Positions 1 to 64,000 of a stretch of DNA of 64,000 bases are shown here, piece after piece. The notes under the pieces were generated by a model. The model was not told the DNA's origin. It made no database searches and worked only from the letters and a program-made list of their open reading frames with translations. The position numbers and the translations under genes are program-made. This stretch comes from an uncultured Elusimicrobiales bacterium (lineage in GTDB: Bacteria; Elusimicrobiota; Elusimicrobia; Elusimicrobiales; Elusimicrobiaceae), in the NCBI GenBank assembly GCA_944327085.1, contig CALVGG010000001.1, positions 62,001 through 126,000 of the forward strand, in the 5' to 3' direction. Positions within the stretch are counted from its first letter, which is position 1; each line of letters starts with the position of its first letter.

Positions 1-242
1 CCCAACACCCGCGCACGGTGCACCGTGGCAGGGTGGCGCCGGCCCGTAATAATACCCAATATGATACCGCTAAGGCGGCACATGCGGGCGGCCACGCCGT
101 CCAAAGCGTTAAAAGATTTAAATTCATCCACCCGGCCGTCCGGCAAGGCAAAGAAATTTAATTTCCCGTCCGTAAGAATACCGTCCACATCGGTTAAAAT
201 AGCTTTTATTTTGGCGGCACGCGCCTGTAATTCTTTATTCAT
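1..242 (-). CDS. kdsC: 3-deoxy-D-manno-octulosonate 8-phosphate phosphatase, partial (C-terminus outside window)
   Basis: The first 80 residues are visible; the gene runs off the left edge. The N-terminus carries the HAD-superfamily motif I DVDGILTDG with the nucleophile Asp18 and general acid Asp20, followed by a FFALPDGRVDEFKSFNALDG segment and the motif II stretch IITGR. This is typical of small KdsC-type HAD phosphatases, which release phosphate from Kdo-8-P to give Kdo for the LPS inner core. The related class of cytidylyltransferase-linked HAD enzymes cannot be excluded from the N-terminus alone. It is divergent from clpC, and the 113-base spacer between them must hold both promoters. 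Confidence 0.8.
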   Translation of the reverse strand, partial: MNKELQARAAKIKAILTDVDGILTDGKLNFFALPDGRVDEFKSFNALDGVAARMCRLSGIILGIITGRRHPATVHRARVL

Positions 243-318
243 ATATATAGGTATTATACCAAAAACGCGGGGGAGGGTTATGGCGCCAAACAGGCCGTAC
301 CGGCCGGTTTTATTTTTA

Positions 319-324
319 TATAAT
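319..324 (+). promoter_or_regulatory. -10 element for clpC-recA
   Basis: A perfect TATAAT lies 31 bases before the clpC start, followed by a short leader with an AGGGG Shine-Dalgarno-like stretch. No convincing -35 is seen. Assignment is by eye. Confidence 0.45.
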
Positions 325-355
325 GAATATAAGAGATTTTTTTTAGGGGTTAAAA

Positions 356-2884
356 ATGCCAAAAAGATTTACAGAAAATGCGCAAAAAATTATTTTAATC
401 GCGCAGGAAGAAGCCAAACGTTTAAACCACGATTATGTGGGCACGGAACACATTTTGCTGGGGCTGTGTGCCATAGACGGCACCGTCTCGGGCAAGATTT
501 TAACGGGCCTGGGGGTTACGTTTCGCAAAGTACGCTTAGAAATTGAAAAAATGATAGGTATAGGCGACACGATTATGCTGCTGGGAGAAATACCTTTCAC
601 GCCGCGCGCCAAAAAAGTGTTGGAATTCTCGGTAGAAGAATCCCAAATGCTGGCTACGGAATACATCGGCACAGAACACATCCTTTTGGGTCTGATTAGA
701 GAAGAAGAAGGCATGGCCTGCAAAATTTTGGAAAATTTGGGCCTAAATTTAAACACCGTGCGCGAAAGCGTATTAAATTATATAGGGGACGCCGAACCCG
801 GAGATTTGACGGAAGATTTATCTGACATTCCGCAGGAAATGAACCTTTCCCCGCGCGAAGACACCCGCAAAGCCGCCCCCGGCAAAAAGAAAAGCAAAAC
901 CCCCACGCTGGACGAATACACCCGCGATTTAACCGCTCTGGCCAAAGCCGGCAGTTTGGACCCGGTTATCGGCCGCGAAGAAGAAATTGAACGCCTGGTG
1001 CAAATTTTGGCCCGCCGCACCAAAAACAACCCTGTTTTACTGGGTGAGCCGGGCGTGGGCAAGACGGCCATTGTGGAAGGCCTGGCCCAAAAAATTGCTA
1101 AGGGAGAAATTTCCGACGTGCTTAGCGGCAAACGCCTGCTGGCGTTGGATTTGGCCTCGGTAGTGGCCGGCACCAAATACCGCGGTGAATTTGAACAGCG
1201 CCTTAAAAATATTATTGACGAAATTTCCTCCGCCAAAGACGCCATTATTTTTATTGACGAGCTGCACACCATTATCGGCGCCGGCGCGGCGGAAGGCTCT
1301 ATAGACGCTTCCAATATGTTAAAGCCCGCCCTGGCACGCGGTGAAGTGCAGGTCATCGGCGCCACCACCTTTGACGAATACCGCAAATATATTGAGACCG
1401 ACACCGCCCTGGAACGCCGCTTTCAGCCCATCACGGTGGACCCGCCGGACGTGGAAGAAACCGTAACCATTTTAAAAGGCATCCGCCCCAAATATGAGCA
1501 GCACCACAAAGTAAAATATACCGACGAGGCCCTGCACGCCGCAGCCGCTATTGCGGACCGGTATATTACCGACCGCGCCATGCCCGACAAAGCCATTGAC
1601 CTCTTTGACGAAGCCGGCGCCCGCGCGCGCCTTAAAAACGCGGTGCTGCCGCCTGAAATAAAAGAAAAACAAAAAGAATATACTCAAGCCGTGGAAGAAA
1701 AAGACGAAGCCCTTGCCAAAAAGGAATTTGAAAAAGCCGCTGCGGCCAAAGACACCGAGGAACGCCTTAAAAATTATATTGAACATTTAAAAAAGAAATG
1801 GCAGGAAGAGCGGGACAAAAAACAGCCCGAAGTGACCCAGGAAGACATTGCCCTGGTAGCCAGCAAGTGGACGGGCATTCCCGTAACGCGCCTTACCCAA
1901 AGCGAGACGGACAAAATCCTGCATATGGAAAAACACCTGCACGAGCGTATCATCGGCCAAGATGAAGCCGTGCGCGCCGTATCCCAGGCCATCCGCCGCA
2001 ACCGCACCGGCCTGGGCAACCCCAAACGCCCGATTGGCGGGTTTCTGTTCCTGGGCCCCACCGGCGTGGGCAAGACGGAGCTGGCCAAAAGCCTGGCTAT
2101 GTTCCTGTTTGGGGACGAAGACGCCATGATCCGCTTGGATATGTCCGAATATATGGAAAAATTTGCCGTTTCCCGCCTCATCGGGGCGCCTCCCGGCTAT
2201 GTGGGTTATGAAGAAGGCGGCCAGCTGACCGAAGCCGTGCGCCGCCGCCCTTACAGCGTGGTGGTGCTGGACGAGCTGGAAAAAGCCCACCCGGACATTT
2301 ACAACATCCTGCTGCAAGTGCTGGACGAGGGGTACCTGTCTGACAATTTAGGCCACAAAGTAAGCTTTAAAAACTGCGTGGTGATTATGACTTCCAACGT
2401 GGGTGCGCGCGAAATTACCAACAAAGGCAGCAGCCTGGGTTTTGCTGCCAAAACCACCGAAGAACAGCAATACCAGAATATGCGCCAAGGCGTAATGGAC
2501 GAGGTGAAAAAAACCTTCAACCCCGAATTTATCAACCGTATTGACGAGATTGTGGTTTTCCACTCGCTGACGAAAGACAACATCGCCAAGATTTTGGACT
2601 TGGCCCTCAAAGACGTGGACCATAAACTCTCCGAAAAAGAGTTAACCCTGCAGTTAACCCCTGCCGCAAAAGATTTCTTAATAGAACGCGGTTTTGACGC
2701 CAAATACGGCGCACGCCCGCTTTTGCGCACCCTGCAGCGCGAGCTGGAAGACCCCCTGGCCGAAAACATCCTGGTCAGCCGTTACGAGCCGGGCACCGTC
2801 ATCCGCGCCGATTTGGACAAAACGTCCAACAAATTAACTTTTAAAAATGCCGCCGCACCCGCCAAGCACGCGGCACTGATTTAA
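356..2884 (+). CDS. clpC: ATP-dependent Clp protease ATP-binding subunit ClpC
   Basis: Class I Hsp100 AAA+ unfoldase that feeds substrates to ClpP in the cytoplasm. Two Clp_N repeats open the protein (GTEHILLG occurs twice, near residues 30 and 105). The first nucleotide-binding domain has Walker A GEPGVGKT at 230-237. A middle region with a UVR-like [14 protein letters not shown] stretch (around 440) marks ClpC rather than ClpA or ClpB. The second NBD has GPTGVGKT at 567-574, followed by a ClpB_D2-small-type C-terminus. At 842 residues it has the usual ClpC length. It is the first gene of a likely operon with recA, 20 bases downstream. No mcsA/mcsB or ctsR genes accompany it here. Confidence 0.95.
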
Positions 2885-2904
2885 CATCTTAAGGAGAAAC
2901 AATC

Positions 2905-3987
2905 ATGGACGCAAACAAACAAAAAGCCCTTGATTTAGCCTTAGGCCAAATTGAAAAAGCCTTTGGCAAAGAAGCTATTTGCAAATTGGGAGACAGCAGC
3001 ATTAAAAAAGTGGAAGCCATCCCCACCGGGGCCTTATCGCTGGATTTGGCCTTGGGCGTAGGCGGCCTGCCGCGCGGGCGCGTAATTGAAATTTACGGCC
3101 CGGAAGCCGGCGGTAAAACCACCCTTTCGCTGCATGTGGCGGCCCAAACCCAAAAAATGGGCGGCACCGTGGCCTTTATTGATGCCGAACACGCGCTGGA
3201 CCCGGTTTATGCCTCCGCTTTAGGCGTAAATGTGGACGAACTGCTGGTGTCCCAGCCTGATTCCGGCGAGCAAGCCCTGGAAATTGCCGAAAAGCTGGTG
3301 CGTTCCGGCGCGATTGATTTAATTATCATAGACTCCGTAGCCGCCCTGGTACCCAAAGCCGAAATTGAAGGCGAAATGGGGGATGCCCACGTGGGTTTGC
3401 AGGCCCGCCTGATGAGCCAGGCCCTGCGCAAATTAACCAGCATTTTAAGCAAAACCAAAACCAGCATTATTTTTATTAACCAAATCCGCCAGAAAATTGG
3501 CGTAATGTTTGGCAACCCGGAAACCACCCCCGGCGGCTTGGCTTTGAAGTTTTACTCTTCCGTGCGTATAGACGTGCGCCGTATTGAAAACATCAAAAAA
3601 GGCGACGAAATCATCGGCACCCGCGTGCGTGCCAAAGTAACCAAAAACAAAGTGGCGCCGCCGTACCGCCAGGCCGAGTTTATGATGATTTTGGGCCAGG
3701 GTATTTCCCGCGAGGCCTGCATTATAGATAAAGGCGTAGAAGCCGGTTTTATTGAAAAAAGCGGCAGCTGGTTCCTGTATGGGGACGAAAAACTGGGCCA
3801 AGGCTTAGACAATGCCCGCCAATACCTGGTGGACAACCCGGACCTGGCCAACGAAATACAAGACAAGCTGTTTGTTAAATACTTGGGCCATCATTATGAC
3901 GGCAAGCAACTTTCGCCCGAAGAAACTGCCCAAAAAGAACAGGACGCCGCCAAAGCGGCACCCGCTAAAAAAACGGCTAAAAAATAA
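2905..3987 (+). CDS. recA: Recombinase RecA
   Basis: DNA-dependent ATPase that forms the strand-exchange filament and triggers LexA-type cleavage. The full-length 360-residue protein has Walker A GPEAGGKT at 65-72, the [10 protein letters not shown] segment, the [11 protein letters not shown] Walker B region, the DNA-binding loop stretch containing [13 protein letters not shown], and [21 protein letters not shown]. The C-terminal tail is Lys/Ala-rich rather than the usual acidic type. A strong AAGGAG lies about 10 bases before the ATG. It follows clpC closely and ends at a strong terminator, so the pair is probably co-transcribed. No LexA-box-like palindrome was recognised upstream. Confidence 0.98.
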
Positions 3988-3994
3988 TCTTGCA

Positions 3995-4027
3995 TACCCC
4001 GGCCCCCAAAAGCCGGGGTATTTTTTG
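3995..4027 (+). terminator. Rho-independent terminator after recA
   Basis: A perfect 9-bp stem (TACCCCGGC / GCCGGGGTA) with an 8-base loop is followed by six T residues. Confidence 0.9.
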
Positions 4028-4061
4028 CCTTCTTTCGGCCATAGGCAGGCGGGGAATTTTC

Positions 4062-4067
4062 TATAAT
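4062..4067 (+). promoter_or_regulatory. -10 element for the glycosyltransferase-xerD pair
   Basis: TATAAT lies about 30 bases upstream of the start at 4098. The predicted leader contains a weak AAAAAGG ribosome site. Confidence 0.45.
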
Positions 4068-4097
4068 ATGTAATACCCCCCATTAAAAAGGTATCTT

Positions 4098-5561
4098 ATG
4101 CGTCAAAAATTAAACCACATTATTTTTTCCGTCAGCCTCATCATTAGCGCCGTATTGGGCGTTTATTTATTCTTTCAGCGTTTTGCCCATTTGTCTTCCG
4201 GGTTTTCTTATGATGAATTATATTCCCTGGCCACGGCCTTGCCCTCCGTGCCGTTTTCCTATATTTGGAGTGAAATTTTAATTAAAGACGTAAACCTCCC
4301 CCTCTATAATATTTTGCTTTACGGTTGGAACCACCTGTTCCCGCTGGAGCCGTTTTATATGCGCCTGTTTAATACCCTGGCCAGCGCGGCGGCCGTGCCG
4401 CTGGTGTGGTTTTTGGCGCCCAAATCCTGGCCCAAATACCCGCGCTTTACGTTAACGGCGCTTACGGCGGGGTCCTTCCTGCTTATTGCATTTGGGGTAA
4501 ATATACGCGCGTATTCGTGGGCGTTGCTGGCGGCCTTTGCATTCACCCTTTTGGCACTGCGCATTATAGACGCACTGGCCCAACACAAACACCCGGCCAA
4601 ACGGTTGTGGATAGGCTTTTTTATAACCGGTTTGCTGGGCAGTTATATGCATTATTTTTGCTCGGCCATATTTTTTATTGCGGCCTTGGTGGTATTTCTG
4701 TACGCCTGCGCCTATAAAACCGGCAGAAAAACCGCCTTTTGGGGCACAGCCCTTATTTTTGCTTTATGGGTGCCGTGGGTCATAAATACCTATAAAATTA
4801 TGGCCGCCCCCACCGGCAGCTGGTGGTTCGTGGCGCCGCTGGCCAGATCCACCTGGGATGTGATTTCCTTCCTAACCGGCGGGGCAGCCATGGCCGGGTT
4901 TTGGTTGGTATTTTTTATAGTGGCAGCCGTGTCTTTAATACACGAAAAACGCGCCCGCATTTTTAGCTGTGCGGCAATTATTTTGCCTTTGGCGCAAATT
5001 ATTTTGCTGGTGGCTACGGTGTTTGTGGTGTCGCTTAAATACAATTTATGGTTGGACAGATACTTTCTGCTGTCCGTACCGCCTTTTTTAATATTAATCA
5101 CCCAATGCCTGGCACATTTGCAGCACCGCCATGCCATACTGGTTATTCTTTTACCGTTTATTTTGGTGGTATGGACCCGCCAATACTGGAATTTGGACTA
5201 TTTGAAAAACCCCGAATATACCGGAATGAAAGAAGCTTTCCACTTTGTAACCCATACCTTAAAAGCAGATACTGTATTGGTGGATGTGGACAAAACCGGT
5301 TACCCCGAGGCCGCCCTGCCCCTGATGTTTAACTATTACGCCCCCAAAAACCATTCCCTAAAAATATTGCCTTTAACACAGCAAAATCTGCCTCTGGCAT
5401 TCACCTATCCCAAAGCACCGGTGTTACTGCCGCTGTGTTCCCGCATACATTTAATTTACGCCAATTTGGATTATAATATGGAAGAAGACCGGGAACCCTA
5501 TATTTTTGGAAAAGATGTATGCGTAACCACCATACATCCGGCCCCGGCAATTCCCAAATGA
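4098..5561 (+). CDS. Membrane glycosyltransferase, GT39/ArnT-like
   Basis: A 487-residue polytopic membrane protein with about ten hydrophobic segments. After the first membrane helix comes SYDELYSL, which fits the acidic (D/E) motif in the first external loop of GT-C enzymes such as ArnT and PMT. It is followed by DVNLPLYNILLYGW, matching the usual 'HPPLYY' type region. Such enzymes use lipid-linked sugars on the periplasmic face of the inner membrane to modify lipid A, glycans or proteins. The acceptor cannot be read from sequence. Its stop codon overlaps the xerD start (ATGA). The family assignment rests on motif and topology, and the exact substrate is unknown. Confidence 0.75.
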   Translation: MRQKLNHIIFSVSLIISAVLGVYLFFQRFAHLSSGFSYDELYSLATALPSVPFSYIWSEILIKDVNLPLYNILLYGWNHLFPLEPFYMRLFNTLASAAAVPLVWFLAPKSWPKYPRFTLTALTAGSFLLIAFGVNIRAYSWALLAAFAFTLLALRIIDALAQHKHPAKRLWIGFFITGLLGSYMHYFCSAIFFIAALVVFLYACAYKTGRKTAFWGTALIFALWVPWVINTYKIMAAPTGSWWFVAPLARSTWDVISFLTGGAAMAGFWLVFFIVAAVSLIHEKRARIFSCAAIILPLAQIILLVATVFVVSLKYNLWLDRYFLLSVPPFLILITQCLAHLQHRHAILVILLPFILVVWTRQYWNLDYLKNPEYTGMKEAFHFVTHTLKADTVLVDVDKTGYPEAALPLMFNYYAPKNHSLKILPLTQQNLPLAFTYPKAPVLLPLCSRIHLIYANLDYNMEEDREPYIFGKDVCVTTIHPAPAIPK

Positions 5562-6445
5562 ACACATTATTACTGGAAGATTTTGCCAATCACCTTACCT
5601 TTGAGCGCCAGCTTTCCGCCAATACGGTAGCCGCTTATAAAAGCGATGTGGAAAGCTACCTGGAGTATTGCCTGGCTAACGAAAAAGACCCTAAATCCAT
5701 CACCCCGGAATTTTTAGACCAATACCTCTACCAACTGCGCATGATAGAAAAACTGGCTCCGGCCAGCGTGTTTCGCAAAACGGAAGCCGTAAAAAGTTTT
5801 TATAAATTTTTACTGTTGGAAGAAGAAATAACGGAGGACCCCACCCGCTTTTTAAAATCCCCCAAACTGGCGCAAAAAATACCTGTGCAGCTTTCCAAAG
5901 AAGAAATGGACCGGCTTTTATCTTACCCCGCCCAAAAATTTGACGAAATACGCACGCTTACCATTGTGGAACTGCTTTACGCGGCCGGCCTGCGCGTAAG
6001 CGAATTAATTAACCTGCGGCTGGAAAACGTAAACCTAAAAGAAGGGTGGGTGCTGGCTTTTGGCAAAGGGGGCAAGCAACGTTTTGTTCCCATACACCCG
6101 CAAGCCTGCCGCCGTTTAAAGCAATATATAGAAGCCCGGGAAGCGCATTTTGCTTCCAAAATTGTGGGCAGTGAGCTGTTTTTAAACAAAAACGGCAAAA
6201 AAATAAGCCGCCAAAGCGTGTGGAAAGACTTGGCTGCCCTGGGGCGCCTGGCGGGTATATCCCAGCCGCTGCACCCGCATTTGTTTCGCCATACATTTGC
6301 CAGCCACCTCTTGCAAGGCGGGGCGGACCTGAGAAGCCTGCAGGAAATGCTGGGGCACGCCAATTTAACCACCACCCAAATTTACACCCATTTAAACGTG
6401 GGGGATTTAAAAGAAAAACACAAAAAATTTCACCCGCGCGGATAA
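5558..6445 (+). CDS. xerD: Site-specific tyrosine recombinase XerD
   Basis: 295 residues, using the ATG that overlaps the upstream stop as ATGA. A longer reading start at 5519 lies inside the upstream gene and is unlikely. The full tyrosine-recombinase catalytic set is present: R146, K170 (GKG), H241-x-x-R244, H267 and nucleophile Y276. The spacing is almost identical to E. coli XerD, and the C-terminus ends in the XerD-like KKFHPRG. The N-terminal SAM-like core-binding domain spans roughly residues 1-90. It resolves chromosome dimers at dif with a partner recombinase and FtsK. No dif-like site was recognised nearby, so this is a housekeeping enzyme rather than an integrase. Confidence 0.92.
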   Translation: MNTLLLEDFANHLTFERQLSANTVAAYKSDVESYLEYCLANEKDPKSITPEFLDQYLYQLRMIEKLAPASVFRKTEAVKSFYKFLLLEEEITEDPTRFLKSPKLAQKIPVQLSKEEMDRLLSYPAQKFDEIRTLTIVELLYAAGLRVSELINLRLENVNLKEGWVLAFGKGGKQRFVPIHPQACRRLKQYIEAREAHFASKIVGSELFLNKNGKKISRQSVWKDLAALGRLAGISQPLHPHLFRHTFASHLLQGGADLRSLQEMLGHANLTTTQIYTHLNVGDLKEKHKKFHPRG

Positions 6446-6446
6446 A

Positions 6447-6480
6447 TAAAAAACCCCTATTGTTAAAATAGGGGTTTTTT
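6447..6480. terminator. Bidirectional terminator between xerD and a pilin gene
   Basis: The stem AACCCCTAT / ATAGGGGTT is flanked by A residues on the left and T6 on the right, so it can end the convergent transcripts of xerD (+) and the pilin (-). Confidence 0.85.
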
Positions 6481-6496
6481 AAAAAGCAATAATAAG

Positions 6497-7501
6497 TTAT
6501 TGCGGTTTAGGGAAGGAATCCGTGGGCATCATTTGTGCAAATTGTTCGCACCGGCCAATGATGGACGCACAGCGTATGGTTTCCCCTCCGTTGGCGGCAC
6601 GGCAATCCGGGGAGGAACACTCCATCCCTAAAATGTCTCCCGTTACGTTTGAAAAAGTTACCTCAAACATTTTATTGCCGTTTTTATCATAATACACCGC
6701 CTGGGACAATAACCCCAAGCGCCCGCCGGGAGTATACTGGTACTCACTGCCGTCTTCCCACTTGAAAGTGTAGCAATCCGGAAAGAAAAACCCGCTGATG
6801 GAAGTGCACCCTTTGCTTTGGGTATAGTTGTTGGTTAATTCCACATCTTCAAAAACGTCCTCAGCCGGGGTTTCGGGTTCCGGTTCAGGCTCAGGTTCGG
6901 GCTCTGCCGGTGGAACGGTTTCTTCCGGGTCCTCGGGCTCGGTGGGGGTGGTATCTTTTTCTCCGCCGGTTTCCTGGTCACAGGGGGATATGCGGGCAGG
7001 CTCGGTATAGGTTTCTACACCCAAAAAGTCCGCGCATAACGCCTGGGACTCTTCCGTATCCGCCTGGCAATAGATGATTTGTTCCGGGTCGTTATAATAA
7101 GTATATATTTGATAATGCCCGTAAACTTCACTGTTTTCTCTTTCTGCGCGGACGCCAAAATTATCCAACTCGCCTTCCCCGCACAGATTCACTTTAAAAG
7201 AAGAAGAAGAAGACGGGCATTGTGCGTCCGTTTGTGCATCCGCCCCGTGCAGGCAGTACAAGTCCGTATATTGGCTGTTAGGCAAATCCACAAAAGAAAG
7301 TGCTTTCCATTTGCAGGAATACTCGTGGTTCTTCATGCGCAACATATCCTGCCCTTTGCGTACTGTACCGAACAGGGCCGTCACTTCAGCTAAGCGGCTG
7401 CGTTCCACCGCGCGGGAATACATAGGCAGCGCCACGGCCGCCAGTATTCCGATAATCAAAATAACTACTATCAGCTCTACCAACGTGAAACCTTTTTTCA
7501 T
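6497..7501 (-). CDS. Type IV pilin-like protein with acidic Pro-Glu linker and Cys-containing C-terminal domain
   Basis: The start MKKGFTLVELIVVILIIG is a textbook class III prepilin signal: cleavage after Gly4, Phe+1, Glu+5, then a hydrophobic helix to about residue 30. A globular part with several cysteines follows. Residues about 165-220 form an acidic Thr/Glu/Pro linker with a run of Pro-Glu dipeptides. The C-terminal domain (about 225-334) has six or more cysteines. At 334 residues it is twice the size of a normal pilin and may be a minor or adhesin-type pilin. It depends on a prepilin peptidase not present here. Function beyond pilus or pseudopilus insertion is unknown. Confidence 0.8.
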   Translation of the reverse strand: MKKGFTLVELIVVILIIGILAAVALPMYSRAVERSRLAEVTALFGTVRKGQDMLRMKNHEYSCKWKALSFVDLPNSQYTDLYCLHGADAQTDAQCPSSSSSFKVNLCGEGELDNFGVRAERENSEVYGHYQIYTYYNDPEQIIYCQADTEESQALCADFLGVETYTEPARISPCDQETGGEKDTTPTEPEDPEETVPPAEPEPEPEPEPETPAEDVFEDVELTNNYTQSKGCTSISGFFFPDCYTFKWEDGSEYQYTPGGRLGLLSQAVYYDKNGNKMFEVTFSNVTGDILGMECSSPDCRAANGGETIRCASIIGRCEQFAQMMPTDSFPKPQ

Positions 7502-7564
7502 AAAAGGCTTCCTGGGATAAAAGGAATAATTAAGATACGCTACAATAAGCAGCTACTATTATTT

Positions 7565-7595
7565 TAATGTAAAAATGTTAATTAATCAAACTTTA
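7565..7595 (-). promoter_or_regulatory. Sigma70-type promoter of the 6497-7501 pilin
   Basis: On the minus strand TTGATT and TAAAAT are separated by 17 bases, giving a leader of about 60 bases with an AGGAAG ribosome site before the ATG. Seen by eye. Confidence 0.45.
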
Positions 7596-7629
7596 TGGCT
7601 TACAGCCTGCGGTTTTTATGTGTAAAAAT

Positions 7630-7644
7630 TGATAAAATGAATTT
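7630..7644 (+). promoter_or_regulatory. Extended -10 promoter of leuS, predicted leaderless
   Basis: TG-A-TAAAAT (hexamer 7633-7638) is followed by exactly 6 bases and then the leuS ATG. Transcription would start at or next to the start codon, and there is no Shine-Dalgarno sequence. Confidence 0.55.
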
Positions 7645-10158
7645 ATGAGCATAGATAACTTTCCCCAAATAGATAAAAAACAACAAGAACGCTGGGAAAA
7701 GGCAGACCTTTTTGCCAGCCCCAAAATGCCCAAGGGTAAAAAATTTTACTGCTTGGATATGTTTCCTTATCCGTCCGGTGCCGGCTTGCATGTAGGCCAC
7801 CCGGAAGGCTATACTGCGTCCGACATTCTTGTTCGTTTTAAACTAATGAACGGTTATGATGTGCTCCACCCTATGGGTTGGGATGCGTTTGGCCTCCCGG
7901 CGGAAAACTACGCCATTGCCACCGGCATCCACCCGCATATTACCACGCAAAAAAATATTGCCAACTTTAAACGCCAAATCAAAGCCATCGGCTTGGCGTA
8001 TGACTGGCACCGGGAAATCAACACTACAGACCCGGAATATTATAAATGGACGCAGTGGATATTTTTACAACTCTTTAAAAAAGGCCTGGCGTATGAATCC
8101 ACCGTGCCGATAAACTGGTGCCCTTCCTGCAAAACGGGTTTAGCCAACGAAGAAGTTTTCAACGGCAAGTGTGAGCGCTGCGGCCACGAAATTGAACGCA
8201 AAGCCCTGCGCCAATGGATTTTAAAAATTACCGCCTATGCCGAACGCCTGCTGGAAGACCTCCACACGCTGGACTGGCCGGAAAGCACGCTGACCATGCA
8301 AAAAAACTGGATTGGCAAATCCCAGGGGGCCAATGTGGTGTTTAAGGTGGACGGGCACGAAGACACCCTTACCGTATTTACCACCCGGCCGGATACGCTT
8401 TTTGGGGCAACCTATATGGTAGTCTCGCCGGAGCACCCCATTCTGCAAAAAATCACCACGCCCGAGCAAAAGGCTGCCGTGGAAAAATACCAGGCCGATT
8501 CCGCCAAAAAGAGCGATTTTGAACGCGCCGATTTAAACAAAACCAAAACCGGCGTGTTTACCGGCGCCTACGCCGTCAACCCCGTAAACGGCAAAAAAAT
8601 ACCGGTGTGGACGTCTGACTATGTTTTAATGGGTTACGGCACCGGGGCCATTATGGCCGTGCCCGCCCATGACGAAAGAGACTATGCCTTCGCCAAAAAA
8701 TTCGGCTTAGACATTATTGAAGTAATCAAAAGCGAACAAGGCGTAGAAAAAGAAGCTTTTACCGGGGACGGAGAGCTCGTCAACTCCGGCTTTTTAAACG
8801 GCATGCGGGTAAAAGAATCCAAAGCCGCCATGATTAAATGGCTGGAAGAACACCACTGCGGCAATGCCAAAACCTCCTATAAACTGCGCGACTGGGTTTT
8901 TGCCCGCCAGCGCTACTGGGGCGAGCCGATACCGATTGTACACTGCCCCAAATGCGGGGTAGTGCCGCTGCCGGAAGACCAGCTGCCGCTGCGCTTGCCG
9001 GAAGTGGAAAAATTTGAACCCTCGGGCACCGGGGAATCCCCCCTGGCCACGGTGGACAGCTGGGTAAACACCACCTGCCCGCGCTGCGGCGGCCCGGCCA
9101 AGCGTGAAACCAACACCATGCCCCAGTGGGCCGGTTCCTGCTGGTACTACCTGCGCTATATGGACCCCCATAACGACAAAGCCCTGGTAGACCCCGCCAT
9201 AGAAAAAGCCTACGGCCCGGTGGACTGTTATATCGGCGGGGCCGAACACGCCGTACTGCACTTATTGTACGCACGTTTTTGGCATAAGGTGTTGTTTGAT
9301 TTGGGCGTAGTATCGCATAAAGAGCCTTTCCAAAAGCTGCGCCACCAAGGTATGATTTTGGCCTACTCCTACCGCGACAAAATGGGCGCGTACCACGCTT
9401 ATGAAGAAATTGATTTTAAAGACGGCAAAGCCTTCTTAAAAACCACCGGGGAAGAATTAACCCCCATGGTGGAAAAAATGTCCAAATCCAAGAAAAACGT
9501 GATTAACCCGGACGATATCTTATCCCAATACGGGGCGGACGCTTTCCGCATGTATGAAATGTTCATGGGCCCCTTTGAGGCCAGCAAACCCTGGGATATG
9601 AAAGGCATTGAAGGCATAACCCGCTTTTTGCGCCGCGTAGCCCAGTGGGGAGAAAACGCCGTGCTGAAAGACGAAGCGGACGACAGAAAAGTGGAAATAC
9701 TTAAAAACAAAACCATTGCCAAAATTAATGAGGATATAGAAAACTTCCGCTTTAATACGGCAATTTCCGCCCTGATGGTGTTTTTTAACGAGGCCGGCAA
9801 ACTGCCCCAGGTAAGCAAAAACACTTTTGAAACATTCATTAAACTGTTGCACCCCTTTGCCCCGCACTTAACCGAAGAAATCTGGCAGCTGCGCGGATAC
9901 CCCGGCTTTGTGGTAAAAAGCACCTGGCCGACGGTAAACCCCGATCTCCTACAAGACGACACGGTGGAAATTGGCGTGCAGGTAAACGGCAAAGTGCGCG
10001 ACCGCATACAAATTCCTTCCAACGCTTCCAAAGAAGAAGTGGAAAAGCTGGCCATGGCCAGCGCCAAAGTGCAGCGCAACCTGGAAGGCTGTGAAGTAAA
10101 AAAAGTAATTGTTGTACCCGGCCGCATGGTAAGCATTGTGGCTATAGCTAAAAAATAG
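7645..10158 (+). CDS. leuS: Leucyl-tRNA synthetase
   Basis: Class Ia aminoacyl-tRNA synthetase that charges tRNA-Leu. 837 residues, normal length for bacterial LeuRS. The HIGH-type motif is HVGH near residue 49 ([16 protein letters not shown]). A zinc-type CxxC pair ([15 protein letters not shown] and CERCG) lies near 155-180. The CP1 editing domain has [12 protein letters not shown] and [16 protein letters not shown], and KMSKSKKNV lies near 611. The C-terminal anticodon-binding domain is complete. First gene of leuS-lptE-holA, the same order as in E. coli. The start at 7645 has no ribosome-binding site, and its promoter geometry suggests a leaderless mRNA. Confidence 0.97.
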
Positions 10159-10167
10159 AGGGACTAT

Positions 10168-10749
10168 ATGAAAAAAATGATTGCTGTTTTTTGTGCCTGC
10201 GCCGCTTTGGCGGCCTGTGCCGGGCAAGGGGTTATTTATAAACCGCAAGCCCAAATTATGCCCCAACATATCAAAAAAATAGCCGTGCGGCCTATTTTAA
10301 ACAAAACGGAAGTATTTGCACTGGAAGACAAGTTTTATATTGAACTGTACGACCAGTTTTTGCAAAACGGGACCTATCAAATCGTTTCAGAAAACAACGG
10401 GGCGGAAGGCGTGGTGGTTACCACCATTACGCGTTATTTAAATATCCCCATACAGTATGACAGCCAGCTCATCCCTACCGTATACCGTATGGAAGTATGG
10501 CTGGATGTGGTATTTATTGATAAATCCACCAATCAGCCCGTATGGCGCGAACCGGCCTTTTTGGGCACGCAAATATATTCCGCCTCTACATTGCCCGGCG
10601 GTATGACGGAAGTGCAGGCGCGGGACGTGATTTGGCAAAAGCTTTCCCTGGATATTATTAAACGCACGGTGGATGGGTTTGGCTCCGTCAAAAGTGAAAA
10701 CAAAAAGAAAGTAATGCAAAACCCGGAATATACCACCATTACGCATTAA
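10168..10749 (+). CDS. lptE: LPS-assembly lipoprotein LptE-like
   Basis: A 193-residue predicted lipoprotein. The signal peptide ends in the lipobox L-A-A-C with the lipidated Cys17. The mature part is a small mixed alpha/beta domain starting with KKIAVRPILNKTEVFALEDKF, a pattern of the LptE/RlpB family, which plugs the LptD barrel in the outer membrane. Sequence similarity is weak in this family. The main support is the order leuS-lptE-holA, with 9 bases to leuS and 2 to holA, plus LptF/LptG elsewhere in the window. A GAGGGA ribosome site precedes the ATG. Confidence 0.75.
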   Translation: MKKMIAVFCACAALAACAGQGVIYKPQAQIMPQHIKKIAVRPILNKTEVFALEDKFYIELYDQFLQNGTYQIVSENNGAEGVVVTTITRYLNIPIQYDSQLIPTVYRMEVWLDVVFIDKSTNQPVWREPAFLGTQIYSASTLPGGMTEVQARDVIWQKLSLDIIKRTVDGFGSVKSENKKKVMQNPEYTTITH

Positions 10750-10751
10750 TT

Positions 10752-11762
10752 ATGCCTAAAATCTCCGCGGAAAAATTACTGGCAGAAATTGAACAAAATA
10801 AAATATCCCCCGTCTATTTACTGACGGGGGAAGACGTTTACCGCAAAAACCAGGTAATTAACCGCTTGGTGCAGGCCATCGGGCCGGACGAATTTAACCT
10901 CTACCGCAGCGAGGCGGACAAGGCAGACCTGGCGGAGGCACTCTCCCTGGCCAATACGGCGCCGGTATTTTCCAATGCGCGCATGGTGATTATCACCGGG
11001 GTGGAAAAATTGCGCAAAGACCCCAAAGAAGCCCTTATACGCTATTTGGACAATCCCCTCCCCACCACCACGCTGGTGCTGACGCATAATGATTCCAAAA
11101 AATTAAAGACGGACAAAGCCCTGCTGGAAGTAGCCGGTGATACCGGCCGCGTGGCGGACTTTGCCGAGCTAAAAAAAGAAGAACTGAATATGTGGGCCCG
11201 CAATAAAATGCAGGAAAAGGGCCTAAAACCGGATTTTGACGCCGTGGACATGCTGTGTGAAGCCGTGGGCGGGGAGCTGGCCGCAATGGAAAATGAAATT
11301 GAAAAGCTCTACCTGTATACCTTAGACCGGGCGGACAAAGCCATCACCAAACAGGATATTTTGGCCTGCATTGGATTTTCAAAAGAAGAGAATCCTTTTG
11401 AACTTTCCAACGCCATTACCGCGTGTGACCGCACCCGCGCCATCAAACTGGTGGATAAATTGGTAGATGACGGGGAAGAACCCGTGGGCATTTTAAGCAA
11501 AATGACTTTCCCTATTTTAAAAATGGCCCGTATTAAACGCTTGACGGAGGCCGGCCTGTCCCAAAGTGAAGTCCTGCGCCTGGCGGGGCTTATGTATTGG
11601 GAAAGCCGCCTGGTAAACACAGCCCGCCGTATGCCCAGCCAAGCCGCCTTTAAACGCACATTAGACCGCATTATAGAGGCGGATGCTTCTTTTAAATCTT
11701 CCGCCATTACAGACCCTAAAACCACTTTAAAAGGCATTTTACTTACGCTTTTTAATAAGTAA
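10752..11762 (+). CDS. holA: DNA polymerase III subunit delta
   Basis: Clamp-loader delta subunit that opens the beta sliding clamp. 336 residues, family-typical. The N-terminus PVYLLTGEDVYRKNQVINRL matches the degenerate AAA+ start of HolA (P-V-Y-L-l-x-G-x-[ED]). The following DEFNLYRSEADKADLAEALSLANTAPVFSNARMVII matches the conserved 'PFFSDRRLVVV' region, and VGGELAAMENEIEKLYLY fits the middle domain. It lacks a functional Walker A, as expected. Translationally close to lptE and ends in a strong terminator. Confidence 0.9.
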   Translation: MPKISAEKLLAEIEQNKISPVYLLTGEDVYRKNQVINRLVQAIGPDEFNLYRSEADKADLAEALSLANTAPVFSNARMVIITGVEKLRKDPKEALIRYLDNPLPTTTLVLTHNDSKKLKTDKALLEVAGDTGRVADFAELKKEELNMWARNKMQEKGLKPDFDAVDMLCEAVGGELAAMENEIEKLYLYTLDRADKAITKQDILACIGFSKEENPFELSNAITACDRTRAIKLVDKLVDDGEEPVGILSKMTFPILKMARIKRLTEAGLSQSEVLRLAGLMYWESRLVNTARRMPSQAAFKRTLDRIIEADASFKSSAITDPKTTLKGILLTLFNK

Positions 11763-11787
11763 GTGTACCAGATACAATATATAAAAA

Positions 11788-11817
11788 CCCCGGTTTATGT
11801 ATACCGGGGCTTTTTTT
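11788..11817 (+). terminator. Terminator after holA
   Basis: A CCCCGGT / ACCGGGG stem with an 8-base loop is followed by C and T7. Confidence 0.85.
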
Positions 11818-11854
11818 GCTTAACCGCTATTAAACACCCAGCCACCCTTTAAAG

Positions 11855-11884
11855 AAACCGGGGCTTATTAAAAAGCCCCGGTTT
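11855..11884 (-). terminator. Hairpin, probable terminator of the outer-membrane protein gene
   Basis: A perfect 12-bp stem (AAACCGGGGCTT / AAGCCCCGGTTT) with a 6-base loop. Read on the minus strand it lies about 70 bases past the stop at 11953 and ends in TTTCTTT. Confidence 0.6.
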
Positions 11885-11952
11885 TACCCTGTTTTTCCTA
11901 GAGGAGGCATGCCAGCCCCTCCGGGCGCATAAGATGTCTTTTACCCCCCTAC

Positions 11953-12624
11953 TTAAAAACGATAATCCACCCGCAAAGACACAGATATATAATTTAACCG
12001 CGGATACACATGGTACACTTCCCCCCGCGCATTGGTTTGGGTGGCATGAAATTTATTATAGTTGTAACGCATTTCAAAAGCCCAGGCCCAGGCTTCATTA
12101 AAAAACCGGGTAACCCCCAGGCCCGCCTGCGCGGCAAAGCCGGTATAATCAAACCGCTCTTTGGGGTTCATATCCACCCGGGCAGATATATCCGCCACAC
12201 CTATGGCCAAGGGGATATACCACTTATAGGTTTGCTGTGTGTTTAAAAAAATACGGCTTAAAAAAAGATAGTTATAAACGCGGGTGTCTACATCCATATT
12301 TACCCCGCTGGAAATATCATGGTCAAAATATTCGTCCGCCACGGAAAGCCCCATTCCGAGCCAAGAGGTTAAAAAATACATGGCTTGCAGCTCTCCCCCC
12401 AGGCTGGAAATCCCCGGCTTGGCATCATGTGCCACACCGGTTGTTTTATTCACAATATTAAACTCTCCCCAGTCTGTACCCAATCCCGGCGTGGCGGATT
12501 TAATGCCCAGCCCCAAAACCACATCCCCCGCTTGAAAAGAGGGGCCTGCCTGCCCGAAAACAGGGCCGCATAAAATTAATAATGCTGCACACAAATAAAC
12601 CGCTTTGTTAAATTTAAACAACAT
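11953..12624 (-). CDS. Outer-membrane beta-barrel protein
   Basis: 223 residues with a signal peptide (hydrophobic core CAALLILCGPVFG, cleavage near GQA). Alternating amphipathic strands continue to a C-terminal Phe (SVSLRVDYRF), the pattern that BAM recognises. Size and about eight predicted strands fit an OmpA-barrel or OmpW-like small barrel. There is no peptidoglycan-binding domain. It stands alone with its own promoter, which overlaps a perfect 16-bp palindrome (see separate entry), so its expression is probably regulated. Substrate or ligand is unknown. Confidence 0.75.
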   Translation of the reverse strand: MLFKFNKAVYLCAALLILCGPVFGQAGPSFQAGDVVLGLGIKSATPGLGTDWGEFNIVNKTTGVAHDAKPGISSLGGELQAMYFLTSWLGMGLSVADEYFDHDISSGVNMDVDTRVYNYLFLSRIFLNTQQTYKWYIPLAIGVADISARVDMNPKERFDYTGFAAQAGLGVTRFFNEAWAWAFEMRYNYNKFHATQTNARGEVYHVYPRLNYISVSLRVDYRF

Positions 12625-12648
12625 AACAAATCCTTTTTACGTCTATTT

Positions 12649-12664
12649 TACTTACCGGTAAGTA
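12649..12664. promoter_or_regulatory. Perfect 16-bp palindrome (operator candidate)
   Basis: TACTTACCGGTAAGTA is a perfect dyad. It lies just downstream of a minus-strand extended -10 (TG-T-TAAAAT, hexamer 12671-12666), so it spans the expected transcription start of the outer-membrane protein gene. The form resembles TetR-family operators (inference); no such regulator is encoded in the window. Confidence 0.6.
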
Positions 12665-12679
12665 TATTTTAACATAAAA

Positions 12680-13040
12680 AAAATAAAAACGGCAACTTTT
12701 CTGTTTTTACTGAAGGCCACCGCCTGCAGCATAGATAAAACCGTTTCTTATTCGGGAAAGCTTTCTATATACCCGGCCGCATTAAATTTATTTATAGATA
12801 TGGCTGTGCGTCTTTTACGCGCCCTTAAACGGCTAAAAACAACTTGAAACAAAAGGGTTTAGCACACTTAAACCGAGGTGAACTGTTGGTAACGGCAGGA
12901 AAAAGAAAAGCCTTTTATTTTGGGGGTATACCGGCGGGTTTATATTTTTATCTATAACCGACAGCCAAAAGCCCGCCCAACCGCCGGCAGCAGGGACGGC
13001 TTCGTCCGGCTTAAGATATAAGCAATGTATTCAGAGATAA
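12680..13040. other. Intergenic stretch without recognised gene
   Basis: About 360 bases between the outer-membrane protein promoter and the rpsT terminator. No long ORF with coding character, and no RNase P, SRP or 6S RNA core motif was recognised. A small GGACG/CGTCC hairpin lies near 12995-13010. An unrecognised small RNA or decayed gene remains possible. Confidence 0.5.
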
Positions 13041-13041
13041 T

Positions 13042-13067
13042 AAAAAACCTCCCCTAAGGGAGGTTTT
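13042..13067 (-). terminator. Terminator after rpsT
   Basis: The stem AAAACCTCCC / GGGAGGTTTT lies just past the rpsT stop on the minus strand and is followed there by a T-rich tract. Confidence 0.8.
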
Positions 13068-13085
13068 ATTTTTGCAACTAAAAAT

Positions 13086-13367
13086 TTATTTAGCGGCAGA
13101 TTTGTTGGCGGTTTTAGCCAAGCGGGATTTTTTGCGGGCGGCCGTTTTCCAGTGGATTACACCTTTTTTGGCGGCTTTATCAATGCAAGATTCCGCTTTT
13201 TTCAAATCTTCTTTCAACGTGGCGGCTTTGGTGGAAGCGGCAGCTTTCACGGTTTTGGTGGCCACGCGGACCTTTTTAATAAGCCCTTTATTCTGGGAAG
13301 TTCTCTTCTCAGCTTGGCGCTGGGCTTTTAAAGCGCTGGTATGTCTACCGGTTTTTAATTTTGCCAT
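13086..13367 (-). CDS. rpsT: 30S ribosomal protein S20
   Basis: 93 residues, highly basic and Ala/Lys-rich, with the S20 pattern of long helices binding 16S rRNA (SALKAQRQAEKRTSQNKG, then KAAKKGVIHWKTAARKKSRL). It is slightly longer than the usual 85-90. An AGAGGA ribosome site precedes the ATG. Monocistronic and divergent from uvrC. Confidence 0.95.
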   Translation of the reverse strand: MAKLKTGRHTSALKAQRQAEKRTSQNKGLIKKVRVATKTVKAAASTKAATLKEDLKKAESCIDKAAKKGVIHWKTAARKKSRLAKTANKSAAK

Positions 13368-13464
13368 TTAAGATTCCTCTATACAAAAATCTGTTAGATA
13401 TATTTTAGCCAATTACGGGGTGCCGGGTCAACCATTTTTTTGCCGGGCGCACCCTGCCCGGAAA

Positions 13465-13479
13465 TGATAAAATAACAAA
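13465..13479 (+). promoter_or_regulatory. Extended -10 promoter of uvrC, predicted leaderless
   Basis: TG-A-TAAAAT (hexamer 13468-13473), exactly 6 bases, then ATG. There is no Shine-Dalgarno sequence. Confidence 0.55.
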
Positions 13480-14811
13480 ATGGACCCCAGGCTTTCTATT
13501 TTACCAAATAAACCCGGCGTTTACATCATGCGCTCTAAAGAGGGCACCATTATTTACGTGGGCAAAGCCAAAAATTTGTCCGACCGGGTAAAACAATATT
13601 TCCAAGCCTCCAACCTGTATTCCCGCGGCTGGAAGCTGCCCTGCCTGCTTCCACTCATTGCAAAAATAGACTACGTCACCACCGCCAGCGAGCGTGACGC
13701 CCTGGTGCTGGAAGAAAAATTAATTAAACGCTACCAACCTTTTTTTAACTCTTTAGGCAAAGACGGCAAAAGTTACCCTTATTTAAAACTAACCATGAGC
13801 GAGGACTTTCCCCGCCTGCAATTAACCCGCCGCCACACCCCGGGGAAAGACTTATATTTCGGGCCGTATCCCAAATCCAGCATTGTTAAAAGCCTGATGC
13901 GCTTTTTATGGAAAAGCAAATATGCTCCCCTGCGGCCGTGCAAATGGAACTTTTCTCGCCAAAAACCGCTGGACGACAAAAAAATAAAAACCTGCATTTA
14001 TTATCACACCGGCCAATGCCCGGCCCCGTGCGCGGGTAAAATTTCTTACGAACATTACCGCCAAATTGCCCAGCGTATGGCTTTGTTTTTGGAAGGAGAT
14101 TTTGATAACATCACCCGCAGCATAACGGTGCTGATGCGGCGCTGCTCGCACAATTTGGAGTATGAACAGGCGGCCGTATACCGCAACTTTTTGCAAGCGC
14201 TGGAACATATGAAAGAACGCGTTTTGGTGGGCAAATTTAAAGAAGAAAAAATCGTAACCGCCATGGACAATACCGATAAGCTAAAACGCCTGGCCGAAGT
14301 AATCGGCATGCACAAACTGCCCGCGCATATAGAAGCGTTTGATAACTCCCACCTATTCGGGCGCGAGGCCGTGGGCTGTATGGTTTGTTTTATAAACGGG
14401 GAGAAAAATACCGAGCACTACCGCCGTTTTAAAATACGCTCCAAACTGCCCGAACGCGGCGGGAGCGATTTTACCATGATGGAAGAAAACGTCTTCAGGC
14501 GCCTGCGCCAAATCAAACGGGATCCTTCCCAAACGCCGGACCTGATTTTGCTGGACGGCGGGAAAAGCCAAATCCACGCTGCGCAAAACGCGTTTGAACG
14601 GGCGGGCATATCTATCCCGTTTATTGCCCTGGCCGAAACGCACGAAGGCATTTATCTGCCCGGCGCGGCAGAAAGCATTAAGCTGCCCATCGGGGACCCG
14701 GCCCTCAACCTGCTTATGGAAATACGCGACGAGGTGCACCGCTTTGCCATTACTTACCACCGCAAACTGCGCGACAAGCAAACCTTGTCCGACGGGCCCA
14801 TGACTCCCTAG
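13480..14811 (+). CDS. uvrC: Excinuclease ABC subunit C, short form without HhH domain
   Basis: UvrC makes both incisions around a UvrB-bound lesion. The N-terminal GIY-YIG domain is intact (GVYIMRSKEGTIIYVGKAKN, LEEKLIKRYQPFFN). A Cys cluster and a UVR motif (EYEQAAVYRNFLQALEHM, about residue 225) for UvrB contact follow. The RNase H-like 5' nuclease domain keeps its acidic residues (EAFDNSH, DLILLDGGKSQIHA) and the late His (HRFAITYHRKLR). The protein then stops after 443 residues, whereas family members reach 560-620 with a C-terminal tandem helix-hairpin-helix domain. No HhH remnant is seen in other frames downstream, so the loss looks real. Confidence 0.9.
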   Translation: MDPRLSILPNKPGVYIMRSKEGTIIYVGKAKNLSDRVKQYFQASNLYSRGWKLPCLLPLIAKIDYVTTASERDALVLEEKLIKRYQPFFNSLGKDGKSYPYLKLTMSEDFPRLQLTRRHTPGKDLYFGPYPKSSIVKSLMRFLWKSKYAPLRPCKWNFSRQKPLDDKKIKTCIYYHTGQCPAPCAGKISYEHYRQIAQRMALFLEGDFDNITRSITVLMRRCSHNLEYEQAAVYRNFLQALEHMKERVLVGKFKEEKIVTAMDNTDKLKRLAEVIGMHKLPAHIEAFDNSHLFGREAVGCMVCFINGEKNTEHYRRFKIRSKLPERGGSDFTMMEENVFRRLRQIKRDPSQTPDLILLDGGKSQIHAAQNAFERAGISIPFIALAETHEGIYLPGAAESIKLPIGDPALNLLMEIRDEVHRFAITYHRKLRDKQTLSDGPMTP

Positions 14812-14846
14812 GTCTTTTAGCCCTGGCAGGCCGTTTCCAAAAAAAA

Positions 14847-14858
14847 TAGAATACATAT
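14847..14858 (+). promoter_or_regulatory. -10 element directly before the gene at 14859, predicted leaderless
   Basis: TAGAAT is followed by 6 bases and then ATG. There is no ribosome-binding site. Confidence 0.4.
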
Positions 14859-16058
14859 ATGGGATATTTTCGTGCCGTTTTACATTTACTTTTGGCCGGG
14901 CTGCTGCTGGCTTGTTTTGCAGCCCCCTTACAGGCACAGCATTTCACAAAAAACGCTTTTAAAGGCATAGAAAAAGCCCGCAAACGCCACCCCAGCAAAA
15001 AACGCCCTTATAAAATGCCGTTCACCAAAACCAAACCTTCCTTAAAACAACAGGAAGCTTTAAAGAAATGGGCAAAAAATGTGGAGCGTAATTTTTCGGC
15101 CGCCGCCGCACAAGCCCGCCTGGCCCGCCTGCACAATGACCCTTTTGCCAAAGAAATGCTGGCCCAGTTTGACGAAATTTTGGCAGCCCCTCAAACCGCA
15201 TTCCCGGCGGATTTCTCTGCGGCTAATAAACAAAGAGCGGCATTCTTTCGCAAATATTTTATTACGCGCGTAAAGTATATACAAAACCACCGGCAGGAAG
15301 TGCTTTCCCGCATAGAGCAAACCTTGTCCCCCAAGCCTCCGCATTATCCTTCTCTGCTGGAGGGGAAAAATGTTGTTTTTGCCGCAGTGCACCATTATAA
15401 CCCCTTTTTGGCACCGGCCTCGCACGAGATTGTATCCTTGGTAAAACAATATAAAAAGCAAAATCCGCAAGCCCAAATTTTAATTGCTACCGAAGCCCTC
15501 TCCACCACCCTGAACGGGAAACCGGTCCCTCCATTGACAGAAGAAAACCTTTCCATGCAATGGTTAAAAGCCAACCACTGGGGGGAAACCTTCAACCCCT
15601 ACACCCCGCTGGCGCAGGAAAACGGTATTACTTTCCTGCCGCTGGAAAATTATAATATGCTATTGCAATACGGCCAGCAGGCCAGTGCCATGTATGCCAA
15701 GTCCCCCATAGGGCTTGAAGAGAGAAACCGCTATTGGGCCGCCCGTATTGAAGACGAAAGACATCAAAAAATTTTAGAAACCGGCGAAGATTATGACCTG
15801 ATACTGGTTATAGCAGGAGAGGCGCACCTGCGCTATACTTTCCCCCAAAATTTGCCTTCTATTATGAAAGAAAAACGCGCCGCCGTGGTGGATTTTTCTA
15901 TACGGGGGGCCAAATTATTTTCTAACTATTTTTGGGATAAACTGCCCGGCCGGGCCGAACTGTGCATTATCCCCCCGCAAAACTATATCATTAAACAAAC
16001 AGACCCCAAAACCGCCCAGCTCCTGGGGGCAGACCTATACATCAACACCCCTTTATAG
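14859..16058 (+). CDS. Secreted protein of unknown function, possible TIKI/TraB/ChaN-like fold
   Basis: 399 residues. The signal peptide is clear (LHLLLAGLLLACFAAPLQAQ). A Lys/Arg-rich segment and a helical region to about residue 150 follow. The core then runs VVFAAVHHYNP, ILIATEAL and LVIAGEAHLRYTF. A first motif with His, a central Glu and a late G-E/A-x-H motif recall the scattered catalytic residues of the TIKI/TraB and ChaN/EreA-like superfamily. This is only a pattern-level suggestion. The next gene shares its layout. No ribosome site is seen; the -10 position suggests a leaderless mRNA. Confidence 0.6.
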   Translation: MGYFRAVLHLLLAGLLLACFAAPLQAQHFTKNAFKGIEKARKRHPSKKRPYKMPFTKTKPSLKQQEALKKWAKNVERNFSAAAAQARLARLHNDPFAKEMLAQFDEILAAPQTAFPADFSAANKQRAAFFRKYFITRVKYIQNHRQEVLSRIEQTLSPKPPHYPSLLEGKNVVFAAVHHYNPFLAPASHEIVSLVKQYKKQNPQAQILIATEALSTTLNGKPVPPLTEENLSMQWLKANHWGETFNPYTPLAQENGITFLPLENYNMLLQYGQQASAMYAKSPIGLEERNRYWAARIEDERHQKILETGEDYDLILVIAGEAHLRYTFPQNLPSIMKEKRAAVVDFSIRGAKLFSNYFWDKLPGRAELCIIPPQNYIIKQTDPKTAQLLGADLYINTPL

Positions 16059-16079
16059 GCCTTTTGGCCCCCGCTGTTT

Positions 16080-16103
16080 AGGGCCTTTAGGCCCTGTTTT
16101 TTT
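16080..16103 (+). terminator. Terminator between the two secreted-protein genes
   Basis: The AGGGCC / GGCCCT hairpin has a TTTA loop and is followed by G and T8. Confidence 0.8.
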
Positions 16104-16117
16104 ATAGCAAAGCCCTT

Positions 16118-16130
16118 TATAATAAAAGAT
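16118..16130 (+). promoter_or_regulatory. -10 element of the gene at 16131
   Basis: TATAAT is followed by 7 bases and then ATG, again placing the transcription start at the start codon. Confidence 0.45.
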
Positions 16131-17195
16131 ATGAAACATATTCTTACACCGCTTTTGCTGATTGTTTTTGTTTCAAACGCTTCCGGGCTGTTATATGCCC
16201 AACGCTGGAAAATGCCCGTGCGTAAAGCCGCCCAACGGGTTTCCGCACAAAAAAATGCCGGCAAAGCGGCAGTTACCGCCGTAACTGCCCACCAAATAAC
16301 CGAGGCCGCCACCCGTGCCCGTAAAATATGGGAATTACAAAACATCCATGCCGCCTTGGACCAAAAAGCCCTTGCTCGCTGGGCCATGCAGCAAAGCATC
16401 AGGGTGCAGTCTGCCGCGTATCAAAATGCCGCAAAAGACCTGGCATTCATCCGCCAAAACGCCGCCCGCATACAAGCCTCTTCCCGGCGGGATTTTTTAC
16501 ACGTAAATTCCATTAATTATAAACCCTGGATAAAAGATAAAAACCAAATTTTGATAGCGGCCGATTGGACGCCGGGCGCCCGCTGGCAAATTGGCAAATT
16601 AATAAAAACGGTGCGCCAAGCCAACCCGGAAAGCAGAATCATAGTGGCCAGCCCGTTTTTTGCACAGGGCACCCGGCCGTATGCGTCCGGCCAGTATTCC
16701 CGCTTTCATCAAGAAAACGGGCCGGATTTGTTTTTTAAAGAAATACTGCACGAGCCCAATGTATTGCTTGTCAGCTTAAGCGTGCAAAAGGGCAGCTCCG
16801 TAAAAAAACATTGGCGCAGCTGGTTAAAAACGGTTTCCCCGCATTATTCCATAGCGGCTTTTGGCAAAACGCAGGAAATTTTAATCATCATTGCGCCTGC
16901 CAAATATATTGAGGGCAACGCCTCTTACCTGCAACACACCGGCAAGGCCGTTTCCCCCTGGAACAAAGACGAAACCGTTACCATTTCTTTGCGCACCAAA
17001 GACGAAAACAATTTGACGGATTTTAAATGGAAATTAATTGCCGCCAGAGGCAAACCCCTGCTTGACGCGCCCTACACAAACGGCTGGGTATTAAATGCAT
17101 TTGTAGACCAAATTGCCCCGCAGTTTAGCCCGTTTTTAGGAACGGATGTTATCATCCGCCTCCACCCGCAACGGCCGGGCAAAACCATTAAATAG
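16131..17195 (+). CDS. Secreted protein of unknown function, diverged paralogue of its upstream neighbour
   Basis: 354 residues with a signal peptide (ILTPLLLIVFVSNASGLLYAQ) and a basic, Ala-rich N-terminal region. The segment LIKTVRQANPESRIIVASPFF aligns by eye with LVKQYKKQNPQAQILIATEAL of the upstream protein. HYSIAAFGKTQEILIII occupies the place of its LILVIAGEAHLRYTF. Both the double-His motif and the G-E-A-H motif of the neighbour are missing, so if the neighbour is an enzyme this may be an inactive relative. It has its own promoter after a terminator. No function is assigned. Confidence 0.6.
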   Translation: MKHILTPLLLIVFVSNASGLLYAQRWKMPVRKAAQRVSAQKNAGKAAVTAVTAHQITEAATRARKIWELQNIHAALDQKALARWAMQQSIRVQSAAYQNAAKDLAFIRQNAARIQASSRRDFLHVNSINYKPWIKDKNQILIAADWTPGARWQIGKLIKTVRQANPESRIIVASPFFAQGTRPYASGQYSRFHQENGPDLFFKEILHEPNVLLVSLSVQKGSSVKKHWRSWLKTVSPHYSIAAFGKTQEILIIIAPAKYIEGNASYLQHTGKAVSPWNKDETVTISLRTKDENNLTDFKWKLIAARGKPLLDAPYTNGWVLNAFVDQIAPQFSPFLGTDVIIRLHPQRPGKTIK

Positions 17196-17212
17196 TTTTA
17201 CCCTGTAATATA

Positions 17213-17245
17213 AAAACGGCCTTCCCTAAATGGGGAAGGCCATTT
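17213..17245. terminator. Bidirectional terminator, convergent genes
   Basis: The 9-bp stem GGCCTTCCC / GGGAAGGCC is flanked by A5 and T4. It separates the secreted-protein gene (+) from pilT (-). Confidence 0.8.
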
Positions 17246-17266
17246 TGCGTAAAGCGGGCATACTGC

Positions 17267-18346
17267 TTAATGGAAATTGCTGGTACCCAGCTTTTGCTGC
17301 AGGTAAGTCTTAAAGCCGGAAGGATCGCCCGAGTGGCTGAGCGCTTCCTGATAGCTGATTTTCTTTTTGATATACAAATCACCCAAGGCCTGGTTCATGG
17401 TAATCATACCCATACCGGCGTTGGTTTGCATGGTGGAAAGAATTTGCTCCGCTTTCCCTTCACGTATCAAGCTGCGCACGGCCGAGTTGGCCAGTAACAC
17501 TTCGCACGCCATGGCGCGGCGCCCGTCCAGCGTGGGGATTAACTGCTGGGACAAAATAGCCTCCAACACGAAGGACAGCTGCGTGCGCACCTGCGGCTGC
17601 TGGTTGGCGGGGAACACGTCAATAATACGGTTGACGGACTGCACGGCGTCGTTGGTGTGCAGGGTGGCAAACACCAAGTGCCCCGTTTCAGCCAGGGTTA
17701 AGCAGGCTTCAATGGTTTCAATATCGCGCAACTCGCCCACCAGAATGACGTCCGGGTCCTGACGCAAAAAGTGCTTCAGCGCCGCCTGGAAGGAGTGCGT
17801 GTCCGAACCTACCTCGCGCTGGTTTACAATACTGCGTTTATGCGGGTGAACGAATTCGATAGGGTCTTCCACCGTCATAATGTGGTTGCTTTCGTTCATG
17901 TTTAAATAGTTAATCATACTGGCCAAAGAGGTGGATTTACCGGAACCGGTACACCCGGTTACCAGCACCAGGCCTTTGTTTAACTTCATGATGTTATACA
18001 CCACGGGGGGCAGGTTTAATTCTTCAAAGGATTTAAAATCGTTAGGAATGGAACGCAAAGCAGCGCCCACACAGCCTTTTTGTTTATAAATGTTTACACG
18101 AAGACGGCCCAAGCTTTTTAAACCGAAAGAGAAGTCCAACTCTAAATTTTCTTCAAACTGCTGGCGCTGTTCGTCCGTCATGATGGAATAAATTAAAGTT
18201 TGTGCGCTTTCTTTGGTAAGCGTTTCAAACTGGGTGGCATACAGGCGGCCTTCAATACGAAGCACCGGCGGAACGCCCACGGTAAGGTGAATATCGGAAG
18301 CGTTTTTGGCTTTCATCAGCTTAAACAGATCGTCCATGAGTATCAT
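17267..18346 (-). CDS. pilT: Type IV pilus retraction ATPase PilT
   Basis: Hexameric cytoplasmic ATPase that depolymerises pili for twitching and DNA uptake. 359 residues, family-typical. It has Walker A GCTGSGKST near 131, the Asp box TVEDPIEFVH, Walker B VILVGELRD, the His box FATLHTND, and the PilT-specific AVRSLIREGK (the AIRNLIRE signature). The start at 18346 has an AGAGGG site upstream; an ATG three codons later is an alternative. It lies 19 bases after the gene for a large membrane protein, so the two are probably co-transcribed. No other pilus assembly genes (pilB, pilC, pilD) are in the window. Confidence 0.93.
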   Translation of the reverse strand: MILMDDLFKLMKAKNASDIHLTVGVPPVLRIEGRLYATQFETLTKESAQTLIYSIMTDEQRQQFEENLELDFSFGLKSLGRLRVNIYKQKGCVGAALRSIPNDFKSFEELNLPPVVYNIMKLNKGLVLVTGCTGSGKSTSLASMINYLNMNESNHIMTVEDPIEFVHPHKRSIVNQREVGSDTHSFQAALKHFLRQDPDVILVGELRDIETIEACLTLAETGHLVFATLHTNDAVQSVNRIIDVFPANQQPQVRTQLSFVLEAILSQQLIPTLDGRRAMACEVLLANSAVRSLIREGKAEQILSTMQTNAGMGMITMNQALGDLYIKKKISYQEALSHSGDPSGFKTYLQQKLGTSNFH

Positions 18347-18365
18347 ACGGTTAACCCTCTTTGGT

Positions 18366-20516
18366 TTAGTTAATTTTTCCTACCAAGTCTAACGTTATGT
18401 TATTTAAAGCACCTATCAATTTGTTTTTGGCAACGTCTACCTGAAACAAATACACCACCGGCTCCAGCCGGGTTTTGCTTACCCGATATTTTACAATATA
18501 TACATTGTTATGCAACGGCGTGGCGGACCACACCGCATTATATCCCTGAGCCAGTTTGCTTTTATAAATCCTATCAAAATAATCGGCTATTTTTCCATTG
18601 GCGTTAGGCAGTTCATAATTTTTTACTATCTGCAAAGCTTGGTCCTGCGGGGCCAGTTCGGGCGCTTTGGGGGCCGCCGGTACGGATAACACTTCCTGCG
18701 CGGAAGGCACATCCACCGCTACATCCGGCACCAGTTCTTCCACGGCGGCCTTCTCCGTTACCACGGACGGGGCCGGCTCCTGCGGTTTAGCAGAAGCTGC
18801 CGGCTGCTGCCCAAACAACCACAACAGCCCAAGCAAAGCCAAAATAATAATTAAAAACCCGAGGGCCCACATTATTTTTTTAGAAAGCGGAGAGCGGTTT
18901 TTTTCTTCCTTAATTTTTTCATCTAAAAATTTGTCTATTTCTGCCGTCTTTTTTAATGTGGGCTTTACCCGGTTTACGCGTGCTTCCACCACCGGGGAGA
19001 CCTCTTTTATGGGTTCTTTTATTTCCGGCGTTTCGGGCACGTCCACCGCGCCCTGCAAAATTTCCTTTACAGGGTCTTCCTGCTTGGGGGCGGCCGTTTG
19101 CGCAGCAGGCGCAGCTTGCACAGGCTGGGCAGATACCTTAGACTGCGCAACACCCGCCGTTTCCTTTTGGGCGGAGGCAGGCGCTTGTTCCTGGGGGGCG
19201 GCCGCCTGAACAGGGGTGGACGCAACGGACGGAGCTTGCGGTTCCTTATCGGCAGCAGTACCTTCTGGCATTGGGGCCGGCACAACGGGCTCAACCGGCG
19301 GCTGCACAGGCGTTTGTTCCCCGTTTAATACGGGCAAAGCGGCAGCGGCTTCCTGCCGGGCGGGTTTTTCCGGTGCCTGTGCCGGCAAGGGCTGCGGCTC
19401 TTCCTTTGGCATTTGCGCTACAGTTTGTTGGGCCGCAGGCAATGGCGCCGGGGCCGGTGTTTCTTCGGGCAAATGGGCTTCTTCTTTGGGGGCAGGTTGC
19501 TTTTGCGCCTGTGGGGCGGGAGCGGGTTGCGCCTCAGGTAAATCCGGTTGGGATTCTTGCACCACAGCGGATTCCTCTTTTACCGGGGAAAGCGGCACCG
19601 CATCAACCGGTTTTTGTGTGTTAGCCGCAGGCAAGGAGGAGGCTTTTTCCTTCAAAACGGTCTCCTCGGGTTCCGGGGCAGAGAGCGGGATAGACTGCGG
19701 CTCCTGAGCAATATGGGCAGCAGGCTTCTGCTCCTCTTGTGCGGGAACAGATTGGGCTTGCGTTTCCTGCGGCGCGGCAACAGGCTGCGGGGCTTGCGGT
19801 GCAAGCGCGTCAGCTTGTACCTGCGGGGTTTCTTCCTGCTTTTTGCGAATACGATACTTGGGGTGGAAAGGCTCTTCTTGCTGTTTGCCGGCCAGCACCA
19901 CAGGGGCACTGTCCGCCGGCTCCAAACCGGCCAAGTCGTCTTCTATAGAAGATTGTTTGTCTTCCAAATCTTCTTTAGCGGTAAATGCGTCAAAAGGGTC
20001 TTCTTCCAAAACGGAGCTTTCCCCCTCGCTGTGCGGGGGCTGGGTTTGCGCAAACTGGGTTTTTAATGCGCGCGCCAGGTTCATGTCGGAATTTTCATTC
20101 GGGTCCGGTATGCCTAAAATATTGCCCAGGTCTTCGCCTTTGATATTGTTAAAGTAGTCTTCGATCGGGCCGGGTTTGGCAGGGGCATGCGCCGGGAAAT
20201 GCAAATTTTCGGCCGGTTCCGGTGCGGCGTCTTTCTCCGGCGAAATGATGGGAGATTTTTCTTCCAGCAGGGTGTTTAATTCTTCGTCAAAAACGTCTTT
20301 TTTGTCTGCGTCGCTCACCACGGGGGCGGCAAACTCGGCAACGGGTTCATCAAAATGGAAATCCTCGTAAGCAGTGGCTTCCTTCCAAGCGGAGGAATCT
20401 TCCCCCTGCTCTTCCGGGCAGACCAAACTGTGCGGGCCGAACCCTTCCCGCCCCATTAATTCCCGGGGCGGGAAAGGTCCTACCACGTCACCATTTTCAA
20501 AAACCCAATATTTCAT
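18366..20516 (-). CDS. Large membrane protein with N-terminal GYF-like domain and Pro/Ala/Gln/Glu-rich disordered region
   Basis: 716 residues. The N-terminus KYWVFENGDVVGPFPPRELM resembles the GYF_2 (DUF4339) fold, a small peptide-binding domain. Residues about 100-520 are low-complexity Pro/Ala/Gln/Glu-rich sequence, likely disordered. A single membrane helix (IMWALGFLIIILALLGLLWLFG) lies near 550-575. A short Pro/Ala linker then leads to a compact C-terminal domain (about 630-716) presumably in the periplasm. This puts the GYF-like domain in the cytoplasm next to PilT. A role in pilus control is inference from the shared operon. Not recognised as a named family. Confidence 0.65.
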   Translation of the reverse strand: MKYWVFENGDVVGPFPPRELMGREGFGPHSLVCPEEQGEDSSAWKEATAYEDFHFDEPVAEFAAPVVSDADKKDVFDEELNTLLEEKSPIISPEKDAAPEPAENLHFPAHAPAKPGPIEDYFNNIKGEDLGNILGIPDPNENSDMNLARALKTQFAQTQPPHSEGESSVLEEDPFDAFTAKEDLEDKQSSIEDDLAGLEPADSAPVVLAGKQQEEPFHPKYRIRKKQEETPQVQADALAPQAPQPVAAPQETQAQSVPAQEEQKPAAHIAQEPQSIPLSAPEPEETVLKEKASSLPAANTQKPVDAVPLSPVKEESAVVQESQPDLPEAQPAPAPQAQKQPAPKEEAHLPEETPAPAPLPAAQQTVAQMPKEEPQPLPAQAPEKPARQEAAAALPVLNGEQTPVQPPVEPVVPAPMPEGTAADKEPQAPSVASTPVQAAAPQEQAPASAQKETAGVAQSKVSAQPVQAAPAAQTAAPKQEDPVKEILQGAVDVPETPEIKEPIKEVSPVVEARVNRVKPTLKKTAEIDKFLDEKIKEEKNRSPLSKKIMWALGFLIIILALLGLLWLFGQQPAASAKPQEPAPSVVTEKAAVEELVPDVAVDVPSAQEVLSVPAAPKAPELAPQDQALQIVKNYELPNANGKIADYFDRIYKSKLAQGYNAVWSATPLHNNVYIVKYRVSKTRLEPVVYLFQVDVAKNKLIGALNNITLDLVGKIN

Positions 20517-20545
20517 TCAGTTCCTTCCGGGCTCGCCCGGACAAA

Positions 20546-22009
20546 CTATTTGCACAAAGCCAAAGCGGCTTTTAAACGCGCCACCACGGTATCTTTGCCC
20601 ATGTATTCCAACATTTTAAACAAAGTGGGCCCGTGGGTGCGGCCGGAAACAGCCACGCGAACCGGGTGGAAAATTTGCCCGGCTTTCATGCCGTTTTCCT
20701 TAGCGTAGGAACGGGCGGCCGTTTCCAAATTGGCTTCGGTGAATTCGGCCAAATCCCCATATACTTTTGCCATACCTTCCAGCACGCTTTTGGCTTCCGG
20801 CTTGGCAAATACTCTTTCTAAGGCTTCCGCTTCAAATTTAGGTTCTTCAAAGAAGAAACGGATCAGATCCGGTATTTCGGTTAATAATTTATATTTTTCC
20901 TGTTCCAGGCCGATAATGCCTTCCAGGCGGGCGCGGTCCACCTTGGACACGTCAATCCCCGCCGCCGTAATAAACGGCAAGGCCAAATCCGTCAAGCGCG
21001 AAAGCGACGTATGGCGTATATATTCCCCGTTCATCCAGTTCAGTTTTTCCGGGTCCATTACGGCCGGGCTGGGCTGGCAGCCGGAGATGTCAAATTTTTC
21101 TTCCAACTCGCCGGGGGCAAAAAGCTGTTGGGAATCCGGGGTGGACCAGCCAAGCAGCGCCAAATAGTTCTTTAACGCTTCGGGCAGGTAACCCATTTTT
21201 TGGAATTCCACCACGTTCGTGGCGCCGTGGCGTTTGGAAAGTTTTTTCCCGTCCGGCCCGTGAATCATAGAGAGGTGCGCAAAAATAGGTTCCTTCCAAC
21301 CCAGGGCACGGTAAATTTGAATTTGCGCCGGGGTGTTGGAAATGTGGTCATCGCCGCGGATGACGTGCGTCATGCGCATTAAGTGGTCGTCCACCACTAC
21401 GGCAAAATTATAGGTGGGGTAACCGCTGGTTTTTTGGATAACCAAGTCATACAAATCTTTGCTGGCAAATTTTACGTGGCCGCGGATCATATCGTCCCAC
21501 TCCACATCGCCTTCCTGCGGCATGCGGAAGCGAATGACGTATTTGCGGCCCTGGGCTTCCAGTTCCGCCTGCTGCTGGGGGGTTAAATTGCGGCACTTGC
21601 CGCTGTATTTGGGCGGGCGGTGCTCCGCCAGGCATTTTTGGCGGTTGGCTTCCAGTTCTTCTTCCGTGCAGTAGCATTTATAGGCTTTGCCTTCGGCTAA
21701 AAGCTGGTCAATATATTTTTTATAAATGCCCATATCGGCACGCTGGGCTTGGTAGTAAGGTGCATCCGGCCCTTTGGAAGTGCCGTCCGGCATGGGGCCT
21801 TCGTCCCAGTTTAACTGCATCCACTGCATACCTTCAAAAATAGCGTCAGTAGAGGCCTGGGTGGAGCGTTCCTCGTCCGTATCCTCTATGCGTAATAAAA
21901 ATGTGCCTTTGTTCTTTTTGGCGAAAAGGTAGTTAAAAAGCGCTGTACGAACCCCGCCAATGTGTAAAAACCCGGTTGGGGACGGGGCAAATCTCACTCT
22001 TACGGTCAT
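20546..22009 (-). CDS. gltX: Glutamyl-tRNA synthetase
   Basis: Class Ib synthetase. 487 residues from the ATG at 22009, preceded by AGAGGA; a start 12 codons earlier lacks a ribosome site. It begins VRVRFAPSPTGFLHIGGVR with the HIGH-type HIGG, has a Cys/Tyr/Cys pattern near residue 110 (KCYCTEEELEANRQKC), and the KMSKS-type KLSKRHG near 245. The helical anticodon domain is complete. Whether it is discriminating (Glu only) or also charges tRNA-Gln cannot be read here. Confidence 0.95.
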   Translation of the reverse strand: MTVRVRFAPSPTGFLHIGGVRTALFNYLFAKKNKGTFLLRIEDTDEERSTQASTDAIFEGMQWMQLNWDEGPMPDGTSKGPDAPYYQAQRADMGIYKKYIDQLLAEGKAYKCYCTEEELEANRQKCLAEHRPPKYSGKCRNLTPQQQAELEAQGRKYVIRFRMPQEGDVEWDDMIRGHVKFASKDLYDLVIQKTSGYPTYNFAVVVDDHLMRMTHVIRGDDHISNTPAQIQIYRALGWKEPIFAHLSMIHGPDGKKLSKRHGATNVVEFQKMGYLPEALKNYLALLGWSTPDSQQLFAPGELEEKFDISGCQPSPAVMDPEKLNWMNGEYIRHTSLSRLTDLALPFITAAGIDVSKVDRARLEGIIGLEQEKYKLLTEIPDLIRFFFEEPKFEAEALERVFAKPEAKSVLEGMAKVYGDLAEFTEANLETAARSYAKENGMKAGQIFHPVRVAVSGRTHGPTLFKMLEYMGKDTVVARLKAALALCK

Positions 22010-22061
22010 AAGTCCTCTTTCTGTAAAGTAAAACTGCAAATACAAATATATTATACTTATT

Positions 22062-22127
22062 ATGGAAAATTTTTTAAAATATAAATAAGTCCCGCGCGTG
22101 GGCTCGTCCCTGGGCGCGGGGTTTTTA
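22062..22127 (+). promoter_or_regulatory. Promoter-proximal hairpin with T-tract (possible attenuator) before the metallophosphoesterase gene
   Basis: An AT-rich -10-like region (TAAAAT) is followed within about 15 bases by a 7-bp CCCGCGC / GCGCGGG stem (22091-22097 with 22114-22120) and a G-T5 run. Only 20 bases further on the gene at 22147 starts. No upstream plus-strand gene needs this terminator. Confidence 0.5.
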
Positions 22128-22146
22128 TGAACTGGAGTAAAACAAT

Positions 22147-23220
22147 ATGTTTTTTTGGATTATGACCGTAGGCCTTTTTTTTATGCAGTTTGTTACCGGA
22201 ACCTGGCTGCATGTGGCGTTTCCTTCTATTTCTTTTAAATGGGCTGCATTAATTATTCCTTTTATCTTATCCGTAGCGGTGCGTTTTGGCATGGAATATA
22301 CCCGCACCCATTACGGGGCGTGGGAAAGTGTTTTATATTATGTATCCAACGCGTGGGTAGGTTTGGCGTTTATTCTGTTTTGCATTAGTTTGCTGTGTGC
22401 GGTGCTGCAGTTAATACTACTTTTATGCCGGGTAAACATCATCCGCTTTTTGGGGCCGGCCAGCGTGGGGTTAATGGTTATTTTTTGTGCATTGGCGGTT
22501 TGGAACGGACTAAAAACCCCTGCCGTAAAATACGTGGACGTACATGTAGACGGCGCCCCCACTTTAAAAGCGGCCGTACTGTCTGACAGCCACCTGGGCA
22601 TGGGCGTAAGCCTAAAACGTTTTGAGCGCGCCTTAAATATTTTACAGCAGGAAAAGCCGGACTTGCTTTTGGTATTGGGAGACGTTTTTGAATACGGCCC
22701 CAATCAAGACAAATACGCCCAGGCCTTAGCCCGTTTTGAAGCCCCCATGGGCAAATACGGCGTGCTGGGCAACCACGAATATTACACCGGGTATGAAAAT
22801 TCCCTGCGTTTTTACCGCCAAAGCGGCATTACCTTATTACAAAACGAAACCGCCCGCCCGGCCAAAAACTTAACCATCGCCGGCGTGAAGGACGTGCGCA
22901 CCGCCCGCGTAAAAGCGCAGGAGGTGGAGCGCCTGCTGGCGGATATCCCTTCCACAGATGCTATATTTTATTTAAGCCACCAGCCCCTTTTGGTACAAAC
23001 AGCCGAAGACGCTGGCGTGGGCCTTATGCTAAGCGGGCACACGCACAACGGGCAGATATTTCCGTTTAATTTCTTGGTAAAATGGCAGTATCCCTATGTG
23101 TATGGGCTGTACCCTGTAGGGCATATGAATTTATATGTAACTTCCGGCTGGTTTTACTGGGGGATGCCGCTTAGGTTATTTGCCCCGGCGGAAATGGCCG
23201 TTATTCGGGTGAATGCATGA
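22147..23220 (+). CDS. Membrane-anchored metallophosphoesterase (YaeI/YkuE-like)
   Basis: 357 residues. About four hydrophobic segments cover residues 1-125, followed by a calcineurin-like phosphoesterase domain. The metal-binding motifs are D147-S-H149, GD(V) near 178, GN209-H210-E, a SHQP His near 280, and G-H298-T-H300. Relatives such as B. subtilis YkuE and E. coli YaeI/LpxH-like proteins act on phospholipids or lipid A intermediates; the substrate here is unknown. A GGAGT site lies 8 bases before the ATG. Its stop overlaps the next gene (ATGA), so it is translationally coupled to the NagZ-like hydrolase. Confidence 0.85.
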   Translation: MFFWIMTVGLFFMQFVTGTWLHVAFPSISFKWAALIIPFILSVAVRFGMEYTRTHYGAWESVLYYVSNAWVGLAFILFCISLLCAVLQLILLLCRVNIIRFLGPASVGLMVIFCALAVWNGLKTPAVKYVDVHVDGAPTLKAAVLSDSHLGMGVSLKRFERALNILQQEKPDLLLVLGDVFEYGPNQDKYAQALARFEAPMGKYGVLGNHEYYTGYENSLRFYRQSGITLLQNETARPAKNLTIAGVKDVRTARVKAQEVERLLADIPSTDAIFYLSHQPLLVQTAEDAGVGLMLSGHTHNGQIFPFNFLVKWQYPYVYGLYPVGHMNLYVTSGWFYWGMPLRLFAPAEMAVIRVNA

Positions 23221-24857
23221 AAAAATGGTTTTGGATGGCGCTTATTTTACTCCCGCTTACATTAAACGCCCAGGTAAAGTTTGAAGATTTAAGCTTTGAC
23301 GAAAAACTGGGGCAAACACTGGTAGTGTTTGTGGATGTGGACAGCGCCGAACAAAACCGCAAAGCCATTGAAGAAGGCAAAATAGGCGGGGTGCTTATTC
23401 AATGGGGCAATTATTCCCTGCCCAAAACCAAAGAATTGGTTGCCAAGCTGCAATCCTGGGCGGCCAAAAGCCCGCACAAAATACCGCTTTTGATTTCCAT
23501 TGACTATGAAGGCGGCACCGTATACACCCCCATTACCCTGGGGTTTGAATACCTGCCAACCAATATGATGTTTTCCGCCACGCAGGACGAGGAAGCCGCC
23601 GCCACCGTGGCCTATTTGGCCGGGCTGGAACTGCGCCGCGCGGGCGTGCATATTAATTTTTCCCCCGTGCTGGACGTAAACAGCAACCCGCATAACCCCA
23701 TTATTGGGGTACGGTCCTTCGGGTCGGACCCGGCCAACGTAACCAAAATGGGGCTGGCCCTGATGAACGGGTTTAAAGCGGCGGGCGTAGTAAGCGTGGT
23801 GAAACATTTCCCGGGGCACGGCAACACGACGGAAGACTCCCACTACAAAGTGCCGGTGGTGCATGACTCGCTGGATACATTGGAAAAAGTACACCTGGCC
23901 CCCTTTGCCCAAGCCATTAAACACCAGGTTCCAGGCGTGATGACGGGGCATATTATGTACCCTGCGTTGGATATCAATAATATTTCCACTTTTTCGCGCC
24001 CTATCCTGCACGATTTACTGCGCGAAAAAATGGGCTTTAACGGCTTTGTGGTAACAGACAGCCTGGATATGAAAAGCACCACCTTCTTTTGCAAAATACC
24101 GGATTGCGCCGTCAAATCCTTAGACGCCGGGGCCGACATGCTGCTTTTGGGGCGTTACATTAAAATAAACACGGTATTTAACCGCATGAAAGAACAGCTT
24201 GCCGCCCGCAAAGACAATGCCCGCCTGGAAGAAGCCGCCAAACGTATTTTTGACCTTAAAAAAGAGCTTGGCCTTTTGGACGGCCCCCTGCCTGTGCCCA
24301 CGCCAACGGATAAGGCTTACCGCGCCGCCCTGCAGGACGTGAGCGACAAAGCCGTTACCCTGGCGCGCAACCGCCGCAATTTACTTCCCTTTACGCCGGC
24401 CCGTGCAGACGGCAAAAAGCCCACCGTTTGTGCCGTGTTTTTTGCCCCCTCCCGCTTTGCGGACCAACTGCCTGACTTTAGCCAGCCCTTTCTGGAAAGC
24501 GGCTGGGACGTGCGCACCTATAACGCCGCCCTTACTCCCCGCGCCAAAGACAGCCGCCGCGCAGCCCAATGCGCCCAAGGGGCAGACCTGCTGGTAGTTA
24601 CCAGCCTGCAATGGGCAGACAAAACAAACATCAACCAAAAAAACGCCATTAACGGTTTAATTAAAGAAAACCCCAACACCGTTTTCATTTCCACCATGAG
24701 CCCGTACGACATTCCCAAATACCCGGAGGCAGACACCGTACTGGCCACCTACGGCTTAAGCCGCTATGCATTAAAAAGCGCAGCCAAAATTATCTTGGGT
24801 AAAATACAGCCCCACGGCATACTGCCCGTGGAGCTGGAAGAAAAGGACATTCAATAA
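23217..24857 (+). CDS. nagZ: Secreted glycoside hydrolase family 3, NagZ-like beta-N-acetylhexosaminidase
   Basis: 546 residues with a signal peptide (MALILLPLTLNAQ). The GH3 N-terminal TIM barrel contains K196-H-F-P-G-H-G followed by NTTEDSH, the NagZ signature in which the Asp-Ser-His loop supplies the acid/base His. VVTDSLDMKS contains the nucleophile Asp. A second alpha/beta domain fills the C-terminal third, as in the secreted two-domain NagZ of B. subtilis rather than the short cytoplasmic E. coli enzyme. Probable role: removal of GlcNAc from muropeptides in the periplasm. Coupled to the upstream metallophosphoesterase. Confidence 0.85.
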   Translation: MKKWFWMALILLPLTLNAQVKFEDLSFDEKLGQTLVVFVDVDSAEQNRKAIEEGKIGGVLIQWGNYSLPKTKELVAKLQSWAAKSPHKIPLLISIDYEGGTVYTPITLGFEYLPTNMMFSATQDEEAAATVAYLAGLELRRAGVHINFSPVLDVNSNPHNPIIGVRSFGSDPANVTKMGLALMNGFKAAGVVSVVKHFPGHGNTTEDSHYKVPVVHDSLDTLEKVHLAPFAQAIKHQVPGVMTGHIMYPALDINNISTFSRPILHDLLREKMGFNGFVVTDSLDMKSTTFFCKIPDCAVKSLDAGADMLLLGRYIKINTVFNRMKEQLAARKDNARLEEAAKRIFDLKKELGLLDGPLPVPTPTDKAYRAALQDVSDKAVTLARNRRNLLPFTPARADGKKPTVCAVFFAPSRFADQLPDFSQPFLESGWDVRTYNAALTPRAKDSRRAAQCAQGADLLVVTSLQWADKTNINQKNAINGLIKENPNTVFISTMSPYDIPKYPEADTVLATYGLSRYALKSAAKIILGKIQPHGILPVELEEKDIQ

Positions 24858-24863
24858 AAATAA

Positions 24864-25538
24864 TTATTGTGCGGCGTCTTTGCCGGCAGCGCGGCGGGCT
24901 TTGCGGCGTTCGTTAAAAAACTCAAACACGGCCGGCAAGCAGGAAAGAATAATAATAGCCACAATTACATAATGGAAATGGTTTTGCACTACCGGCAAAT
25001 CCGCAAAGAAATATCCGCCCATCGTAAACAACAACACCCACAAGGCGGCCCCCACCAGGTTATAAGAAGCAAAATGGAAGTAAGTCATCTTGCCAATGCC
25101 CGCCACAAACGGCGCAAACGTGCGTATAACCGGTATAAAGCGGGCTAAAATAATGGTTTTCCCGCCGTATTTTTCATAAAAGGCGTGGGCTTTGTTCAGG
25201 TGGTCTTTGTTTAAAAATATACTGTCTTTACGGGTAAACACCTTGGGGCCGAACCACTTGCCAATTTCATAATTGCAAAAATCCCCCAATACGGCAGCGA
25301 CAAATAAAACGGGTATCAATATCCACAAATCTATCGGGCTGCCCGCCGTGGCGGCCAGAGCCCCGCACGCAAATAACAGGGAGTCCCCCGGCAAAAAAGG
25401 CGTAACCACCAGGCCCGTTTCGCAAAATACCACCACAAAAAGCACCACATAAAGCCACGGGCCCATCATACCGGCCCAGGCGTTCAGGTGCGCATCTAAA
25501 TGCAAAAAAATATCTACTATTTGTGCTAATAATTCCAT
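24864..25538 (-). CDS. DedA family membrane protein
   Basis: 224 residues and about five hydrophobic segments. Family hallmarks are VVTPFLPGDSLLFACGALA, the GDFCNYEIGKWFG region, and ARFIPVIRTFAPFVAG with the conserved Arg residues. DedA proteins act in undecaprenyl phosphate or phospholipid recycling and membrane homeostasis (family knowledge). The gene converges on the NagZ-like gene with a 6-base gap. The promoter is an extended -10 exactly 6 bases upstream of the ATG, with no ribosome site. Confidence 0.9.
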   Translation of the reverse strand: MELLAQIVDIFLHLDAHLNAWAGMMGPWLYVVLFVVVFCETGLVVTPFLPGDSLLFACGALAATAGSPIDLWILIPVLFVAAVLGDFCNYEIGKWFGPKVFTRKDSIFLNKDHLNKAHAFYEKYGGKTIILARFIPVIRTFAPFVAGIGKMTYFHFASYNLVGAALWVLLFTMGGYFFADLPVVQNHFHYVIVAIIILSCLPAVFEFFNERRKARRAAGKDAAQ

Positions 25539-25553
25539 ATTTATATTTTACCA
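25539..25553 (-). promoter_or_regulatory. Extended -10 promoter of dedA-like gene, predicted leaderless
   Basis: On the minus strand TG-G-TAAAAT (hexamer 25550-25545) is followed by 6 bases and the ATG at 25538. Confidence 0.55.
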
Positions 25554-25583
25554 AAACCGGGCTGGCGCTGCGGTTTTCCCATA

Positions 25584-25616
25584 AAAAAGCCGCACTGCTT
25601 AACAGTGCGGCTTTTT
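25584..25616 (-). terminator. Terminator of the MFS transporter gene
   Basis: A perfect 14-bp stem (AAAAAGCCGCACTG and its complement) with a 5-base loop. It lies just past the stop at 25629 on the minus strand. Confidence 0.85.
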
Positions 25617-25628
25617 AAAACATTTGGT

Positions 25629-26948
25629 TTAGTTGGCTTGCGGTTCGTGTTTATATTTAAACACAATGGCAAACAAAACCATTACCACCAACGCAAATCC
25701 GGAGAAAATGAACCAGGAATGGCTCCACCCCTGCACAATGGTTTGGGACAAATCCACCGGGTAAGTTTGCCCCGCGGGCAGCATGCCGTGCACGGCCGTA
25801 TAGGCATTGATGTGCACATTGACCAATTTATTAATAACCCACTGCGCACCCAAAGTACCAATCATGGCGCCAAAGCCGTTGGTCATCAGCATAAACACGC
25901 CCTGCGCGCTGGAGCGGATGGACGGATCGGTTTCTTTATCCACAAACAAGGAGCCGGACACGTTAAAGAAATCAAACGCCACCCCGTATACAATCATGGA
26001 GATAATCAACATGGTTATCCCCACGCCGGTGGCCGGGTTGCCAATGCCAAACAAGCCAAAGCGCAAAACCCACGCCCCCATGCTAATAAGCATTACGCGT
26101 TTAATGCCAAAATGCTTTAAGGCAAAGGGAATCAGCAAAATACACAAGGTTTCCGACAGTTGGGAAAGCGAAATTAAGGCGTTAGCGTTATTAGCCCCCC
26201 AAGAGCCCGTAAACCCGGCCAAAGAGTTAAAACCGTTAATAAACGGGTTGGCATAAGCGTTGGTAATTTGTAAAGACATACCTAACAGCATGGAGAAAAT
26301 AAAGAAAATAGCCATCTTTTTTTCTTTAAACAAAGCAAACGCTTTTAAGCCTAAAGCCTCGGCCAGGGATTTGGCTTTTTCTTTGCAAACGGGGCAGGCG
26401 GGCAGGGTAAGCGCATAAACGGCCAAAATAATCCCTAACGCGGCGGAAAAATACCACTGCATATAATTATTTTGAAAGCCGGTAAAGTTGGAGGTTAACA
26501 TCGCACAAATAAAACCCACCGTACCAAATACGCGAATGGGCGGGAAAGCCGATACCGTATCCAACCCGGCCTGGCGCAAAGCGGTATAAGCCACAGAATT
26601 GGAAAGTGCCAGCGTGGGCATATAAAACGCAACGCTAAGCGTATATAAGGTATATACCGGGGCAAAATGCACCTGCGGCAAAGACCCCATATACCCGGCC
26701 GCGGCCAAAAACACGGCCGCCAAAAAATGGCACAGGCTAAGCAATTTTTGGGCCGGGATCCATCTGTCCGCCACAATGCCTATTACGGCCGGCATAAACA
26801 GAGAAACAAAGCCCTGCGTGGCGAAAAACAAACCAATATTTTCCGCCAGACCCACATTGGCCAAAAAGGCACCCATGGAAGTCAAATAAGCCCCCCACAC
26901 TGCATATTGGAGGAAGTTCATCACGGTAAGACGGGTTTTAATGTACAT
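25629..26948 (-). CDS. MFS transporter, nucleoside:H+ symporter (NupG/XapB-like)
   Basis: 439 residues with about twelve membrane helices. The start chosen is MYIKTRLTVMNFLQYAVWGAY at 26948. The frame stays open for 49 codons upstream, but those residues are Arg/Cys-rich and unlike a transporter N-terminus. The MNFLQYAVWGAY...MGAFL opening and GIVADRWIPAQKLL after helix 2 fit the nucleoside:H+ symporter branch. It probably imports nucleosides, which fits a fermentative, host-associated life. It is divergent from yajQ across a 160-base AT-rich spacer. Confidence 0.8.
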   Translation of the reverse strand: MYIKTRLTVMNFLQYAVWGAYLTSMGAFLANVGLAENIGLFFATQGFVSLFMPAVIGIVADRWIPAQKLLSLCHFLAAVFLAAAGYMGSLPQVHFAPVYTLYTLSVAFYMPTLALSNSVAYTALRQAGLDTVSAFPPIRVFGTVGFICAMLTSNFTGFQNNYMQWYFSAALGIILAVYALTLPACPVCKEKAKSLAEALGLKAFALFKEKKMAIFFIFSMLLGMSLQITNAYANPFINGFNSLAGFTGSWGANNANALISLSQLSETLCILLIPFALKHFGIKRVMLISMGAWVLRFGLFGIGNPATGVGITMLIISMIVYGVAFDFFNVSGSLFVDKETDPSIRSSAQGVFMLMTNGFGAMIGTLGAQWVINKLVNVHINAYTAVHGMLPAGQTYPVDLSQTIVQGWSHSWFIFSGFALVVMVLFAIVFKYKHEPQAN

Positions 26949-27108
26949 AAGGATTTTCCCCCTGCCGGGCCAAACGCCTGCGCGGCAGCGGCGGATATAA
27001 CCTCCGGTAGAATAAGAACGGCTAATATGGCAATACTTCTTTTGTATTGTACAAAAAAATATATAATATATAAACTTAAAAAAGCTTTTACGCAAGGAGA
27101 CCGTTTTT

Positions 27109-27603
27109 ATGGCAGATTACAGCTTTGATATTGTGTCCAAAGTGGACCTGAACATTATTTCCGAAGCCGTCAGCGCGGCCAATAAAGAAATAACCAACCG
27201 TTATGATTTTAAAGGCACCAATTCCAACATTGAACTGAACCAAAAAGACAATGAACTGCGCCTCGCTTCCAGCGATGAATACAAAGTAAACACCTTGCGC
27301 GACATTATCTTTACCCGCATTGCCAAACGTGGCATACCCCTTAAAAATATGCAGCCCCAAAAAATAGAAGCCGCCCTGGGCGGCACCGCCAAACAGACGG
27401 TAAAAATACAGCAGGGCATACCGGCCGATAAAGCCAAAGAAATTTCCAAATCCATTAAAGAAGCCAAATTAAAGGTATCGGCTTCCATCCAGGGGGATCA
27501 GCTTCGTGTGTCCTCCAAATCCAAAGACGAACTGCAGGCCACCATGGCCCTTTTAAGAGGAAAAGATTTTGGCGTAGAACTGCAGTTTACCAACTACCGC
27601 TAG
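27109..27603 (+). CDS. yajQ: YajQ family nucleotide-binding protein
   Basis: 164 residues. The match spans the whole length to the YajQ/UPF0234 family: SFDIVSKVDLNIISEAVSAANKE, RYDFKGTNS, and the C-terminal LRVSSKSKDELQATMALLRGKDFGVELQFTNYR. Two RRM-like halves bind RNA or cyclic di-GMP in characterised members (family knowledge). An AAGGAG ribosome site and a TATAAT upstream are visible. The next gene begins 8 bases later. Confidence 0.93.
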   Translation: MADYSFDIVSKVDLNIISEAVSAANKEITNRYDFKGTNSNIELNQKDNELRLASSDEYKVNTLRDIIFTRIAKRGIPLKNMQPQKIEAALGGTAKQTVKIQQGIPADKAKEISKSIKEAKLKVSASIQGDQLRVSSKSKDELQATMALLRGKDFGVELQFTNYR

Positions 27604-27611
27604 GAGGCATT

Positions 27612-28862
27612 ATGAAAAAACTTTATTTATCTGCAGCCGTACTGTTTTTATGTGTAGCGGCCGGGGCGAAAGACTCGCAGGACGCATTGGAATTTTATCA
27701 GTCCCAATCCCGCTTAATATCCGACAATAAACGGCAGGACCGTGCTTACGCGGCCTCGCTGGCGGATTCATTAGCCGTATGGCAAAAACGTTTTCCGCAG
27801 GATAAACAATCTAAGGACGCCCTCCTCTTACAGGCGGATTTGTTTGTCCGGGCGGAAAATTACCCTTCCGCATTGGCGGCATTATTAAAATCCCACTTTT
27901 TATTTCCGCAGCCCAACGATTCGGCACTGCTCAGCTCCCGCGTGGAGACCGTGATGAACGAGCTGGATAAAGACCAAAAAGGCCAGGCCCTTAAACTGCT
28001 GGCCGAAGATGTTCAGCCCTTAAATACAGAACAGCGCCAAGACGCGTACCTCCGCGCGCTTTATTCCATCAACACGCCGGATATGTATGCCGTAACCGCC
28101 CAGGAAATTGACGACTTTTTAGCCCAAAACCCCGGCTACTCCCAAAACGATAAAATTGAAATTTTATACGGGGATTTGCACCGCCGCAACCACAACCCGC
28201 TGGCGGCCGCGGCCCAATATAAAAAAGTGGGGGCGCTGTATCCCAAAACCGGTTATAAAGCGGCCAGCACCCGCATGGCGGCCGACGTATATGCCGACGA
28301 TTTAAAAGACCCCCAAACCGCTACCGCCATGTACAACCAGGTATTAAAAAACTATCCGGACTCAGTAGAAATCGGCGTGGTATACAAACACCTGGGCATT
28401 ATGGAAGAAAATAACAAAAATTATGAAAATGCCCTTGCCTATTATGACAAAGCCATAGAAATGCTGCAAGGCAAACCCGCCGCTTACGAAGCCATGACCG
28501 GCAAGGCTGACGTATACGCCAAAATGAAAGACTATCAAAGCGCCTATAATACGCTTATCCAAACGGCGGACGCCTTTAACAAAGACGAAGGAAAATATGT
28601 TTCCACCATGTTAAAAGCGGCCGAAGTGGCAGACCGCCGCTTAAAAGACCGCAGCCAAAAATCCGTCACGCTGGAAAAAATCCTGCTGGCCTACCCGCAA
28701 ACCCGCAACGCGCCGGAAATTATGTTTGAACTGGGCTATTGTTACGAAAAACAAGGCAAAAACGTACAGGCCGCAGCCACCTATAAAAAATTGATTCTTT
28801 CCTACCCCACGGACACTTTTGCCCAAAAGGCGCAAGGCCGTTTGGACCGTTTGGAAAAATAA
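27612..28862 (+). CDS. Secreted TPR-repeat protein
   Basis: 416 residues with a signal peptide (LYLSAAVLFLCVAAGA). The rest is helical with several tetratricopeptide-like repeats, clearest at AAAQYKKVGALYPKTGYKAASTRMAADVYAD and KNYENALAYYDKAIEMLQGKPAAYEAM. The last repeat (GYCYEKQGKNVQAAATYKKLILSYP) resembles the YbgF/CpoB and BamD type. It probably acts as a periplasmic scaffold for envelope assembly. No lipobox is seen. Co-transcribed with yajQ, and ends at a strong terminator. Confidence 0.75.
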   Translation: MKKLYLSAAVLFLCVAAGAKDSQDALEFYQSQSRLISDNKRQDRAYAASLADSLAVWQKRFPQDKQSKDALLLQADLFVRAENYPSALAALLKSHFLFPQPNDSALLSSRVETVMNELDKDQKGQALKLLAEDVQPLNTEQRQDAYLRALYSINTPDMYAVTAQEIDDFLAQNPGYSQNDKIEILYGDLHRRNHNPLAAAAQYKKVGALYPKTGYKAASTRMAADVYADDLKDPQTATAMYNQVLKNYPDSVEIGVVYKHLGIMEENNKNYENALAYYDKAIEMLQGKPAAYEAMTGKADVYAKMKDYQSAYNTLIQTADAFNKDEGKYVSTMLKAAEVADRRLKDRSQKSVTLEKILLAYPQTRNAPEIMFELGYCYEKQGKNVQAAATYKKLILSYPTDTFAQKAQGRLDRLEK

Positions 28863-28882
28863 ACCTTGCTTGAAACCCAAAT

Positions 28883-28913
28883 AAAAAACCCCGGTCAAAA
28901 ACCGGGGTTTTTT
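28883..28913. terminator. Bidirectional terminator
   Basis: The 13-bp stem AAAAAACCCCGGT / ACCGGGGTTTTTT with a 5-base loop lies between convergent genes. Confidence 0.9.
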
Positions 28914-28933
28914 ATGGAGTAAATACGGCGTAT

Positions 28934-30220
28934 CTAGCGGCAGGATTTTTCCTGCATAATGTCCACAATCAGCGGGTCCACCTGGCTCATACCTTGGTTA
29001 GAAATATTGCCCAGGTTTTGTATGGTTTCCTCGGCCGTGTGACCCACAAAACCTTCCACTTCGGTAATGCCATAGTCGTGTATGGCCATATAGGCGGAGC
29101 GGATGGCCGAATCGGTAGAGCTGACCACTTTTAGCGCGCAGCCGCTTTTGGCGCCGTCACACAGCATGCCGCCAATATCACTAATGATATTGTTAATAGC
29201 CAGCGTTATAGCCGGCACACAGGCCCCACGCTGCTGGTACACAATGGCGGCCGTGGCGCCCACCCCCGCGGCAATGGCACAGCCGCATATGGGGGCCAGT
29301 TCCCCGGTAAATACTTTTACGTATCCGTTTAACAGGTGGGACAGCGCAATACTTTTTAAAATGGTGGTTTCATCCACCCCCATTTCTTTGCCCACTTTCC
29401 AGGGCACCAAAATGGTTACCACGCCCTGGTTGCCGGATTCGCCGCTGCTCATTACCGGCACGGCGCGGCCGTCCATGCGCGCGTCCGCCGCACAGGCGGT
29501 TAAAATTTTGGTGGAAGAAATCAAATCCATCTGCAACAAACCCTTGCGCACCAGTTCTTTAATATAAAAACCCACTTTCTGCAGGGCTTGCCCCATTTCG
29601 GCCGCTTTTAAATTCATTTCCACGCCTTTTTTAATGTAGGCCAGGTCTTGTTCGTCGGCATTTTGGGCCGCGTCCAACAAATCTTTTAGTGTGGCCTTGC
29701 GCAATACTTCTTTATAGGCGGGGCCGGCGGCGCTTTGGGTGGGGCCCTCGGTACGCACCAGCTCCTTGCCGTTGGCGCTTAAAAGCGTAACATGCGTATG
29801 ACTGCCGGAAATAATACACCGCGCCGCGGCGCCGCCTTGGCCTTCCAAATCACACTCCACATAAAACCCGTGTACCCCGGGGGCCACCTGCGTGTTAACG
29901 GCATGCTGTTTTACCAATTCTTTTGCCCGGGCTACAATTTCTTTATTGGCCCCGCTGAGTATTTCCATATTCAGCTCCGGCTTGGCAATTAATAACCCCA
30001 TAGCGCCTGCCAGCAGGTTACCCTTTTCCCCCTCCGTATTGGGTATGCGCACCCCCATACCGTTTTTATAGGTGCCGGCGTCCAGCTTAAAAACGGCTTT
30101 TTTAGGGGCTTGCCCCAATGCCTTGGCCGCGTGCGCAGCGCACAGCGCCACGGAAACCGGCTCCGTACAGCCCATGGCCGGATAAACTTGATTGGCTAAT
30201 ACTTCTTTTAATAGATTCAT
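28934..30220 (-). CDS. L-cysteine desulfidase / L-serine dehydratase-type Fe-S protein (UPF0597, YhaM/CyuA family)
   Basis: 428 residues, full length for the family. The hallmark near the N-terminus is YPAMGCTEPVSVAL. GSHTHV, the SGESGNQGV motif and the Cys-containing ELAPICGCAIAAGVGA and GMLCDGAKSGCALKV segments fit an oxygen-sensitive [4Fe-4S] lyase. Characterised relatives release H2S, ammonia and pyruvate from cysteine. Serine dehydration is a possible alternative. The ATG shares one base with the radC stop (TAATG), so translation is coupled to radC. Confidence 0.85.
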   Translation of the reverse strand: MNLLKEVLANQVYPAMGCTEPVSVALCAAHAAKALGQAPKKAVFKLDAGTYKNGMGVRIPNTEGEKGNLLAGAMGLLIAKPELNMEILSGANKEIVARAKELVKQHAVNTQVAPGVHGFYVECDLEGQGGAAARCIISGSHTHVTLLSANGKELVRTEGPTQSAAGPAYKEVLRKATLKDLLDAAQNADEQDLAYIKKGVEMNLKAAEMGQALQKVGFYIKELVRKGLLQMDLISSTKILTACAADARMDGRAVPVMSSGESGNQGVVTILVPWKVGKEMGVDETTILKSIALSHLLNGYVKVFTGELAPICGCAIAAGVGATAAIVYQQRGACVPAITLAINNIISDIGGMLCDGAKSGCALKVVSSTDSAIRSAYMAIHDYGITEVEGFVGHTAEETIQNLGNISNQGMSQVDPLIVDIMQEKSCR

Positions 30221-30906
30221 TATATTTTCCCGTTTGCTTTTAAACTGTAATGTTGGCCTTTCCCCACAATAATATGGTCATATACGCTAATGCCCAGCAG
30301 GCGGGCGGCTTGCACCACTTCGCGCGTAAGCAGGATGTCCTCCATAGAGGGCGTGGCATCGCCGGACGGGTGATTATGCACCAAAATAACGGCAGATGCC
30401 TTGGCCGCCAGGGCACACTCCACAATTTTGCGCGGGCTTACGCTTACGCGGTCAATAAGGCCGGTGGCAACAATTTCCGCCTTGATGATGGTATTGCGTA
30501 TGGAAAGGTAAATCAGTTCCAAACATTCTTCCTTTTTGCCTTCCAAAGAGGCCTTGCAATACTGGGCTACCTGTTCCGGTGTGCGTATGGTTACGGTGTC
30601 TTGCACCGTTTCCAAAGAATAGCGTTTAAACAGATCCCTTACCAGTTTTATAAATACGGCCGTATTCTGCCCGATGCCTTTTACGCCGGACAGCTCCTGG
30701 ACAGACGCATCCAACACGCCGGACAAAGAGCCAAACTTTTTTAATAAAGCCCACGCCAAGGGTTTTGTATCGCGCCTGGCAATGGCATAAGTAAGCAGCA
30801 GTTCCAGCACTTCATGGTCTAAAAAAGGCTCCAAGCCGCCGGACGCAAATTTACTGCGTATACGTTCACGGTGGCCTAAATAGGAAGGTTTTTCGTTTGA
30901 TGTCAT
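30220..30906 (-). CDS. radC: RadC family JAMM-domain protein
   Basis: 228 residues from the ATG at 30906. The 21 residues encoded upstream are not conserved-looking. An N-terminal UPF0758 helical part is followed by an HhH element (ELSGVKGIGQNTA) and a JAB1/MPN-type domain with the metal-binding HNHPSGDATPSMED signature. RadC has no proven repair role despite its name. It is upstream of and coupled to the cysteine desulfidase family gene. A TATAAT lies about 13 bases before the ATG and no ribosome site is visible. Confidence 0.92.
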   Translation of the reverse strand: MTSNEKPSYLGHRERIRSKFASGGLEPFLDHEVLELLLTYAIARRDTKPLAWALLKKFGSLSGVLDASVQELSGVKGIGQNTAVFIKLVRDLFKRYSLETVQDTVTIRTPEQVAQYCKASLEGKKEECLELIYLSIRNTIIKAEIVATGLIDRVSVSPRKIVECALAAKASAVILVHNHPSGDATPSMEDILLTREVVQAARLLGISVYDHIIVGKGQHYSLKANGKI

Positions 30907-30991
30907 AGCTATAGTTTTTATTATACCGTTTTTAATGTTACAATAGGTATACAAACTATCTGCCCTCAAACGGGCTAAAAAGGATTTTTAT

Positions 30992-32362
30992 ATGGCAAAA
31001 AAAATAGTGGTTATAGGTGCGGGCCCGGGCGGATACCCGGCCGCTTTAAAAGCAGCCTCTTCAGGGGCCGAAGTTACCCTGATTGAAAAAGCCAAAATAG
31101 GCGGGGTGTGTTTAAACTGCGGGTGTATTCCCTCCAAGTCTTTGCTGGACGCCGCCCACCGCTTTGAATCCGCCCGCCGCCTGCCCGCCTTGTGCGAGGA
31201 CGGTGCCGAAACCGATGCACAAGCCTTAACGCAAAAAATTTCCTGGCAAAAAGTGCAAGCCCGCCAAAAAGCGGCCACCCAAAAACTAACCGCCGGCATT
31301 ATGACTATGCTAAAAGCCAAAAAAGTAACGGTCATCGCCGGGGAGGCTTCCTTTAAAAACGCCGGGGAAATTTTGGTAAAAACGGCCGAAGGGGAGCAAA
31401 CCCTCCCTTTTGACGCCTGCATTTTAGCCACCGGCAGCACGGCGTTTTTCCCGCCCGTATTGCAAGCCGTAAAAGACCGGGTTTACGATAACTCCAACAT
31501 TTTTGATATGCCCCGCCTGCCCAAAAGTTTAACCATTATCGGCGGGGGCGTAATCGGCTGTGAATTTGCCGAATTGATGCACGGCTTTGGCGTGCAGATA
31601 AATATTGTGGAAATGCAGGACCGGCTTTTGCCGTTAATGGACGAAGGCCTCTCCCGCGCGCTTACGCAAAGCTTCACCAAGCGCGGTATCCGCATTTACA
31701 CGTCTCAAAGCGCCCAAAACGTAACCTGCGCGGACGGCAAAAAAACCGTTACCCTTTCTAACGGAACGGTTTTGGAGAGCGAAGAAATCCTGGCCGCCAT
31801 CGGCCGCAGTGTGGATTTAAGCTCCATGGGCTTGGAAGCCCTGGGCATTAGCTGGAGCCGCAAAGGGGTAACGGTGGATCCGCACACCCTGCTTCTTAAA
31901 GACAACATCTACGCCGTGGGCGATGTAAACGGCCTTTGCCTTTTGGCCCACGCTGCCACCCGCCAAGGGGAAGTGGCCGCCCAAAACGCCTGCGGCCAAA
32001 CGGCAACCTATCATAACGAGCAAGTCCCCTCTGCCATTTACACCCGGCCGGAAATTGCCTGCGTGGGGCTAACCAAACAGGCCGCGCAGGAGCAGGGGAT
32101 AGACGTTAAATCCCACAAAGCTTTCCTGCTGGCCAGTGGCCGCGCCCAAGCGCAGGACGAAACCGAAGGCTATTTTGAACTGCTTAGCAACCGCCAAACG
32201 GGGCAGTTGCTGGGGGCCAACTTCTGCGGGGCCAACGCCACGGAACTTATCCACGTGGTAAGCGTTATGCTGGCCGCCCAAATGACGGTTGAAACCGCAA
32301 AAGAAATTATTTTTGCCCACCCCACATTGGCAGAATCCATAGGGGACGCATTAAATAAATGA
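30992..32362 (+). CDS. lpdA: Dihydrolipoyl dehydrogenase
   Basis: E3 flavoprotein of 2-oxoacid dehydrogenase or glycine-cleavage complexes. 456 residues. It has an FAD-binding GAGPGGYPAALKAA at the N-terminus, the redox disulfide GGVCLNCGCIPSKSLL, an NAD-binding IIGGGVIGCEFAE, the second FAD motif YAVGDVNG, and the C-terminal active-site FAHPTLAES. No E1/E2 genes are in the window. The downstream trmJ overlaps it (ATGA), and buk-ptb follow, an arrangement recalling a reduced bkd locus. An AAGGA ribosome site is present. Confidence 0.93.
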   Translation: MAKKIVVIGAGPGGYPAALKAASSGAEVTLIEKAKIGGVCLNCGCIPSKSLLDAAHRFESARRLPALCEDGAETDAQALTQKISWQKVQARQKAATQKLTAGIMTMLKAKKVTVIAGEASFKNAGEILVKTAEGEQTLPFDACILATGSTAFFPPVLQAVKDRVYDNSNIFDMPRLPKSLTIIGGGVIGCEFAELMHGFGVQINIVEMQDRLLPLMDEGLSRALTQSFTKRGIRIYTSQSAQNVTCADGKKTVTLSNGTVLESEEILAAIGRSVDLSSMGLEALGISWSRKGVTVDPHTLLLKDNIYAVGDVNGLCLLAHAATRQGEVAAQNACGQTATYHNEQVPSAIYTRPEIACVGLTKQAAQEQGIDVKSHKAFLLASGRAQAQDETEGYFELLSNRQTGQLLGANFCGANATELIHVVSVMLAAQMTVETAKEIIFAHPTLAESIGDALNK

Positions 32363-33066
32363 ACCCCTTTGTAATTATCCTGGTGCGCCCGCGGGACCCT
32401 AATAATATAGGAGCCTGCGCGCGCGCCATGGCAAATTTTGGTTTTAACGAACTGCGCATAGTGGACCCTTACGCCCCGGTTTGGCAGGAGGCCGTAAGCG
32501 CGGTGGGCGCGCATGACATTTTAAAACAGGCCAAGCTGTGCTCCACGCTGGACGAAGCCCTGGCCGATACGCAGTTTTCCCTGGCTACCACCGCCCTTAG
32601 AAACCGCGTAATTGAACAACCCATTCTTTTCCTGCCGGATATAAAAGATTTTTTGCAAAAATACCCCACCCGCCGCACGGCCATTGTTTTTGGGAACGAA
32701 AAAAGCGGCCTAAGCGGGCAGGATATTGCCCGCTGCAACGGGGTATTAAACATCCCCACCACCGCGCACCAGCCTTCCATTAACCTGGCGCAGGCGGTGC
32801 TGCTGATTTGCTATGAAATTGCCAAATCCCTGGGTTTAAAACCCCTTCGCGCGGCTAAACAAACCGTCTACCCCTCTGACGCACAACGCGAAGTGGCCGT
32901 AAAAGAGATTGACGCCCTGTTTACCGCCGCCGGACTTAAGGAGGACTGGCCGGAAGTGACCCGCCAAGATTTAATACGCAACGTGCTTTCCCGCCAGAAT
33001 TTGGACCGCAGCGCCCTGTTTGTTATTAAAAACCTGGCCGAAAAGCTCCGCCGCCATATAAAATAG
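32359..33066 (+). CDS. trmJ: tRNA/rRNA 2'-O-methyltransferase TrmJ-like (SpoU family)
   Basis: 235 residues. SPOUT-fold motifs are present: VRPRDPNNIGACARAMANFGF (motif 1), IVFGNEKSGLSGQDIARC (motif 2) and LNIPTTAHQPSINLAQAVLLICYEI (motif 3). The N-terminus is typical of TrmJ, which methylates position 32 of tRNA, and a short C-terminal extension follows. The TrmJ name is preferred to other SpoU members because of the 'R-P-x-[DN]-P-x-N-I-G' form. Overlaps lpdA by 4 bases. Confidence 0.85.
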   Translation: MNPFVIILVRPRDPNNIGACARAMANFGFNELRIVDPYAPVWQEAVSAVGAHDILKQAKLCSTLDEALADTQFSLATTALRNRVIEQPILFLPDIKDFLQKYPTRRTAIVFGNEKSGLSGQDIARCNGVLNIPTTAHQPSINLAQAVLLICYEIAKSLGLKPLRAAKQTVYPSDAQREVAVKEIDALFTAAGLKEDWPEVTRQDLIRNVLSRQNLDRSALFVIKNLAEKLRRHIK

Positions 33067-33100
33067 CCGTTTTTCTTTTACTGCCAAGCCCCCGTTATTT

Positions 33101-33109
33101 TGTTAAAAT
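33101..33109 (+). promoter_or_regulatory. Extended -10 promoter of buk-ptb
   Basis: TG-T-TAAAAT lies 22 bases before the buk ATG. Here a short leader with an AAAGGAG ribosome site follows, so this is not a leaderless case. Confidence 0.5.
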
Positions 33110-33131
33110 ATAATAAAGGAGCGCAGGCATT

Positions 33132-34244
33132 ATGGATTACAATATTTTAGTTATAAACCCGGGGTCCACCTCGGACGATATAGGTTACTACCGCGGTGAT
33201 ACCCCCGTTTTTGAGGTTACCGTGCGCTACTCCATGACGGACCTGGAGCCCTACGAAGGCAAAAACGTAATAGAACAGCTTCCCCTGCGCAAAAAATTAA
33301 TTTTAGATTATCTGATAGACCACCACATCCCGCTGGAAGAAATACAGGCCGTTATCGGCCGCGGCGGGTTTATTAAGTCCGTTTCCGGCGGCGTGTATGA
33401 AGTAAACGACCAAATGCTAAAAGATTTAAGCGCCGGCACTTACGGCGGCATACACCCCAGCAACTTAGGGGGCATACTGGCGCACGAAATTGCACAAATA
33501 GCCCACTGCCCCAGCTTCATCGCCAACCCGGTGGTAATTGACGAACTGCAGCCCCTGGCCCGTTATTCCGGCATGCCGGAAGACCCGCGCATATCCATTT
33601 TCCACGCCTTAAGCCAAAAACGCGTGGCCCGTATCATTGCCGAAAAAATGGGCAAAAAATATGCAGACGTAAACTGCATTGTTTGCCACGGGGGCGGCGG
33701 CATTACGGTGGGAGCCCACTGCAAAGGCCGCGTGATTGACGTAAACAACGGCTACGAGGGAGACGGCCCCATGACCCCGCAAAGAAGCGGCGGCGTGCCG
33801 GCAGCCGGGCTGGTGCAAATGTGCTTTAGCGGCAAATATACCGAGCGCGACATTAAACTAAAACTGCGCGGCAAAGGCGGCCTGGTGGCTTATACCGGTA
33901 CGTCTGACGTAAAAGATTTGGAAGAGTTTATCCGCACCGGGGTAAAGCGCCCCGGCTCCATGATTTTTTGTACGCGTGAACAAGCCCAAGAAGCACGCGA
34001 CGCCATGGTATACCAAATAGCCAAATACATTGGTGCTATGGCGGTGGTATTAAAAGGAAAAGTGGATTTTATTGCGCTTACGGGCGGGCTGATGCACAGC
34101 AAAACCATCCCCCAGCAAATAGGGGAATATGTAAGCTGGCTGGCGCCTTTGTATGTATTCCCGGGAAGTGAAGAAAAAGTGGCCCTGCGCGAAGCCGCCC
34201 AGCGGGCTTTAAAAGACCCGTCCATCGTAAAGCGTTACGTATGA
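33132..34244 (+). CDS. buk: Butyrate kinase (or branched-chain fatty acid kinase)
   Basis: 370 residues of the ASKHA acetokinase superfamily. LVINPGSTSDDIGYY at the N-terminus binds phosphate. GRGGFIKSVSGGVYEVND, VCHGGGGITVGAHCKGRVIDVNNGYEGDGPMTPQRSGG and ALTGGLMHS are characteristic of Buk rather than AckA. It converts butyryl-phosphate (or isobutyryl/isovaleryl-phosphate) to the acid with ATP formation. ptb follows directly. With lpdA upstream, branched-chain substrates are plausible. Confidence 0.93.
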   Translation: MDYNILVINPGSTSDDIGYYRGDTPVFEVTVRYSMTDLEPYEGKNVIEQLPLRKKLILDYLIDHHIPLEEIQAVIGRGGFIKSVSGGVYEVNDQMLKDLSAGTYGGIHPSNLGGILAHEIAQIAHCPSFIANPVVIDELQPLARYSGMPEDPRISIFHALSQKRVARIIAEKMGKKYADVNCIVCHGGGGITVGAHCKGRVIDVNNGYEGDGPMTPQRSGGVPAAGLVQMCFSGKYTERDIKLKLRGKGGLVAYTGTSDVKDLEEFIRTGVKRPGSMIFCTREQAQEARDAMVYQIAKYIGAMAVVLKGKVDFIALTGGLMHSKTIPQQIGEYVSWLAPLYVFPGSEEKVALREAAQRALKDPSIVKRYV

Positions 34245-34278
34245 TTTGTATTTGTACCAGATTAAGGAGAAAGTAAAA

Positions 34279-35196
34279 ATGAAATTCAAAAGTTTCGCTG
34301 ATTTAATCAGCCAAGTAAAAGGCAAATCCAACCGGGTTGTGGTGCCCGGCGCCAATAACAAAGAAGCCTTGCAGGCCATCAAAATGGCGGACGACAACGG
34401 CCTCATCTCCCACGGCATTTTAATCGGCCCTATCAATGCCGTAAAAGCCATGGTAAAAGAAGCCGGCCTGCCGGAAGGCAAGTTTGAATTTATTGATTGT
34501 GAAGACGTACCCACCATGTGCAAACTGGCCGTGGACCAAATTTTAGCCGGCAAAGGCGACTTCTTAATTAAAGGCTTGGTAGATACCAAATACTATATGA
34601 AAGCCATCTTAAATAAAGAAGCCCACCTGGTGCCGGAAGGGGCTTTGCTGTCCCACTTTGTGTTGTTCAGCACCCCCAGATACCCCAAACCCTTTGCCAT
34701 AACGGATTCTGCCGTAGTCATTTCCCCCACCCTGGAGCAAAAAGCCAAAATTGTGCAGAATGCCGTTAACACCATGCACAAACTGGGCTTGGCCGAACCG
34801 AAAGTGGCCCTGGTGTGCCCGGTGGAAAAAGTGAACGAAAAAATCCCCAGCACGGTAGACGCCGCCGCCTTGGTGCAAATGAACGCCGAAGGCAAAATAA
34901 CCGGCTGCACCGTGGAAGGGCCGTATGACTTTTATATTTCCATGTCTGCCCAGCGCGCGGCCGAAAAAGGCATCACCGGCAAAAAAGTAGCCGGCGACGC
35001 GGACATTTTGGTACTGCCCGATTTGGACGCGGCCAACCCGCTTTACAAAGCCTTGGCTTTCTTTGGCGAAGGAATGGAAGCGGCCGCCGTATTGGTGGGG
35101 CCCAAAATCCCGGTGATTTTGCCCTCCCGTGCCGATGACCCGAGAGTAAAACTCAACGCCATTGCGCTGTGCTCTTACTTAAAAGACCAAAAATAA
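34279..35196 (+). CDS. ptb: Phosphate butyryltransferase
   Basis: 305 residues from the ATG preceded by AAGGAGAAAG; the frame is open a little further upstream without a ribosome site. A PTA_PTB family enzyme: RVVVPGANNKEALQAIKMADDNGL at the start, then the C-terminal DILVLPDLDAANPLYKALAFFGE and VLVGPKIPVILPSRADDP. It makes acyl-phosphate from acyl-CoA and feeds the kinase encoded directly upstream. The order buk-ptb is reversed relative to clostridial ptb-buk. Confidence 0.93.
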   Translation: MKFKSFADLISQVKGKSNRVVVPGANNKEALQAIKMADDNGLISHGILIGPINAVKAMVKEAGLPEGKFEFIDCEDVPTMCKLAVDQILAGKGDFLIKGLVDTKYYMKAILNKEAHLVPEGALLSHFVLFSTPRYPKPFAITDSAVVISPTLEQKAKIVQNAVNTMHKLGLAEPKVALVCPVEKVNEKIPSTVDAAALVQMNAEGKITGCTVEGPYDFYISMSAQRAAEKGITGKKVAGDADILVLPDLDAANPLYKALAFFGEGMEAAAVLVGPKIPVILPSRADDPRVKLNAIALCSYLKDQK

Positions 35197-35206
35197 TTTA
35201 AGCAGC

Positions 35207-35241
35207 AAAGGGCGCGCCCAAAACGGGGGCGCCCTTTGTTT
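35207..35241 (+). terminator. Terminator after ptb
   Basis: A 9-bp stem AAAGGGCGC / GCGCCCTTT with a 13-base loop is followed by GTTTG. Confidence 0.7.
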
Positions 35242-35255
35242 GTGTGTAAAGAACA

Positions 35256-36563
35256 ATGAATAAATTCCGTTTTCTTAATTTTTTAAACAAACATTACCGC
35301 CGCTACCATGACCTGCTGTTTTATTTGCTCACCCTTTCCGTCATCACGCTGGCGACGGTGCTTGCCGTTCATGTTACCAAAGAAAAGAACGAACAGGAAC
35401 TTATCAACCTGCAGGAAAGACAAATAGCGGTGGAAGAATTTACCGTTAAACAAAAACCCATTTATGTGGCTTTGCAGGATGCCGGCCTATCCAACCGGGA
35501 AGTATTTGATATTGTAAACAAATTAAACGAAGTAACCGATACCCGCCGCCTGCAAAACCGGGATACTTACTCCATTTCCACAGACCAGGAAGGCCGTTTT
35601 AATATGCTGCTGCTGAACCAAGGGTTCAAGCATTTTTATGTGGCCAATTTAAACGGCACGCTGGTTTCCGGCGTGAGTGATGTGGAAATAAAAACCCGCG
35701 TTAAAACCGCCGCGGGAGAGGTGGAAGGCTCGCTTTTCAACTCTATGTTAAAAGAAGGCGCCACCATACCGCTGATTGTGGACTTTACGGACGCTTTCTC
35801 CTGGACGATGGACTTCAACTCCGAAACCCAAAACGGGGACCGCTACGCCGCCCTCTGGGAAGAAAATTTCACGGCAGACGGCACCATCACCAGCCAAGAT
35901 TTGCTGGCCGCCTATTATAAAGGCCAAAACGGCCTGACCTACGCCCTGTATTTTAACGGAGAATTTTACGACGAAACCGGCAAAGTAAGTAAAAAAATGT
36001 TCTTAAAAGCACCCATTAGCTTTCGCAGTTACCGCATATCTTCCCGCTTTAGCTATGGGCGCCTGCACCCCATTTTGCGTATCCGCCGCCCGCACTTGGG
36101 TATAGACTACGCCGCCCCCTCCGGCACACCGGTGGACGCCGTGGCCGACGGAACCGTTACTTACGCTGGGCGCAAAGGCGGGTACGGCAACTATGTGGAA
36201 ATTAAACACGCCAACAGCTATGTAACCTCTTACGGGCACTTAAAAAGCTTTGGCAAAGGCATTAAAAAAGGCGCGCGCGTAACCCAGGGGCAAACCATTG
36301 GCTATGTGGGCTCCACCGGGCTTTCCACCGGGCCGCATTTGGATTTCCGCATCAAATACAAAAATAAATTTATAGACTTTTTAAAGATGAAAAACCGCAA
36401 CAATGCAACCCGTTCCGTGAGTAAAGAAGAACGCAAAGATTTTGAAGAATTAAAAGCGCTCTACTTAAAAGAACTGGACCGGGCCACCAAAGAAGCGGAT
36501 GAAAAAGCCAAAGCCCAAAAAGCGGCCCAACAAAACGCCGCCCAAGCCGAGGAGAACAAATGA
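35256..36563 (+). CDS. M23 (LytM-type) peptidoglycan endopeptidase, membrane-anchored
   Basis: 435 residues. One N-terminal membrane anchor (about 20-45) is followed by a periplasmic OapA/LysM-like region with a hairpin domain, then the M23 domain from about 275. The HLGIDYAAP motif holds the first two zinc ligands (H-x3-D) and TSYGHL a catalytic His. The HxH motif reads GPHLDF, so the usual third zinc ligand His is Asp. The C-terminal 60 residues are a charged coiled coil ending in a Lys/Ala/Gln tail. The stop overlaps the next gene (ATGA). Confidence 0.85.
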   Translation: MNKFRFLNFLNKHYRRYHDLLFYLLTLSVITLATVLAVHVTKEKNEQELINLQERQIAVEEFTVKQKPIYVALQDAGLSNREVFDIVNKLNEVTDTRRLQNRDTYSISTDQEGRFNMLLLNQGFKHFYVANLNGTLVSGVSDVEIKTRVKTAAGEVEGSLFNSMLKEGATIPLIVDFTDAFSWTMDFNSETQNGDRYAALWEENFTADGTITSQDLLAAYYKGQNGLTYALYFNGEFYDETGKVSKKMFLKAPISFRSYRISSRFSYGRLHPILRIRRPHLGIDYAAPSGTPVDAVADGTVTYAGRKGGYGNYVEIKHANSYVTSYGHLKSFGKGIKKGARVTQGQTIGYVGSTGLSTGPHLDFRIKYKNKFIDFLKMKNRNNATRSVSKEERKDFEELKALYLKELDRATKEADEKAKAQKAAQQNAAQAEENK

Positions 36564-37126
36564 AGAAAAAAATAGCTTTAACCGGCGGGCCCAACAGCGG
36601 TAAAACAACGGCCCTGTCCGTATTAAAAGAAACATTTGGCCCGCAGGTGGAACTGGTACGGGAAGCTGCCACCATGATTTTTAGCGGCGGGTTCCCCAGG
36701 CAGGATAACAGCCGCCCGCATATAGAAACTGCCCAGCGCATTATTTTTCATGCCACGCAGCAACTTGAAAGCCTGGCGGAAAAAACGTCCGACGCGCAAC
36801 TAATCGTGTGTGACCGCGGCACCGTGGACGCCGCCGTTTACTGGCCGGGAGGAGTGGACGATTTTTTTAAACAAATGGGCACCACGCTGGAAGAACAACT
36901 GGCCCGTTATGATGCAGTGCTGCACTTATCCCCGCCCACCAACCCGGCGTTTTATCAATCCACCCATGTGCGCACGGAAAGCTTGGAACAAGCTTTTGAA
37001 ATTGACCGCAAAATTTTAAAAATTTGGGAAAAACACCCCAACCGCTTAATTGTAGGCGGCAAGGAACACTTTTTTGAAAAAGCAGAAATTATTAAAAATT
37101 TTGTAGAAAAATTACTTCAAAAATAG
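36560..37126 (+). CDS. P-loop NTPase (AAA_28-like), copy 1 of a tandem pair
   Basis: 188 residues. It has P-loop GGPNSGKTT at 9-17, REAATMIFSGGFPR, a LIVCDRGTVDAAVYW Walker B-like segment, and a C-terminal half with HVRTESLEQAF resembling a nucleoside-kinase lid. The family is AAA_28/NadR-kinase-like, and substrates are mostly unknown. About 72% identical without gaps to the next gene, so the pair arose by recent tandem duplication. Starts inside the end of the M23 gene, and transcription is presumably shared. Confidence 0.75.
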   Translation: MKKKIALTGGPNSGKTTALSVLKETFGPQVELVREAATMIFSGGFPRQDNSRPHIETAQRIIFHATQQLESLAEKTSDAQLIVCDRGTVDAAVYWPGGVDDFFKQMGTTLEEQLARYDAVLHLSPPTNPAFYQSTHVRTESLEQAFEIDRKILKIWEKHPNRLIVGGKEHFFEKAEIIKNFVEKLLQK

Positions 37127-37134
37127 GAACTGTT

Positions 37135-37701
37135 ATGAAAAAGAAAATCGTTTTAACAGGCGGCCCCAGCGGCGGGAAAACAACCGCTCTTTCCATATTA
37201 AAAGAAACATTCGGCAATAAAATTGCCCTGGTACAGGAAGCCGCCACCTTAATTTACAGCGGAGGTTTCCCCCGTAAAGACAACAGCCCCCTGCACATTG
37301 AACACGCCCAAAACATTATTTTTTATACCGTGCACCAGCTGGAACAACTGGCGGAGGAAACTTCCCCGGCTGATATCATCGTGTGCGACCGCGGCTCCAT
37401 AGACGGCGCCGTTTACTGGCCCAAAGGCCCGGAAGACTTCTTTAAAGCCATGAACACCACCCTGGACGCCGAACTGGCCCGTTACGACGCGGTTTTGCAC
37501 CTTTCCCCGCCGCCTGAAAAAGATTTTTACCAAGCCACCAATGTGCGCACGGAAAGCCTGCAACAGGCTTTTGAAATTGACGACAAAATTTTAAAAATTT
37601 GGGAAAAACACCCCAACCGTTTAGTCGTCCCGCGGGATAAACATTATTTTGAAAAAGCGGAAATTATTAAAAATTTTGTGGAAAAAATGCTTTCCAAATA
37701 A
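37135..37701 (+). CDS. P-loop NTPase (AAA_28-like), copy 2 of a tandem pair
   Basis: 188 residues, the same length as copy 1 with 52 substitutions by manual comparison and no gaps. The P-loop reads GGPSGGKTT, and the CDRGSIDGAVYW and NVRTESLQQAF segments are kept. The 3' thirds of the two copies are nearly identical (KILKIWEKHPNRL, EKAEIIKNFVEK). Conserved residues suggest both are active. Eight bases separate it from copy 1, with a GGAACTGTT spacer. Confidence 0.75.
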   Translation: MKKKIVLTGGPSGGKTTALSILKETFGNKIALVQEAATLIYSGGFPRKDNSPLHIEHAQNIIFYTVHQLEQLAEETSPADIIVCDRGSIDGAVYWPKGPEDFFKAMNTTLDAELARYDAVLHLSPPPEKDFYQATNVRTESLQQAFEIDDKILKIWEKHPNRLVVPRDKHYFEKAEIIKNFVEKMLSK

Positions 37702-37722
37702 GCTTAAGGAGTTTTAATTTAT

Positions 37723-38112
37723 ATGTGGAATCCGTTTAAACAACAAGAAGGGGAGGAGACCCCCCAGGCAGAAAAACCTGCTGCCAAAAAACCGAAACAG
37801 TCTATAGAAGAACGGCTGGAAAAAGAGTTGGACTCTTTGCCATCCATGTTCAAAAGCAAATTAAAGGACCCAGCCGTTAAACAGCGCTTTATTGACATAG
37901 CCAAACGCATGGAGCAAGACGGGGTGGACTTTAAAAGCATACGCGCCATGAAAAAATGGATGGAAGCCCACAAGGCTGAATTTCAAAACCAAAATGGCGA
38001 AGTGCAAAAAGTACAAACCGTAGTGCACGAGGGCCCCAAGATCGGCCGTAATGACCCGTGCCCCTGCGGAAGCGGCAAAAAATACAAAAAATGTTGCGGC
38101 GCAAATAAATAA
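37723..38112 (+). CDS. SEC-C zinc-motif protein
   Basis: 129 residues, charged, with a helical body ([28 protein letters not shown]). The C-terminal SEC-C zinc motif is [20 protein letters not shown], as at the end of SecA. The motif contacts SecB or ribosomes in characterised proteins. No SecA domains are present, so this is a free-standing SEC-C protein of unknown role. An AAGGAG site is upstream. Last gene of the M23/NTPase cluster. Confidence 0.8.
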
Positions 38113-38118
38113 AATATC

Positions 38119-38148
38119 AAAAACCCCGCTTATAAAAGCGGGGTTTTT
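38119..38148. terminator. Bidirectional terminator
   Basis: An ACCCCGCTT-type stem with A- and T-tracts (AAAAACCCCGCTT and its complement) lies between the SEC-C gene (+) and a pilin gene (-). Confidence 0.85.
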
Positions 38149-38159
38149 ATTTTTCAAAA

Positions 38160-38651
38160 CTAAAAATTCATTAAATAATAATTCCCGTCCATTTCCGGGT
38201 CTGCCGGGCCATATGTTTTGCAAATAGCCACCCCCACCGGATTATCCGCCTTGGCATAACACCAGCGCTTGCCGCTATTACTTTGCTTGGCGCCAGAAGC
38301 AGCCGGAACATTTAACAGATGGAACTCTATAAATGTGGGCAGGTTTTGTTTTTTAGCCCTGGCAAAACAGGTGCGGTTATAGCTGCAGTGAAAGTCCCAC
38401 TCTTCGGATTTTGGCACTTCTATATCCAAACTGTCCATATCATTGGTGTAACTGCCATTGGCCATATAATAGGCTTCCTGCGCCTGGTTTATCGTTTTTA
38501 ATACAGCTACCGCATTGGCCACGCGCGCCTTGGCCACCGCTTTGGTATATTGCGGAAGGGCAACAGAAGCCAAAATGCCAATAATCAAAACCACTACCAA
38601 TAATTCTATTAACGTAAACCCCTCTAATTGCCTTGCAGTACCGTTTTTCAT
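38160..38651 (-). CDS. Type IV pilin (PilE-like)
   Basis: 163 residues, normal pilin size. An 11-residue leader ends in Gly, and then [22 protein letters not shown] gives Phe+1, Glu+5 and the membrane/assembly helix. The globular head has an [17 protein letters not shown] segment and four cysteines (CSYNRTC near the middle, WCY and AIC later), enough for two disulfides. Of the three pilins in the window this looks most like a major subunit. An AAGGAG ribosome site is present. The promoter contains a perfect inverted repeat and an A12 tract. Confidence 0.88.
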
Positions 38652-38669
38652 CTAGGGCTCCTTTTTTTA

Positions 38670-38696
38670 ATAAATTTTATCTCTGATAAAATTTAT
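38670..38696. repeat. Perfect inverted repeat over the pilin promoter
   Basis: ATAAATTTTATC, a 3-base spacer, then its exact complement. It includes the TAAAAT -10 candidate of the pilin gene on the minus strand (and a TGATAAAAT on the plus strand). Candidate operator. Confidence 0.65.
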
Positions 38697-38697
38697 C

Positions 38698-38709
38698 AAA
38701 AAAAAAAAA
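38698..38709. repeat. A12 homopolymer upstream of pilin promoter
   Basis: Exactly 12 A residues in the context TATC-A12-CAA. The same element is found upstream of the pilin at 62670-63947. Confidence 0.6.
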
Positions 38710-38760
38710 CAAAACAAGCCCCTTTTAACAGGCTTGGCCAATGTTTTTTAAATTAAAATT

Positions 38761-39498
38761 TTACGGCTCCCGCGCGAGAGTAAAAGCCATTACGGTTTTT
38801 GCCCCGGCTTGTTTTAAGGCCACGGCACACCCTTCCAGCGTGGCCCCGGTGGTGGCTACATCGTCTATCAGTAAAATGCGTTTGCCTTTCGCCTGCGGAG
38901 CGGCGATAAACGCCCCCACCATATTATCCAAGCGTTCCCGGCGGTTTAAACGGGCCTGGGGCAAAGTGTCTTTACGCCGTTGTGCCAAATCCGCACACAA
39001 AGGCAGGCCGGTATGGCGGCAAAAATATTGCGCCAGCAAGAGAGACTGATTATACCCCCGGGCGCGCTGTTTTTTGGGGCGAAGAGGAACAGGAAGCACA
39101 CAATCAACGCCTTGCAACTCCGGGTAACGGGCAAATTCCTGCGCCATACACGCACCTAAATACTCCGACAAAAAGCTGTAGCCTTGGTATTTAAACGCAT
39201 GAATAAGCGCCTGGCTCTGCGGGCCAAACAACCAGGCGGAACGGATAACCTGGCATTTAAATTGTTTGCCTTTGCTGCCGCGGCAGCGCGGGCAATGCGC
39301 CCCGCCGGCAGGCAACACGGTACCGCAGCGCATGCAAATAAGCGGGCCCGGGCGCCGTATTTGCGCCAGGCACCCCGCACACAACGGATGAGGAAACCGG
39401 AAAGGCAAATCCACCCCGCACGCAAAACAGGTTCTAGGCAGAAGAATATGGAGGAGGCCTTCCCAACCGAAGGCCAATATCCGTTGCAATTGAAACAT
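38761..39498 (-). CDS. comF: ComF family phosphoribosyltransferase
   Basis: 245 residues from the ATG at 39498, 13 bases after the stop of the upstream giant gene; longer frames run into that gene. N-terminal zinc-finger cysteines: CFACG, CAGC, CMRCG, CPRC. The C-terminal PRTase domain has the PRPP-binding ILLIDDVATTGATL and LPVPLRPKKQRARGYNQS. ComF acts in natural transformation downstream of DNA uptake, which fits the type IV pilus genes. The ribosome site is weak, so translation may depend on the upstream gene. Confidence 0.88.
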   Translation of the reverse strand: MFQLQRILAFGWEGLLHILLPRTCFACGVDLPFRFPHPLCAGCLAQIRRPGPLICMRCGTVLPAGGAHCPRCRGSKGKQFKCQVIRSAWLFGPQSQALIHAFKYQGYSFLSEYLGACMAQEFARYPELQGVDCVLPVPLRPKKQRARGYNQSLLLAQYFCRHTGLPLCADLAQRRKDTLPQARLNRRERLDNMVGAFIAAPQAKGKRILLIDDVATTGATLEGCAVALKQAGAKTVMAFTLAREP

Positions 39499-39511
39499 AC
39501 TTTTACCCGCT

Positions 39512-42500
39512 CTAAAACTGCACGGTAATATTGGCGGAAAAATTATACGCGTTATAATCTTCCGTAGCCACATAAGCGTGTTTTAAAATGGTGTAACCGC
39601 CGGCAATATTAAAGCGTAAATTTTGAGACATTTCATAATCCAGCGAAGTGGTAACATCATATTTTTTATAGTTATCGGTTACTTCCACAGGGGAAGATTT
39701 TTCCGTATAGCTTAAAACGGTATTCCAAATTACGCGGTTGGTGGCTTTATACATCCGGTCAATAAACGGCAGTTTAATACCGCGGGGGAGGTTAAAGTCC
39801 CAGCGGAGCGTCAGGCTGGGGGTGGTTTCCCGCGTGCTTTCGTTTAACTTTCCCACCAGCCATTTATCATGGGATGTATAAGTAATTTTAGGGGTCAGGC
39901 GCAGGGTGCCGATATAAAAAGAAGTCTGGGCGGAAAGGTCAATATCGTCGTAACGTTCCAGGTTGGTACCGGCGCGCAAGTCTTGCGTATCGGACGTTTT
40001 GCGGGTATAGTTAAACACGTTATCAAAATAATTAAACAATATAAAGCGCAAGTCCCCGCCGTATTGTGTTTCTAAACCGTCTTGGGAATTTTCGGTTGTT
40101 TGGGTAATTAAGCTGTAGCGCAATTTTAAGTTGGATGAACTTAACCAAGAACCGGCATAAAAGAATTTTTCCAAATCGCTGATGGAGAAAACCAAATCCG
40201 GCAAGGTTTGGCTTACGGAATCATACACCGTACCGGTTTGGTTATTGGTTTGGGTGGTGTAGCTGAAGTTATTAATTAAAGAAATGGTTTTTAACGGGGC
40301 CGCCATGCCGTTTAACTCGTATTTGGAAAACGGAGACCAGCGCTGAGACGAAGTGAACGTATCGCGCAACGTCATAGAGCTTAAATAACCGTAAGGCCCC
40401 ACATCCCCCATGGAGCCGCGAATCCACAACTCTTTGCGGGAATCAAAGCCGCTGTCCACATCGTTCCAAGTGTCGGCGTCCTGTATGCGGAAAGAATTGG
40501 AAATAACAAAAGTGTTAAACAGTTTGCTGTTGGGCAACAGTTCGTTACCGTTTAAGGTAAGCGATACGCCGCCGTCCGCATTGCGGTTGATGGATTTTAC
40601 CTCCCCTATGCCCACATCGGCACGTTGGCCGTTGGCGGTAATGGTTTTGGCCGTCAGGTTATTATTTTCTATGGTAGACACATTATAACTAAACGAAGGC
40701 GCCAGCCAGGAGGCCACCTTCCACGTGCTGGTAAAGCCGGTGCTTTGGTTCATGGCCTTAGGGTATTTAAAATTTTGCGCCTCATCGCCTTCGTAGCGAA
40801 GGCGTTCTTCGGTGCTTTTGGTAATATTGTAACTGGGCACAAAGTTAAAATTATTGGTGGGTTGATAGTTTACTTTTACGTTTAATTTTTGGGTGTCTTC
40901 GTCCGTATTATAATTATTGACGGACTGTTGATGCATTTCTTTGGCATAGTCTATTTTGGTATTGGTAAAATAATAACCCGCATTTACGCTTTTTAAGGTA
41001 TCGGTTTCGTGGCTGACGGTTACCCCGTAAGTATGCATATCATCTTTACGTTGCATCAGGTCATAGTCGGTCTGGTCCATGGTGTATTCCAGGCCCACTT
41101 TAGGCAAGTTTTCTTTTACAAAATCCCCGCGCACAACGGCACGTTCCCGCTCCACTTTGCCTTTATCCAAAAGGCTGATGGTATTATAATCCGTGCTGTC
41201 TTCAATGTTGGGGGTTACCACGGTGCTGCGCGTTAAGGTGGCCTCCATCGGGAATTCTTTTATTTTATCTACTTTTAAAAAGTATTCTTCTTCCGTCGTT
41301 TCCTGGTTTTTGGAAACGGTAAGCGGGGTTTGGAAGTTGCTGTCCTGATATTTGTATTTGGCGCCGGCACTGCCCCAGCCGTCCAATTTAACGGCTACGT
41401 TACCGGTATAAGCCTGCCCATACTGAATGACCGTTTCCGCCAAATGGATAACATTTAACCACACATGCCCGCCCTGCACGCCGGGGATGGGGCTGTCGTC
41501 CTTTTGCATACCGGCAATAATCAAACTTACTTTTTTAAAGTTCATCACTCCGCCCGGCACACGGTGGCGGGCCACGCGCACGTTGTATTCTTCTTTGGAG
41601 GCGTTTTCAAAAGAATCCGGTATGCCGTCCCCGTCCGTATCCACCATTTTTAAAGAAATTAAACGCCAGCCGTCAAACCCGGCAGGAACAATAACCTTAT
41701 CGTAATTATTTTCCGTACCCACTTTTAAGAAAAATTCAGATCCGGCGTTTGACTCTTCACTGTGAAGCAAAAAGCGAAACTCTTTATGTTGGGTAAAATC
41801 CATCGTGGAAAAGTTGCGGCTGGCGTACAATTCCCCCGCCGGGTGTTCATCGGTAGCGTCATCGGGCACCGGGCTGAGGCCCAAAGTATTAAATTCAATA
41901 TCCAGGGATTGGTCCTTGGCATTTACGGAATCCGTAGCTTCTTTTAAATTGCCGATAGAGCCGTACAAATAATTAAATACTTCCAGCCCGTCCCCGTGCA
42001 CATCATTAAAAATAGGCTCGTAGTTTGCATTATCCACGTTATTAATGCCGGTAACCAAAATACGCTTGTCCTCGTTATTTTCCATGGTGTTCCACGCCGT
42101 GCCGGACAAGCCTACATTGGCAATTTTTATTTGCCCTTTGTATTTACCGGTGGCGCGCATTTCATCGGTTAATTTTAAGGTAATACGCAAGTGGCGCACG
42201 GCCGTCCACTGGTCTTTTACATCTGCAATATCCAGGGGGGTTACAAAGGTTTGCCAGCCATCAAAATTAATGCGGTTGTTATCCCAGGTTACCTGGTCGT
42301 TATCGGCAATGGTACCGGCGCCGCCGGCAAAACCAAAGTTACCCAAAGCCGGTATGCTTTCATCATCAAATTGCCCGTTGGCGTTTAAATCCTGCGTATC
42401 AATGCGGCCGTTAGGTTGAGATTCTGGGTTATATACATTGTTTACAAACGGGTTATAGCGGTGGGTATTCCCGTCCGGGTCTTCATATTCCCAGCCGATG

Positions 42501-44971
42501 TCTTCGCTGGGGGCCAGGCTGTTGCGGCAGCGGACGTCTTCCGTCTTTGGTACGCCGACGCCGCATTGCGTATCCATGCCGTGGCCGCTGTCGGAATATT
42601 CGCTGATATTACCGAAGGTAACGTTTAACTGCGGGCCGTTGGTTTCCCCGCGCATAGTTAAATCAAACGAAGTTTTGGAAGACAAGTCTACACCGCTTAC
42701 GCTTAACGGATAAACGATAGACACCTCATCATATCCTTCATCCAAATAGCTTTTTCCGGTGGCGGCATCAATGGTGGTGGCGGCTTTGGTGAAATCGTAA
42801 TTAATAATTAAAACTTGCTGCTGGTCATTGTAATTACTGATGGAGTTGGGGTTAATTTCCAGGCTGGCTACGTCTTGCGTATCCCAGCCGATAGAACCCC
42901 AAAATGCGGATTTGCCGCTGGGGTTGGAGGCGATGACCCAGTCCCTGAATATTCTGGAGCCGCTGGTTTGCACGCTGGTGTCGTTCATACTGTCCACCAT
43001 GGCATAACCGAACTGGTTGGGGTTGTTGCGAGATTCCGCCACTTCCGCCCCGAAATCCACCGCCACTTTATCGGAAAGTTTAATGTCTTTACCGTTAATG
43101 TCTGCCCCGTATACCAACAAGTCTTTGCTGTAATTGCCCACCTGGGGGACGGTGGTGGGTTTATCGCCCGCTTCTTTTAAAACGGTGGTGCCCAGCTGGA
43201 TTTTATCCCAAAGTTTATAATCCAAACGCCCCCCCATTACAGACGTATTGGAATTGCTGCCCCCCACCGTATCGTAAGTGATGTTGATGACGGAAGAATC
43301 GGTAATTTCATCCCCTTTGTAAAAAGTGATGAAGCCGGAGGTATAGTCAATATAATAATCATTGTTGCGGGTAAGGGTTTTGCCGTTTAATTTAACGGTT
43401 TCAGACTCAACCACAATATTCGGCTCAATAAAATAGGTTTTAACCTTAGAAGTATACTCCACCTTAAAAGTACGGTTGTAGGAAGACACCGGGGTGGGAT
43501 TATAGAGCGTATTGTCCGCAAAGCGGCGCTCCAGGTAAAAGACGCCGTTGTCAAAATCCATAATAATATTGCTGGGGTAAGTGAGGGTTCCTCCGTCAGA
43601 AATAGGGAGAGATATTTCCTGCCCGGCCGCGTCCGTTACGCGCAGCAGGAAGTTGCCTTTTCCGTCGTCGCGCGTAATTTGCTGCGCACCCAAAGAATAG
43701 TAGGTTTTTAATTCCAGCTGGTAGGCTGTTTCATTGGCAGACCCTTCCACCGATTTTTCGTTTTCCGTTTTGATTAACTTAATATCGCCCTGGTTACCCA
43801 TTACCTGGCTTAAACGGTTGCCGGTGGTGCTTACATAGTCCACAGCAATAAAGCTTTCCGGCGTAATGGTGCGTTTAAACTGGATAATACCGCTTGCATA
43901 ATCCACTGTGTAATCCGTACCGCGGGTTAACAAACGCCAGTTGGAAGTGCGCCGGTATGTGCCGCCAAGCACGTCGGAAGCGGTTTTGGAAATAGGCACA
44001 AAGTCGTTATCTGTATTGTTGGCGTCCAAATAAATTTCTTCCGTGCCGGGGGAAATATTGCCCATAACAGAGCTCCACTGGCTGTAAGCATCCGTATAAA
44101 AACCGGTGGGAAGGCGGCCCTGCGTATCCTTTTTAATATTTCCGCCGAAAGTCAAATCGTAATAAGTGCGGCGTTTGTAGTCTGCGTCTGAAAGGCTTTT
44201 AATTTCCAACACACTGCTGCCCACAAATTGCTTTTGCTTGCTGGAACCTTTGGTTTGGGAACCGATTAAACGCAAGTTTAAATCTTTATACTGCAGGTGC
44301 ATCTGCGCACCAAACAGCTGCTTTTGGTAAGCGATAAACTCCGTTTCTGGCAAGGAAAGGTTAATATCGCCAAATTCGGCCAGTTGTACCAATTCTCCCG
44401 GTTTACCGCGGTATGCCACGGAAATGGTTTTTTCTTCTTCGCGTTGGTCGTCATAGTCAATATCCACAAAAACGCGGTCCAAAATTTTACCCTGCATTTT
44501 TAATTGCAGTTCCTGCACCATGCTGTTGGAGCTTACGTCCCTTTCTTCGGTGGTATTGTTATCGTCCACCTTGTATTTTTTTGCGTCCATTTTAAAACCC
44601 AGCACATAACGCCCCGTAAGCGCAATGCTGGTGCCGTATAAAGGCAGGGATAACGTGGGGTTTAAAAGGGTTAAGTCCGGTATGGGTTCGGGGTCTTTGT
44701 CCAGCTTATAGGCGCCCTCCACCGAGGTTACCGCCTGACGCCAGAACTCGTCGGAATATTTTAACAGTTGGGCATCGTCGGGCGGGTCTTCTACGGTCAG
44801 TTCCTTTTCCCGCTGGGCTTCTTGGTCTTCGGCAAAAATATCGTATTGGCTTTTGTCCACCAGGCTGTACGGCAAGTCCTCCGCCCTCAGGCCGGGCGGA
44901 AGTATTAATTGCGTGCACAAGACAAGGCACAGAAAGGTCCGGAGGATTTTCATGGGGGCAAAATACCTCAT
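39512..44971 (-). CDS. SprA/Sov-like giant outer-membrane protein (type IX secretion translocon family)
   Basis: 1819 residues. The signal peptide ends near LRAED; an ATG six codons later (44953) is a possible alternative start. The region around residues 195-245, FGDINLSLPETEFIAYQKQ followed by LFGAQMHLQYKDLNLRLIGSQTKG, matches the SprA N-terminal pattern in which plug repeats precede the barrel. The remainder is rich in amphipathic beta-strands, with jelly-roll-like insertions at about 700-1150. The C-terminal sixth has RWDFNLPRGIKLPFIDRMY and ends in NITVQF, a terminal aromatic. SprA forms the 36-strand exit channel of type IX secretion in Bacteroidota. No other T9SS gene is in the window. 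Family call is by pattern recognition. Confidence 0.6.
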   Translation of the reverse strand: MRYFAPMKILRTFLCLVLCTQLILPPGLRAEDLPYSLVDKSQYDIFAEDQEAQREKELTVEDPPDDAQLLKYSDEFWRQAVTSVEGAYKLDKDPEPIPDLTLLNPTLSLPLYGTSIALTGRYVLGFKMDAKKYKVDDNNTTEERDVSSNSMVQELQLKMQGKILDRVFVDIDYDDQREEEKTISVAYRGKPGELVQLAEFGDINLSLPETEFIAYQKQLFGAQMHLQYKDLNLRLIGSQTKGSSKQKQFVGSSVLEIKSLSDADYKRRTYYDLTFGGNIKKDTQGRLPTGFYTDAYSQWSSVMGNISPGTEEIYLDANNTDNDFVPISKTASDVLGGTYRRTSNWRLLTRGTDYTVDYASGIIQFKRTITPESFIAVDYVSTTGNRLSQVMGNQGDIKLIKTENEKSVEGSANETAYQLELKTYYSLGAQQITRDDGKGNFLLRVTDAAGQEISLPISDGGTLTYPSNIIMDFDNGVFYLERRFADNTLYNPTPVSSYNRTFKVEYTSKVKTYFIEPNIVVESETVKLNGKTLTRNNDYYIDYTSGFITFYKGDEITDSSVINITYDTVGGSNSNTSVMGGRLDYKLWDKIQLGTTVLKEAGDKPTTVPQVGNYSKDLLVYGADINGKDIKLSDKVAVDFGAEVAESRNNPNQFGYAMVDSMNDTSVQTSGSRIFRDWVIASNPSGKSAFWGSIGWDTQDVASLEINPNSISNYNDQQQVLIINYDFTKAATTIDAATGKSYLDEGYDEVSIVYPLSVSGVDLSSKTSFDLTMRGETNGPQLNVTFGNISEYSDSGHGMDTQCGVGVPKTEDVRCRNSLAPSEDIGWEYEDPDGNTHRYNPFVNNVYNPESQPNGRIDTQDLNANGQFDDESIPALGNFGFAGGAGTIADNDQVTWDNNRINFDGWQTFVTPLDIADVKDQWTAVRHLRITLKLTDEMRATGKYKGQIKIANVGLSGTAWNTMENNEDKRILVTGINNVDNANYEPIFNDVHGDGLEVFNYLYGSIGNLKEATDSVNAKDQSLDIEFNTLGLSPVPDDATDEHPAGELYASRNFSTMDFTQHKEFRFLLHSEESNAGSEFFLKVGTENNYDKVIVPAGFDGWRLISLKMVDTDGDGIPDSFENASKEEYNVRVARHRVPGGVMNFKKVSLIIAGMQKDDSPIPGVQGGHVWLNVIHLAETVIQYGQAYTGNVAVKLDGWGSAGAKYKYQDSNFQTPLTVSKNQETTEEEYFLKVDKIKEFPMEATLTRSTVVTPNIEDSTDYNTISLLDKGKVERERAVVRGDFVKENLPKVGLEYTMDQTDYDLMQRKDDMHTYGVTVSHETDTLKSVNAGYYFTNTKIDYAKEMHQQSVNNYNTDEDTQKLNVKVNYQPTNNFNFVPSYNITKSTEERLRYEGDEAQNFKYPKAMNQSTGFTSTWKVASWLAPSFSYNVSTIENNNLTAKTITANGQRADVGIGEVKSINRNADGGVSLTLNGNELLPNSKLFNTFVISNSFRIQDADTWNDVDSGFDSRKELWIRGSMGDVGPYGYLSSMTLRDTFTSSQRWSPFSKYELNGMAAPLKTISLINNFSYTTQTNNQTGTVYDSVSQTLPDLVFSISDLEKFFYAGSWLSSSNLKLRYSLITQTTENSQDGLETQYGGDLRFILFNYFDNVFNYTRKTSDTQDLRAGTNLERYDDIDLSAQTSFYIGTLRLTPKITYTSHDKWLVGKLNESTRETTPSLTLRWDFNLPRGIKLPFIDRMYKATNRVIWNTVLSYTEKSSPVEVTDNYKKYDVTTSLDYEMSQNLRFNIAGGYTILKHAYVATEDYNAYNFSANITVQF

Positions 44972-44976
44972 TTTTT

Positions 44977-44988
44977 ATTCTATAATAT
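44977..44988 (-). promoter_or_regulatory. -10 region of the SprA-like gene
   Basis: On the minus strand TATTAT and TAGAAT overlap, the latter ending 5 bases before the ATG at 44971. This suggests a leaderless or nearly leaderless mRNA separate from the protease operon. Confidence 0.4.
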
Positions 44989-45023
44989 TTGCCCTCTTTT
45001 AGCCCGCAGTTTAAGGCATAGAA

Positions 45024-45045
45024 ATCCCCCGGTTACAGGGGGTTT
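45024..45045 (-). terminator. Weak terminator after the protease operon
   Basis: AAATCCCCC / GGGGGTTT hairpin in the 83-base gap before the SprA-like gene. On the minus strand it is followed only by ATTTCT, so readthrough is likely. Confidence 0.45.
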
Positions 45046-45054
45046 AAAAAGCGG

Positions 45055-46125
45055 TTAGCGCACTTCGTACACTTCCAGGCGCACTTCCTGCACGCCCTGT
45101 TGTAAAAATAAAAATATTTTATCGCCTGTCTGGGCGGGAATAACCTGTTCCAGCCGCAAATAATTAAACGTGCCCGGATAATGTTTAAAATCCCGGCTGA
45201 AAACGGTTTTTCCGTCTCGGTGCACTTCCACCAGGCCTACATTTTCGGTAATATTAATATCCGCAATTTTAACCCCTTTAAAAACAAGCGGTTTCAGTAC
45301 GCGCCCGCCGTTTTGCATGGCGGTAAATAAATCGTCTATAGCGGCCTTGGCATTTACGGCAAACCCCAGCTTGCCCTTAAAACTGCCGCTGTGTATGCCC
45401 ACCACTTCTCCCTGGGAATTTAACAAAGGCCCGCCGCAGGCGCCGTTCCCGCGGCCTTCCGGCGGCAGGGTGGTAATAATTTTATAGCCGCATACGTCCA
45501 GTATGTGTCTGTTGGCGTTTTTGCTGTAATCTTTGGGCCAAAAATTAGGGTCCGGAAAGCCAAAAGAATCCACAAACGTATTTTTTTCAGGCCCTTGCCG
45601 GGAAATAACCAGCGGCCGGACATGGTCTTTTACTTCAGGAGGGAGCTCCACCAGCGCCGCATCCGCCCCGTTAAACCCGTACGAGCCGGAAACTTTTACC
45701 ACGCCCCAATAATACACCGGGGTAGCATCCGGCAAATAAAAACGCATTTTTAACCGGTTACCCGCACGCCCGGAAATATGATAAGGCACCACGCCCCAAA
45801 TTTTTCCGTCCCGCTCAAACACAAAACCGGAAGAGCGGGTGGAACCGTCCAGCGGCATAATGACCTGAAAGATAGACTGGCGGATATGGCGCTCCACCTC
45901 ACGCCAGCGGCTTTCAAAAGCGGCAGCCAGCAACCGGCGTTCCATTTGGCGTGCGGCATTTTGCGCCCCTGCCAAAGCCTTTTGGCCGGCAGATTGCAAC
46001 GCAGTTTTGGAGCTTGATTTTTGCACCGCGTTTTGTAAGCCTTTCACCAAGCTTTTGCCGTTTTGGGCAGAGGCCGAAACATTTCCGCACAGTAAAAAAA
46101 CCAATACACAGCAAAGATTTTTCAC
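45055..46125 (-). CDS. Secreted trypsin-fold protease with Cys nucleophile, member 4 of tandem array
   Basis: 356 residues. Signal peptide (CCVLVFLLCGNVSASA), then a basic, Ala/Gln-rich stretch to about 75, then a chymotrypsin-like double barrel. Proposed triad: His116 (VVPYHISG), Asp155 (NGADAALVELP) and Cys230 (GNGACGGPLLNSQGEVVGIHSGS). In the trypsin_2/S1 family the last residue would be Ser. The Cys codon is TGC and unambiguous. The C-terminal 85 residues form a domain shared with the three upstream proteins. Starts 3 bases after the previous gene. Substrate unknown; an inactive or non-protease role cannot be ruled out. Confidence 0.75.
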   Translation of the reverse strand: MKNLCCVLVFLLCGNVSASAQNGKSLVKGLQNAVQKSSSKTALQSAGQKALAGAQNAARQMERRLLAAAFESRWREVERHIRQSIFQVIMPLDGSTRSSGFVFERDGKIWGVVPYHISGRAGNRLKMRFYLPDATPVYYWGVVKVSGSYGFNGADAALVELPPEVKDHVRPLVISRQGPEKNTFVDSFGFPDPNFWPKDYSKNANRHILDVCGYKIITTLPPEGRGNGACGGPLLNSQGEVVGIHSGSFKGKLGFAVNAKAAIDDLFTAMQNGGRVLKPLVFKGVKIADINITENVGLVEVHRDGKTVFSRDFKHYPGTFNYLRLEQVIPAQTGDKIFLFLQQGVQEVRLEVYEVR

Positions 46126-46128
46126 TTG

Positions 46129-47178
46129 TTAATCTCCCACCCGGTATTCTATTACGCCGGCTATGCGCCCGCGCTCCACGATTTCAAAAATAATCACGTC
46201 TCCCTTTTGAATGCGCCCGGTGCGAAAAACATTCTCCGCCCGTGCGTAAGTAAAAGGCGCCCTGAAATAATCCATATCCACCCGTTCCAGCAGGCGGCCG
46301 GCGCGCTCCAAAGAAATACTGCCGATGCTTTGAAAAGGCTCTATTTCAAATAGGGTTTTGCCCAAAATTTTTACGGGCTGCGCCGCGTGCCCAAAGTAAA
46401 ACACACGCAACAGCTCCTTTATCCCGGCGGCGGAAACGGCAAAAGTTTGTTTGCCTTTTTCACTCCCGCAGTGCATACCCAGCACATACCCGCTGGAGCT
46501 GATAACAGGCGCCCCGCAAAAACCGCTGGGGGCGGGCGGAAGCTGATAATCCCCGCTTAATTTAAAACCGGTCGTATCAGTTATCCGGCGGGCATATACC
46601 CCGGGGATAACGTCCTCTTTCAACGCGCACATATAACCATAACCTTGGGCCACTTCCCCCACCCGGGCGCCTTTGTCGGACAGGCGCAACGCAAAAACTT
46701 TTTCCGCCAGTTCCTCCGGCAGTTTAATTAAAGAAACGTCCAAGCTGTTTATACCCCATCCGCCACCCTGGTTAACCGTAAAATGCTGAACGGACGAATT
46801 GCCTTTCCCGTCAAAAAAGCGCAAATACACTTCCGCCCCGGCACTGCCGCTGGTGTGGTAAGGAACGGCCGCCCAAACAGTGCGTTTGCCTTTAAAAAAT
46901 TCTTCAAAAATAAAACCGGAGGAATGGAAGCCGCCTTCCCCCACGTTTACAACCTGTACCAATGCCCGGCGGATATTGGCTTGCACCAGTGCCGCATTAT
47001 AAGGGTGTTTAAGCAGCAAGGCCCGGTAACCCTGTTGGCGGGCCTGCACGGCGCGGCGTACCCCGTTTTTTAATATTTTTTGTATTTTTCCGGCTAAAAC
47101 CTGCGGGGTTTTGGAAACCTGCCCCCACCCCATAACCGGCAAACAGCTAATCAAAAATAATGTAAGCAAATGTTTCAT
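46129..47178 (-). CDS. Secreted trypsin-fold protease with Cys nucleophile, member 3
   Basis: 349 residues with a signal peptide (LLTLFLISCLPVMGWGQ) and a basic N-terminal segment. Proposed triad His108 (AAVPYHTSG), Asp147 (NSLDVSLIKLP) and Cys221 (PSGFCGAPVISSSGYVLGMHCGS). It deviates most from the others: the oxyanion motif is GFCGAP and the C-terminal domain is shorter in its conserved core. The ATG overlaps the stop of member 2 (ATGA), evidence for one polycistronic mRNA. Confidence 0.72.
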   Translation of the reverse strand: MKHLLTLFLISCLPVMGWGQVSKTPQVLAGKIQKILKNGVRRAVQARQQGYRALLLKHPYNAALVQANIRRALVQVVNVGEGGFHSSGFIFEEFFKGKRTVWAAVPYHTSGSAGAEVYLRFFDGKGNSSVQHFTVNQGGGWGINSLDVSLIKLPEELAEKVFALRLSDKGARVGEVAQGYGYMCALKEDVIPGVYARRITDTTGFKLSGDYQLPPAPSGFCGAPVISSSGYVLGMHCGSEKGKQTFAVSAAGIKELLRVFYFGHAAQPVKILGKTLFEIEPFQSIGSISLERAGRLLERVDMDYFRAPFTYARAENVFRTGRIQKGDVIIFEIVERGRIAGVIEYRVGD

Positions 47179-48299
47179 TTTTCAGGCACCGTGTAGGTAA
47201 TAAAATCACGCTGGTCTTTGCCGTCCGTTGTAATGCGCAGGCGGAGCTGATCCCCGGGGTGCAAAGCAGGCAAAACCCGCTCCAGGCGGGTATAATCCAC
47301 CGGTTGTGGGTGCAGGGTAACGCAAACTTCCGTCAGTTTTTCCCCATTGCGGAAAATTTCCACATCACTCACCCGCTGGGTTAAAGATAAGCTAAGCACT
47401 TTCTGCCCGTTTACGCGCACCTCCCTTACCAAAGAAGGCTTGCCTTCCATTTGGTTAAATAAAAATTGGGATACGCGGGCAAAATCCAACACATAACTAT
47501 ATTTGCCAAAATTACTGCCTATATGCAGCCCCACTACCTTGCCGTTTTTAATTACCGGGCTGCCGCAGGCACCCTGGGCGTAGCCGTCTTTTTTGCCAAA
47601 ATTATAAGTGGAGCGAAACTGCCAGTCATTTACCGCAATTACACGGCGGCCGGCCGTTTTAATTAATTTAGCTCCTATCCACGGGCCGTGGTAACCGTAT
47701 GAATCTACCTTGTCCCACTTGCGTACCGGTTTGGCAGCTACTTGCAGCGGGCGAATATACTTAAGGGCCCACGCAGGCACTTCCATCAGCACCATATCCG
47801 GGTTGTGCAACCCCACGGAACCGCGTGCACGCACAATAAAAAACGCAGGCAGGTATTCTCCATCCCCAATATAAAAACGCACCGGCACTTTCTGGCCGAT
47901 TTGCTTGGTTAAATGCCCGGCGGCTGCAGCCCATATTTGGCCGGAACCGTCCGGCCGAATAAAAACAAAACCGGTGCCTAAAGGCATTTTGTCTGCATCC
48001 AAAATTTGAAAGACACTGTAATGAATATTTTTTTCAAAACTTTCCTGCAAGGCTTTCTTTTTTTGCCAGGCGGCACGCAAACCCAACAATTTGTAAAGTC
48101 CTTCCGTGGCGGCATCCTTAGCGGGAACCTGAGATATCTTTTCCACCATGCCGGCTGAAGCGTGGCGCTTCTGCGGCTGGGAATTTTCCACCGCATTAAA
48201 TACTTTTTTCCACAATTTGCCTGACTTGGGCTGCGCCGCCGCCCCCTGCCACAACAACAAGGCCATCATCAAAACCGCCAACTTGCGCATATGCCGCAT
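47175..48299 (-). CDS. Secreted trypsin-fold protease with Cys nucleophile, member 2
   Basis: 374 residues, signal peptide (LAVLMMALLLWQGAAAQ). Proposed triad His129 (WAAAAGHLTK), Asp168 (HNPDMVLMEVP) and Cys245 (YAQGACGSPVIKNGKVVGLHIGS). The C-terminal domain with VEIFRNGEKL and VDYTRLERVLPALHPGDQLRLRI is shared with its neighbours. It starts 9 bases after member 1. The longest linker between signal peptide and protease domain of the four. Confidence 0.73.
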   Translation of the reverse strand: MRHMRKLAVLMMALLLWQGAAAQPKSGKLWKKVFNAVENSQPQKRHASAGMVEKISQVPAKDAATEGLYKLLGLRAAWQKKKALQESFEKNIHYSVFQILDADKMPLGTGFVFIRPDGSGQIWAAAAGHLTKQIGQKVPVRFYIGDGEYLPAFFIVRARGSVGLHNPDMVLMEVPAWALKYIRPLQVAAKPVRKWDKVDSYGYHGPWIGAKLIKTAGRRVIAVNDWQFRSTYNFGKKDGYAQGACGSPVIKNGKVVGLHIGSNFGKYSYVLDFARVSQFLFNQMEGKPSLVREVRVNGQKVLSLSLTQRVSDVEIFRNGEKLTEVCVTLHPQPVDYTRLERVLPALHPGDQLRLRITTDGKDQRDFITYTVPEK

Positions 48300-48308
48300 A
48301 AATTCTCC

Positions 48309-49415
48309 TTACTTTACAACAAACTCCAAGGTTTCCGTTTCCATAAAACGTTGGTCTTTTAACTCAATATATATTTTATCGCCTCGGCGGGCCTGCGGAA
48401 CAAGCTGTTCTAAGGAGCCGTAATCAAAAGGTTTTTCTCTTTTAGTTAACAAAACAGAATCAATCGTGCGCCCATCTCTTTTTACTTCCACGCGGCTAAT
48501 GCGTTGGGAAGCCGTTAAACGGCAGATTTCCCGCCCATTCCACACCACGGGGCGCAGCAGCTGTTTATCCCCATGTACGTCAGCCAGCATGGCCCGCACG
48601 GGGCCGGGGGCCGCCACCGCAAAACTGCAGCTGGCGCTGGTGTTGCTGCCGCTGTGTATGCCCACCACTTCTCCCTTTTCGTTTAATAAAGGGCCGCCGC
48701 AAGCGCCGCTTGGATTATGCTTGCCAAAAGGATAGGAAGTAGTAATACGGCTGTTATCTACAGACTCAATCACCCGGCCGGTGTTTTGCTTGGGGGAGCC
48801 GGCAAATTCGGCATTGGGGTTTAAAGAATAAAAACCGAAAGAGGAAACCAGGTCTCCCTTGTTGGGGTTTTCCTGCGCCAAGCGCAGGGCAAAAACTTCG
48901 TCCTGCATTTCCGGCGGGACCAAGGCCAAAGAAAAATCATAATTTTGATAACCTGCACTGCCGTAAGCCATTACCCGCAACGCCTGGCGGGATACGGTTC
49001 CGTCCGCCTTGATATATTCCGCTATAAAAAAGGGGCTCTCGTCCACTAAAGCATGCGCCGGGATAACGGCCCACACCAACCGTTTGCCCATATAATACTC
49101 TTCCATAAAAAATCCGCTGGCCTGCACCGCGGGCGTATACATAAAAAACACCGCACTTTTTATTTTTTCCTGCACCAAAGCGGCACTATAAACCGCCGCT
49201 TCTTTGGGGGCCGCGCGTTTAGCCCCTGCTATGGCGGCCGCACGGGCACGCAACACTGCCGTGCGGGCGGCGTTTTCTGCCCGAGCTGAGGCTTTTTGAG
49301 CTATGCGCTGCACCGCCTTTTTAGGCAGGCGCTGGCCCAGGGCCACAGGGTTTAACAAACAAACCACGCCCAACACCACTGCCATTATTTGCACGGCCTT
49401 CCTATTCAGTTTCAT
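48309..49415 (-). CDS. Secreted trypsin-fold protease with Cys nucleophile, member 1 (operon leader)
   Basis: 368 residues, signal peptide (IMAVVLGVVCLLNPVALGQ), then a 50-residue Ala/Arg/Lys-rich segment. Proposed triad His121 (VIPAHALVDES), Asp160 (NYDFSLALVPPEM) and Cys239 (PSGACGGPLLNEKGEVVGIHSGS). H-D spacing is 39 residues, as in all four members. The shared C-terminal domain has RVEVKRDGRTI and FDYGSLEQLVPQARRGDKIYIEL. The promoter directly upstream is of the leaderless type. A non-proteolytic role is possible, but the intact triad argues for activity. Confidence 0.75.
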   Translation of the reverse strand: MKLNRKAVQIMAVVLGVVCLLNPVALGQRLPKKAVQRIAQKASARAENAARTAVLRARAAAIAGAKRAAPKEAAVYSAALVQEKIKSAVFFMYTPAVQASGFFMEEYYMGKRLVWAVIPAHALVDESPFFIAEYIKADGTVSRQALRVMAYGSAGYQNYDFSLALVPPEMQDEVFALRLAQENPNKGDLVSSFGFYSLNPNAEFAGSPKQNTGRVIESVDNSRITTSYPFGKHNPSGACGGPLLNEKGEVVGIHSGSNTSASCSFAVAAPGPVRAMLADVHGDKQLLRPVVWNGREICRLTASQRISRVEVKRDGRTIDSVLLTKREKPFDYGSLEQLVPQARRGDKIYIELKDQRFMETETLEFVVK

Positions 49416-49430
49416 ACTTATAGCATACCA
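49416..49430 (-). promoter_or_regulatory. Extended -10 promoter of the four-protease operon, predicted leaderless
   Basis: On the minus strand TG-G-TATGCT (hexamer 49427-49422) is followed by 6 bases and ATG. The hexamer is less perfect than at other sites, but the geometry is the same. Confidence 0.4.
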
Positions 49431-49513
49431 CCCTGATTGAAAACAAAAAAGAGCCTTTGGACCTATCCCCCCGGGGCCATTAGGCCTATATTGCCCGAAC
49501 GCGCGCGATAATT

Positions 49514-49528
49514 TGTTAAAATAATAAT
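49514..49528 (+). promoter_or_regulatory. Extended -10 promoter of lptFG, predicted leaderless
   Basis: TG-T-TAAAAT (hexamer 49517-49522), 6 bases, ATG. There is no ribosome-binding site. Confidence 0.55.
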
Positions 49529-50623
49529 ATGCGCATTGGTATTTTTACTAAATATATTGCCAAAACACTCATCACGTTTTTCCTGGCCGTGGTAAGCATA
49601 TTAACGTTGGTAATTTTTATGAATTATTTTATCCGCGTGGTAAATATGGCCATGGCCTACGGAACGGGTATGGGGTGGGTGATTTCTTCGCTGGCCAATG
49701 TGCTGCCCACTGTGCTCTCGCTCAGTGCGCCGATGGCATTTCAAATAGCGGTTTTACTTACGCTTACCAATATGAGCGAACACGGCGAGCTGATTGCCCT
49801 GCGGGCGGCGGGGTTTTCCTTCCGGGAAATTATCCGCCCGCTTTTGGTGTGTGCGGTGGGGCTGGCCGCCCTGTTGGTATTTGTTGGTAACTGGGGGGCC
49901 CCGCGCAGCTATAAAAACTTTTTGGACCGGAGAGACGAAGCCCGCAGCAAAATTACCAAAGTAACCCTGGAACCGAAAATGTTTATTAACCTGGGAGAAT
50001 GGGACCTGTACCTGGAAGAACTGGACGAAAAGACCGAAGAAGCCCGCCAAATCCATTTAATCAACAAAGCCGATGAAAAAGCCCTAAGCACCAAAGTAAA
50101 CGCCGCCAAAGGAAAAATTATTTTAACCGATACGGCCATAGGTCTGCAACTGCAAGACGGGCAAATGCAGCGTATTGCCGCCAATGACCCTTCCGCCATT
50201 ATTGCGGCCAATTTTGACAATTACACCATGAGCATCTCTCTTACGCAAACCCATCGGCGCTCGCAGCGCGTGTCTGAACTGACAACCACCAAACTGTTGC
50301 GCCAAATACGCACCAAAGATTTACCAGAAGAAACCGTAAACGAATACCGCACCGAAATAAGCGTGCGCAATGTATTGGCGCTTTCCCCCATTTTAATGTT
50401 ACTCGTCAGTTGTCCGTTGGGGTTTTCGCTGGGGAAACGTTCCAATAAGGGGTGGGGGATGCTGTTTAGCATCATCATCATCTTTACGTTTTATTTGCTG
50501 ATGACCCTGGGCCTGAGTATTGGCAAAAAATATGCGGCCCTGTCTTACATTGCCCCGTGTTTGCCGTTTTTTGTGGGGGCTTTTGTAGCTAAATATTTAT
50601 GGAAAAAGAGGCTTAACATTTAA
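49529..50623 (+). CDS. lptF: LPS export permease LptF (YjgP/YjgQ family)
   Basis: 364 residues. Three N-terminal membrane helices (ITFFLAVVSILTLVIFMNYF opens), a periplasmic beta-jelly-roll domain (about 130-260), then three C-terminal helices. NMSEHGELIALRAAGFSFREIIRP is the cytoplasmic coupling region typical of LptF/LptG. It pairs with the next gene product and the LptB ATPase (not in the window) to extract LPS from the inner membrane. The F versus G assignment follows gene order only. Confidence 0.85.
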   Translation: MRIGIFTKYIAKTLITFFLAVVSILTLVIFMNYFIRVVNMAMAYGTGMGWVISSLANVLPTVLSLSAPMAFQIAVLLTLTNMSEHGELIALRAAGFSFREIIRPLLVCAVGLAALLVFVGNWGAPRSYKNFLDRRDEARSKITKVTLEPKMFINLGEWDLYLEELDEKTEEARQIHLINKADEKALSTKVNAAKGKIILTDTAIGLQLQDGQMQRIAANDPSAIIAANFDNYTMSISLTQTHRRSQRVSELTTTKLLRQIRTKDLPEETVNEYRTEISVRNVLALSPILMLLVSCPLGFSLGKRSNKGWGMLFSIIIIFTFYLLMTLGLSIGKKYAALSYIAPCLPFFVGAFVAKYLWKKRLNI

Positions 50624-51708
50624 TGCCGCGCATTTATTTTTATATTGCCCGTAAATTTTGGGGGCCCTTTTTATTTGCCATGGGCGTGTTTGCCGCTTTG
50701 GTGGTATTGGGGGATACTTTTGAAAAATTAAAAACTTTAAATAACGGTTATTCTACCTTAGGGGCAGTGCTTAGTTATTCCCTGGCCACGTTTCCCAACT
50801 GGTTGGCTACCATTATGCCGGTGGCGTGCCTGCTGGGGGCGATATCCGTTATTTCCGAAATGGTATCCAACGGGGAATGGACGGCCTGCGTGGCGGGTGG
50901 GTTTTCCCCCAAGCAATTATTTATACCGATAGTGGCCTGCATTATGCTGGTAACCGGGCTGACGATGCTTATGCAGGAGTTTATTGTTCCCCCGTTAAAC
51001 CTAAAAGCCGAAACCATTTATTACACCCGCATAAAGCCGCAAAAAGATTTTAATTTAAACGTGGAACATAATGTGGCCATGAAAATTTCCCCCCACCAAA
51101 TGCTTTATGCCAAAACGGTGGATTTAAGCGCCGGGAAAATGGAAGAAATATCCGTGGATACCTATGACTCTTTATGGAATATCTCCCAGCAAATTGTGGC
51201 CGATTCCATGACGTGGGACCCGCAACAGAAAAGCTGGGTATTCCAAAACGGAACCAAGCGCACGTTTGTGGATAAAATGGACACCACGGAAGAAACCTTC
51301 TCCACCGCCAAAGCCCCGGTATATACGGACCCGCAGGACATGTCCGTCAACCGTACGGAAAGCAAACTGTTAAGCATACGGGATTTAAATAAACGCATCC
51401 GCTTCTTTAAACAAAGCGGCTTGGCTTATTACGAGGCGGAAACGGCACGCCAGTCCAAGCTGTCTACCCCGTTTGTAACGCTGATTATGTGTTTGTTGGG
51501 TATGCCGTTTGCCATCAGCATGCGCCGCAAAAGCAAAATTTTAAATATTTTGGCGTCTTTGGTTATTGCGTTTACTTTCTGGTGGTTGATTTCTATGTGC
51601 ACGTCTATCGGGGAAAACGGCTATTTGAACCCGTTTTTGGCCGGCTGGGGGCCGGTATTGTTCTTTACAGTAGTGGTGTTTATTGAATTTAAGTGGCTAA
51701 AATTGTAA
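50623..51708 (+). CDS. lptG: LPS export permease LptG (YjgP/YjgQ family)
   Basis: 361 residues with the same six-helix plus periplasmic-domain layout as its neighbour. MPVACLLGAISVISEMVSNGEWTACVAGGFSPKQLFIPI is the coupling region and RRKSKILNI precedes the last helices. One-base overlap with lptF (TAATG) implies coupled translation and a 1:1 complex. The operon ends at a strong terminator. Confidence 0.85.
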   Translation: MPRIYFYIARKFWGPFLFAMGVFAALVVLGDTFEKLKTLNNGYSTLGAVLSYSLATFPNWLATIMPVACLLGAISVISEMVSNGEWTACVAGGFSPKQLFIPIVACIMLVTGLTMLMQEFIVPPLNLKAETIYYTRIKPQKDFNLNVEHNVAMKISPHQMLYAKTVDLSAGKMEEISVDTYDSLWNISQQIVADSMTWDPQQKSWVFQNGTKRTFVDKMDTTEETFSTAKAPVYTDPQDMSVNRTESKLLSIRDLNKRIRFFKQSGLAYYEAETARQSKLSTPFVTLIMCLLGMPFAISMRRKSKILNILASLVIAFTFWWLISMCTSIGENGYLNPFLAGWGPVLFFTVVVFIEFKWLKL

Positions 51709-51722
51709 CCATAACGAAATAC

Positions 51723-51753
51723 AAAAACCCCGGGCAACAGGCCCGGGGTTTTT
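51723..51753. terminator. Bidirectional terminator
   Basis: The 13-bp stem AAAAACCCCGGGC / GCCCGGGGTTTTT with a 5-base loop lies between lptG (+) and the receiver-domain gene (-). Confidence 0.9.
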
Positions 51754-51767
51754 ATTTAATAATCTGA

Positions 51768-52139
51768 TTATTTGCTTTGCTGGGGAAGCAGCCGGTGAAT
51801 GGAAGAGAGTAGTTCATCCGTATCAAACGGTTTAAACAATATCCCGTCCGCCCCTAAGCGCTGCGCTTCGGCCACAATGGTATCCTGGCGCAGGCCCGTT
51901 ACCATTAATACTTTTACGGCCGGCAAATGTTTTTTAAGTTTGGCTAAAATATCCAGGCCGTTCTCCGTCGGGAAGAAAATATCCAGCAAAATAAGCCCCA
52001 CCCCGCTGCCGTTAATTTTTGAAAACAACTCGGCCGAGCCGCCGGCTTCAAACACTACTTCAAAACCGGAAGATTCCAGCACATTGCGTATAGCGGAACG
52101 CAAAATAACGGAATCATCCACCAATGCTATTTTAAGCAT
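51768..52139 (-). CDS. Single-domain response regulator (CheY-like receiver)
   Basis: 123 residues, one receiver domain only. Acidic pocket Asp8/Asp9, phospho-acceptor Asp53 (LILLDIFFP), Thr in MVTGL and Lys in FKPFD. No output domain, so it signals by protein contact. No histidine kinase is nearby. It follows the phosphohexomutase by 15 bases on the same strand and is probably co-transcribed; a functional link is unproven. It might serve pilus motility control (inference). Confidence 0.9.
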   Translation of the reverse strand: MLKIALVDDSVILRSAIRNVLESSGFEVVFEAGGSAELFSKINGSGVGLILLDIFFPTENGLDILAKLKKHLPAVKVLMVTGLRQDTIVAEAQRLGADGILFKPFDTDELLSSIHRLLPQQSK

Positions 52140-52154
52140 ATTTATACAAACCCT

Positions 52155-53564
52155 CTATTTTAAATACGGGCCCACTATTTTGGCCCCAAAATCCAAAAGC
52201 GCCTGGGTGTCTTTCTTTAAAGCCGCCTCCGCATAAACACGCAGCAAAGGCTCCGTTCCGGAAGGGCGGATAAGTACCCATTCGTCATTATCCAAAATAA
52301 TTTTCAAGCCGTCCGTGGTATACATTTCGGCAATTTTATGGCCGTTTACTTTTTTGGGCAGTTTTTTGCGCATTTTTTCCACCACGGCTGCTTTATCCAT
52401 CGGCTTGGTGATGGGATAATCCTTGCGCAAATAAACGGAGGCACCGTATTCTTTGGTTACGTCTTCACACAGTTGGCTGGCTTTTTTGCCGGTTACGGCC
52501 ATAATTTCCAAAAACGTGAGGGCCACCAGCAGGCCGTCCCGGTCCGGCACGGAACCTTTCCAGGCATACCCTCCGGATTCTTCCACCCCAAAGGCCACAT
52601 CATCCAAAAACATACGTTCGGCCACGTTTTTAAAGCCAATGCCCACTTCTTCAAATAACATATCGTATTTGCGGGCAATGCGTTTTAACAAATACCCCAT
52701 GGAGAAAGTTTCCACCACTTTTCCTTTGAGTTTTTTGTTTTTAATCAAATAATCCAAAAGTACGGCCGCCACAATGCAGGGGGTTAAATAAGTGCCCTTT
52801 TCATCCACCAAAGCAACGCGGTCACCGTCACCGTCAAAGGCAACGCCCAAAATGGCTTTTTTGGCTACTACTTCTTTCTTTAAATCTGCCAGGTTCTTTT
52901 CCACCGGTTCGGGCTGAATGCCGTGAAAAGTGGGGTCATGCTGGGCCCGCAAAGCAATTACACGCGTATCGGAAAGTAATTTTTCCATATATCCGGCCGC
53001 TGCGCCATACATATAATCCATCACCACTTTGCCTTTCATGGCTTTAATTTTCTTCATATTCACGCGGGAAGAAATATATTTAAGGTAAACGTCGGCCAAA
53101 TCTTTGCGTTCGGCTTTTTGCCCGTACAAAGACAAAATGGTGTTTTGGTCCAACAGTTGTTCCACTTCTTTGGTAACACGCAGCGGGGCAGAACCGCCGG
53201 CCAACTTTATTTTAATTCCGTTATAATGCGCCGGGTTATGGCTGGCGGTTACCATAATAGCCATCCAAAATTTATTTAAAGTTAAACAGCTGGCAACCGG
53301 CGTGCTGACGGGTTTATCTGCCAAGATAACGTCCAATTTATTAGAACGCAAAATGGAGGCAATGGTATCGGCAAACAAGTCCGACATAAAGCGGCGGTCA
53401 TACCCTACAAAAATTTTGGAGGTTTTTCCTTCTTCTTCCGCGGGAGCGTTTTCGTTAATATAATCGGCAAGGGCCTGCGCCATACGGCGCACGTTGGCAA
53501 AGGTAAAATCCCAAGCAATAATGCCTCTCCAGCCGTCCGTACCAAACTTGATGTCAGTTGCCAT
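52155..53564 (-). CDS. Phosphoglucomutase/phosphomannomutase family
   Basis: 469 residues, alpha-D-phosphohexomutase superfamily with all four loops: FGTDGWRG at the start, the phosphoserine loop TASHNP, the metal loop FDGDGDR, the sugar loop EESGGYAW and the phosphate loop RPSGTEP. It interconverts hexose 1- and 6-phosphates for glycan precursors. Glucose versus mannose preference cannot be read. An AAGGAG ribosome site is present. The tmRNA gene lies immediately upstream on the same strand. Confidence 0.9.
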   Translation of the reverse strand: MATDIKFGTDGWRGIIAWDFTFANVRRMAQALADYINENAPAEEEGKTSKIFVGYDRRFMSDLFADTIASILRSNKLDVILADKPVSTPVASCLTLNKFWMAIMVTASHNPAHYNGIKIKLAGGSAPLRVTKEVEQLLDQNTILSLYGQKAERKDLADVYLKYISSRVNMKKIKAMKGKVVMDYMYGAAAGYMEKLLSDTRVIALRAQHDPTFHGIQPEPVEKNLADLKKEVVAKKAILGVAFDGDGDRVALVDEKGTYLTPCIVAAVLLDYLIKNKKLKGKVVETFSMGYLLKRIARKYDMLFEEVGIGFKNVAERMFLDDVAFGVEESGGYAWKGSVPDRDGLLVALTFLEIMAVTGKKASQLCEDVTKEYGASVYLRKDYPITKPMDKAAVVEKMRKKLPKKVNGHKIAEMYTTDGLKIILDNDEWVLIRPSGTEPLLRVYAEAALKKDTQALLDFGAKIVGPYLK

Positions 53565-53611
53565 AAAATCTCCTTAAAGGGTATAGTTCATTTCCGCATA
53601 AAAACAAAAAG

Positions 53612-53955
53612 TGGAGGTGGGGGGATTCGCACCCCCGTCCGAACATCTTCTCCGCCCAGGCGCTACAAGTTTAGCTCTGCTTGTTTAACCATACCCTAAG
53701 CGCAGAGCGGCAAGAATATGGTTTGTTCCGTTTGGCTTACGCACGGGAAGACGAAACGCGCCGCCCGTGCGGCATTTCACATAATGACCGTGGCCTCTTA
53801 GCGTGTGAAAAGCACCAAGAGCACGGTGGGACTAAGCGTTAGCCCAAGCAACATTGCTGTTGTTAGTTATTTTTTTGGCCCTATTTTAGCCGGCCTGGCC
53901 AACCGGCACTTGCTCCAAGGTGGCAACAGATACCCGTCGAATCTATTACACCCCC
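53612..53955 (-). ncRNA. ssrA: Transfer-messenger RNA (tmRNA)
   Basis: The 5' end GGGGGTG pairs with CACCTCC at the 3' end to give a 7-bp acceptor stem with the G3-U70 wobble that marks alanine identity. The 5' part continues with the conserved ATAGATTCGACGGGTAT. The 3' part ends with a T-arm of five G-C pairs around TGCGAAT. The discriminator is A and CCA is not fully encoded. The tag frame opens at GCC near 53879 and reads AKKITNNSNVAWANA before TAG at about 53832. About 344 nt. The tag ending A-N-A lacks the usual hydrophobic-Ala-Ala. Rescues stalled ribosomes with SmpB. Confidence 0.92.
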
Positions 53956-54052
53956 GTAAAACGGAAATTTTCATAGAACCTATCCTGCAAAAAACGGTAT
54001 TATATTGTATCATTTTCTTATAACAATTTTTAGGCGTAAAGGCAACCGTACC

Positions 54053-54466
54053 ATGATGTATACTTCCACTAAACCTACCATCTATTTAATTGACGGCCTG
54101 AATATGGTAAGAAGTTTCTTGTATGAATTTTCCCGCACGGAAGACGAAGTAACCGCAGATTTTATTGATTTTTTGGAAAGTATGTCTCTGCTTGAACAAT
54201 ACGCCATGCACGAATACAATGTGATTTTTGACGGCGCATTCCGCCCCGTGGGCCCTTTGTACCGCGCGGGAGTGCATATAGAATTTTCCGAACAGGACAC
54301 GGCCGACCAAATTATTTACGAAAAGGCCTCCTTCCTGCATGCAAACGGGCAGCGCGTAATAGCCGTTACTGACGACAGAGCCCTGCAAAACGCCCTCAAA
54401 CAAGCGGGGGTGAAAACTTTATTTTGCCAGAAATTTTACCGTTCTTTTAAGCGTTTTGACAAATAA
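54053..54466 (+). CDS. NYN-domain (YacP-like) predicted nuclease
   Basis: 137 residues from the ATG at 54053; the codon directly after it is also ATG. The PIN-like NYN fold is shown by TIYLIDGLNMVRSF with the first acidic residue, VIFDGAF, and VIAVTDDRALQNALKQAGVKT with the later Asp residues. Relatives such as Rae1/YacP cleave mRNA on the ribosome. The location between ssrA (divergent) and a tRNA gene suits an RNA-quality role, but this is only contextual. Confidence 0.78.
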   Translation: MMYTSTKPTIYLIDGLNMVRSFLYEFSRTEDEVTADFIDFLESMSLLEQYAMHEYNVIFDGAFRPVGPLYRAGVHIEFSEQDTADQIIYEKASFLHANGQRVIAVTDDRALQNALKQAGVKTLFCQKFYRSFKRFDK

Positions 54467-54498
54467 TGCATAAAAATATGCACAAGCACGTATTTTTT

Positions 54499-54507
54499 TG
54501 TTAAAAT
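54499..54507 (+). promoter_or_regulatory. Extended -10 promoter of tRNA-Leu
   Basis: TG-T-TAAAAT lies 14 bases before the mature tRNA 5' end. The same sequence as before buk and lptF. Confidence 0.55.
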
Positions 54508-54520
54508 AATAAACAGTTAA

Positions 54521-54603
54521 GGGCTGGTGGCGGAATGGCAGACGCGACAGACTTAAAATCTGTTGGCCGCAAGGCCGTGGGGGTTCAAGTCCCCCCCTGC
54601 CCA
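54521..54603 (+). tRNA. tRNA-Leu (anticodon UAA)
   Basis: 83-nt class II tRNA. The anticodon stem ACAGA/TCTGT with loop CTTAAAA gives TAA. The long variable arm is around GGCCGCAAGGCC. The T-arm is GGGGG-TTCAAGT-CCCCC. The acceptor GGGCTGG/CCTGCCC has one U-U mismatch at 5-68, discriminator A73, and no encoded CCA. The psd gene follows 32 bases later. Confidence 0.93.
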
Positions 54604-54635
54604 CTCTTTTTATTACTCTTCCTTTGAGGTGAGCC

Positions 54636-55301
54636 ATGTTGGAAGACATTAACAGAACTTTTGCCAAATGTTTTGGTTGGGTTTTTACCGTATTGCCAAT
54701 GGGGCTCAAATTCTTTGCCGTATTGGCGTTAGTAGCCTGTATTTTTGCTTTAATTAATTTGCGCGCGCTGGGTTTTTTGTGTGCGGTATTGGCCGTATTT
54801 TGCGCATTCTTTTTCAGAGACCCCAAACGAGAAGCTTCTTTTACGGAAGATGAAATAGCCTCCCCGGCGGACGGAACCGTTTTAAGCATTAAAACGGAAG
54901 ACGACCCCAACTCCGTAGTCATCCGCATTTTCCTTTCTATTTTTGATGTACATGTGCAGCGTTCTTCCATTACCGGTAAAGTGGGTGAAATTTTTTACAA
55001 CAAAGGCACTTTTCTTTTTGCCAACAACCCAGACGCTGTACACAACGAACGCAATTTAATCCAACTCTTCCGCCCCAACAGCGACCGGTTTGCCCATGTG
55101 GAGCAAATTACCGGTGCCATTGCACGCCGCATTGAATGCTGGGTAAAACCCGGGCAGGATATTAAAATTGGCGAGCACTTGGGCATGGTGCGTTTTGGTT
55201 CCCAGGTGGCTGTATACCTGCCCAAAAACGCGGTGCGCGTATTGGTAAAAGAAGGGCAAAAAGTGCAAGGCGGGTTAACCGTGCTTGCCTTGTGGAAATA
55301 A
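54636..55301 (+). CDS. psd: Phosphatidylserine decarboxylase proenzyme (short, PSD-A type)
   Basis: 221 residues. Two membrane segments at the N-terminus, then the decarboxylase domain: ASPADGTVLSI, IFLSIFDVHVQRSSITGKV, and the self-cleavage site at Gly188-Ser189 within MVRFGSQVAVYLP, which yields the pyruvoyl group. It makes phosphatidylethanolamine from the product of the next gene. The short form is common outside Gammaproteobacteria. Possibly co-transcribed with the upstream tRNA, since no terminator lies between them. Confidence 0.93.
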   Translation: MLEDINRTFAKCFGWVFTVLPMGLKFFAVLALVACIFALINLRALGFLCAVLAVFCAFFFRDPKREASFTEDEIASPADGTVLSIKTEDDPNSVVIRIFLSIFDVHVQRSSITGKVGEIFYNKGTFLFANNPDAVHNERNLIQLFRPNSDRFAHVEQITGAIARRIECWVKPGQDIKIGEHLGMVRFGSQVAVYLPKNAVRVLVKEGQKVQGGLTVLALWK

Positions 55302-55316
55302 CGCGAGGTTTTACCC

Positions 55317-56123
55317 ATGGCAGACATACAGCCAGAACATAAACAAGAAAATAATGTGGTGGATCGCCTAAAACACACGGGGGCAATTACGGCCCCTTCT
55401 TTATTTACTTTAGGCAATATGGCGTGCGGTTTCTTTTCTATTTTGGCTTCCGCCAAAGGCAATTTTGCCCAAGCCGGTTGGCTTATTTTGGTGGCGGCCG
55501 TGTTTGATATGTTTGACGGGCGTATTGCCCGCCTGCTGGGAACGGAAAGCAGCTTTGGGGTGGAGATGGACTCCCTGGCGGATGCCGTTTCCTTCTGCAC
55601 TGCGCCGGCAATGCTGATGTATTTCTTTGTATTGCACGAGCAACCCCTCTGGGGCGCCCCCATTGCCTGTGTATATGCCTGTTTTGGCGTATTGCGTTTG
55701 GCGCGTTTTAATGCCATGGCCCACGCGGGGGAAGGCTCCAAAAAGTATTTCTCAGGCTTGCCGGTGCCGGCACCGGCTGCGCTGCTTGCTTCCTTTGCCA
55801 TTTCTTACAGCATTATGGAAGGCAATATGGGCGGGCACAACCTGCGCGTGGTAACCCACTACCTGCCGCACTTGTACAATTTTGTATGGTTTGCCATGCT
55901 GATTTTATCCATTTTAATGGTATCTAATGTGCCGTATGCCGCTTTTAAAGCCAAACGGGAAAAACGCCTAAGCGTTTGGACGTTACTGCTGCTGGTGTTT
56001 TTGGTGGTACTGCTGATACGCTACCCGCAGGACGTAATTTTAATTGTGTTTTCCTCTTACGTGATATTTGGCCTGCTGGCCGTGTTATACAGGGCCTTTC
56101 GCGGAATAAAGGTGGAAAAATAA
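55317..56123 (+). CDS. pssA: CDP-diacylglycerol--serine O-phosphatidyltransferase
   Basis: 268 residues with about seven membrane helices. The CDP-alcohol phosphotransferase motif D-G-x2-A-R-x8-G-x3-D-x3-D begins at Asp67 (FDGRIARLLGTESSFGVEMD, then SLAD). LFTLGNMACGFFSI and GLPVPAPAALLASF are typical of PssA type II. It supplies phosphatidylserine to Psd, encoded 15 bases upstream. Ends at a terminator. Confidence 0.93.
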   Translation: MADIQPEHKQENNVVDRLKHTGAITAPSLFTLGNMACGFFSILASAKGNFAQAGWLILVAAVFDMFDGRIARLLGTESSFGVEMDSLADAVSFCTAPAMLMYFFVLHEQPLWGAPIACVYACFGVLRLARFNAMAHAGEGSKKYFSGLPVPAPAALLASFAISYSIMEGNMGGHNLRVVTHYLPHLYNFVWFAMLILSILMVSNVPYAAFKAKREKRLSVWTLLLLVFLVVLLIRYPQDVILIVFSSYVIFGLLAVLYRAFRGIKVEK

Positions 56124-56136
56124 TATTTGCCTTTTT

Positions 56137-56169
56137 AAAAACCCCCGGTTATTAAAGCCGGGGGTTTTT
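56137..56169 (+). terminator. Terminator after pssA
   Basis: AAAAACCCCCGG / CCGGGGGTTTTT stem with a 9-base loop. Confidence 0.88.
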
Positions 56170-56238
56170 ATGGGTGTTACCTGATAAGCGCGCGGAAAAC
56201 AAAGAGGAGCAAACTCCCCCATTATTTACTTACATAAA

Positions 56239-56267
56239 AAATACCCCCGGCCTAAGCGGGGGTATTT
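56239..56267 (-). terminator. Terminator after corA
   Basis: AAATACCCCCG / CGGGGGTATTT stem just past the corA stop on the minus strand. Confidence 0.8.
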
Positions 56268-56280
56268 TGTTACAAAAAGA

Positions 56281-57195
56281 TTACCAGTTTTTATGTTTCC
56301 AAAACATCATAACCAGCCATACCAAAATTAAACAAATACCCATTAACATCCAAAATGCATCCGGATGGTCCGACAAGGGCAAAGCCACGTTCATACCATA
56401 AGCGCTCACCACAAAGGTAGGAACCATCATCCAAATGGTAATTACGTTTAATTTTTTAATCAGCAGGTTTAAATTGTTGTTTACTACCGAGGCCCGCGCA
56501 TCCAGCAGTTGCGCCAAAATGTTGGAGTAAATATCCGCCTGGGTTTTGCACTGCATATTTTCTACGATGATATCATCCAGCATTTCCTGGTCTTTTTCGT
56601 CAAAGCCGATGCGGGCGGACAGGTTGCGGGTTTTTTCAAACACAAACCCGTTGGAGGTAATGGCCTCCGCATAATACACCAAGCTTTTTACCAGGCTAAA
56701 CAGGTTAAGCAGGTAAGTATTATCCATGGCTTCGGTCATTTTATCTTCAATTTCTTCCGAAATCATATGGATAATGCGCAAGTGCTCCACATAGTGGGAA
56801 ATGGAGTTATACACCAACTTCAAAAATACTTCTTTAATGGAAGACACACTTTGAAAGCGTTTGCCCACAAAAAGCGGTATGTCTTCCGCCAGCACCACCA
56901 CCAGTTTATCTTCAAACAAAAACATACCTACAGACGCCACTTTAAATTCCAGCTGGTCTTTGCCGGAATAATTTTTGGGGCGTTTGTAAATCATTACAAT
57001 ATGTTCGGGCTCAAATTCCAGGCGGGGTTGTTCGTCCGGGTCCAAGGCGCTGGCCAAGGTGTGTTCGTCTATTTGGAATTGGTCTACTAAAAAGCGTTGT
57101 TCGTCCAGCGTGGGGTTGGTATACACCAAAACCTGGGGAGTTTTCTCATCCACTTCCACCAGCTTACGTTCAACAATGTTGTATTTTTTAAGCAT
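56281..57195 (-). CDS. corA: CorA family magnesium/divalent cation channel
   Basis: 304 residues. A large cytoplasmic N-terminal funnel domain, a long helix, then two C-terminal membrane helices with the signature G267-M268-N269 at the end of the first, followed by the short periplasmic loop VALPLSDHPDAFW. The basic C-terminus FWKHKNW is typical. It conducts Mg2+ (or Co2+/Ni2+) down the membrane potential. A GGGAGAGGG ribosome site precedes the ATG. The first helix lacks the usual YGMNFEFMPEL wording but keeps its position. Confidence 0.92.
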   Translation of the reverse strand: MLKKYNIVERKLVEVDEKTPQVLVYTNPTLDEQRFLVDQFQIDEHTLASALDPDEQPRLEFEPEHIVMIYKRPKNYSGKDQLEFKVASVGMFLFEDKLVVVLAEDIPLFVGKRFQSVSSIKEVFLKLVYNSISHYVEHLRIIHMISEEIEDKMTEAMDNTYLLNLFSLVKSLVYYAEAITSNGFVFEKTRNLSARIGFDEKDQEMLDDIIVENMQCKTQADIYSNILAQLLDARASVVNNNLNLLIKKLNVITIWMMVPTFVVSAYGMNVALPLSDHPDAFWMLMGICLILVWLVMMFWKHKNW

Positions 57196-57270
57196 GGTCC
57201 CTCTCCCGGGAAAATGTTACTTATATGATAACACCTATTTTAGCGCCTTGTAAAGGTAAAATATCATCCC

Positions 57271-58614
57271 TTATTTGGCTTTTAATTCCTGCGGCAGGTA
57301 CTGGGCCGTTATTTGCAACACTTGCTTGCGCAACAGCCACAGGGCCAGTATATTGGGCACGCACATAATGGCAATGGCCGTATCGGCCAGTTCCCACACC
57401 AGTTTGGGGCTTAAAAACCCGCCCACGCCCATCACGCACAGCCATAAAATGCGCACGGGGTATTCCACCCGGCTCTTAATATAAAATTGGACGGCTTTTT
57501 CCGTATAATAGCTCCACCCCACCAGTGTGCTAAACGCAAACAAGGTTAAAGACACCAAAAGCAGTTCTTTTCCCAGGGCAATGGAGCCAAACGCCACAGA
57601 GGCCAAATCCGCCCCAAAATGCGTGCCTTCCTGCCAGTTGCCGGCTACCACTACGGCCAAACCGGAGAGCAAACAAATCACCAGCGTATCCCAAAACACG
57701 GTGGAGGCAGACACCAACCCCTGCCGCACCGGGTTGGGGGTTTGTGCGGCGGCCGCGGCAATGGCGCCGCTGCCGCTGCCGGCTTCGTTAGACAGCACCC
57801 CGCGGGCCACCCCGTAACGCACTGCCTCGCGCACGGTAATACCCACCGCGCCGCCCAATACGGCGCTGCCGCTGAAAGCACTGGTAAAAATGGTATAAAA
57901 TGCCCACGGTATTTTTTGCCAATGTACCGCCAGCACCGCTATACAAAGCACAATGTATACCACCGCCATAAAAGGCACCAACCCTTTGCAAACGGCGGCA
58001 ATTTTTTTAACCCCGCCCAAAATAACGGCCCCCGTCAGCACAATCAGCACCGCCGTACAGGGTAACGCCCCCACCCCATATACGGAGCCGTAAATATCCA
58101 CCAAAGAATTGGTTTGTATTAAAGCATCGGCAAACCCCATCAAAGCCGTGGCCAAGGCAAAAACGGCGGCGGTTTTTTTCATATTCAGCGCATTTTTTAA
58201 TACATACATGGGGCCGCCCACATATTCCCCCTGGGCGGTTTTTTCGCGGTATTGAACGGCCAAAACGGCCTCGGCATATTTGGTAGCCATACCAAAAAAG
58301 GCGGAAAGCATCATCCAAAACAACGCCCCCGGGCCGCCGGTGGAAACAGCCGCCGCCACCCCCACAATATTGCCCGTGCCCACCATGGCGGCCAACGCCA
58401 CCACCAAAGAGCCGAAATTGCTGATGACCCCGGCGGACCGGTCTTTTAACGTGCACAGGCGGATAGCATGGAACAAATGGCGCTGAATGAGTTTTAATTT
58501 CCAGCTGTAATACAGGCTGATGCCCACAATCAGCACCAGCATGGGGGCGCCCCACAAAAACGCGTTTAACGCGGTAACGGCCTGCAGCAGGCCGGCAGCA
58601 AAGCTTTGTTCCAT
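57271..58614 (-). CDS. Sodium:alanine/amino-acid symporter (AGCS family)
   Basis: 447 residues from the ATG at 58614, which has AAGGAGTGT directly upstream; 13 codons of open frame further up are unlikely. About ten membrane helices. The family region GMVGTGNIVGVAAAVSTGGPGALFWMML and the EAGSGSGAIAAAAA segment are clear. Imports alanine or glycine with Na+. Divergent from the phosphorylase gene. Confidence 0.92.
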   Translation of the reverse strand: MEQSFAAGLLQAVTALNAFLWGAPMLVLIVGISLYYSWKLKLIQRHLFHAIRLCTLKDRSAGVISNFGSLVVALAAMVGTGNIVGVAAAVSTGGPGALFWMMLSAFFGMATKYAEAVLAVQYREKTAQGEYVGGPMYVLKNALNMKKTAAVFALATALMGFADALIQTNSLVDIYGSVYGVGALPCTAVLIVLTGAVILGGVKKIAAVCKGLVPFMAVVYIVLCIAVLAVHWQKIPWAFYTIFTSAFSGSAVLGGAVGITVREAVRYGVARGVLSNEAGSGSGAIAAAAAQTPNPVRQGLVSASTVFWDTLVICLLSGLAVVVAGNWQEGTHFGADLASVAFGSIALGKELLLVSLTLFAFSTLVGWSYYTEKAVQFYIKSRVEYPVRILWLCVMGVGGFLSPKLVWELADTAIAIMCVPNILALWLLRKQVLQITAQYLPQELKAK

Positions 58615-58680
58615 ACACTCCTTCTTTTTTGTTATAGTATTATGTAGTTGCAAAACAACAACTTTAAAATTTTACTATAT

Positions 58681-59427
58681 ATGACGCTACTATTTCCTAA
58701 AAAAAAGAAAGCCGGACTGAAAGAAATTTCTTCCCCCGCGGCTTATGTAAAACATATCCGCTGTGACATAAAACTGCCCGAAAAGGCCGTTCTGTGCCCG
58801 ATCTCCTCCCTCACTAAATACGTGGAAAGCCACTCCCAATACAAAAAATATAATTGCGAGGCAGACATTTACGTTTTGCAAAAGCAAAACCTGTGCTATG
58901 TAACCAATTTCGGTTCCGGTGCGCCGGGCATGGCCATGGCGCTGGAAGTGTTAATTGCGCTGGGCGTTAAAAAGTTTGTATTTATCGGGCTGGCCGGTTC
59001 CCTGCAGGAAGAAGTGCAGGCGGCCGATATGGTGCTTTGCCAGCAGGCCTTGTGTGATGACGGCACCTCCCCCTGCTATACAACGGCGGAAATCACCCGC
59101 CCCAATAAACCCTTATTTAACGCACTAGCCAAACAGTTAACCGCCATGGGCCATAATTACCATGTGGGGCTTAACTGGACAACGGATGCCATCTTCCGCG
59201 AGACCCCGCAGGAAGTGCGCCATTACCAAAAGCAAGATGTGCTTAGCGTGGAAATGGAAATTGCCGCTTTTTACGCCATTTGTGCCAAACGCAAAGTAAG
59301 CGGGGCGGCTGCCGTGGTAATTAGTGATGAGCTGGCACGCTTAAAGTGGGAACCCCACTTTGGAGAAAAAGAAATATTCCGCAATTTGGAACAAATCTTT
59401 TTGGCCGCCGGCCAGGCGCTAAAATAA
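58681..59427 (+). CDS. Nucleoside phosphorylase family protein (PNP/UDP superfamily)
   Basis: 248 residues from the ATG at 58681; a TTG start 11 codons upstream is less likely. VTNFGSGAPGMAMALEVLIALG, FIGLAGSLQEEVQAADMV and LSVEMEIAAFYAICA are the phosphate/ribose and base-pocket motifs of the trimer/hexamer NP-I fold. Closest in style to uridine phosphorylase; an AMP nucleosidase or MTA-type specificity is possible. Fits salvage of nucleosides imported by the MFS carrier in this window. Confidence 0.82.
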   Translation: MTLLFPKKKKAGLKEISSPAAYVKHIRCDIKLPEKAVLCPISSLTKYVESHSQYKKYNCEADIYVLQKQNLCYVTNFGSGAPGMAMALEVLIALGVKKFVFIGLAGSLQEEVQAADMVLCQQALCDDGTSPCYTTAEITRPNKPLFNALAKQLTAMGHNYHVGLNWTTDAIFRETPQEVRHYQKQDVLSVEMEIAAFYAICAKRKVSGAAAVVISDELARLKWEPHFGEKEIFRNLEQIFLAAGQALK

Positions 59428-59456
59428 AATTTACGCCGTATCGTAATTAAATAAAA

Positions 59457-59479
59457 ACCCCGGGCAATTTACCCGGGGT
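59457..59479. terminator. Terminator between convergent genes
   Basis: ACCCCGGG / CCCGGGGT stem with a 7-base loop, flanked by A5 on the left and a GTTTGTT run on the right. Confidence 0.75.
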
Positions 59480-59498
59480 GTTTGTTATGTAAGTTAAA

Positions 59499-60980
59499 TT
59501 AATAGTGGGTTTTTTCGGGGTCATCCGGTAAAGGATTAATGGCGCTTAGGCGGCTCCAAAATTCATCTACCGATTGGATACGCTCTTTCGGGTCTTCCTT
59601 CAAGGCGTCCTCTATCAAAGCGTCCACCGCCGGGGGAATACCGGGCGCCAGGCGGGAAGCGGGGAAAATCTTCTTATTGGCAATATCAAAACCTTTCACC
59701 GTCCACGGCACTTGGCCCACCAGGGCTTCGTATAAACACAGCGCCAGGGAGTACACGTCCGACTGTTTGCGCATAAACCCTTTTTGCTGTTCCGGCGCCA
59801 TATAGGCGGGCGTGCCGGCCACGGTGCGGGCGCCGGTGTCGTTATCCACCATTTTTTTGGCTACGCCAAAATCCATCACTTTGGCGCGGTCATCATCCAA
59901 AATCATAATATTGCCGGGTTTTAAATCGCAGTGTATAATGTCTTGCGAGTGGGCATACTGTAAGCCGCGGCAAACGGATTCAAAAATCTTTTTGGCTTTG
60001 GAAAACGCAATTCTCCCGTCAATATCCAAACGGGTTTCCAGCGTTTGCCCGTCCACATATTCAAACACCAAATACAAGCTGCTTTCAGACTCTATAACCG
60101 TATAAATTTCCACAATGCACGGGTGGCGCAGCAAAGCCACCATGCGCGCCTCGGACAAGAACTGCTCGCGCACGTATGCGCTGCGCACCAGCTCCGGCCG
60201 CACGCGTTTAATGGCCACTTTGCGTTTAAGCACTTTGTCATAGGCCTCATACACTTTACCCATGCCGCCTTCCCCTATCTGGCGCACAAAATCATACTGT
60301 TCTTTAATGTCAGATTCCCTACGGGAATAAGCATTTTTGGGGCGGCGGAATACGTCTTCGTAACGCAAGTATACAAATACCAAAACGGCAAAAACAATAA
60401 TTACAAAATACCACGTAACCCAAGCTGGCGTTTTTTTGTGGGTGGCGGGGGCTTTTTCGGTAGTGGCTTGCACAAAGGTTTTTTCATCCAGCTCTTTTTT
60501 AATTTTAGCCGCCAGTTTGGATTTGGGATTTAAAGCCAGCGCTTTATCAATATCTATACGGCAGCGTTCATAACTGCCGCGCTGCAGGTAAGCCCCGGCA
60601 CGCAGGATATAGGCGCGCGGGTCCTGCGGGGCTACGGCAATGGCCTCCCCGGCGGAATAGATGACGTCATCGGTCTTTCCCAGGCCATCATAGGCAATGG
60701 CCAAAAGCAAATAAAAACGTTTATCTAAAAAATTCTTGGAATTTAAGAAATTAATGCGCTGGATAACCTCGGAATACTTCCGGTTTTTTAACATATTATT
60801 CAAAGAGGCTACTTCCGCATCGCGCGCGTGGCGGTCAAACACCGGGGTTTTGGCGGACAGGTTGGTCTTTTCCGAAAAGTTTCCGCCCACCACCAAAGCG
60901 GCAGGCGCCGCCTTTTGGGCAAACCCGGCAGGGAGCATAACTAATGTAAATAAAAGGCAAACCAATGTTTTACGAAACAT
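59499..60980 (-). CDS. Membrane Ser/Thr protein kinase with periplasmic TPR-like domain
   Basis: 493 residues from the ATG at 60980. That start is favoured over one two codons upstream because it lies 6 bases after an extended -10. Signal peptide (LVCLLFTLVMLPAGFA), a periplasmic TPR-type region (about 45-165), one membrane helix (TWYFVIIVFAVLVFVYL, about 185-205), then a Hanks-type kinase in the cytoplasm. Kinase motifs: GEGGMGKVYEA, VAIK, catalytic loop H350-C351-D352-LKPGN, DFG, and APE as APEQ. The Arg of HRD is Cys, so it is a non-RD kinase. Its input would come from the periplasm. Confidence 0.87.
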   Translation of the reverse strand: MFRKTLVCLLFTLVMLPAGFAQKAAPAALVVGGNFSEKTNLSAKTPVFDRHARDAEVASLNNMLKNRKYSEVIQRINFLNSKNFLDKRFYLLLAIAYDGLGKTDDVIYSAGEAIAVAPQDPRAYILRAGAYLQRGSYERCRIDIDKALALNPKSKLAAKIKKELDEKTFVQATTEKAPATHKKTPAWVTWYFVIIVFAVLVFVYLRYEDVFRRPKNAYSRRESDIKEQYDFVRQIGEGGMGKVYEAYDKVLKRKVAIKRVRPELVRSAYVREQFLSEARMVALLRHPCIVEIYTVIESESSLYLVFEYVDGQTLETRLDIDGRIAFSKAKKIFESVCRGLQYAHSQDIIHCDLKPGNIMILDDDRAKVMDFGVAKKMVDNDTGARTVAGTPAYMAPEQQKGFMRKQSDVYSLALCLYEALVGQVPWTVKGFDIANKKIFPASRLAPGIPPAVDALIEDALKEDPKERIQSVDEFWSRLSAINPLPDDPEKTHY

Positions 60981-60995
60981 ATTCATATTTTAGCA
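60981..60995 (-). promoter_or_regulatory. Extended -10 promoter of the kinase gene, predicted leaderless
   Basis: On the minus strand TG-C-TAAAAT (hexamer 60992-60987) is followed by 6 bases and the ATG at 60980. The alternative ATG at 60986 would touch the -10. Confidence 0.55.
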
Positions 60996-61058
60996 CAAAC
61001 TACAAGGGCAAAACCAAATTTTTAGTGTTTTTTACTTTTCCCTTTCGGCAGGAAATCA

Positions 61059-61064
61059 TATAAT
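61059..61064 (+). promoter_or_regulatory. -10 element of murI-pgeF
   Basis: A perfect TATAAT lies 10 bases before the murI ATG. The implied leader is only a few bases, with no ribosome site. Confidence 0.5.
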
Positions 61065-61074
61065 AAAGATACAT

Positions 61075-61872
61075 ATGAATAATGCTCCTATCGGGATTTT
61101 TGACTCCGGCCTGGGCGGGCTGACCATTTTAAAAGCTTTGCAAAAAGCCCTCCCGGCTGAAAAACTGATCTATTTTGGCGATACGGCCAACGTGCCGTAC
61201 GGCTCCAAATCGCGCGCAACGGTAACCCAATTTTCTCTAGATATTGCCCAATTTTTGGAACAAAAAGGCGTTAAGCTGATTGTGGTGGCCTGCAATACGG
61301 CTTCCGCCCTGGCTTTAACACAGCTGCGTAAACACTGCCGCGTGCCTGTTTTGGGCGTTATAGAGCCCGGCGCGCAAAAAGCCACACACACCAGTAAAAA
61401 CGGCCGCATTGCCGTACTGGGAACGGAAGCCACCGTAAAAAGCGGCGCTTACCGCCAGCAAATTTTAAAATTGGCCCCAAAAGCAAAGGTAACCCAAATC
61501 CCCTGCCCGCTGTTTGTACCGCTGGTAGAAGAAGGCTGGGCCAAAAAGCCTTTGGCCCGCTTAACCGCACAGGAGTATTTAAAGCCGCTGGCCAAAACCG
61601 GGGCGGACACGGTAATATTGGGCTGCACCCATTACCCGGTGTTAAAACCCGTTATTGCCTCCGTGCTGGGCAAACAGGTACACTTGGTGGACTCCGCCCA
61701 AACCCTGGCCCAGGAAGTAAAAACCTATTTAACCCGCCATAACGCGCAAGCCGAAGGGAAAGGCTCCCTTACTATCTACGCCAGCGACGCGCCCGAACGC
61801 TTTAAACATCTGGCCAAGCACATTTTGGGCACCCAGTTAAAAACGGTGCGCCTTAAAAAATTAAACGCATGA
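61075..61872 (+). CDS. murI: Glutamate racemase
   Basis: 265 residues. GIFDSGLGGLTILKALQKALP with catalytic-site Asp/Ser, YFGDTANVPYGSKS, VVACNTASALAL with the first catalytic Cys and GCTHYPVL with the second. It makes D-glutamate for peptidoglycan. The stop overlaps pgeF (ATGA); both act in cell-wall precursor quality, so the coupling makes sense. Confidence 0.95.
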   Translation: MNNAPIGIFDSGLGGLTILKALQKALPAEKLIYFGDTANVPYGSKSRATVTQFSLDIAQFLEQKGVKLIVVACNTASALALTQLRKHCRVPVLGVIEPGAQKATHTSKNGRIAVLGTEATVKSGAYRQQILKLAPKAKVTQIPCPLFVPLVEEGWAKKPLARLTAQEYLKPLAKTGADTVILGCTHYPVLKPVIASVLGKQVHLVDSAQTLAQEVKTYLTRHNAQAEGKGSLTIYASDAPERFKHLAKHILGTQLKTVRLKKLNA

Positions 61873-62564
61873 AAATTTATTCCGACCCGCGCCTGCTCTC
61901 TTTAGGCATTGTCCACGGCACTGTTTCCCGCCAGGCGGGAAACATGCGCGAGCGCGCCAACCAAGACGCCCTTTTTAAACAATTAAACATCCCTACGGAT
62001 AAAATACTCCGTCTCCACCAAGTGCACAGCGCAGACCTGGTAACTATTTTAAACGAACAAGCCGCCCAAGCCCAGCAGGCCCAAAACCCGCTTACCCAGG
62101 CGGACGGGTGGATTATCAGCCCCCAAGGCTGGGGTGCCAGCGTGCTGACGGCGGACTGTGTGCCCCTGTTTTTATGGGACGAAACCGCCCATTTAACCGC
62201 CCTGGTGCACGCCGGCTGGCGCGGGGTGGCGCAAGGGCTGCCCCAAAAAACCGCCCGCCAAATGCGCCAACTGGGCGCCCAAGGCAAAATTTGCGCTTAC
62301 CTGGGGCCGCATATACAAAAATGCTGTTTTGAAGTACAGGAAGACACCGCCTGCCAGTTTGACGCGGGGTGCGTCATCCGCCAAAACGGCAAAATATTTG
62401 TGGACTTAACCCAAGACATTATCCGCCAGCTTTCCTTAGAAGGCGTAAAGGAACAAGACGTATACGCCCCCCAATGGTGCACCTGCGGCAATAAAGAGCA
62501 GTTCTTTTCCTACCGGCGGGACCACCAACGCGACGTGCAAATTTCCTTTATCTACAAACCCTAA
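61869..62564 (+). CDS. pgeF: Peptidoglycan editing factor PgeF (YfiH/laccase-domain family)
   Basis: 231 residues. Cys/His metal-site motifs of the family: RLHQVHSAD, VLTADCVPLFLW, LVHAGWRGVAQGL, YLGPHIQKCCFEV and a C-terminal CTCGNKEQFFSYRRD. Members have been described as removing wrongly added L-Ser from UDP-MurNAc, and as purine nucleoside phosphorylase/adenosine deaminases. The murI overlap favours the cell-wall role here (inference). Confidence 0.9.
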   Translation: MKIYSDPRLLSLGIVHGTVSRQAGNMRERANQDALFKQLNIPTDKILRLHQVHSADLVTILNEQAAQAQQAQNPLTQADGWIISPQGWGASVLTADCVPLFLWDETAHLTALVHAGWRGVAQGLPQKTARQMRQLGAQGKICAYLGPHIQKCCFEVQEDTACQFDAGCVIRQNGKIFVDLTQDIIRQLSLEGVKEQDVYAPQWCTCGNKEQFFSYRRDHQRDVQISFIYKP

Positions 62565-62597
62565 ACACCGTATATAGATGCCAAGTATTAAAACAAG

Positions 62598-62625
62598 AAC
62601 GGCCTCCCTTGTGGGGAGGCCGTTT
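62598..62625 (+). terminator. Terminator after pgeF
   Basis: 11-bp stem AACGGCCTCCC / GGGAGGCCGTT with a 5-base loop, then TCCTCTTT. The T-tract is poor. Confidence 0.65.
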
Positions 62626-62669
62626 CCTCTTTGCGTTAGCTAGAGCAAGGAGGTCTCGTAAAGGTTACT

Positions 62670-63947
62670 CTAAGGCTGATAAGCCATTACAACCCCACCG
62701 TCACAAAGACCCGTCGGGGGATTCGGCCCATAACAGCCAATTCTTTCACACTGACTCTGCGGACAATTGGGCTCAAAAGAGGCCGGAAAATCCGAGCAAT
62801 AACACACATTTTCACAAGACTTTCTTCCATCAGAATGGAAAGTCCAAGGTTGAGATCCTGCCGGACATTGACAAGTATTCCACTGGCAAGAAGAATTACA
62901 GGTTTTGCTTTGTCCGGTAAAGGCACACCCCTCTTGAGAAGTAGTTCCAGGGACACATACCCCCTGCCCAGTACAAGACCAATCTCCCCACTGGCCATCC
63001 GTTCCACATGTACGAGTTTGCTTACCGCAATTACCGCAGGCAGATCCCGTTTGGGTTTCCCCTGGAGTGCATTCCATGGTAGGGCATTCTTTATCCCACT
63101 CACCGGCCGTCCATACATTATTTACACAGCTGTAAGTTTTGGTACGTACTGTCTTCCCGTCCGAACACGTTTCAGTTATGTTCGCCGGTTTAGCCGGGCA
63201 AGATGGAAAGGGCTTTTGTGCCCATTGATAATTGGTGCTGGCATCACAATAATACGGAGCTGTTACCACGCCGCATTCGCACTGTTTGGTGGCATCGGCC
63301 GGCTGATTACCCGTACACTGCGGTTTAGGAGTACATTCTTCCACCGTTTTGGAACAGGTACCAAGCACATTGGTCCATTTCCCGCCTACGCATTTCTGCG
63401 TGGTTTGTGTGCCACACCCGTTGCAAGACTGGCTTCCTTGCACGGCTCCGTCCGTACATTCAGGCGTTTCCTCTGGTTCCGTCCCGGGCGGGGTTACTTC
63501 CCCTTCCGTACCCGCACAGGCAGACTCCGGAAAGCTTAAGCCGGCGCAATCCGGGTAGTTTTTGTTTAACTTCTTGCACCCTTCACCCGTGCAGCAGTAG
63601 CTGCCGTCTTCGTAAGACAAAATTTTAAGCGTATAGTCCCCGCTGTTGCTCTTGGCCGAGATACCCTGAGGCTGCAAGCTATACGTGTAGTTTTTGGTAT
63701 TGTCAGACGCAATCACATCAGACAAACTGTCAAAGTTGGTCGTGTAATTTTGGTCTAATGTGCAGCGTCTTTCCTGTTCCGTTCTAACCGCGGACATCAT
63801 CTCTTCCGCTTCCGTTACTTTGCGGTTTTCTATCACGCGGTTGAATTTGGGCAATGTAACGGCGGATAATACACCAATTACAATTACCACAATTAACAAC
63901 TCTGTAAGCGTAAAAGCACGCTTATTTGCGGTTTTTGTTTTATTCAC
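62670..63947 (-). CDS. Type IV pilin-like protein fused to a long cysteine-rich repeat region
   Basis: 425 residues, GTG start preceded by GGGAGGGG. The leader MNKTKTANKRA is followed by FTLTELLIVVIVIGVLSAV: Phe+1 and Glu+5 are kept, but Ala rather than Gly precedes the cleavage site. A pilin-type head (to about 130) is followed by a Pro/Thr/Glu linker (about 150-165) and then about 260 residues with roughly 38 cysteines in the whole protein. Repeated C-x-x-C-G-x-Q-T-x-x-C and G-x-W-x-x-W-x-C patterns recall thrombospondin/EGF-like or myxobacterial Cys modules. Probably a tip or adhesin subunit (inference). Confidence 0.78.
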   Translation of the reverse strand: MNKTKTANKRAFTLTELLIVVIVIGVLSAVTLPKFNRVIENRKVTEAEEMMSAVRTEQERRCTLDQNYTTNFDSLSDVIASDNTKNYTYSLQPQGISAKSNSGDYTLKILSYEDGSYCCTGEGCKKLNKNYPDCAGLSFPESACAGTEGEVTPPGTEPEETPECTDGAVQGSQSCNGCGTQTTQKCVGGKWTNVLGTCSKTVEECTPKPQCTGNQPADATKQCECGVVTAPYYCDASTNYQWAQKPFPSCPAKPANITETCSDGKTVRTKTYSCVNNVWTAGEWDKECPTMECTPGETQTGSACGNCGKQTRTCGTDGQWGDWSCTGQGVCVPGTTSQEGCAFTGQSKTCNSSCQWNTCQCPAGSQPWTFHSDGRKSCENVCYCSDFPASFEPNCPQSQCERIGCYGPNPPTGLCDGGVVMAYQP

Positions 63948-63985
63948 AATCCCCTCCCTACAATATAATCAAAAACCTTTATATC

Positions 63986-63997
63986 AAAAAAAAAAAA
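63986..63997. repeat. A12 homopolymer upstream of the Cys-rich pilin
   Basis: Twelve A residues in the context TATC-A12-CAA, identical to the element at 38694-38712 in front of another pilin gene. The window ends 3 bases later. Confidence 0.55.
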
Positions 63998-64000
63998 CAA

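What the first reader, a model, noticed from the sequence alone, without database searches (positions are those of the whole stretch)
39512..44971. SprA/Sov-like type IX secretion translocon outside the usual phyla
The 1819-residue protein has a signal peptide, a plug-like N-terminus with the pattern GDINLSLPETEFI...LFGAQMHLQYKDLNLRLIGSQTKG seen in SprA, and a beta-strand-rich body ending in an aromatic residue. SprA forms the exit channel of type IX secretion and is best known in Bacteroidota and relatives. The other genes here (many unlike pilins, LptE/F/G order) do not look like Bacteroidota, so this may be a T9SS-like system in another phylum.
Basis: partly seen in the sequence, partly recalled or inferred. 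Interest (0 to 1): 0.75.

Follow-up and report, generated by a model that had tools for sequence, protein, structure and literature searches.

The report
SprA-like secretion channel in Elusimicrobiota
A gut bacterium of the phylum Elusimicrobiota, and nearly all its relatives, encode a distant version of the giant outer-membrane channel that Bacteroidota use to export proteins, together with carrier genes usually paired one-to-one with their cargo, although this export system is said to be confined to Bacteroidota and allied phyla.

Summary
The 1819-aa gene is real (39512-44971, MINUS strand) and is a remote SprA/Sov homologue. TIGR04189 scores 120 bits (E 5e-35) but misses its 200-bit cutoff, and Pfam SprA_N does not hit. 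A profile of 21 relatives hits only F. johnsoniae SprA in the PDB (8e-34, colinear); both half-models match SprA far ahead of anything else in Foldseek. The genome belongs to Elusimicrobiota; 254 of 294 phylum genomes have the gene, usually beside lptF-lptG and comF. It is not the LPS translocon: a separate divergent LptD exists. The phylum also carries PorV-family carriers (59/60 genomes, up to 32 per genome) and T9SS type A C-terminal domains (42/60). CTD genes sit directly 5' of porV genes far beyond chance, and CTD and PorV distances correlate within single genomes. The window's own genome looks minimal: one SprA, one PorV, one recognisable CTD adhesin, the last two beside a Tad pilus operon. 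GldL/GldM models find nothing credible (no positive control). Best reading: a divergent T9SS-like exporter in which substrates have dedicated PorV carriers, with unknown power source. The held open literature limits T9SS to FCB phyla and describes one general PorV for type A cargo.

The parts
39512..44971 (-). SprA/Sov-like outer-membrane translocon, 1819 aa
   Evidence: ORF; TIGR04189 120 bits, E 5.1e-35; PDB profile hit to SprA 8e-34; Foldseek to SprA 2.9e-40 and 4.4e-30
44882..44971 (-). signal-peptide-like N-terminus, about residues 1-30
   Evidence: by inspection of the translation: hydrophobic stretch LRTFLCLVLCTQLILPPGLRA
44159..44677 (-). N-terminal SprA block (TIGR04189 positions 80-254), with the conserved FGDI.LSLP.TEF...KQLFGA..H...K...IGSQTKG stretch
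   Evidence: E 2.8e-16, coordinates converted from G000:C1; conservation
43664..43963 (-). second SprA block (TIGR04189 positions 365-470)
   Evidence: E 6.3e-7
42917..43468 (-). third SprA block (TIGR04189 positions 585-789)
   Evidence: E 3.2e-13
39515..41529 (-). C-terminal barrel region, about residues 1148-1819, 29 predicted strands of 10 or more residues, terminal Phe invariant
   Evidence: AlphaFold2 model of residues 640-1819, mean pLDDT 85.7; strand count
49529..50623 (+). lptF/G-family permease, conserved divergent neighbour of sprA-like in 18 of 21 loci (neighbourhood, not part of the exporter)
   Evidence: Pfam LptF_LptG 1.7e-64; synteny
50623..51708 (+). second lptF/G-family permease of the pair
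   Evidence: Pfam LptF_LptG 6.6e-72; synteny
38761..39573 (-). comF-like phosphoribosyltransferase, overlaps the 3' end of sprA-like; conserved neighbour in 17 of 21 loci
45055..49415 (-). four tandem secreted trypsin-fold genes with a Cys in the nucleophile position, 84 bp 5' of sprA-like in this lineage only
   Evidence: link to the exporter is conjecture

Best explanation
The gene encodes the outer-membrane translocon of a divergent type IX-like exporter that is general in Elusimicrobiota. Proposed mechanism: a substrate crosses the inner membrane by Sec, enters the periplasmic side of the SprA-like barrel, and its C-terminal beta-sandwich domain (CTD) is captured by a PorV-family carrier docked at the barrel's lateral opening; the carrier-substrate complex then leaves sideways and displays the substrate on the cell surface. 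Unlike Bacteroidota, where one general PorV serves all type A substrates, many substrates here come with their own PorV encoded directly downstream. In the window's genome one such pair is recognisable: a large multi-Ig adhesin-like protein and its PorV, beside a Tad pilus operon. Shown here: homology and fold of the barrel, PorV-family and CTD genes, their pairing, their correlated distances, a separate LptD. Inferred: lateral exit, pair specificity, surface display. Unknown: the energy source and any CTD-cleaving enzyme.
For: Homology: TIGR04189 5e-35; the A1 profile's only PDB hits are the two SprA sequences, 8e-34, three colinear stretches. Fold: Foldseek ranks all four SprA entries first for both halves, E 2.9e-40 to 2.2e-29 against 5e-7 for the next and 4.4e-30 to 5e-27 against 2e-5; VIA Z 16.5 over 825 residues for the N-half. 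Retention: 254/294 phylum genomes, about one copy. Carriers: PorV_fam in 59/60 genomes; own PorV 96.2 bits, cutoff 90. Cargo: TIGR04183 in 42/60 genomes, up to 67 per genome; the own adhesin's C-terminus is hit by a CTD profile built only from free-living relatives at 2.5e-13 (best of 200 shuffles 0.13). Pairing: CTD gene directly 5' of PorV in 10/20 loci picked by PorV alone against 5/151 other genes (Fisher 9e-8), 29/42 in two genomes, 11/11 in eight Elusimicrobiaceae. Within-genome CTD/PorV distance correlation r 0.61 and 0.75, 0/5000 permutations each.
Against: The equivalog cutoff for SprA is not reached and Pfam SprA_N does not hit. In the window's genus TIGR04183 finds no CTD; the own CTD is recognised through phylum-specific profiles and has a long insertion between its halves. 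GldL and GldM models find nothing credible. Three of the four genomes of the 60-genome sample in which no SprA was found still have some PorV-family hit (G008, G017 weakly, and G048 with 15 PorV and 6 CTD), which may be assembly gaps but weakens strict co-occurrence. The correlated distances could come from co-duplication of pairs rather than specific binding. No experiment exists.
Confidence: 0.8

Rival explanations
1. A lipopolysaccharide or envelope-biogenesis barrel that works with LptF/LptG, next to which it is encoded, and not a protein exporter.
For: Divergent lptF-lptG neighbours in 18 of 21 loci across the phylum; neither LptD Pfam family reaches its cutoff in 41 genomes although both ring in control genomes.
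Against: A separate, divergent LptD-like protein (reading frames of about 630-755 aa) is found in 10/10 genomes tested, the window's own included. The fold match is to SprA, with LptD far behind. PorV-family and CTD genes, the exporter's partners, are present.
Confidence: 0.07
2. A complete canonical T9SS with its GldK/L/M/N motor, too diverged for the family models to see.
For: The translocon itself scores below the family cutoff yet is a clear homologue, so shorter motor proteins could be missed; GldL gave one weak hit in one Endomicrobia-like genome (E 1.8e-5).
Against: No GldM hit at all and no other GldL hit in 60 genomes; the gene neighbourhoods read at sprA-like and porV genes show no gldKLMN-like cluster (by inspection only).
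Confidence: 0.25
3. A relic: the barrel is kept but in the reduced gut lineages it no longer exports anything, or has been reused for another cargo.
For: TIGR04183 finds no CTD protein in the window's genus, and the gene was not found in many Endomicrobia-like genomes, mostly small or incomplete ones.
Against: The reading frame is intact and well conserved; one CTD adhesin and one PorV are kept side by side in all eight Elusimicrobiaceae genomes examined.
Confidence: 0.06

Closest known systems
SprA/Sov, outer-membrane translocon of the type IX secretion system (Flavobacterium johnsoniae; PDB 6h3i, 6h3j, 8gl6, 8gl8)
   Same: Detectable sequence homology in three colinear stretches, same fold by Foldseek in both halves and by VIA in the N-half, many-stranded barrel, signal-peptide-like N-terminus.
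   Different: Shorter (1819 against 2403 aa), 11-18 % identity in structural alignments, below the TIGR04189 cutoff, no Pfam SprA_N match; encoded beside lptF-lptG and comF.
PorV (NF033710), general carrier of type A T9SS substrates
   Same: PorV/PorQ family protein (NF033709 96.2 bits in the own genome, over the cutoff).
   Different: Equivalog PorV scores only 26.6 of 250 bits; up to 32 copies per genome and usually encoded directly 3' of one CTD gene. Bacteroidota type A cargo uses one general PorV (PMC12635249).
Type B T9SS substrate with dedicated carrier (SprB with SprF, PorP family)
   Same: One carrier per substrate, to which the substrate stays bound (PMC12635249).
   Different: Here the carrier is PorV-like and the CTD is type A-like; only the logic is shared.

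Membership tests
SprA/Sov translocon (TIGR04189 equivalog) | score over the curated 200-bit cutoff | tested here: not met
   120.1 bits, E 5.1e-35; 0 of 294 phylum genomes over the cutoff; full-length relatives 139-166 bits
SprA/Sov translocon (TIGR04189 equivalog) | Pfam SprA_N (PF14349) domain | tested here: not met
   no match at E up to 1; whole-genome search also empty, its controls silent
SprA superfamily (homology to solved SprA) | significant colinear sequence match to SprA | tested here: met
   profile against the PDB, 8e-34, only hits
SprA superfamily (homology to solved SprA) | same fold as SprA | tested here: met
   Foldseek 2.9e-40 and 4.4e-30, SprA entries the top four each time; VIA Z 16.5 for the N-half. 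For the C-half alone VIA ties SprA with TonB-dependent barrels
SprA superfamily (homology to solved SprA) | single barrel of about 36 strands with capped pore and lateral opening | tested here: inconclusive
   about 12 long strands up to residue 650 and 29 after 1148 in two separate half-models; the whole chain is over the 1200-residue limit
Type IX secretion system | PorV-family carrier | tested here: met
   own PorV 96.2 bits against 90; 59/60 phylum genomes, 38 over the cutoff
Type IX secretion system | substrates with a T9SS C-terminal domain | tested here: met
   TIGR04183 in 42/60 genomes; own substrate by a phylum profile, 2.5e-13, though not by TIGR04183
Type IX secretion system | GldL/GldM proton-driven motor | tested here: inconclusive
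   GldM 0/60, GldL 1/60 and weak; no control genome rang, so absence is not shown
Type IX secretion system | GldK/GldN ring, SprE, SkpA, SprT, PorU sortase, PorQ/PorZ | not tested
Type IX secretion system | export of CTD proteins depends on the barrel | not testable with these tools
   needs genetics in a cultivable relative
LptD (LPS translocon) | LptD barrel family | tested here: not met
   no LptD family in the Pfam scan; a separate LptD-like gene at G000:C3:187633-189381

The most novel reading that the evidence does not exclude
Elusimicrobiota have a type IX-like export system of an architecture not described in Bacteroidota: no GldKLMN motor, and each type A-like substrate has its own PorV that travels with it, so that gut members keep a one-translocon, one-carrier, one-substrate version tied to a Tad pilus operon; Bacteroidota later gained the motor and a general carrier, or Elusimicrobiota lost them.
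Probability: 0.35. Interest if true: 0.85.

Novelty: new variant of a known kind. Interest (0 to 1): 0.66.

Why it matters
Open literature says T9SS genes are absent outside the FCB phyla (PMC11285876, PMC4793230). A phylum-wide SprA homologue with PorV-family carriers and CTD cargo widens the range of this export mode and gives a natural stripped-down version: in gut Elusimicrobiaceae one recognisable substrate and one carrier, which makes carrier specificity and the need for a motor directly testable. It also suggests how these poorly understood gut and groundwater bacteria may place large proteins on their surface.

Tried and rejected
LPS translocon (LptD-like) reading, suggested by the lptF-lptG neighbours: rejected because a separate LptD-like gene exists in 10/10 genomes, though both LptD Pfam models miss it. 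A second PorV in the own genome (G000:C9): rejected, it is a FadL/OmpP1 protein (Toluene_X 1.1e-63). Plasmid carriage: tblastn found none. Relatives in other phyla: the one genome-contig scan returned only Elusimicrobiota or unnamed bins in its best 80, so the range beyond the phylum was not measured. phmmer of the single sequence against the PDB found nothing; only the profile did. SprA_N by whole-genome search is uninformative because its controls were silent. Tad genes near porV pairs outside Elusimicrobiaceae: none in the stretches read. VIA on the C-half alone does not separate SprA from TonB-dependent barrels. Papers on Elusimicrobia genomes by DOI were not held.

Full report
What is there. 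The ORF is at the stated coordinates but on the minus strand: 39512-44971, 1819 aa, with a signal-peptide-like N-terminus and an invariant C-terminal Phe. The window is C1:62001-126000 of a 1.67-Mb genome.

What the protein is. Pfam SprA_N does not hit. TIGR04189 (Sov/SprA equivalog) hits at 5.1e-35 but at 120 bits, below the curated 200; three blocks are colinear in the gene. A profile of 21 Elusimicrobiota relatives, searched against all PDB sequences, finds only F. johnsoniae SprA, at 8e-34 in three colinear stretches. The quoted 'plug-like' stretch aligns to SprA 150-267 and is part of N-terminal beta strands, not a plug. AlphaFold2 models of residues 31-1180 (pLDDT 79.5) and 640-1819 (85.7) each retrieve the four SprA entries first, with E-values 20 or more orders better than the next match; VIA gives Z 16.5 over 825 residues for the first half. 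For the second half alone VIA ties SprA with TonB-dependent barrels. About 41 long strands were counted over the two half-models, compatible with a very large barrel but not a proof of 36 strands. I therefore call it a SprA-superfamily protein, and do not file it as an equivalog SprA because the cutoff was tested and not met.

How common it is. 254 of 294 genomes of the phylum (178 of 189 good ones; 82 of 90 genera) have it, essentially single-copy, about 1800 aa, none over the cutoff. Many of the genomes without a hit are Endomicrobia-like (family f15), several of them 0.6-1.1 Mb. The neighbourhood is conserved: a divergent lptF-lptG pair in 18 of 21 loci and comF in 17 of 21.

Is it the LPS translocon? 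The lptF-lptG neighbours raised this. Neither LptD Pfam model reaches its cutoff in 41 genomes although both ring in controls. A weak hit led to an Endomicrobia-like 715-aa LptD-like protein, whose relatives occur once in each of ten genomes, including the window's own. So LPS export has its own barrel, and this rival is unlikely.

Partners. PorV-family proteins occur in 59 of 60 phylum genomes, two to six in most gut Elusimicrobiaceae (some of these FadL-like) and up to 32 in others. T9SS type A CTDs occur in 42 of 60, up to 67 per genome, but none in the window's genus by TIGR04183. In the own genome one true PorV (96.2 bits, cutoff 90) lies 15 bp downstream of a 1550-aa multi-Ig protein with a CTD-like C-terminus. 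A CTD profile built only from free-living relatives hits that C-terminus at 2.5e-13, against 0.13 for the best of 200 shuffles, in two colinear segments split by an insertion. A combined CTD profile finds no other CTD protein in the own genome. That profile contains the own CTD with its insertion cut out, so it shows only that no similar CTD was found elsewhere, not that none exists.

Pairing. Of 20 loci chosen by PorV alone, 10 have a CTD gene immediately 5' on the same strand, against 5 of 151 other genes in the same stretches (Fisher p 9e-8). In two genomes examined deeply the figures are 19/29 and 10/13. In eight Elusimicrobiaceae genomes 11 of 11 PorVs sit directly 3' of a CTD gene, and in all eight one such pair lies beside a Tad pilus operon. 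Inside single genomes CTD and PorV distances correlate (r 0.61, n 21; r 0.75, n 11; 0 of 5000 permutations each), and still do after removing close paralogues (19/5000 and 6/5000). Co-duplication of pairs could give this without specific binding, so specificity is inferred.

Missing or untested. GldM: 0 of 60; GldL: one weak hit. No control genome rang, and a divergence like that of the barrel could hide both, so absence is not shown. GldK, GldN, SprE, SkpA, SprT and PorU were not tested.

Mechanism. By homology to the solved translocon, in which PorV docks at a lateral opening and pulls the CTD-bound substrate out (PMC10994853), the most likely scheme is: Sec export, entry into the barrel, capture of the CTD by the paired PorV, lateral release and surface display. 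In Bacteroidota type A cargo uses one general PorV while type B cargo has dedicated carriers (PMC12635249). Here type A-like parts follow the dedicated-carrier logic.

Novelty. [quoted passage not shown] Full-text searches for T9SS with Elusimicrobia found no report. The library lacks subscription journals and the main Elusimicrobia genome papers, and automated database annotation may already label such proteins, so priority is not proven. I rate it a new variant of a known kind.

Noticed in passing
window 45055-49415 (-): Four tandem secreted trypsin-fold paralogues whose nucleophile position is Cys (G[AF]CG[GAS]P), His and Asp kept by eye, 84 bp 5' of sprA-like. A homologue with the same Cys lies 83-179 bp 5' of sprA in 16 of 67 loci of this lineage; a candidate maturation peptidase, untested.
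   Followed up: partly
L175:434-14847; L177, L179, L183, L251, L253, L255, L257: A CTD adhesin-PorV pair lies beside a Tad pilus operon in all eight Elusimicrobiaceae genomes checked, but no Tad gene was found near PorV genes elsewhere in the phylum.
   Followed up: partly
L215:631-2778; G000:C3:187633-189381: Elusimicrobiota LptD is so diverged that neither LptD Pfam model reaches its cutoff, yet homologues are found in all ten genomes tested.
   Followed up: partly
L251:4764-13210: In G003 two large CTD proteins with identical C-terminal ends precede a single PorV, apparently a duplication of the cargo only.
   Followed up: no
window 6497-7501, 38160-38651, 62670-63947 (-): Scattered type IV pilin-like genes with the same N-terminal motif; one carries a long Cys-rich C-terminal region.
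   Followed up: no
window 36560-37126 and 37135-37701 (+): Tandem pair of closely similar 188-aa P-loop proteins (MKKKI.LTGGP..GKTTALS), not identified further.
   Followed up: no

What the first reader, a model, noticed from the sequence alone, without database searches (positions are those of the whole stretch)
45055..49415. Operon of four secreted trypsin-fold proteases that all carry Cys in place of the catalytic Ser
Each of the four tandem proteins has a signal peptide, a His, an Asp exactly 39 residues later, and a nucleophile motif 74-79 residues after the Asp that reads GACGGP, GACGSP, GFCGAP and GACGGP. In S1/trypsin_2 proteins this would be GxSGGP. The residue sets are H121/D160/C239, H129/D168/C245, H108/H-D 147/C221 and H116/D155/C230. 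A GxCGG motif in the chymotrypsin fold is the hallmark of viral 3C-type cysteine proteases (MEROPS clan PA, subclan C), a class rarely described from bacteria. The substitution in all four copies argues against random decay.
Basis: partly seen in the sequence, partly recalled or inferred. Interest (0 to 1): 0.88.

Follow-up and report, generated by a model that had tools for sequence, protein, structure and literature searches.

The report
Bacterial cysteine-nucleophile chymotrypsin-fold protease family
A gut-type Elusimicrobiota bacterium carries a large family of exported proteases built like trypsin but with cysteine instead of serine as the attacking residue, a chemistry that the classification I could read assigns only to RNA-virus enzymes; here it is fixed across about 160 bacterial sequences.

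Summary
Four tandem genes (minus strand, 45055-49415) encode exported proteins with H/D/C at 121/160/239, 129/168/245, 108/147/221 and 116/155/230, all Cys codons TGC. They belong to a 13-copy family in this genome (Elusimicrobiaceae), with 0-13 copies in sister genomes. Among about 160 non-identical members that keep the catalytic His, the nucleophile is Cys in all but one (Ala) and never Ser. It is the only conserved Cys column in the mature proteins. Orthologues evolve under purifying selection (dN/dS 0.12-0.18). AlphaFold2 gives a confident two-barrel model (pLDDT 90) whose best solved matches are HtrA/Deg. By profile the nearest solved relatives are V8 glutamyl endopeptidase, Deg and Spl, so this is a bacterial Ser-to-Cys switch, not a captured viral 3C protease. 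The 3C/V8-type S1 histidine is kept in most members; some orthologous groups replace it with Phe, Tyr, Glu or Val/Ile, suggesting several specificities. Elusimicrobium-type genomes carry the same Cys domains in giant multi-domain proteins. No bacterial subclan-C PA protease turned up in the papers searched. Activity is inferred, not shown; phyla outside Elusimicrobiota could not be searched.

The parts
48309..49415 (-). Gene 1 of the operon: 368 aa exported PA-fold Cys protease, H121/D160/C239, S1 His254
   Evidence: the modelled member (pLDDT 90)
48576..49154 (-). Catalytic double beta-barrel domain of gene 1 (residues about 88-280)
   Evidence: AF2 secondary structure, Foldseek, profile to V8/Deg
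48699..48701 (-). Nucleophile Cys239 codon (TGC) in GACGGP of gene 1
   Evidence: column is C in 96 of 97 aligned members, A in one
48312..48560 (-). C-terminal about 83-aa beta domain of gene 1; confident model, no solved fold match
   Evidence: AF2 pLDDT 93.6; Foldseek best E 0.2; profile vs PDB nothing better than E 0.24
47175..48299 (-). Gene 2: 374 aa, H129/D168/C245, S1 His259; Cys codon 47565-47567
46129..47178 (-). Gene 3: 349 aa, H108/D147/C221 (GFCGAP), S1 His236; Cys codon 46516-46518; overlaps the end of gene 2 by 4 bases
   Evidence: missing from the otherwise similar operon of G075
45055..46125 (-). Gene 4: 356 aa, GTG start, H116/D155/C230, S1 His245; Cys codon 45436-45438
45026..45041 (-). 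Terminator-like hairpin just after gene 4, suggesting the transcript ends before the SprA-like gene
   Evidence: consensus match only

Best explanation
The four genes are one operon of a lineage-specific family of exported endopeptidases with the chymotrypsin (PA clan) fold. The catalytic serine was replaced, early in the history of the family, by cysteine, which acts as the nucleophile with His and Asp (Asn in one subfamily). They are made with an export signal, an alanine- and lysine-rich helical N-terminal segment (possibly a propeptide), the two-barrel catalytic domain and a small C-terminal beta domain. Shown here: the residues, the fold prediction, the fixation of Cys, purifying selection, copy-number expansion and variation at the S1 position. 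Inferred: thiol proteolysis; a preference for Glu or Gln at P1 in members with the S1 His; other preferences where it is Phe, Tyr, Glu or Val/Ile; and a role in breaking down host, dietary or microbial proteins by anaerobic gut bacteria, where reducing conditions keep the thiol active.
For: Residues exact. 13 paralogues, all Cys. 102/103 unique members Cys, one Ala, no Ser; about 160/161 in the larger set that keeps His. It is the only conserved Cys in the mature protein. dN/dS 0.12-0.18 for the four genes against G013 orthologues. Gene order LptG-LptF / 4 proteases / SprA-like kept in G013, three of four proteases in G075. AF2 pLDDT 90.1, pTM 0.81; Foldseek to Deg8, DegQ, DegS at E 1e-12 to 1e-9. 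Profile to V8 protease 2e-8, Deg2 2e-8 to 4e-8, SplB 2e-7, with catalytic residues in register. The same genome keeps ordinary Ser homologues (SSSGSP, GNSGGG), so Cys is not a genome-wide habit. The S1 His is the shared P1 Glu/Gln element of glutamyl endopeptidases and 3C proteases (PMC5508998). PA-clan cysteine families are described as those of positive-strand RNA viruses (PMC6524800).
Against: No activity data. The second S1 element of glutamyl endopeptidases, Thr/Ser at chymotrypsin position 190, is absent in all four (N, Y, A, R five residues before the Cys) and not conserved in the family, so the P1 prediction is moderate at best. Pfam scores of the single proteins are at or under the gathering cut-offs. 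A small group of paralogues has lost the triad, so parts of the family need not be enzymes. The final location (periplasm, surface or medium) was not tested.
Confidence: 0.8

Rival explanations
1. Pseudoproteases: the proteins lost peptidase activity with the Ser-to-Cys change and now bind ligands or act as decoys.
For: No activity shown. True pseudoenzymes exist in the family: three related members read D-N-x-Y at the catalytic positions, one QDWR and one HNAE.
Against: His, Asp and Cys are kept together in about 150 diverse members. Where the Cys is lost, other catalytic positions are mostly lost too. The S1 position varies between orthologous groups while Cys does not, as expected of enzymes that change specificity.
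Confidence: 0.13
2. The family was acquired from a positive-strand RNA virus 3C or 3C-like protease.
For: Shared GxCGG and GxH motifs; weak Pfam Peptidase_C3 scores; viral proteases among Foldseek matches.
Against: The profile finds bacterial V8, Spl and Deg first (E 2e-8) and no Cys-type viral protease among the 60 best; the viral ones there are the Ser-type nsp4 at 2e-5. Solved-structure matches are led by Deg/HtrA. Giant proteins of the same bacterial family hold both Cys and Ser versions. No relative in phages, plasmids or the viral contigs scanned.
Confidence: 0.03
3. The Cys enzyme is not chiefly a hydrolase but uses its thioester intermediate for transpeptidation or acyl transfer on surface proteins.
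For: Thiol nucleophiles favour transfer to amines in other families (own knowledge); exported proteins.
Against: No sequence signal for it; the S1 motif resembles proteases that hydrolyse after Glu or Gln.
Confidence: 0.04

Closest known systems
V8 glutamyl endopeptidase and Spl proteases of Staphylococcus aureus (MEROPS S1B)
   Same: Fold, order of catalytic residues, GxH S1 motif, secretion; Spl proteases are likewise a tandem paralogous set (own knowledge)
   Different: Ser nucleophile in those; Thr/Ser190 missing here; extra C-terminal domain and helical N-terminal segment here
HtrA/Deg serine proteases (S1C)
   Same: Best structural match over the protease domain; export signal
   Different: Ser nucleophile and PDZ domains in those; no PDZ domain detected here and the C-terminal domain matches no solved fold
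Picornain 3C and potyvirus NIa proteases (C3, C4; PA subclan C)
   Same: Cys nucleophile in the same fold, GxCG motif, S1 His
   Different: Viral, intracellular polyprotein processors; these are exported bacterial proteins, nearer in sequence to bacterial serine proteases and below the Pfam C3 cut-off
MARTX cysteine protease domain and other bacterial thiol proteases (C80, C10, C25; own knowledge)
   Same: Secreted bacterial thiol proteases; self-processing of giant proteins is a possible parallel for the Elusimicrobium giant proteins
   Different: Unrelated folds

Membership tests
PA clan (chymotrypsin fold) | Two beta-barrels with the active site between them | tested here: met
   AF2 pLDDT 90.1; Foldseek probability 1.00 to Deg/HtrA, TM up to about 0.7 over the target for protease-only chains
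PA clan (chymotrypsin fold) | Order His, Asp, nucleophile, aligned with known triads | tested here: met
   Profile alignments to Deg2 (H, D, S) and V8 (D, S); spacing
PA clan (chymotrypsin fold) | Triad atoms within bonding distance | not testable with these tools
   No coordinates returned for the model
PA subclan C (cysteine nucleophile) | Cys at the nucleophile position across the family | tested here: met
   About 160/161 members that keep His
PA subclan C (cysteine nucleophile) | Demonstrated thiol-dependent peptidase activity | not testable with these tools
   Needs bench work
Picornain 3C family (Pfam PF00548) | Score over the Pfam gathering cut-off | tested here: not met
   Best of the four 16.8 bits against a cut-off of 22
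Glutamyl endopeptidase S1B | Ser nucleophile | tested here: not met
   Cys in all four and in the family
Glutamyl endopeptidase S1B | S1 His213 | tested here: met
   All four window proteins; 71% of the family
Glutamyl endopeptidase S1B | Thr/Ser190 | tested here: not met
   N, Y, A, R at that position in the four; not conserved in the family
HtrA/Deg S1C | C-terminal PDZ domain | tested here: not met
   No Pfam PDZ match; C-terminal domain model has no significant solved match
Trypsin_2 (Pfam PF13365) | Score over the gathering cut-off of 27.6 bits | tested here: inconclusive
   Gene 1 at the cut-off (27.6 with neighbours), genes 4 and 3 below it (24.6, 16.8), gene 2 not listed; several paralogues above it

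The most novel reading that the evidence does not exclude
Beyond a new cellular branch of thiol PA proteases, the giant Elusimicrobium proteins (up to 5,734 aa, with up to five Cys-protease domains, some beside transporter-like membrane segments) could be bacterial polyproteins cut into separate working units by their own 3C-like domains, as in RNA viruses.
Probability: 0.15. Interest if true: 0.92.

Novelty: new variant of a known kind. Interest (0 to 1): 0.74.

Why it matters
Cysteine nucleophiles in the chymotrypsin fold have been treated as a mark of positive-strand RNA viruses (PMC6524800). A bacterial family with about 160 members, large paralogue expansions and a serine-type relative in the same genome would show that the Ser-to-Cys switch also happened and persisted in cells. 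It gives a natural system for the old question of how and why the switch occurs. It may also yield a set of exported proteases with different P1 specificities.

Tried and rejected
A T9SS link through the SprA-like neighbour: no Por secretion tail family in the genome; GldL negative but its control failed too; a terminator-like hairpin lies between; the gene order was seen in only one other genome. The C-terminal domain as PDZ: no support. A phage, plasmid or viral-contig origin: no relatives. A link to RT-Protease XI defence proteins: the PADLOC model hits the family weakly (3.5e-7), but the protease half of the same model matches proteins all over the phylum, HtrA-like ones included, so it is generic protease similarity. 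The first profile A1 was too divergent for the viral scan. The E. minutum genome paper is not held.

Full report
Setting. The window is part of a 1.67 Mb genome in 12 contigs (G000). A 61% identical relative of gene 1 lies in a MAG named uncultured Elusimicrobiales bacterium. Whole-genome searches place the window's genome in a family (f1) of about 90 genomes; strong relatives of the proteins occur in two of its genera, g1 (own) and g2. G078 of g2 is a single contig of 1,643,562 bases, the size I recall for Elusimicrobium minutum Pei191 (own knowledge, not checked). The gut habitat is inferred from that kinship.

The observation. Four ORFs on the minus strand, 48309-49415, 47175-48299, 46129-47178 and 45055-46125, are separated by 9, -4 and 3 bases, so they look like one operon. 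Every nucleophile codon is TGC. Upstream lie divergent LptF and LptG genes; downstream, after a terminator-like hairpin, a 1,819-aa SprA-like protein (120 bits, below the NCBIfam cut-off of 200).

The family. The genome holds 13 members in four clusters, all with GxCG. Of 30 same-genus genomes at least 90% complete (own included), 21 have members, up to 13 per genome; one more genome matched only through its Ser-type homologue. Clusters keep their place between genomes: the window operon is found as LptG-LptF / four proteases / SprA-like in G013, and with gene 3 missing in G075. Aligned full-length members show one conserved cysteine column in the mature protein, the nucleophile, C in 96 of 97 and A in one. 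Of 103 unique full-length members 102 have Cys (codons TGC 89 and TGT 7 among the 96 found by the motif search) and one has Ala. In a larger set, about 160 of 161 members with the catalytic His have Cys, none Ser; five members have lost the nucleophile, four of them with other catalytic positions lost as well (a few of these rows may be cut pieces of giant proteins). dN/dS between the four window genes and their G013 orthologues is 0.12 to 0.18; synonymous changes are near saturation, so the values are rough.

Fold. AlphaFold2 with a 97-sequence family alignment gives mean pLDDT 90.1 and pTM 0.81. The best solved matches are Deg8, DegQ and DegS (E 5e-12 to 1e-9); viral matches include NIa and astrovirus proteases. 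TM-scores over the whole chain are low (about 0.4) because the N- and C-terminal parts have no good counterpart; protease-only chains reach about 0.7 over their own length. By profile the family matches V8 glutamyl endopeptidase (2e-8), Deg2 (2e-8 to 4e-8) and SplB (2e-7), with the catalytic residues in register. The C-terminal 83 residues form a confident small beta domain (pLDDT 93.6) with no significant solved match.

Specificity. In the family the residue 15 places after the Cys is His in 71%, Phe 10%, Tyr 8%, Glu 6% and Val or Ile in a few. The tree groups the Glu type (with Asp changed to Asn in the triad) and the main Phe type as orthologous groups found in several genomes. His at this place is common to glutamyl endopeptidases and 3C proteases (PMC5508998), but the second S1 element, Thr/Ser190, is missing here. 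I therefore predict Glu or Gln at P1 for His members with moderate confidence and other preferences for the rest. A cysteine triad that tolerates Asn for Asp fits the known variability of this third residue in viral Cys enzymes, some of which use a His-Cys dyad (PMC6524800).

Origin. The genome also encodes ordinary Ser homologues (SSSGSP and GNSGGG). On trees made without the nucleophile and S1 columns, the Cys and Ser sequences need one to three changes; 68% of bootstrap trees fit one change. Genera g2 and g5 carry related domains in giant proteins: G078 has a 3,968-aa open frame with an export signal, transporter-like segments and four protease domains, of which one lacks the Cys; G079 has 5,734 aa with five Cys domains; G077 has one open frame with a Cys domain and a Ser domain. 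No relative was found in phage records, plasmids or viral contigs.

What is known. A structural survey states that the nine cysteine families of the PA clan represent positive-strand RNA viruses and that the bacterial members are serine families (PMC6524800). Eight literature searches bearing on this found no bacterial PA-clan cysteine protease. Subscription journals and the present MEROPS list were not available, so novelty is likely and not certain. Other bacterial phyla could not be searched.

Verdict. Real, selected and unusual: a bacterial lineage of chymotrypsin-fold proteases with a fixed cysteine nucleophile. It works, by inference, like a 3C-type protease but is kin to bacterial serine proteases. 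I score interest 0.74.

Noticed in passing
L123:1757-13660 and L098 (G078); L100:2490-19691 (G079); L104 (G297): Giant multi-domain proteins in Elusimicrobiota, 3,451 to 5,734 aa, with up to five related Cys-protease domains, some next to transporter-like membrane segments or PMBR-like repeats.
   Followed up: partly
L105:7311-18311 (G086): A 3,667-aa open frame combining matches to MFS transporter, Zeta toxin, Kdo/WaaP kinase, AvrB/AvrC and a Ser-type trypsin domain: a multi-effector-like giant protein in a sister genus.
   Followed up: no
window 39512-44971: A 1,819-aa SprA/Sov-like outer-membrane protein (TIGR04189, 120 bits, below cut-off) in a genome with no detected Por secretion tail; a possible SprA relative outside a type IX system.
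   Followed up: partly
L157:1411-2643, L168:1040-2383, L172:1366-2835: Paralogues in three genomes that align with D-N-x-Y in place of the catalytic triad: likely conserved pseudoproteases.
   Followed up: no
L089:7359-8549: Member of the Asn/Glu subfamily with Ala at the nucleophile position, probably inactive.
   Followed up: no
L015:10270-11118: A 282-aa exported-looking protein without protease domain, conserved downstream of the two-gene protease cluster in G000 and in the corresponding loci of G013 and G058 (cluster c18); function unknown.
   Followed up: no
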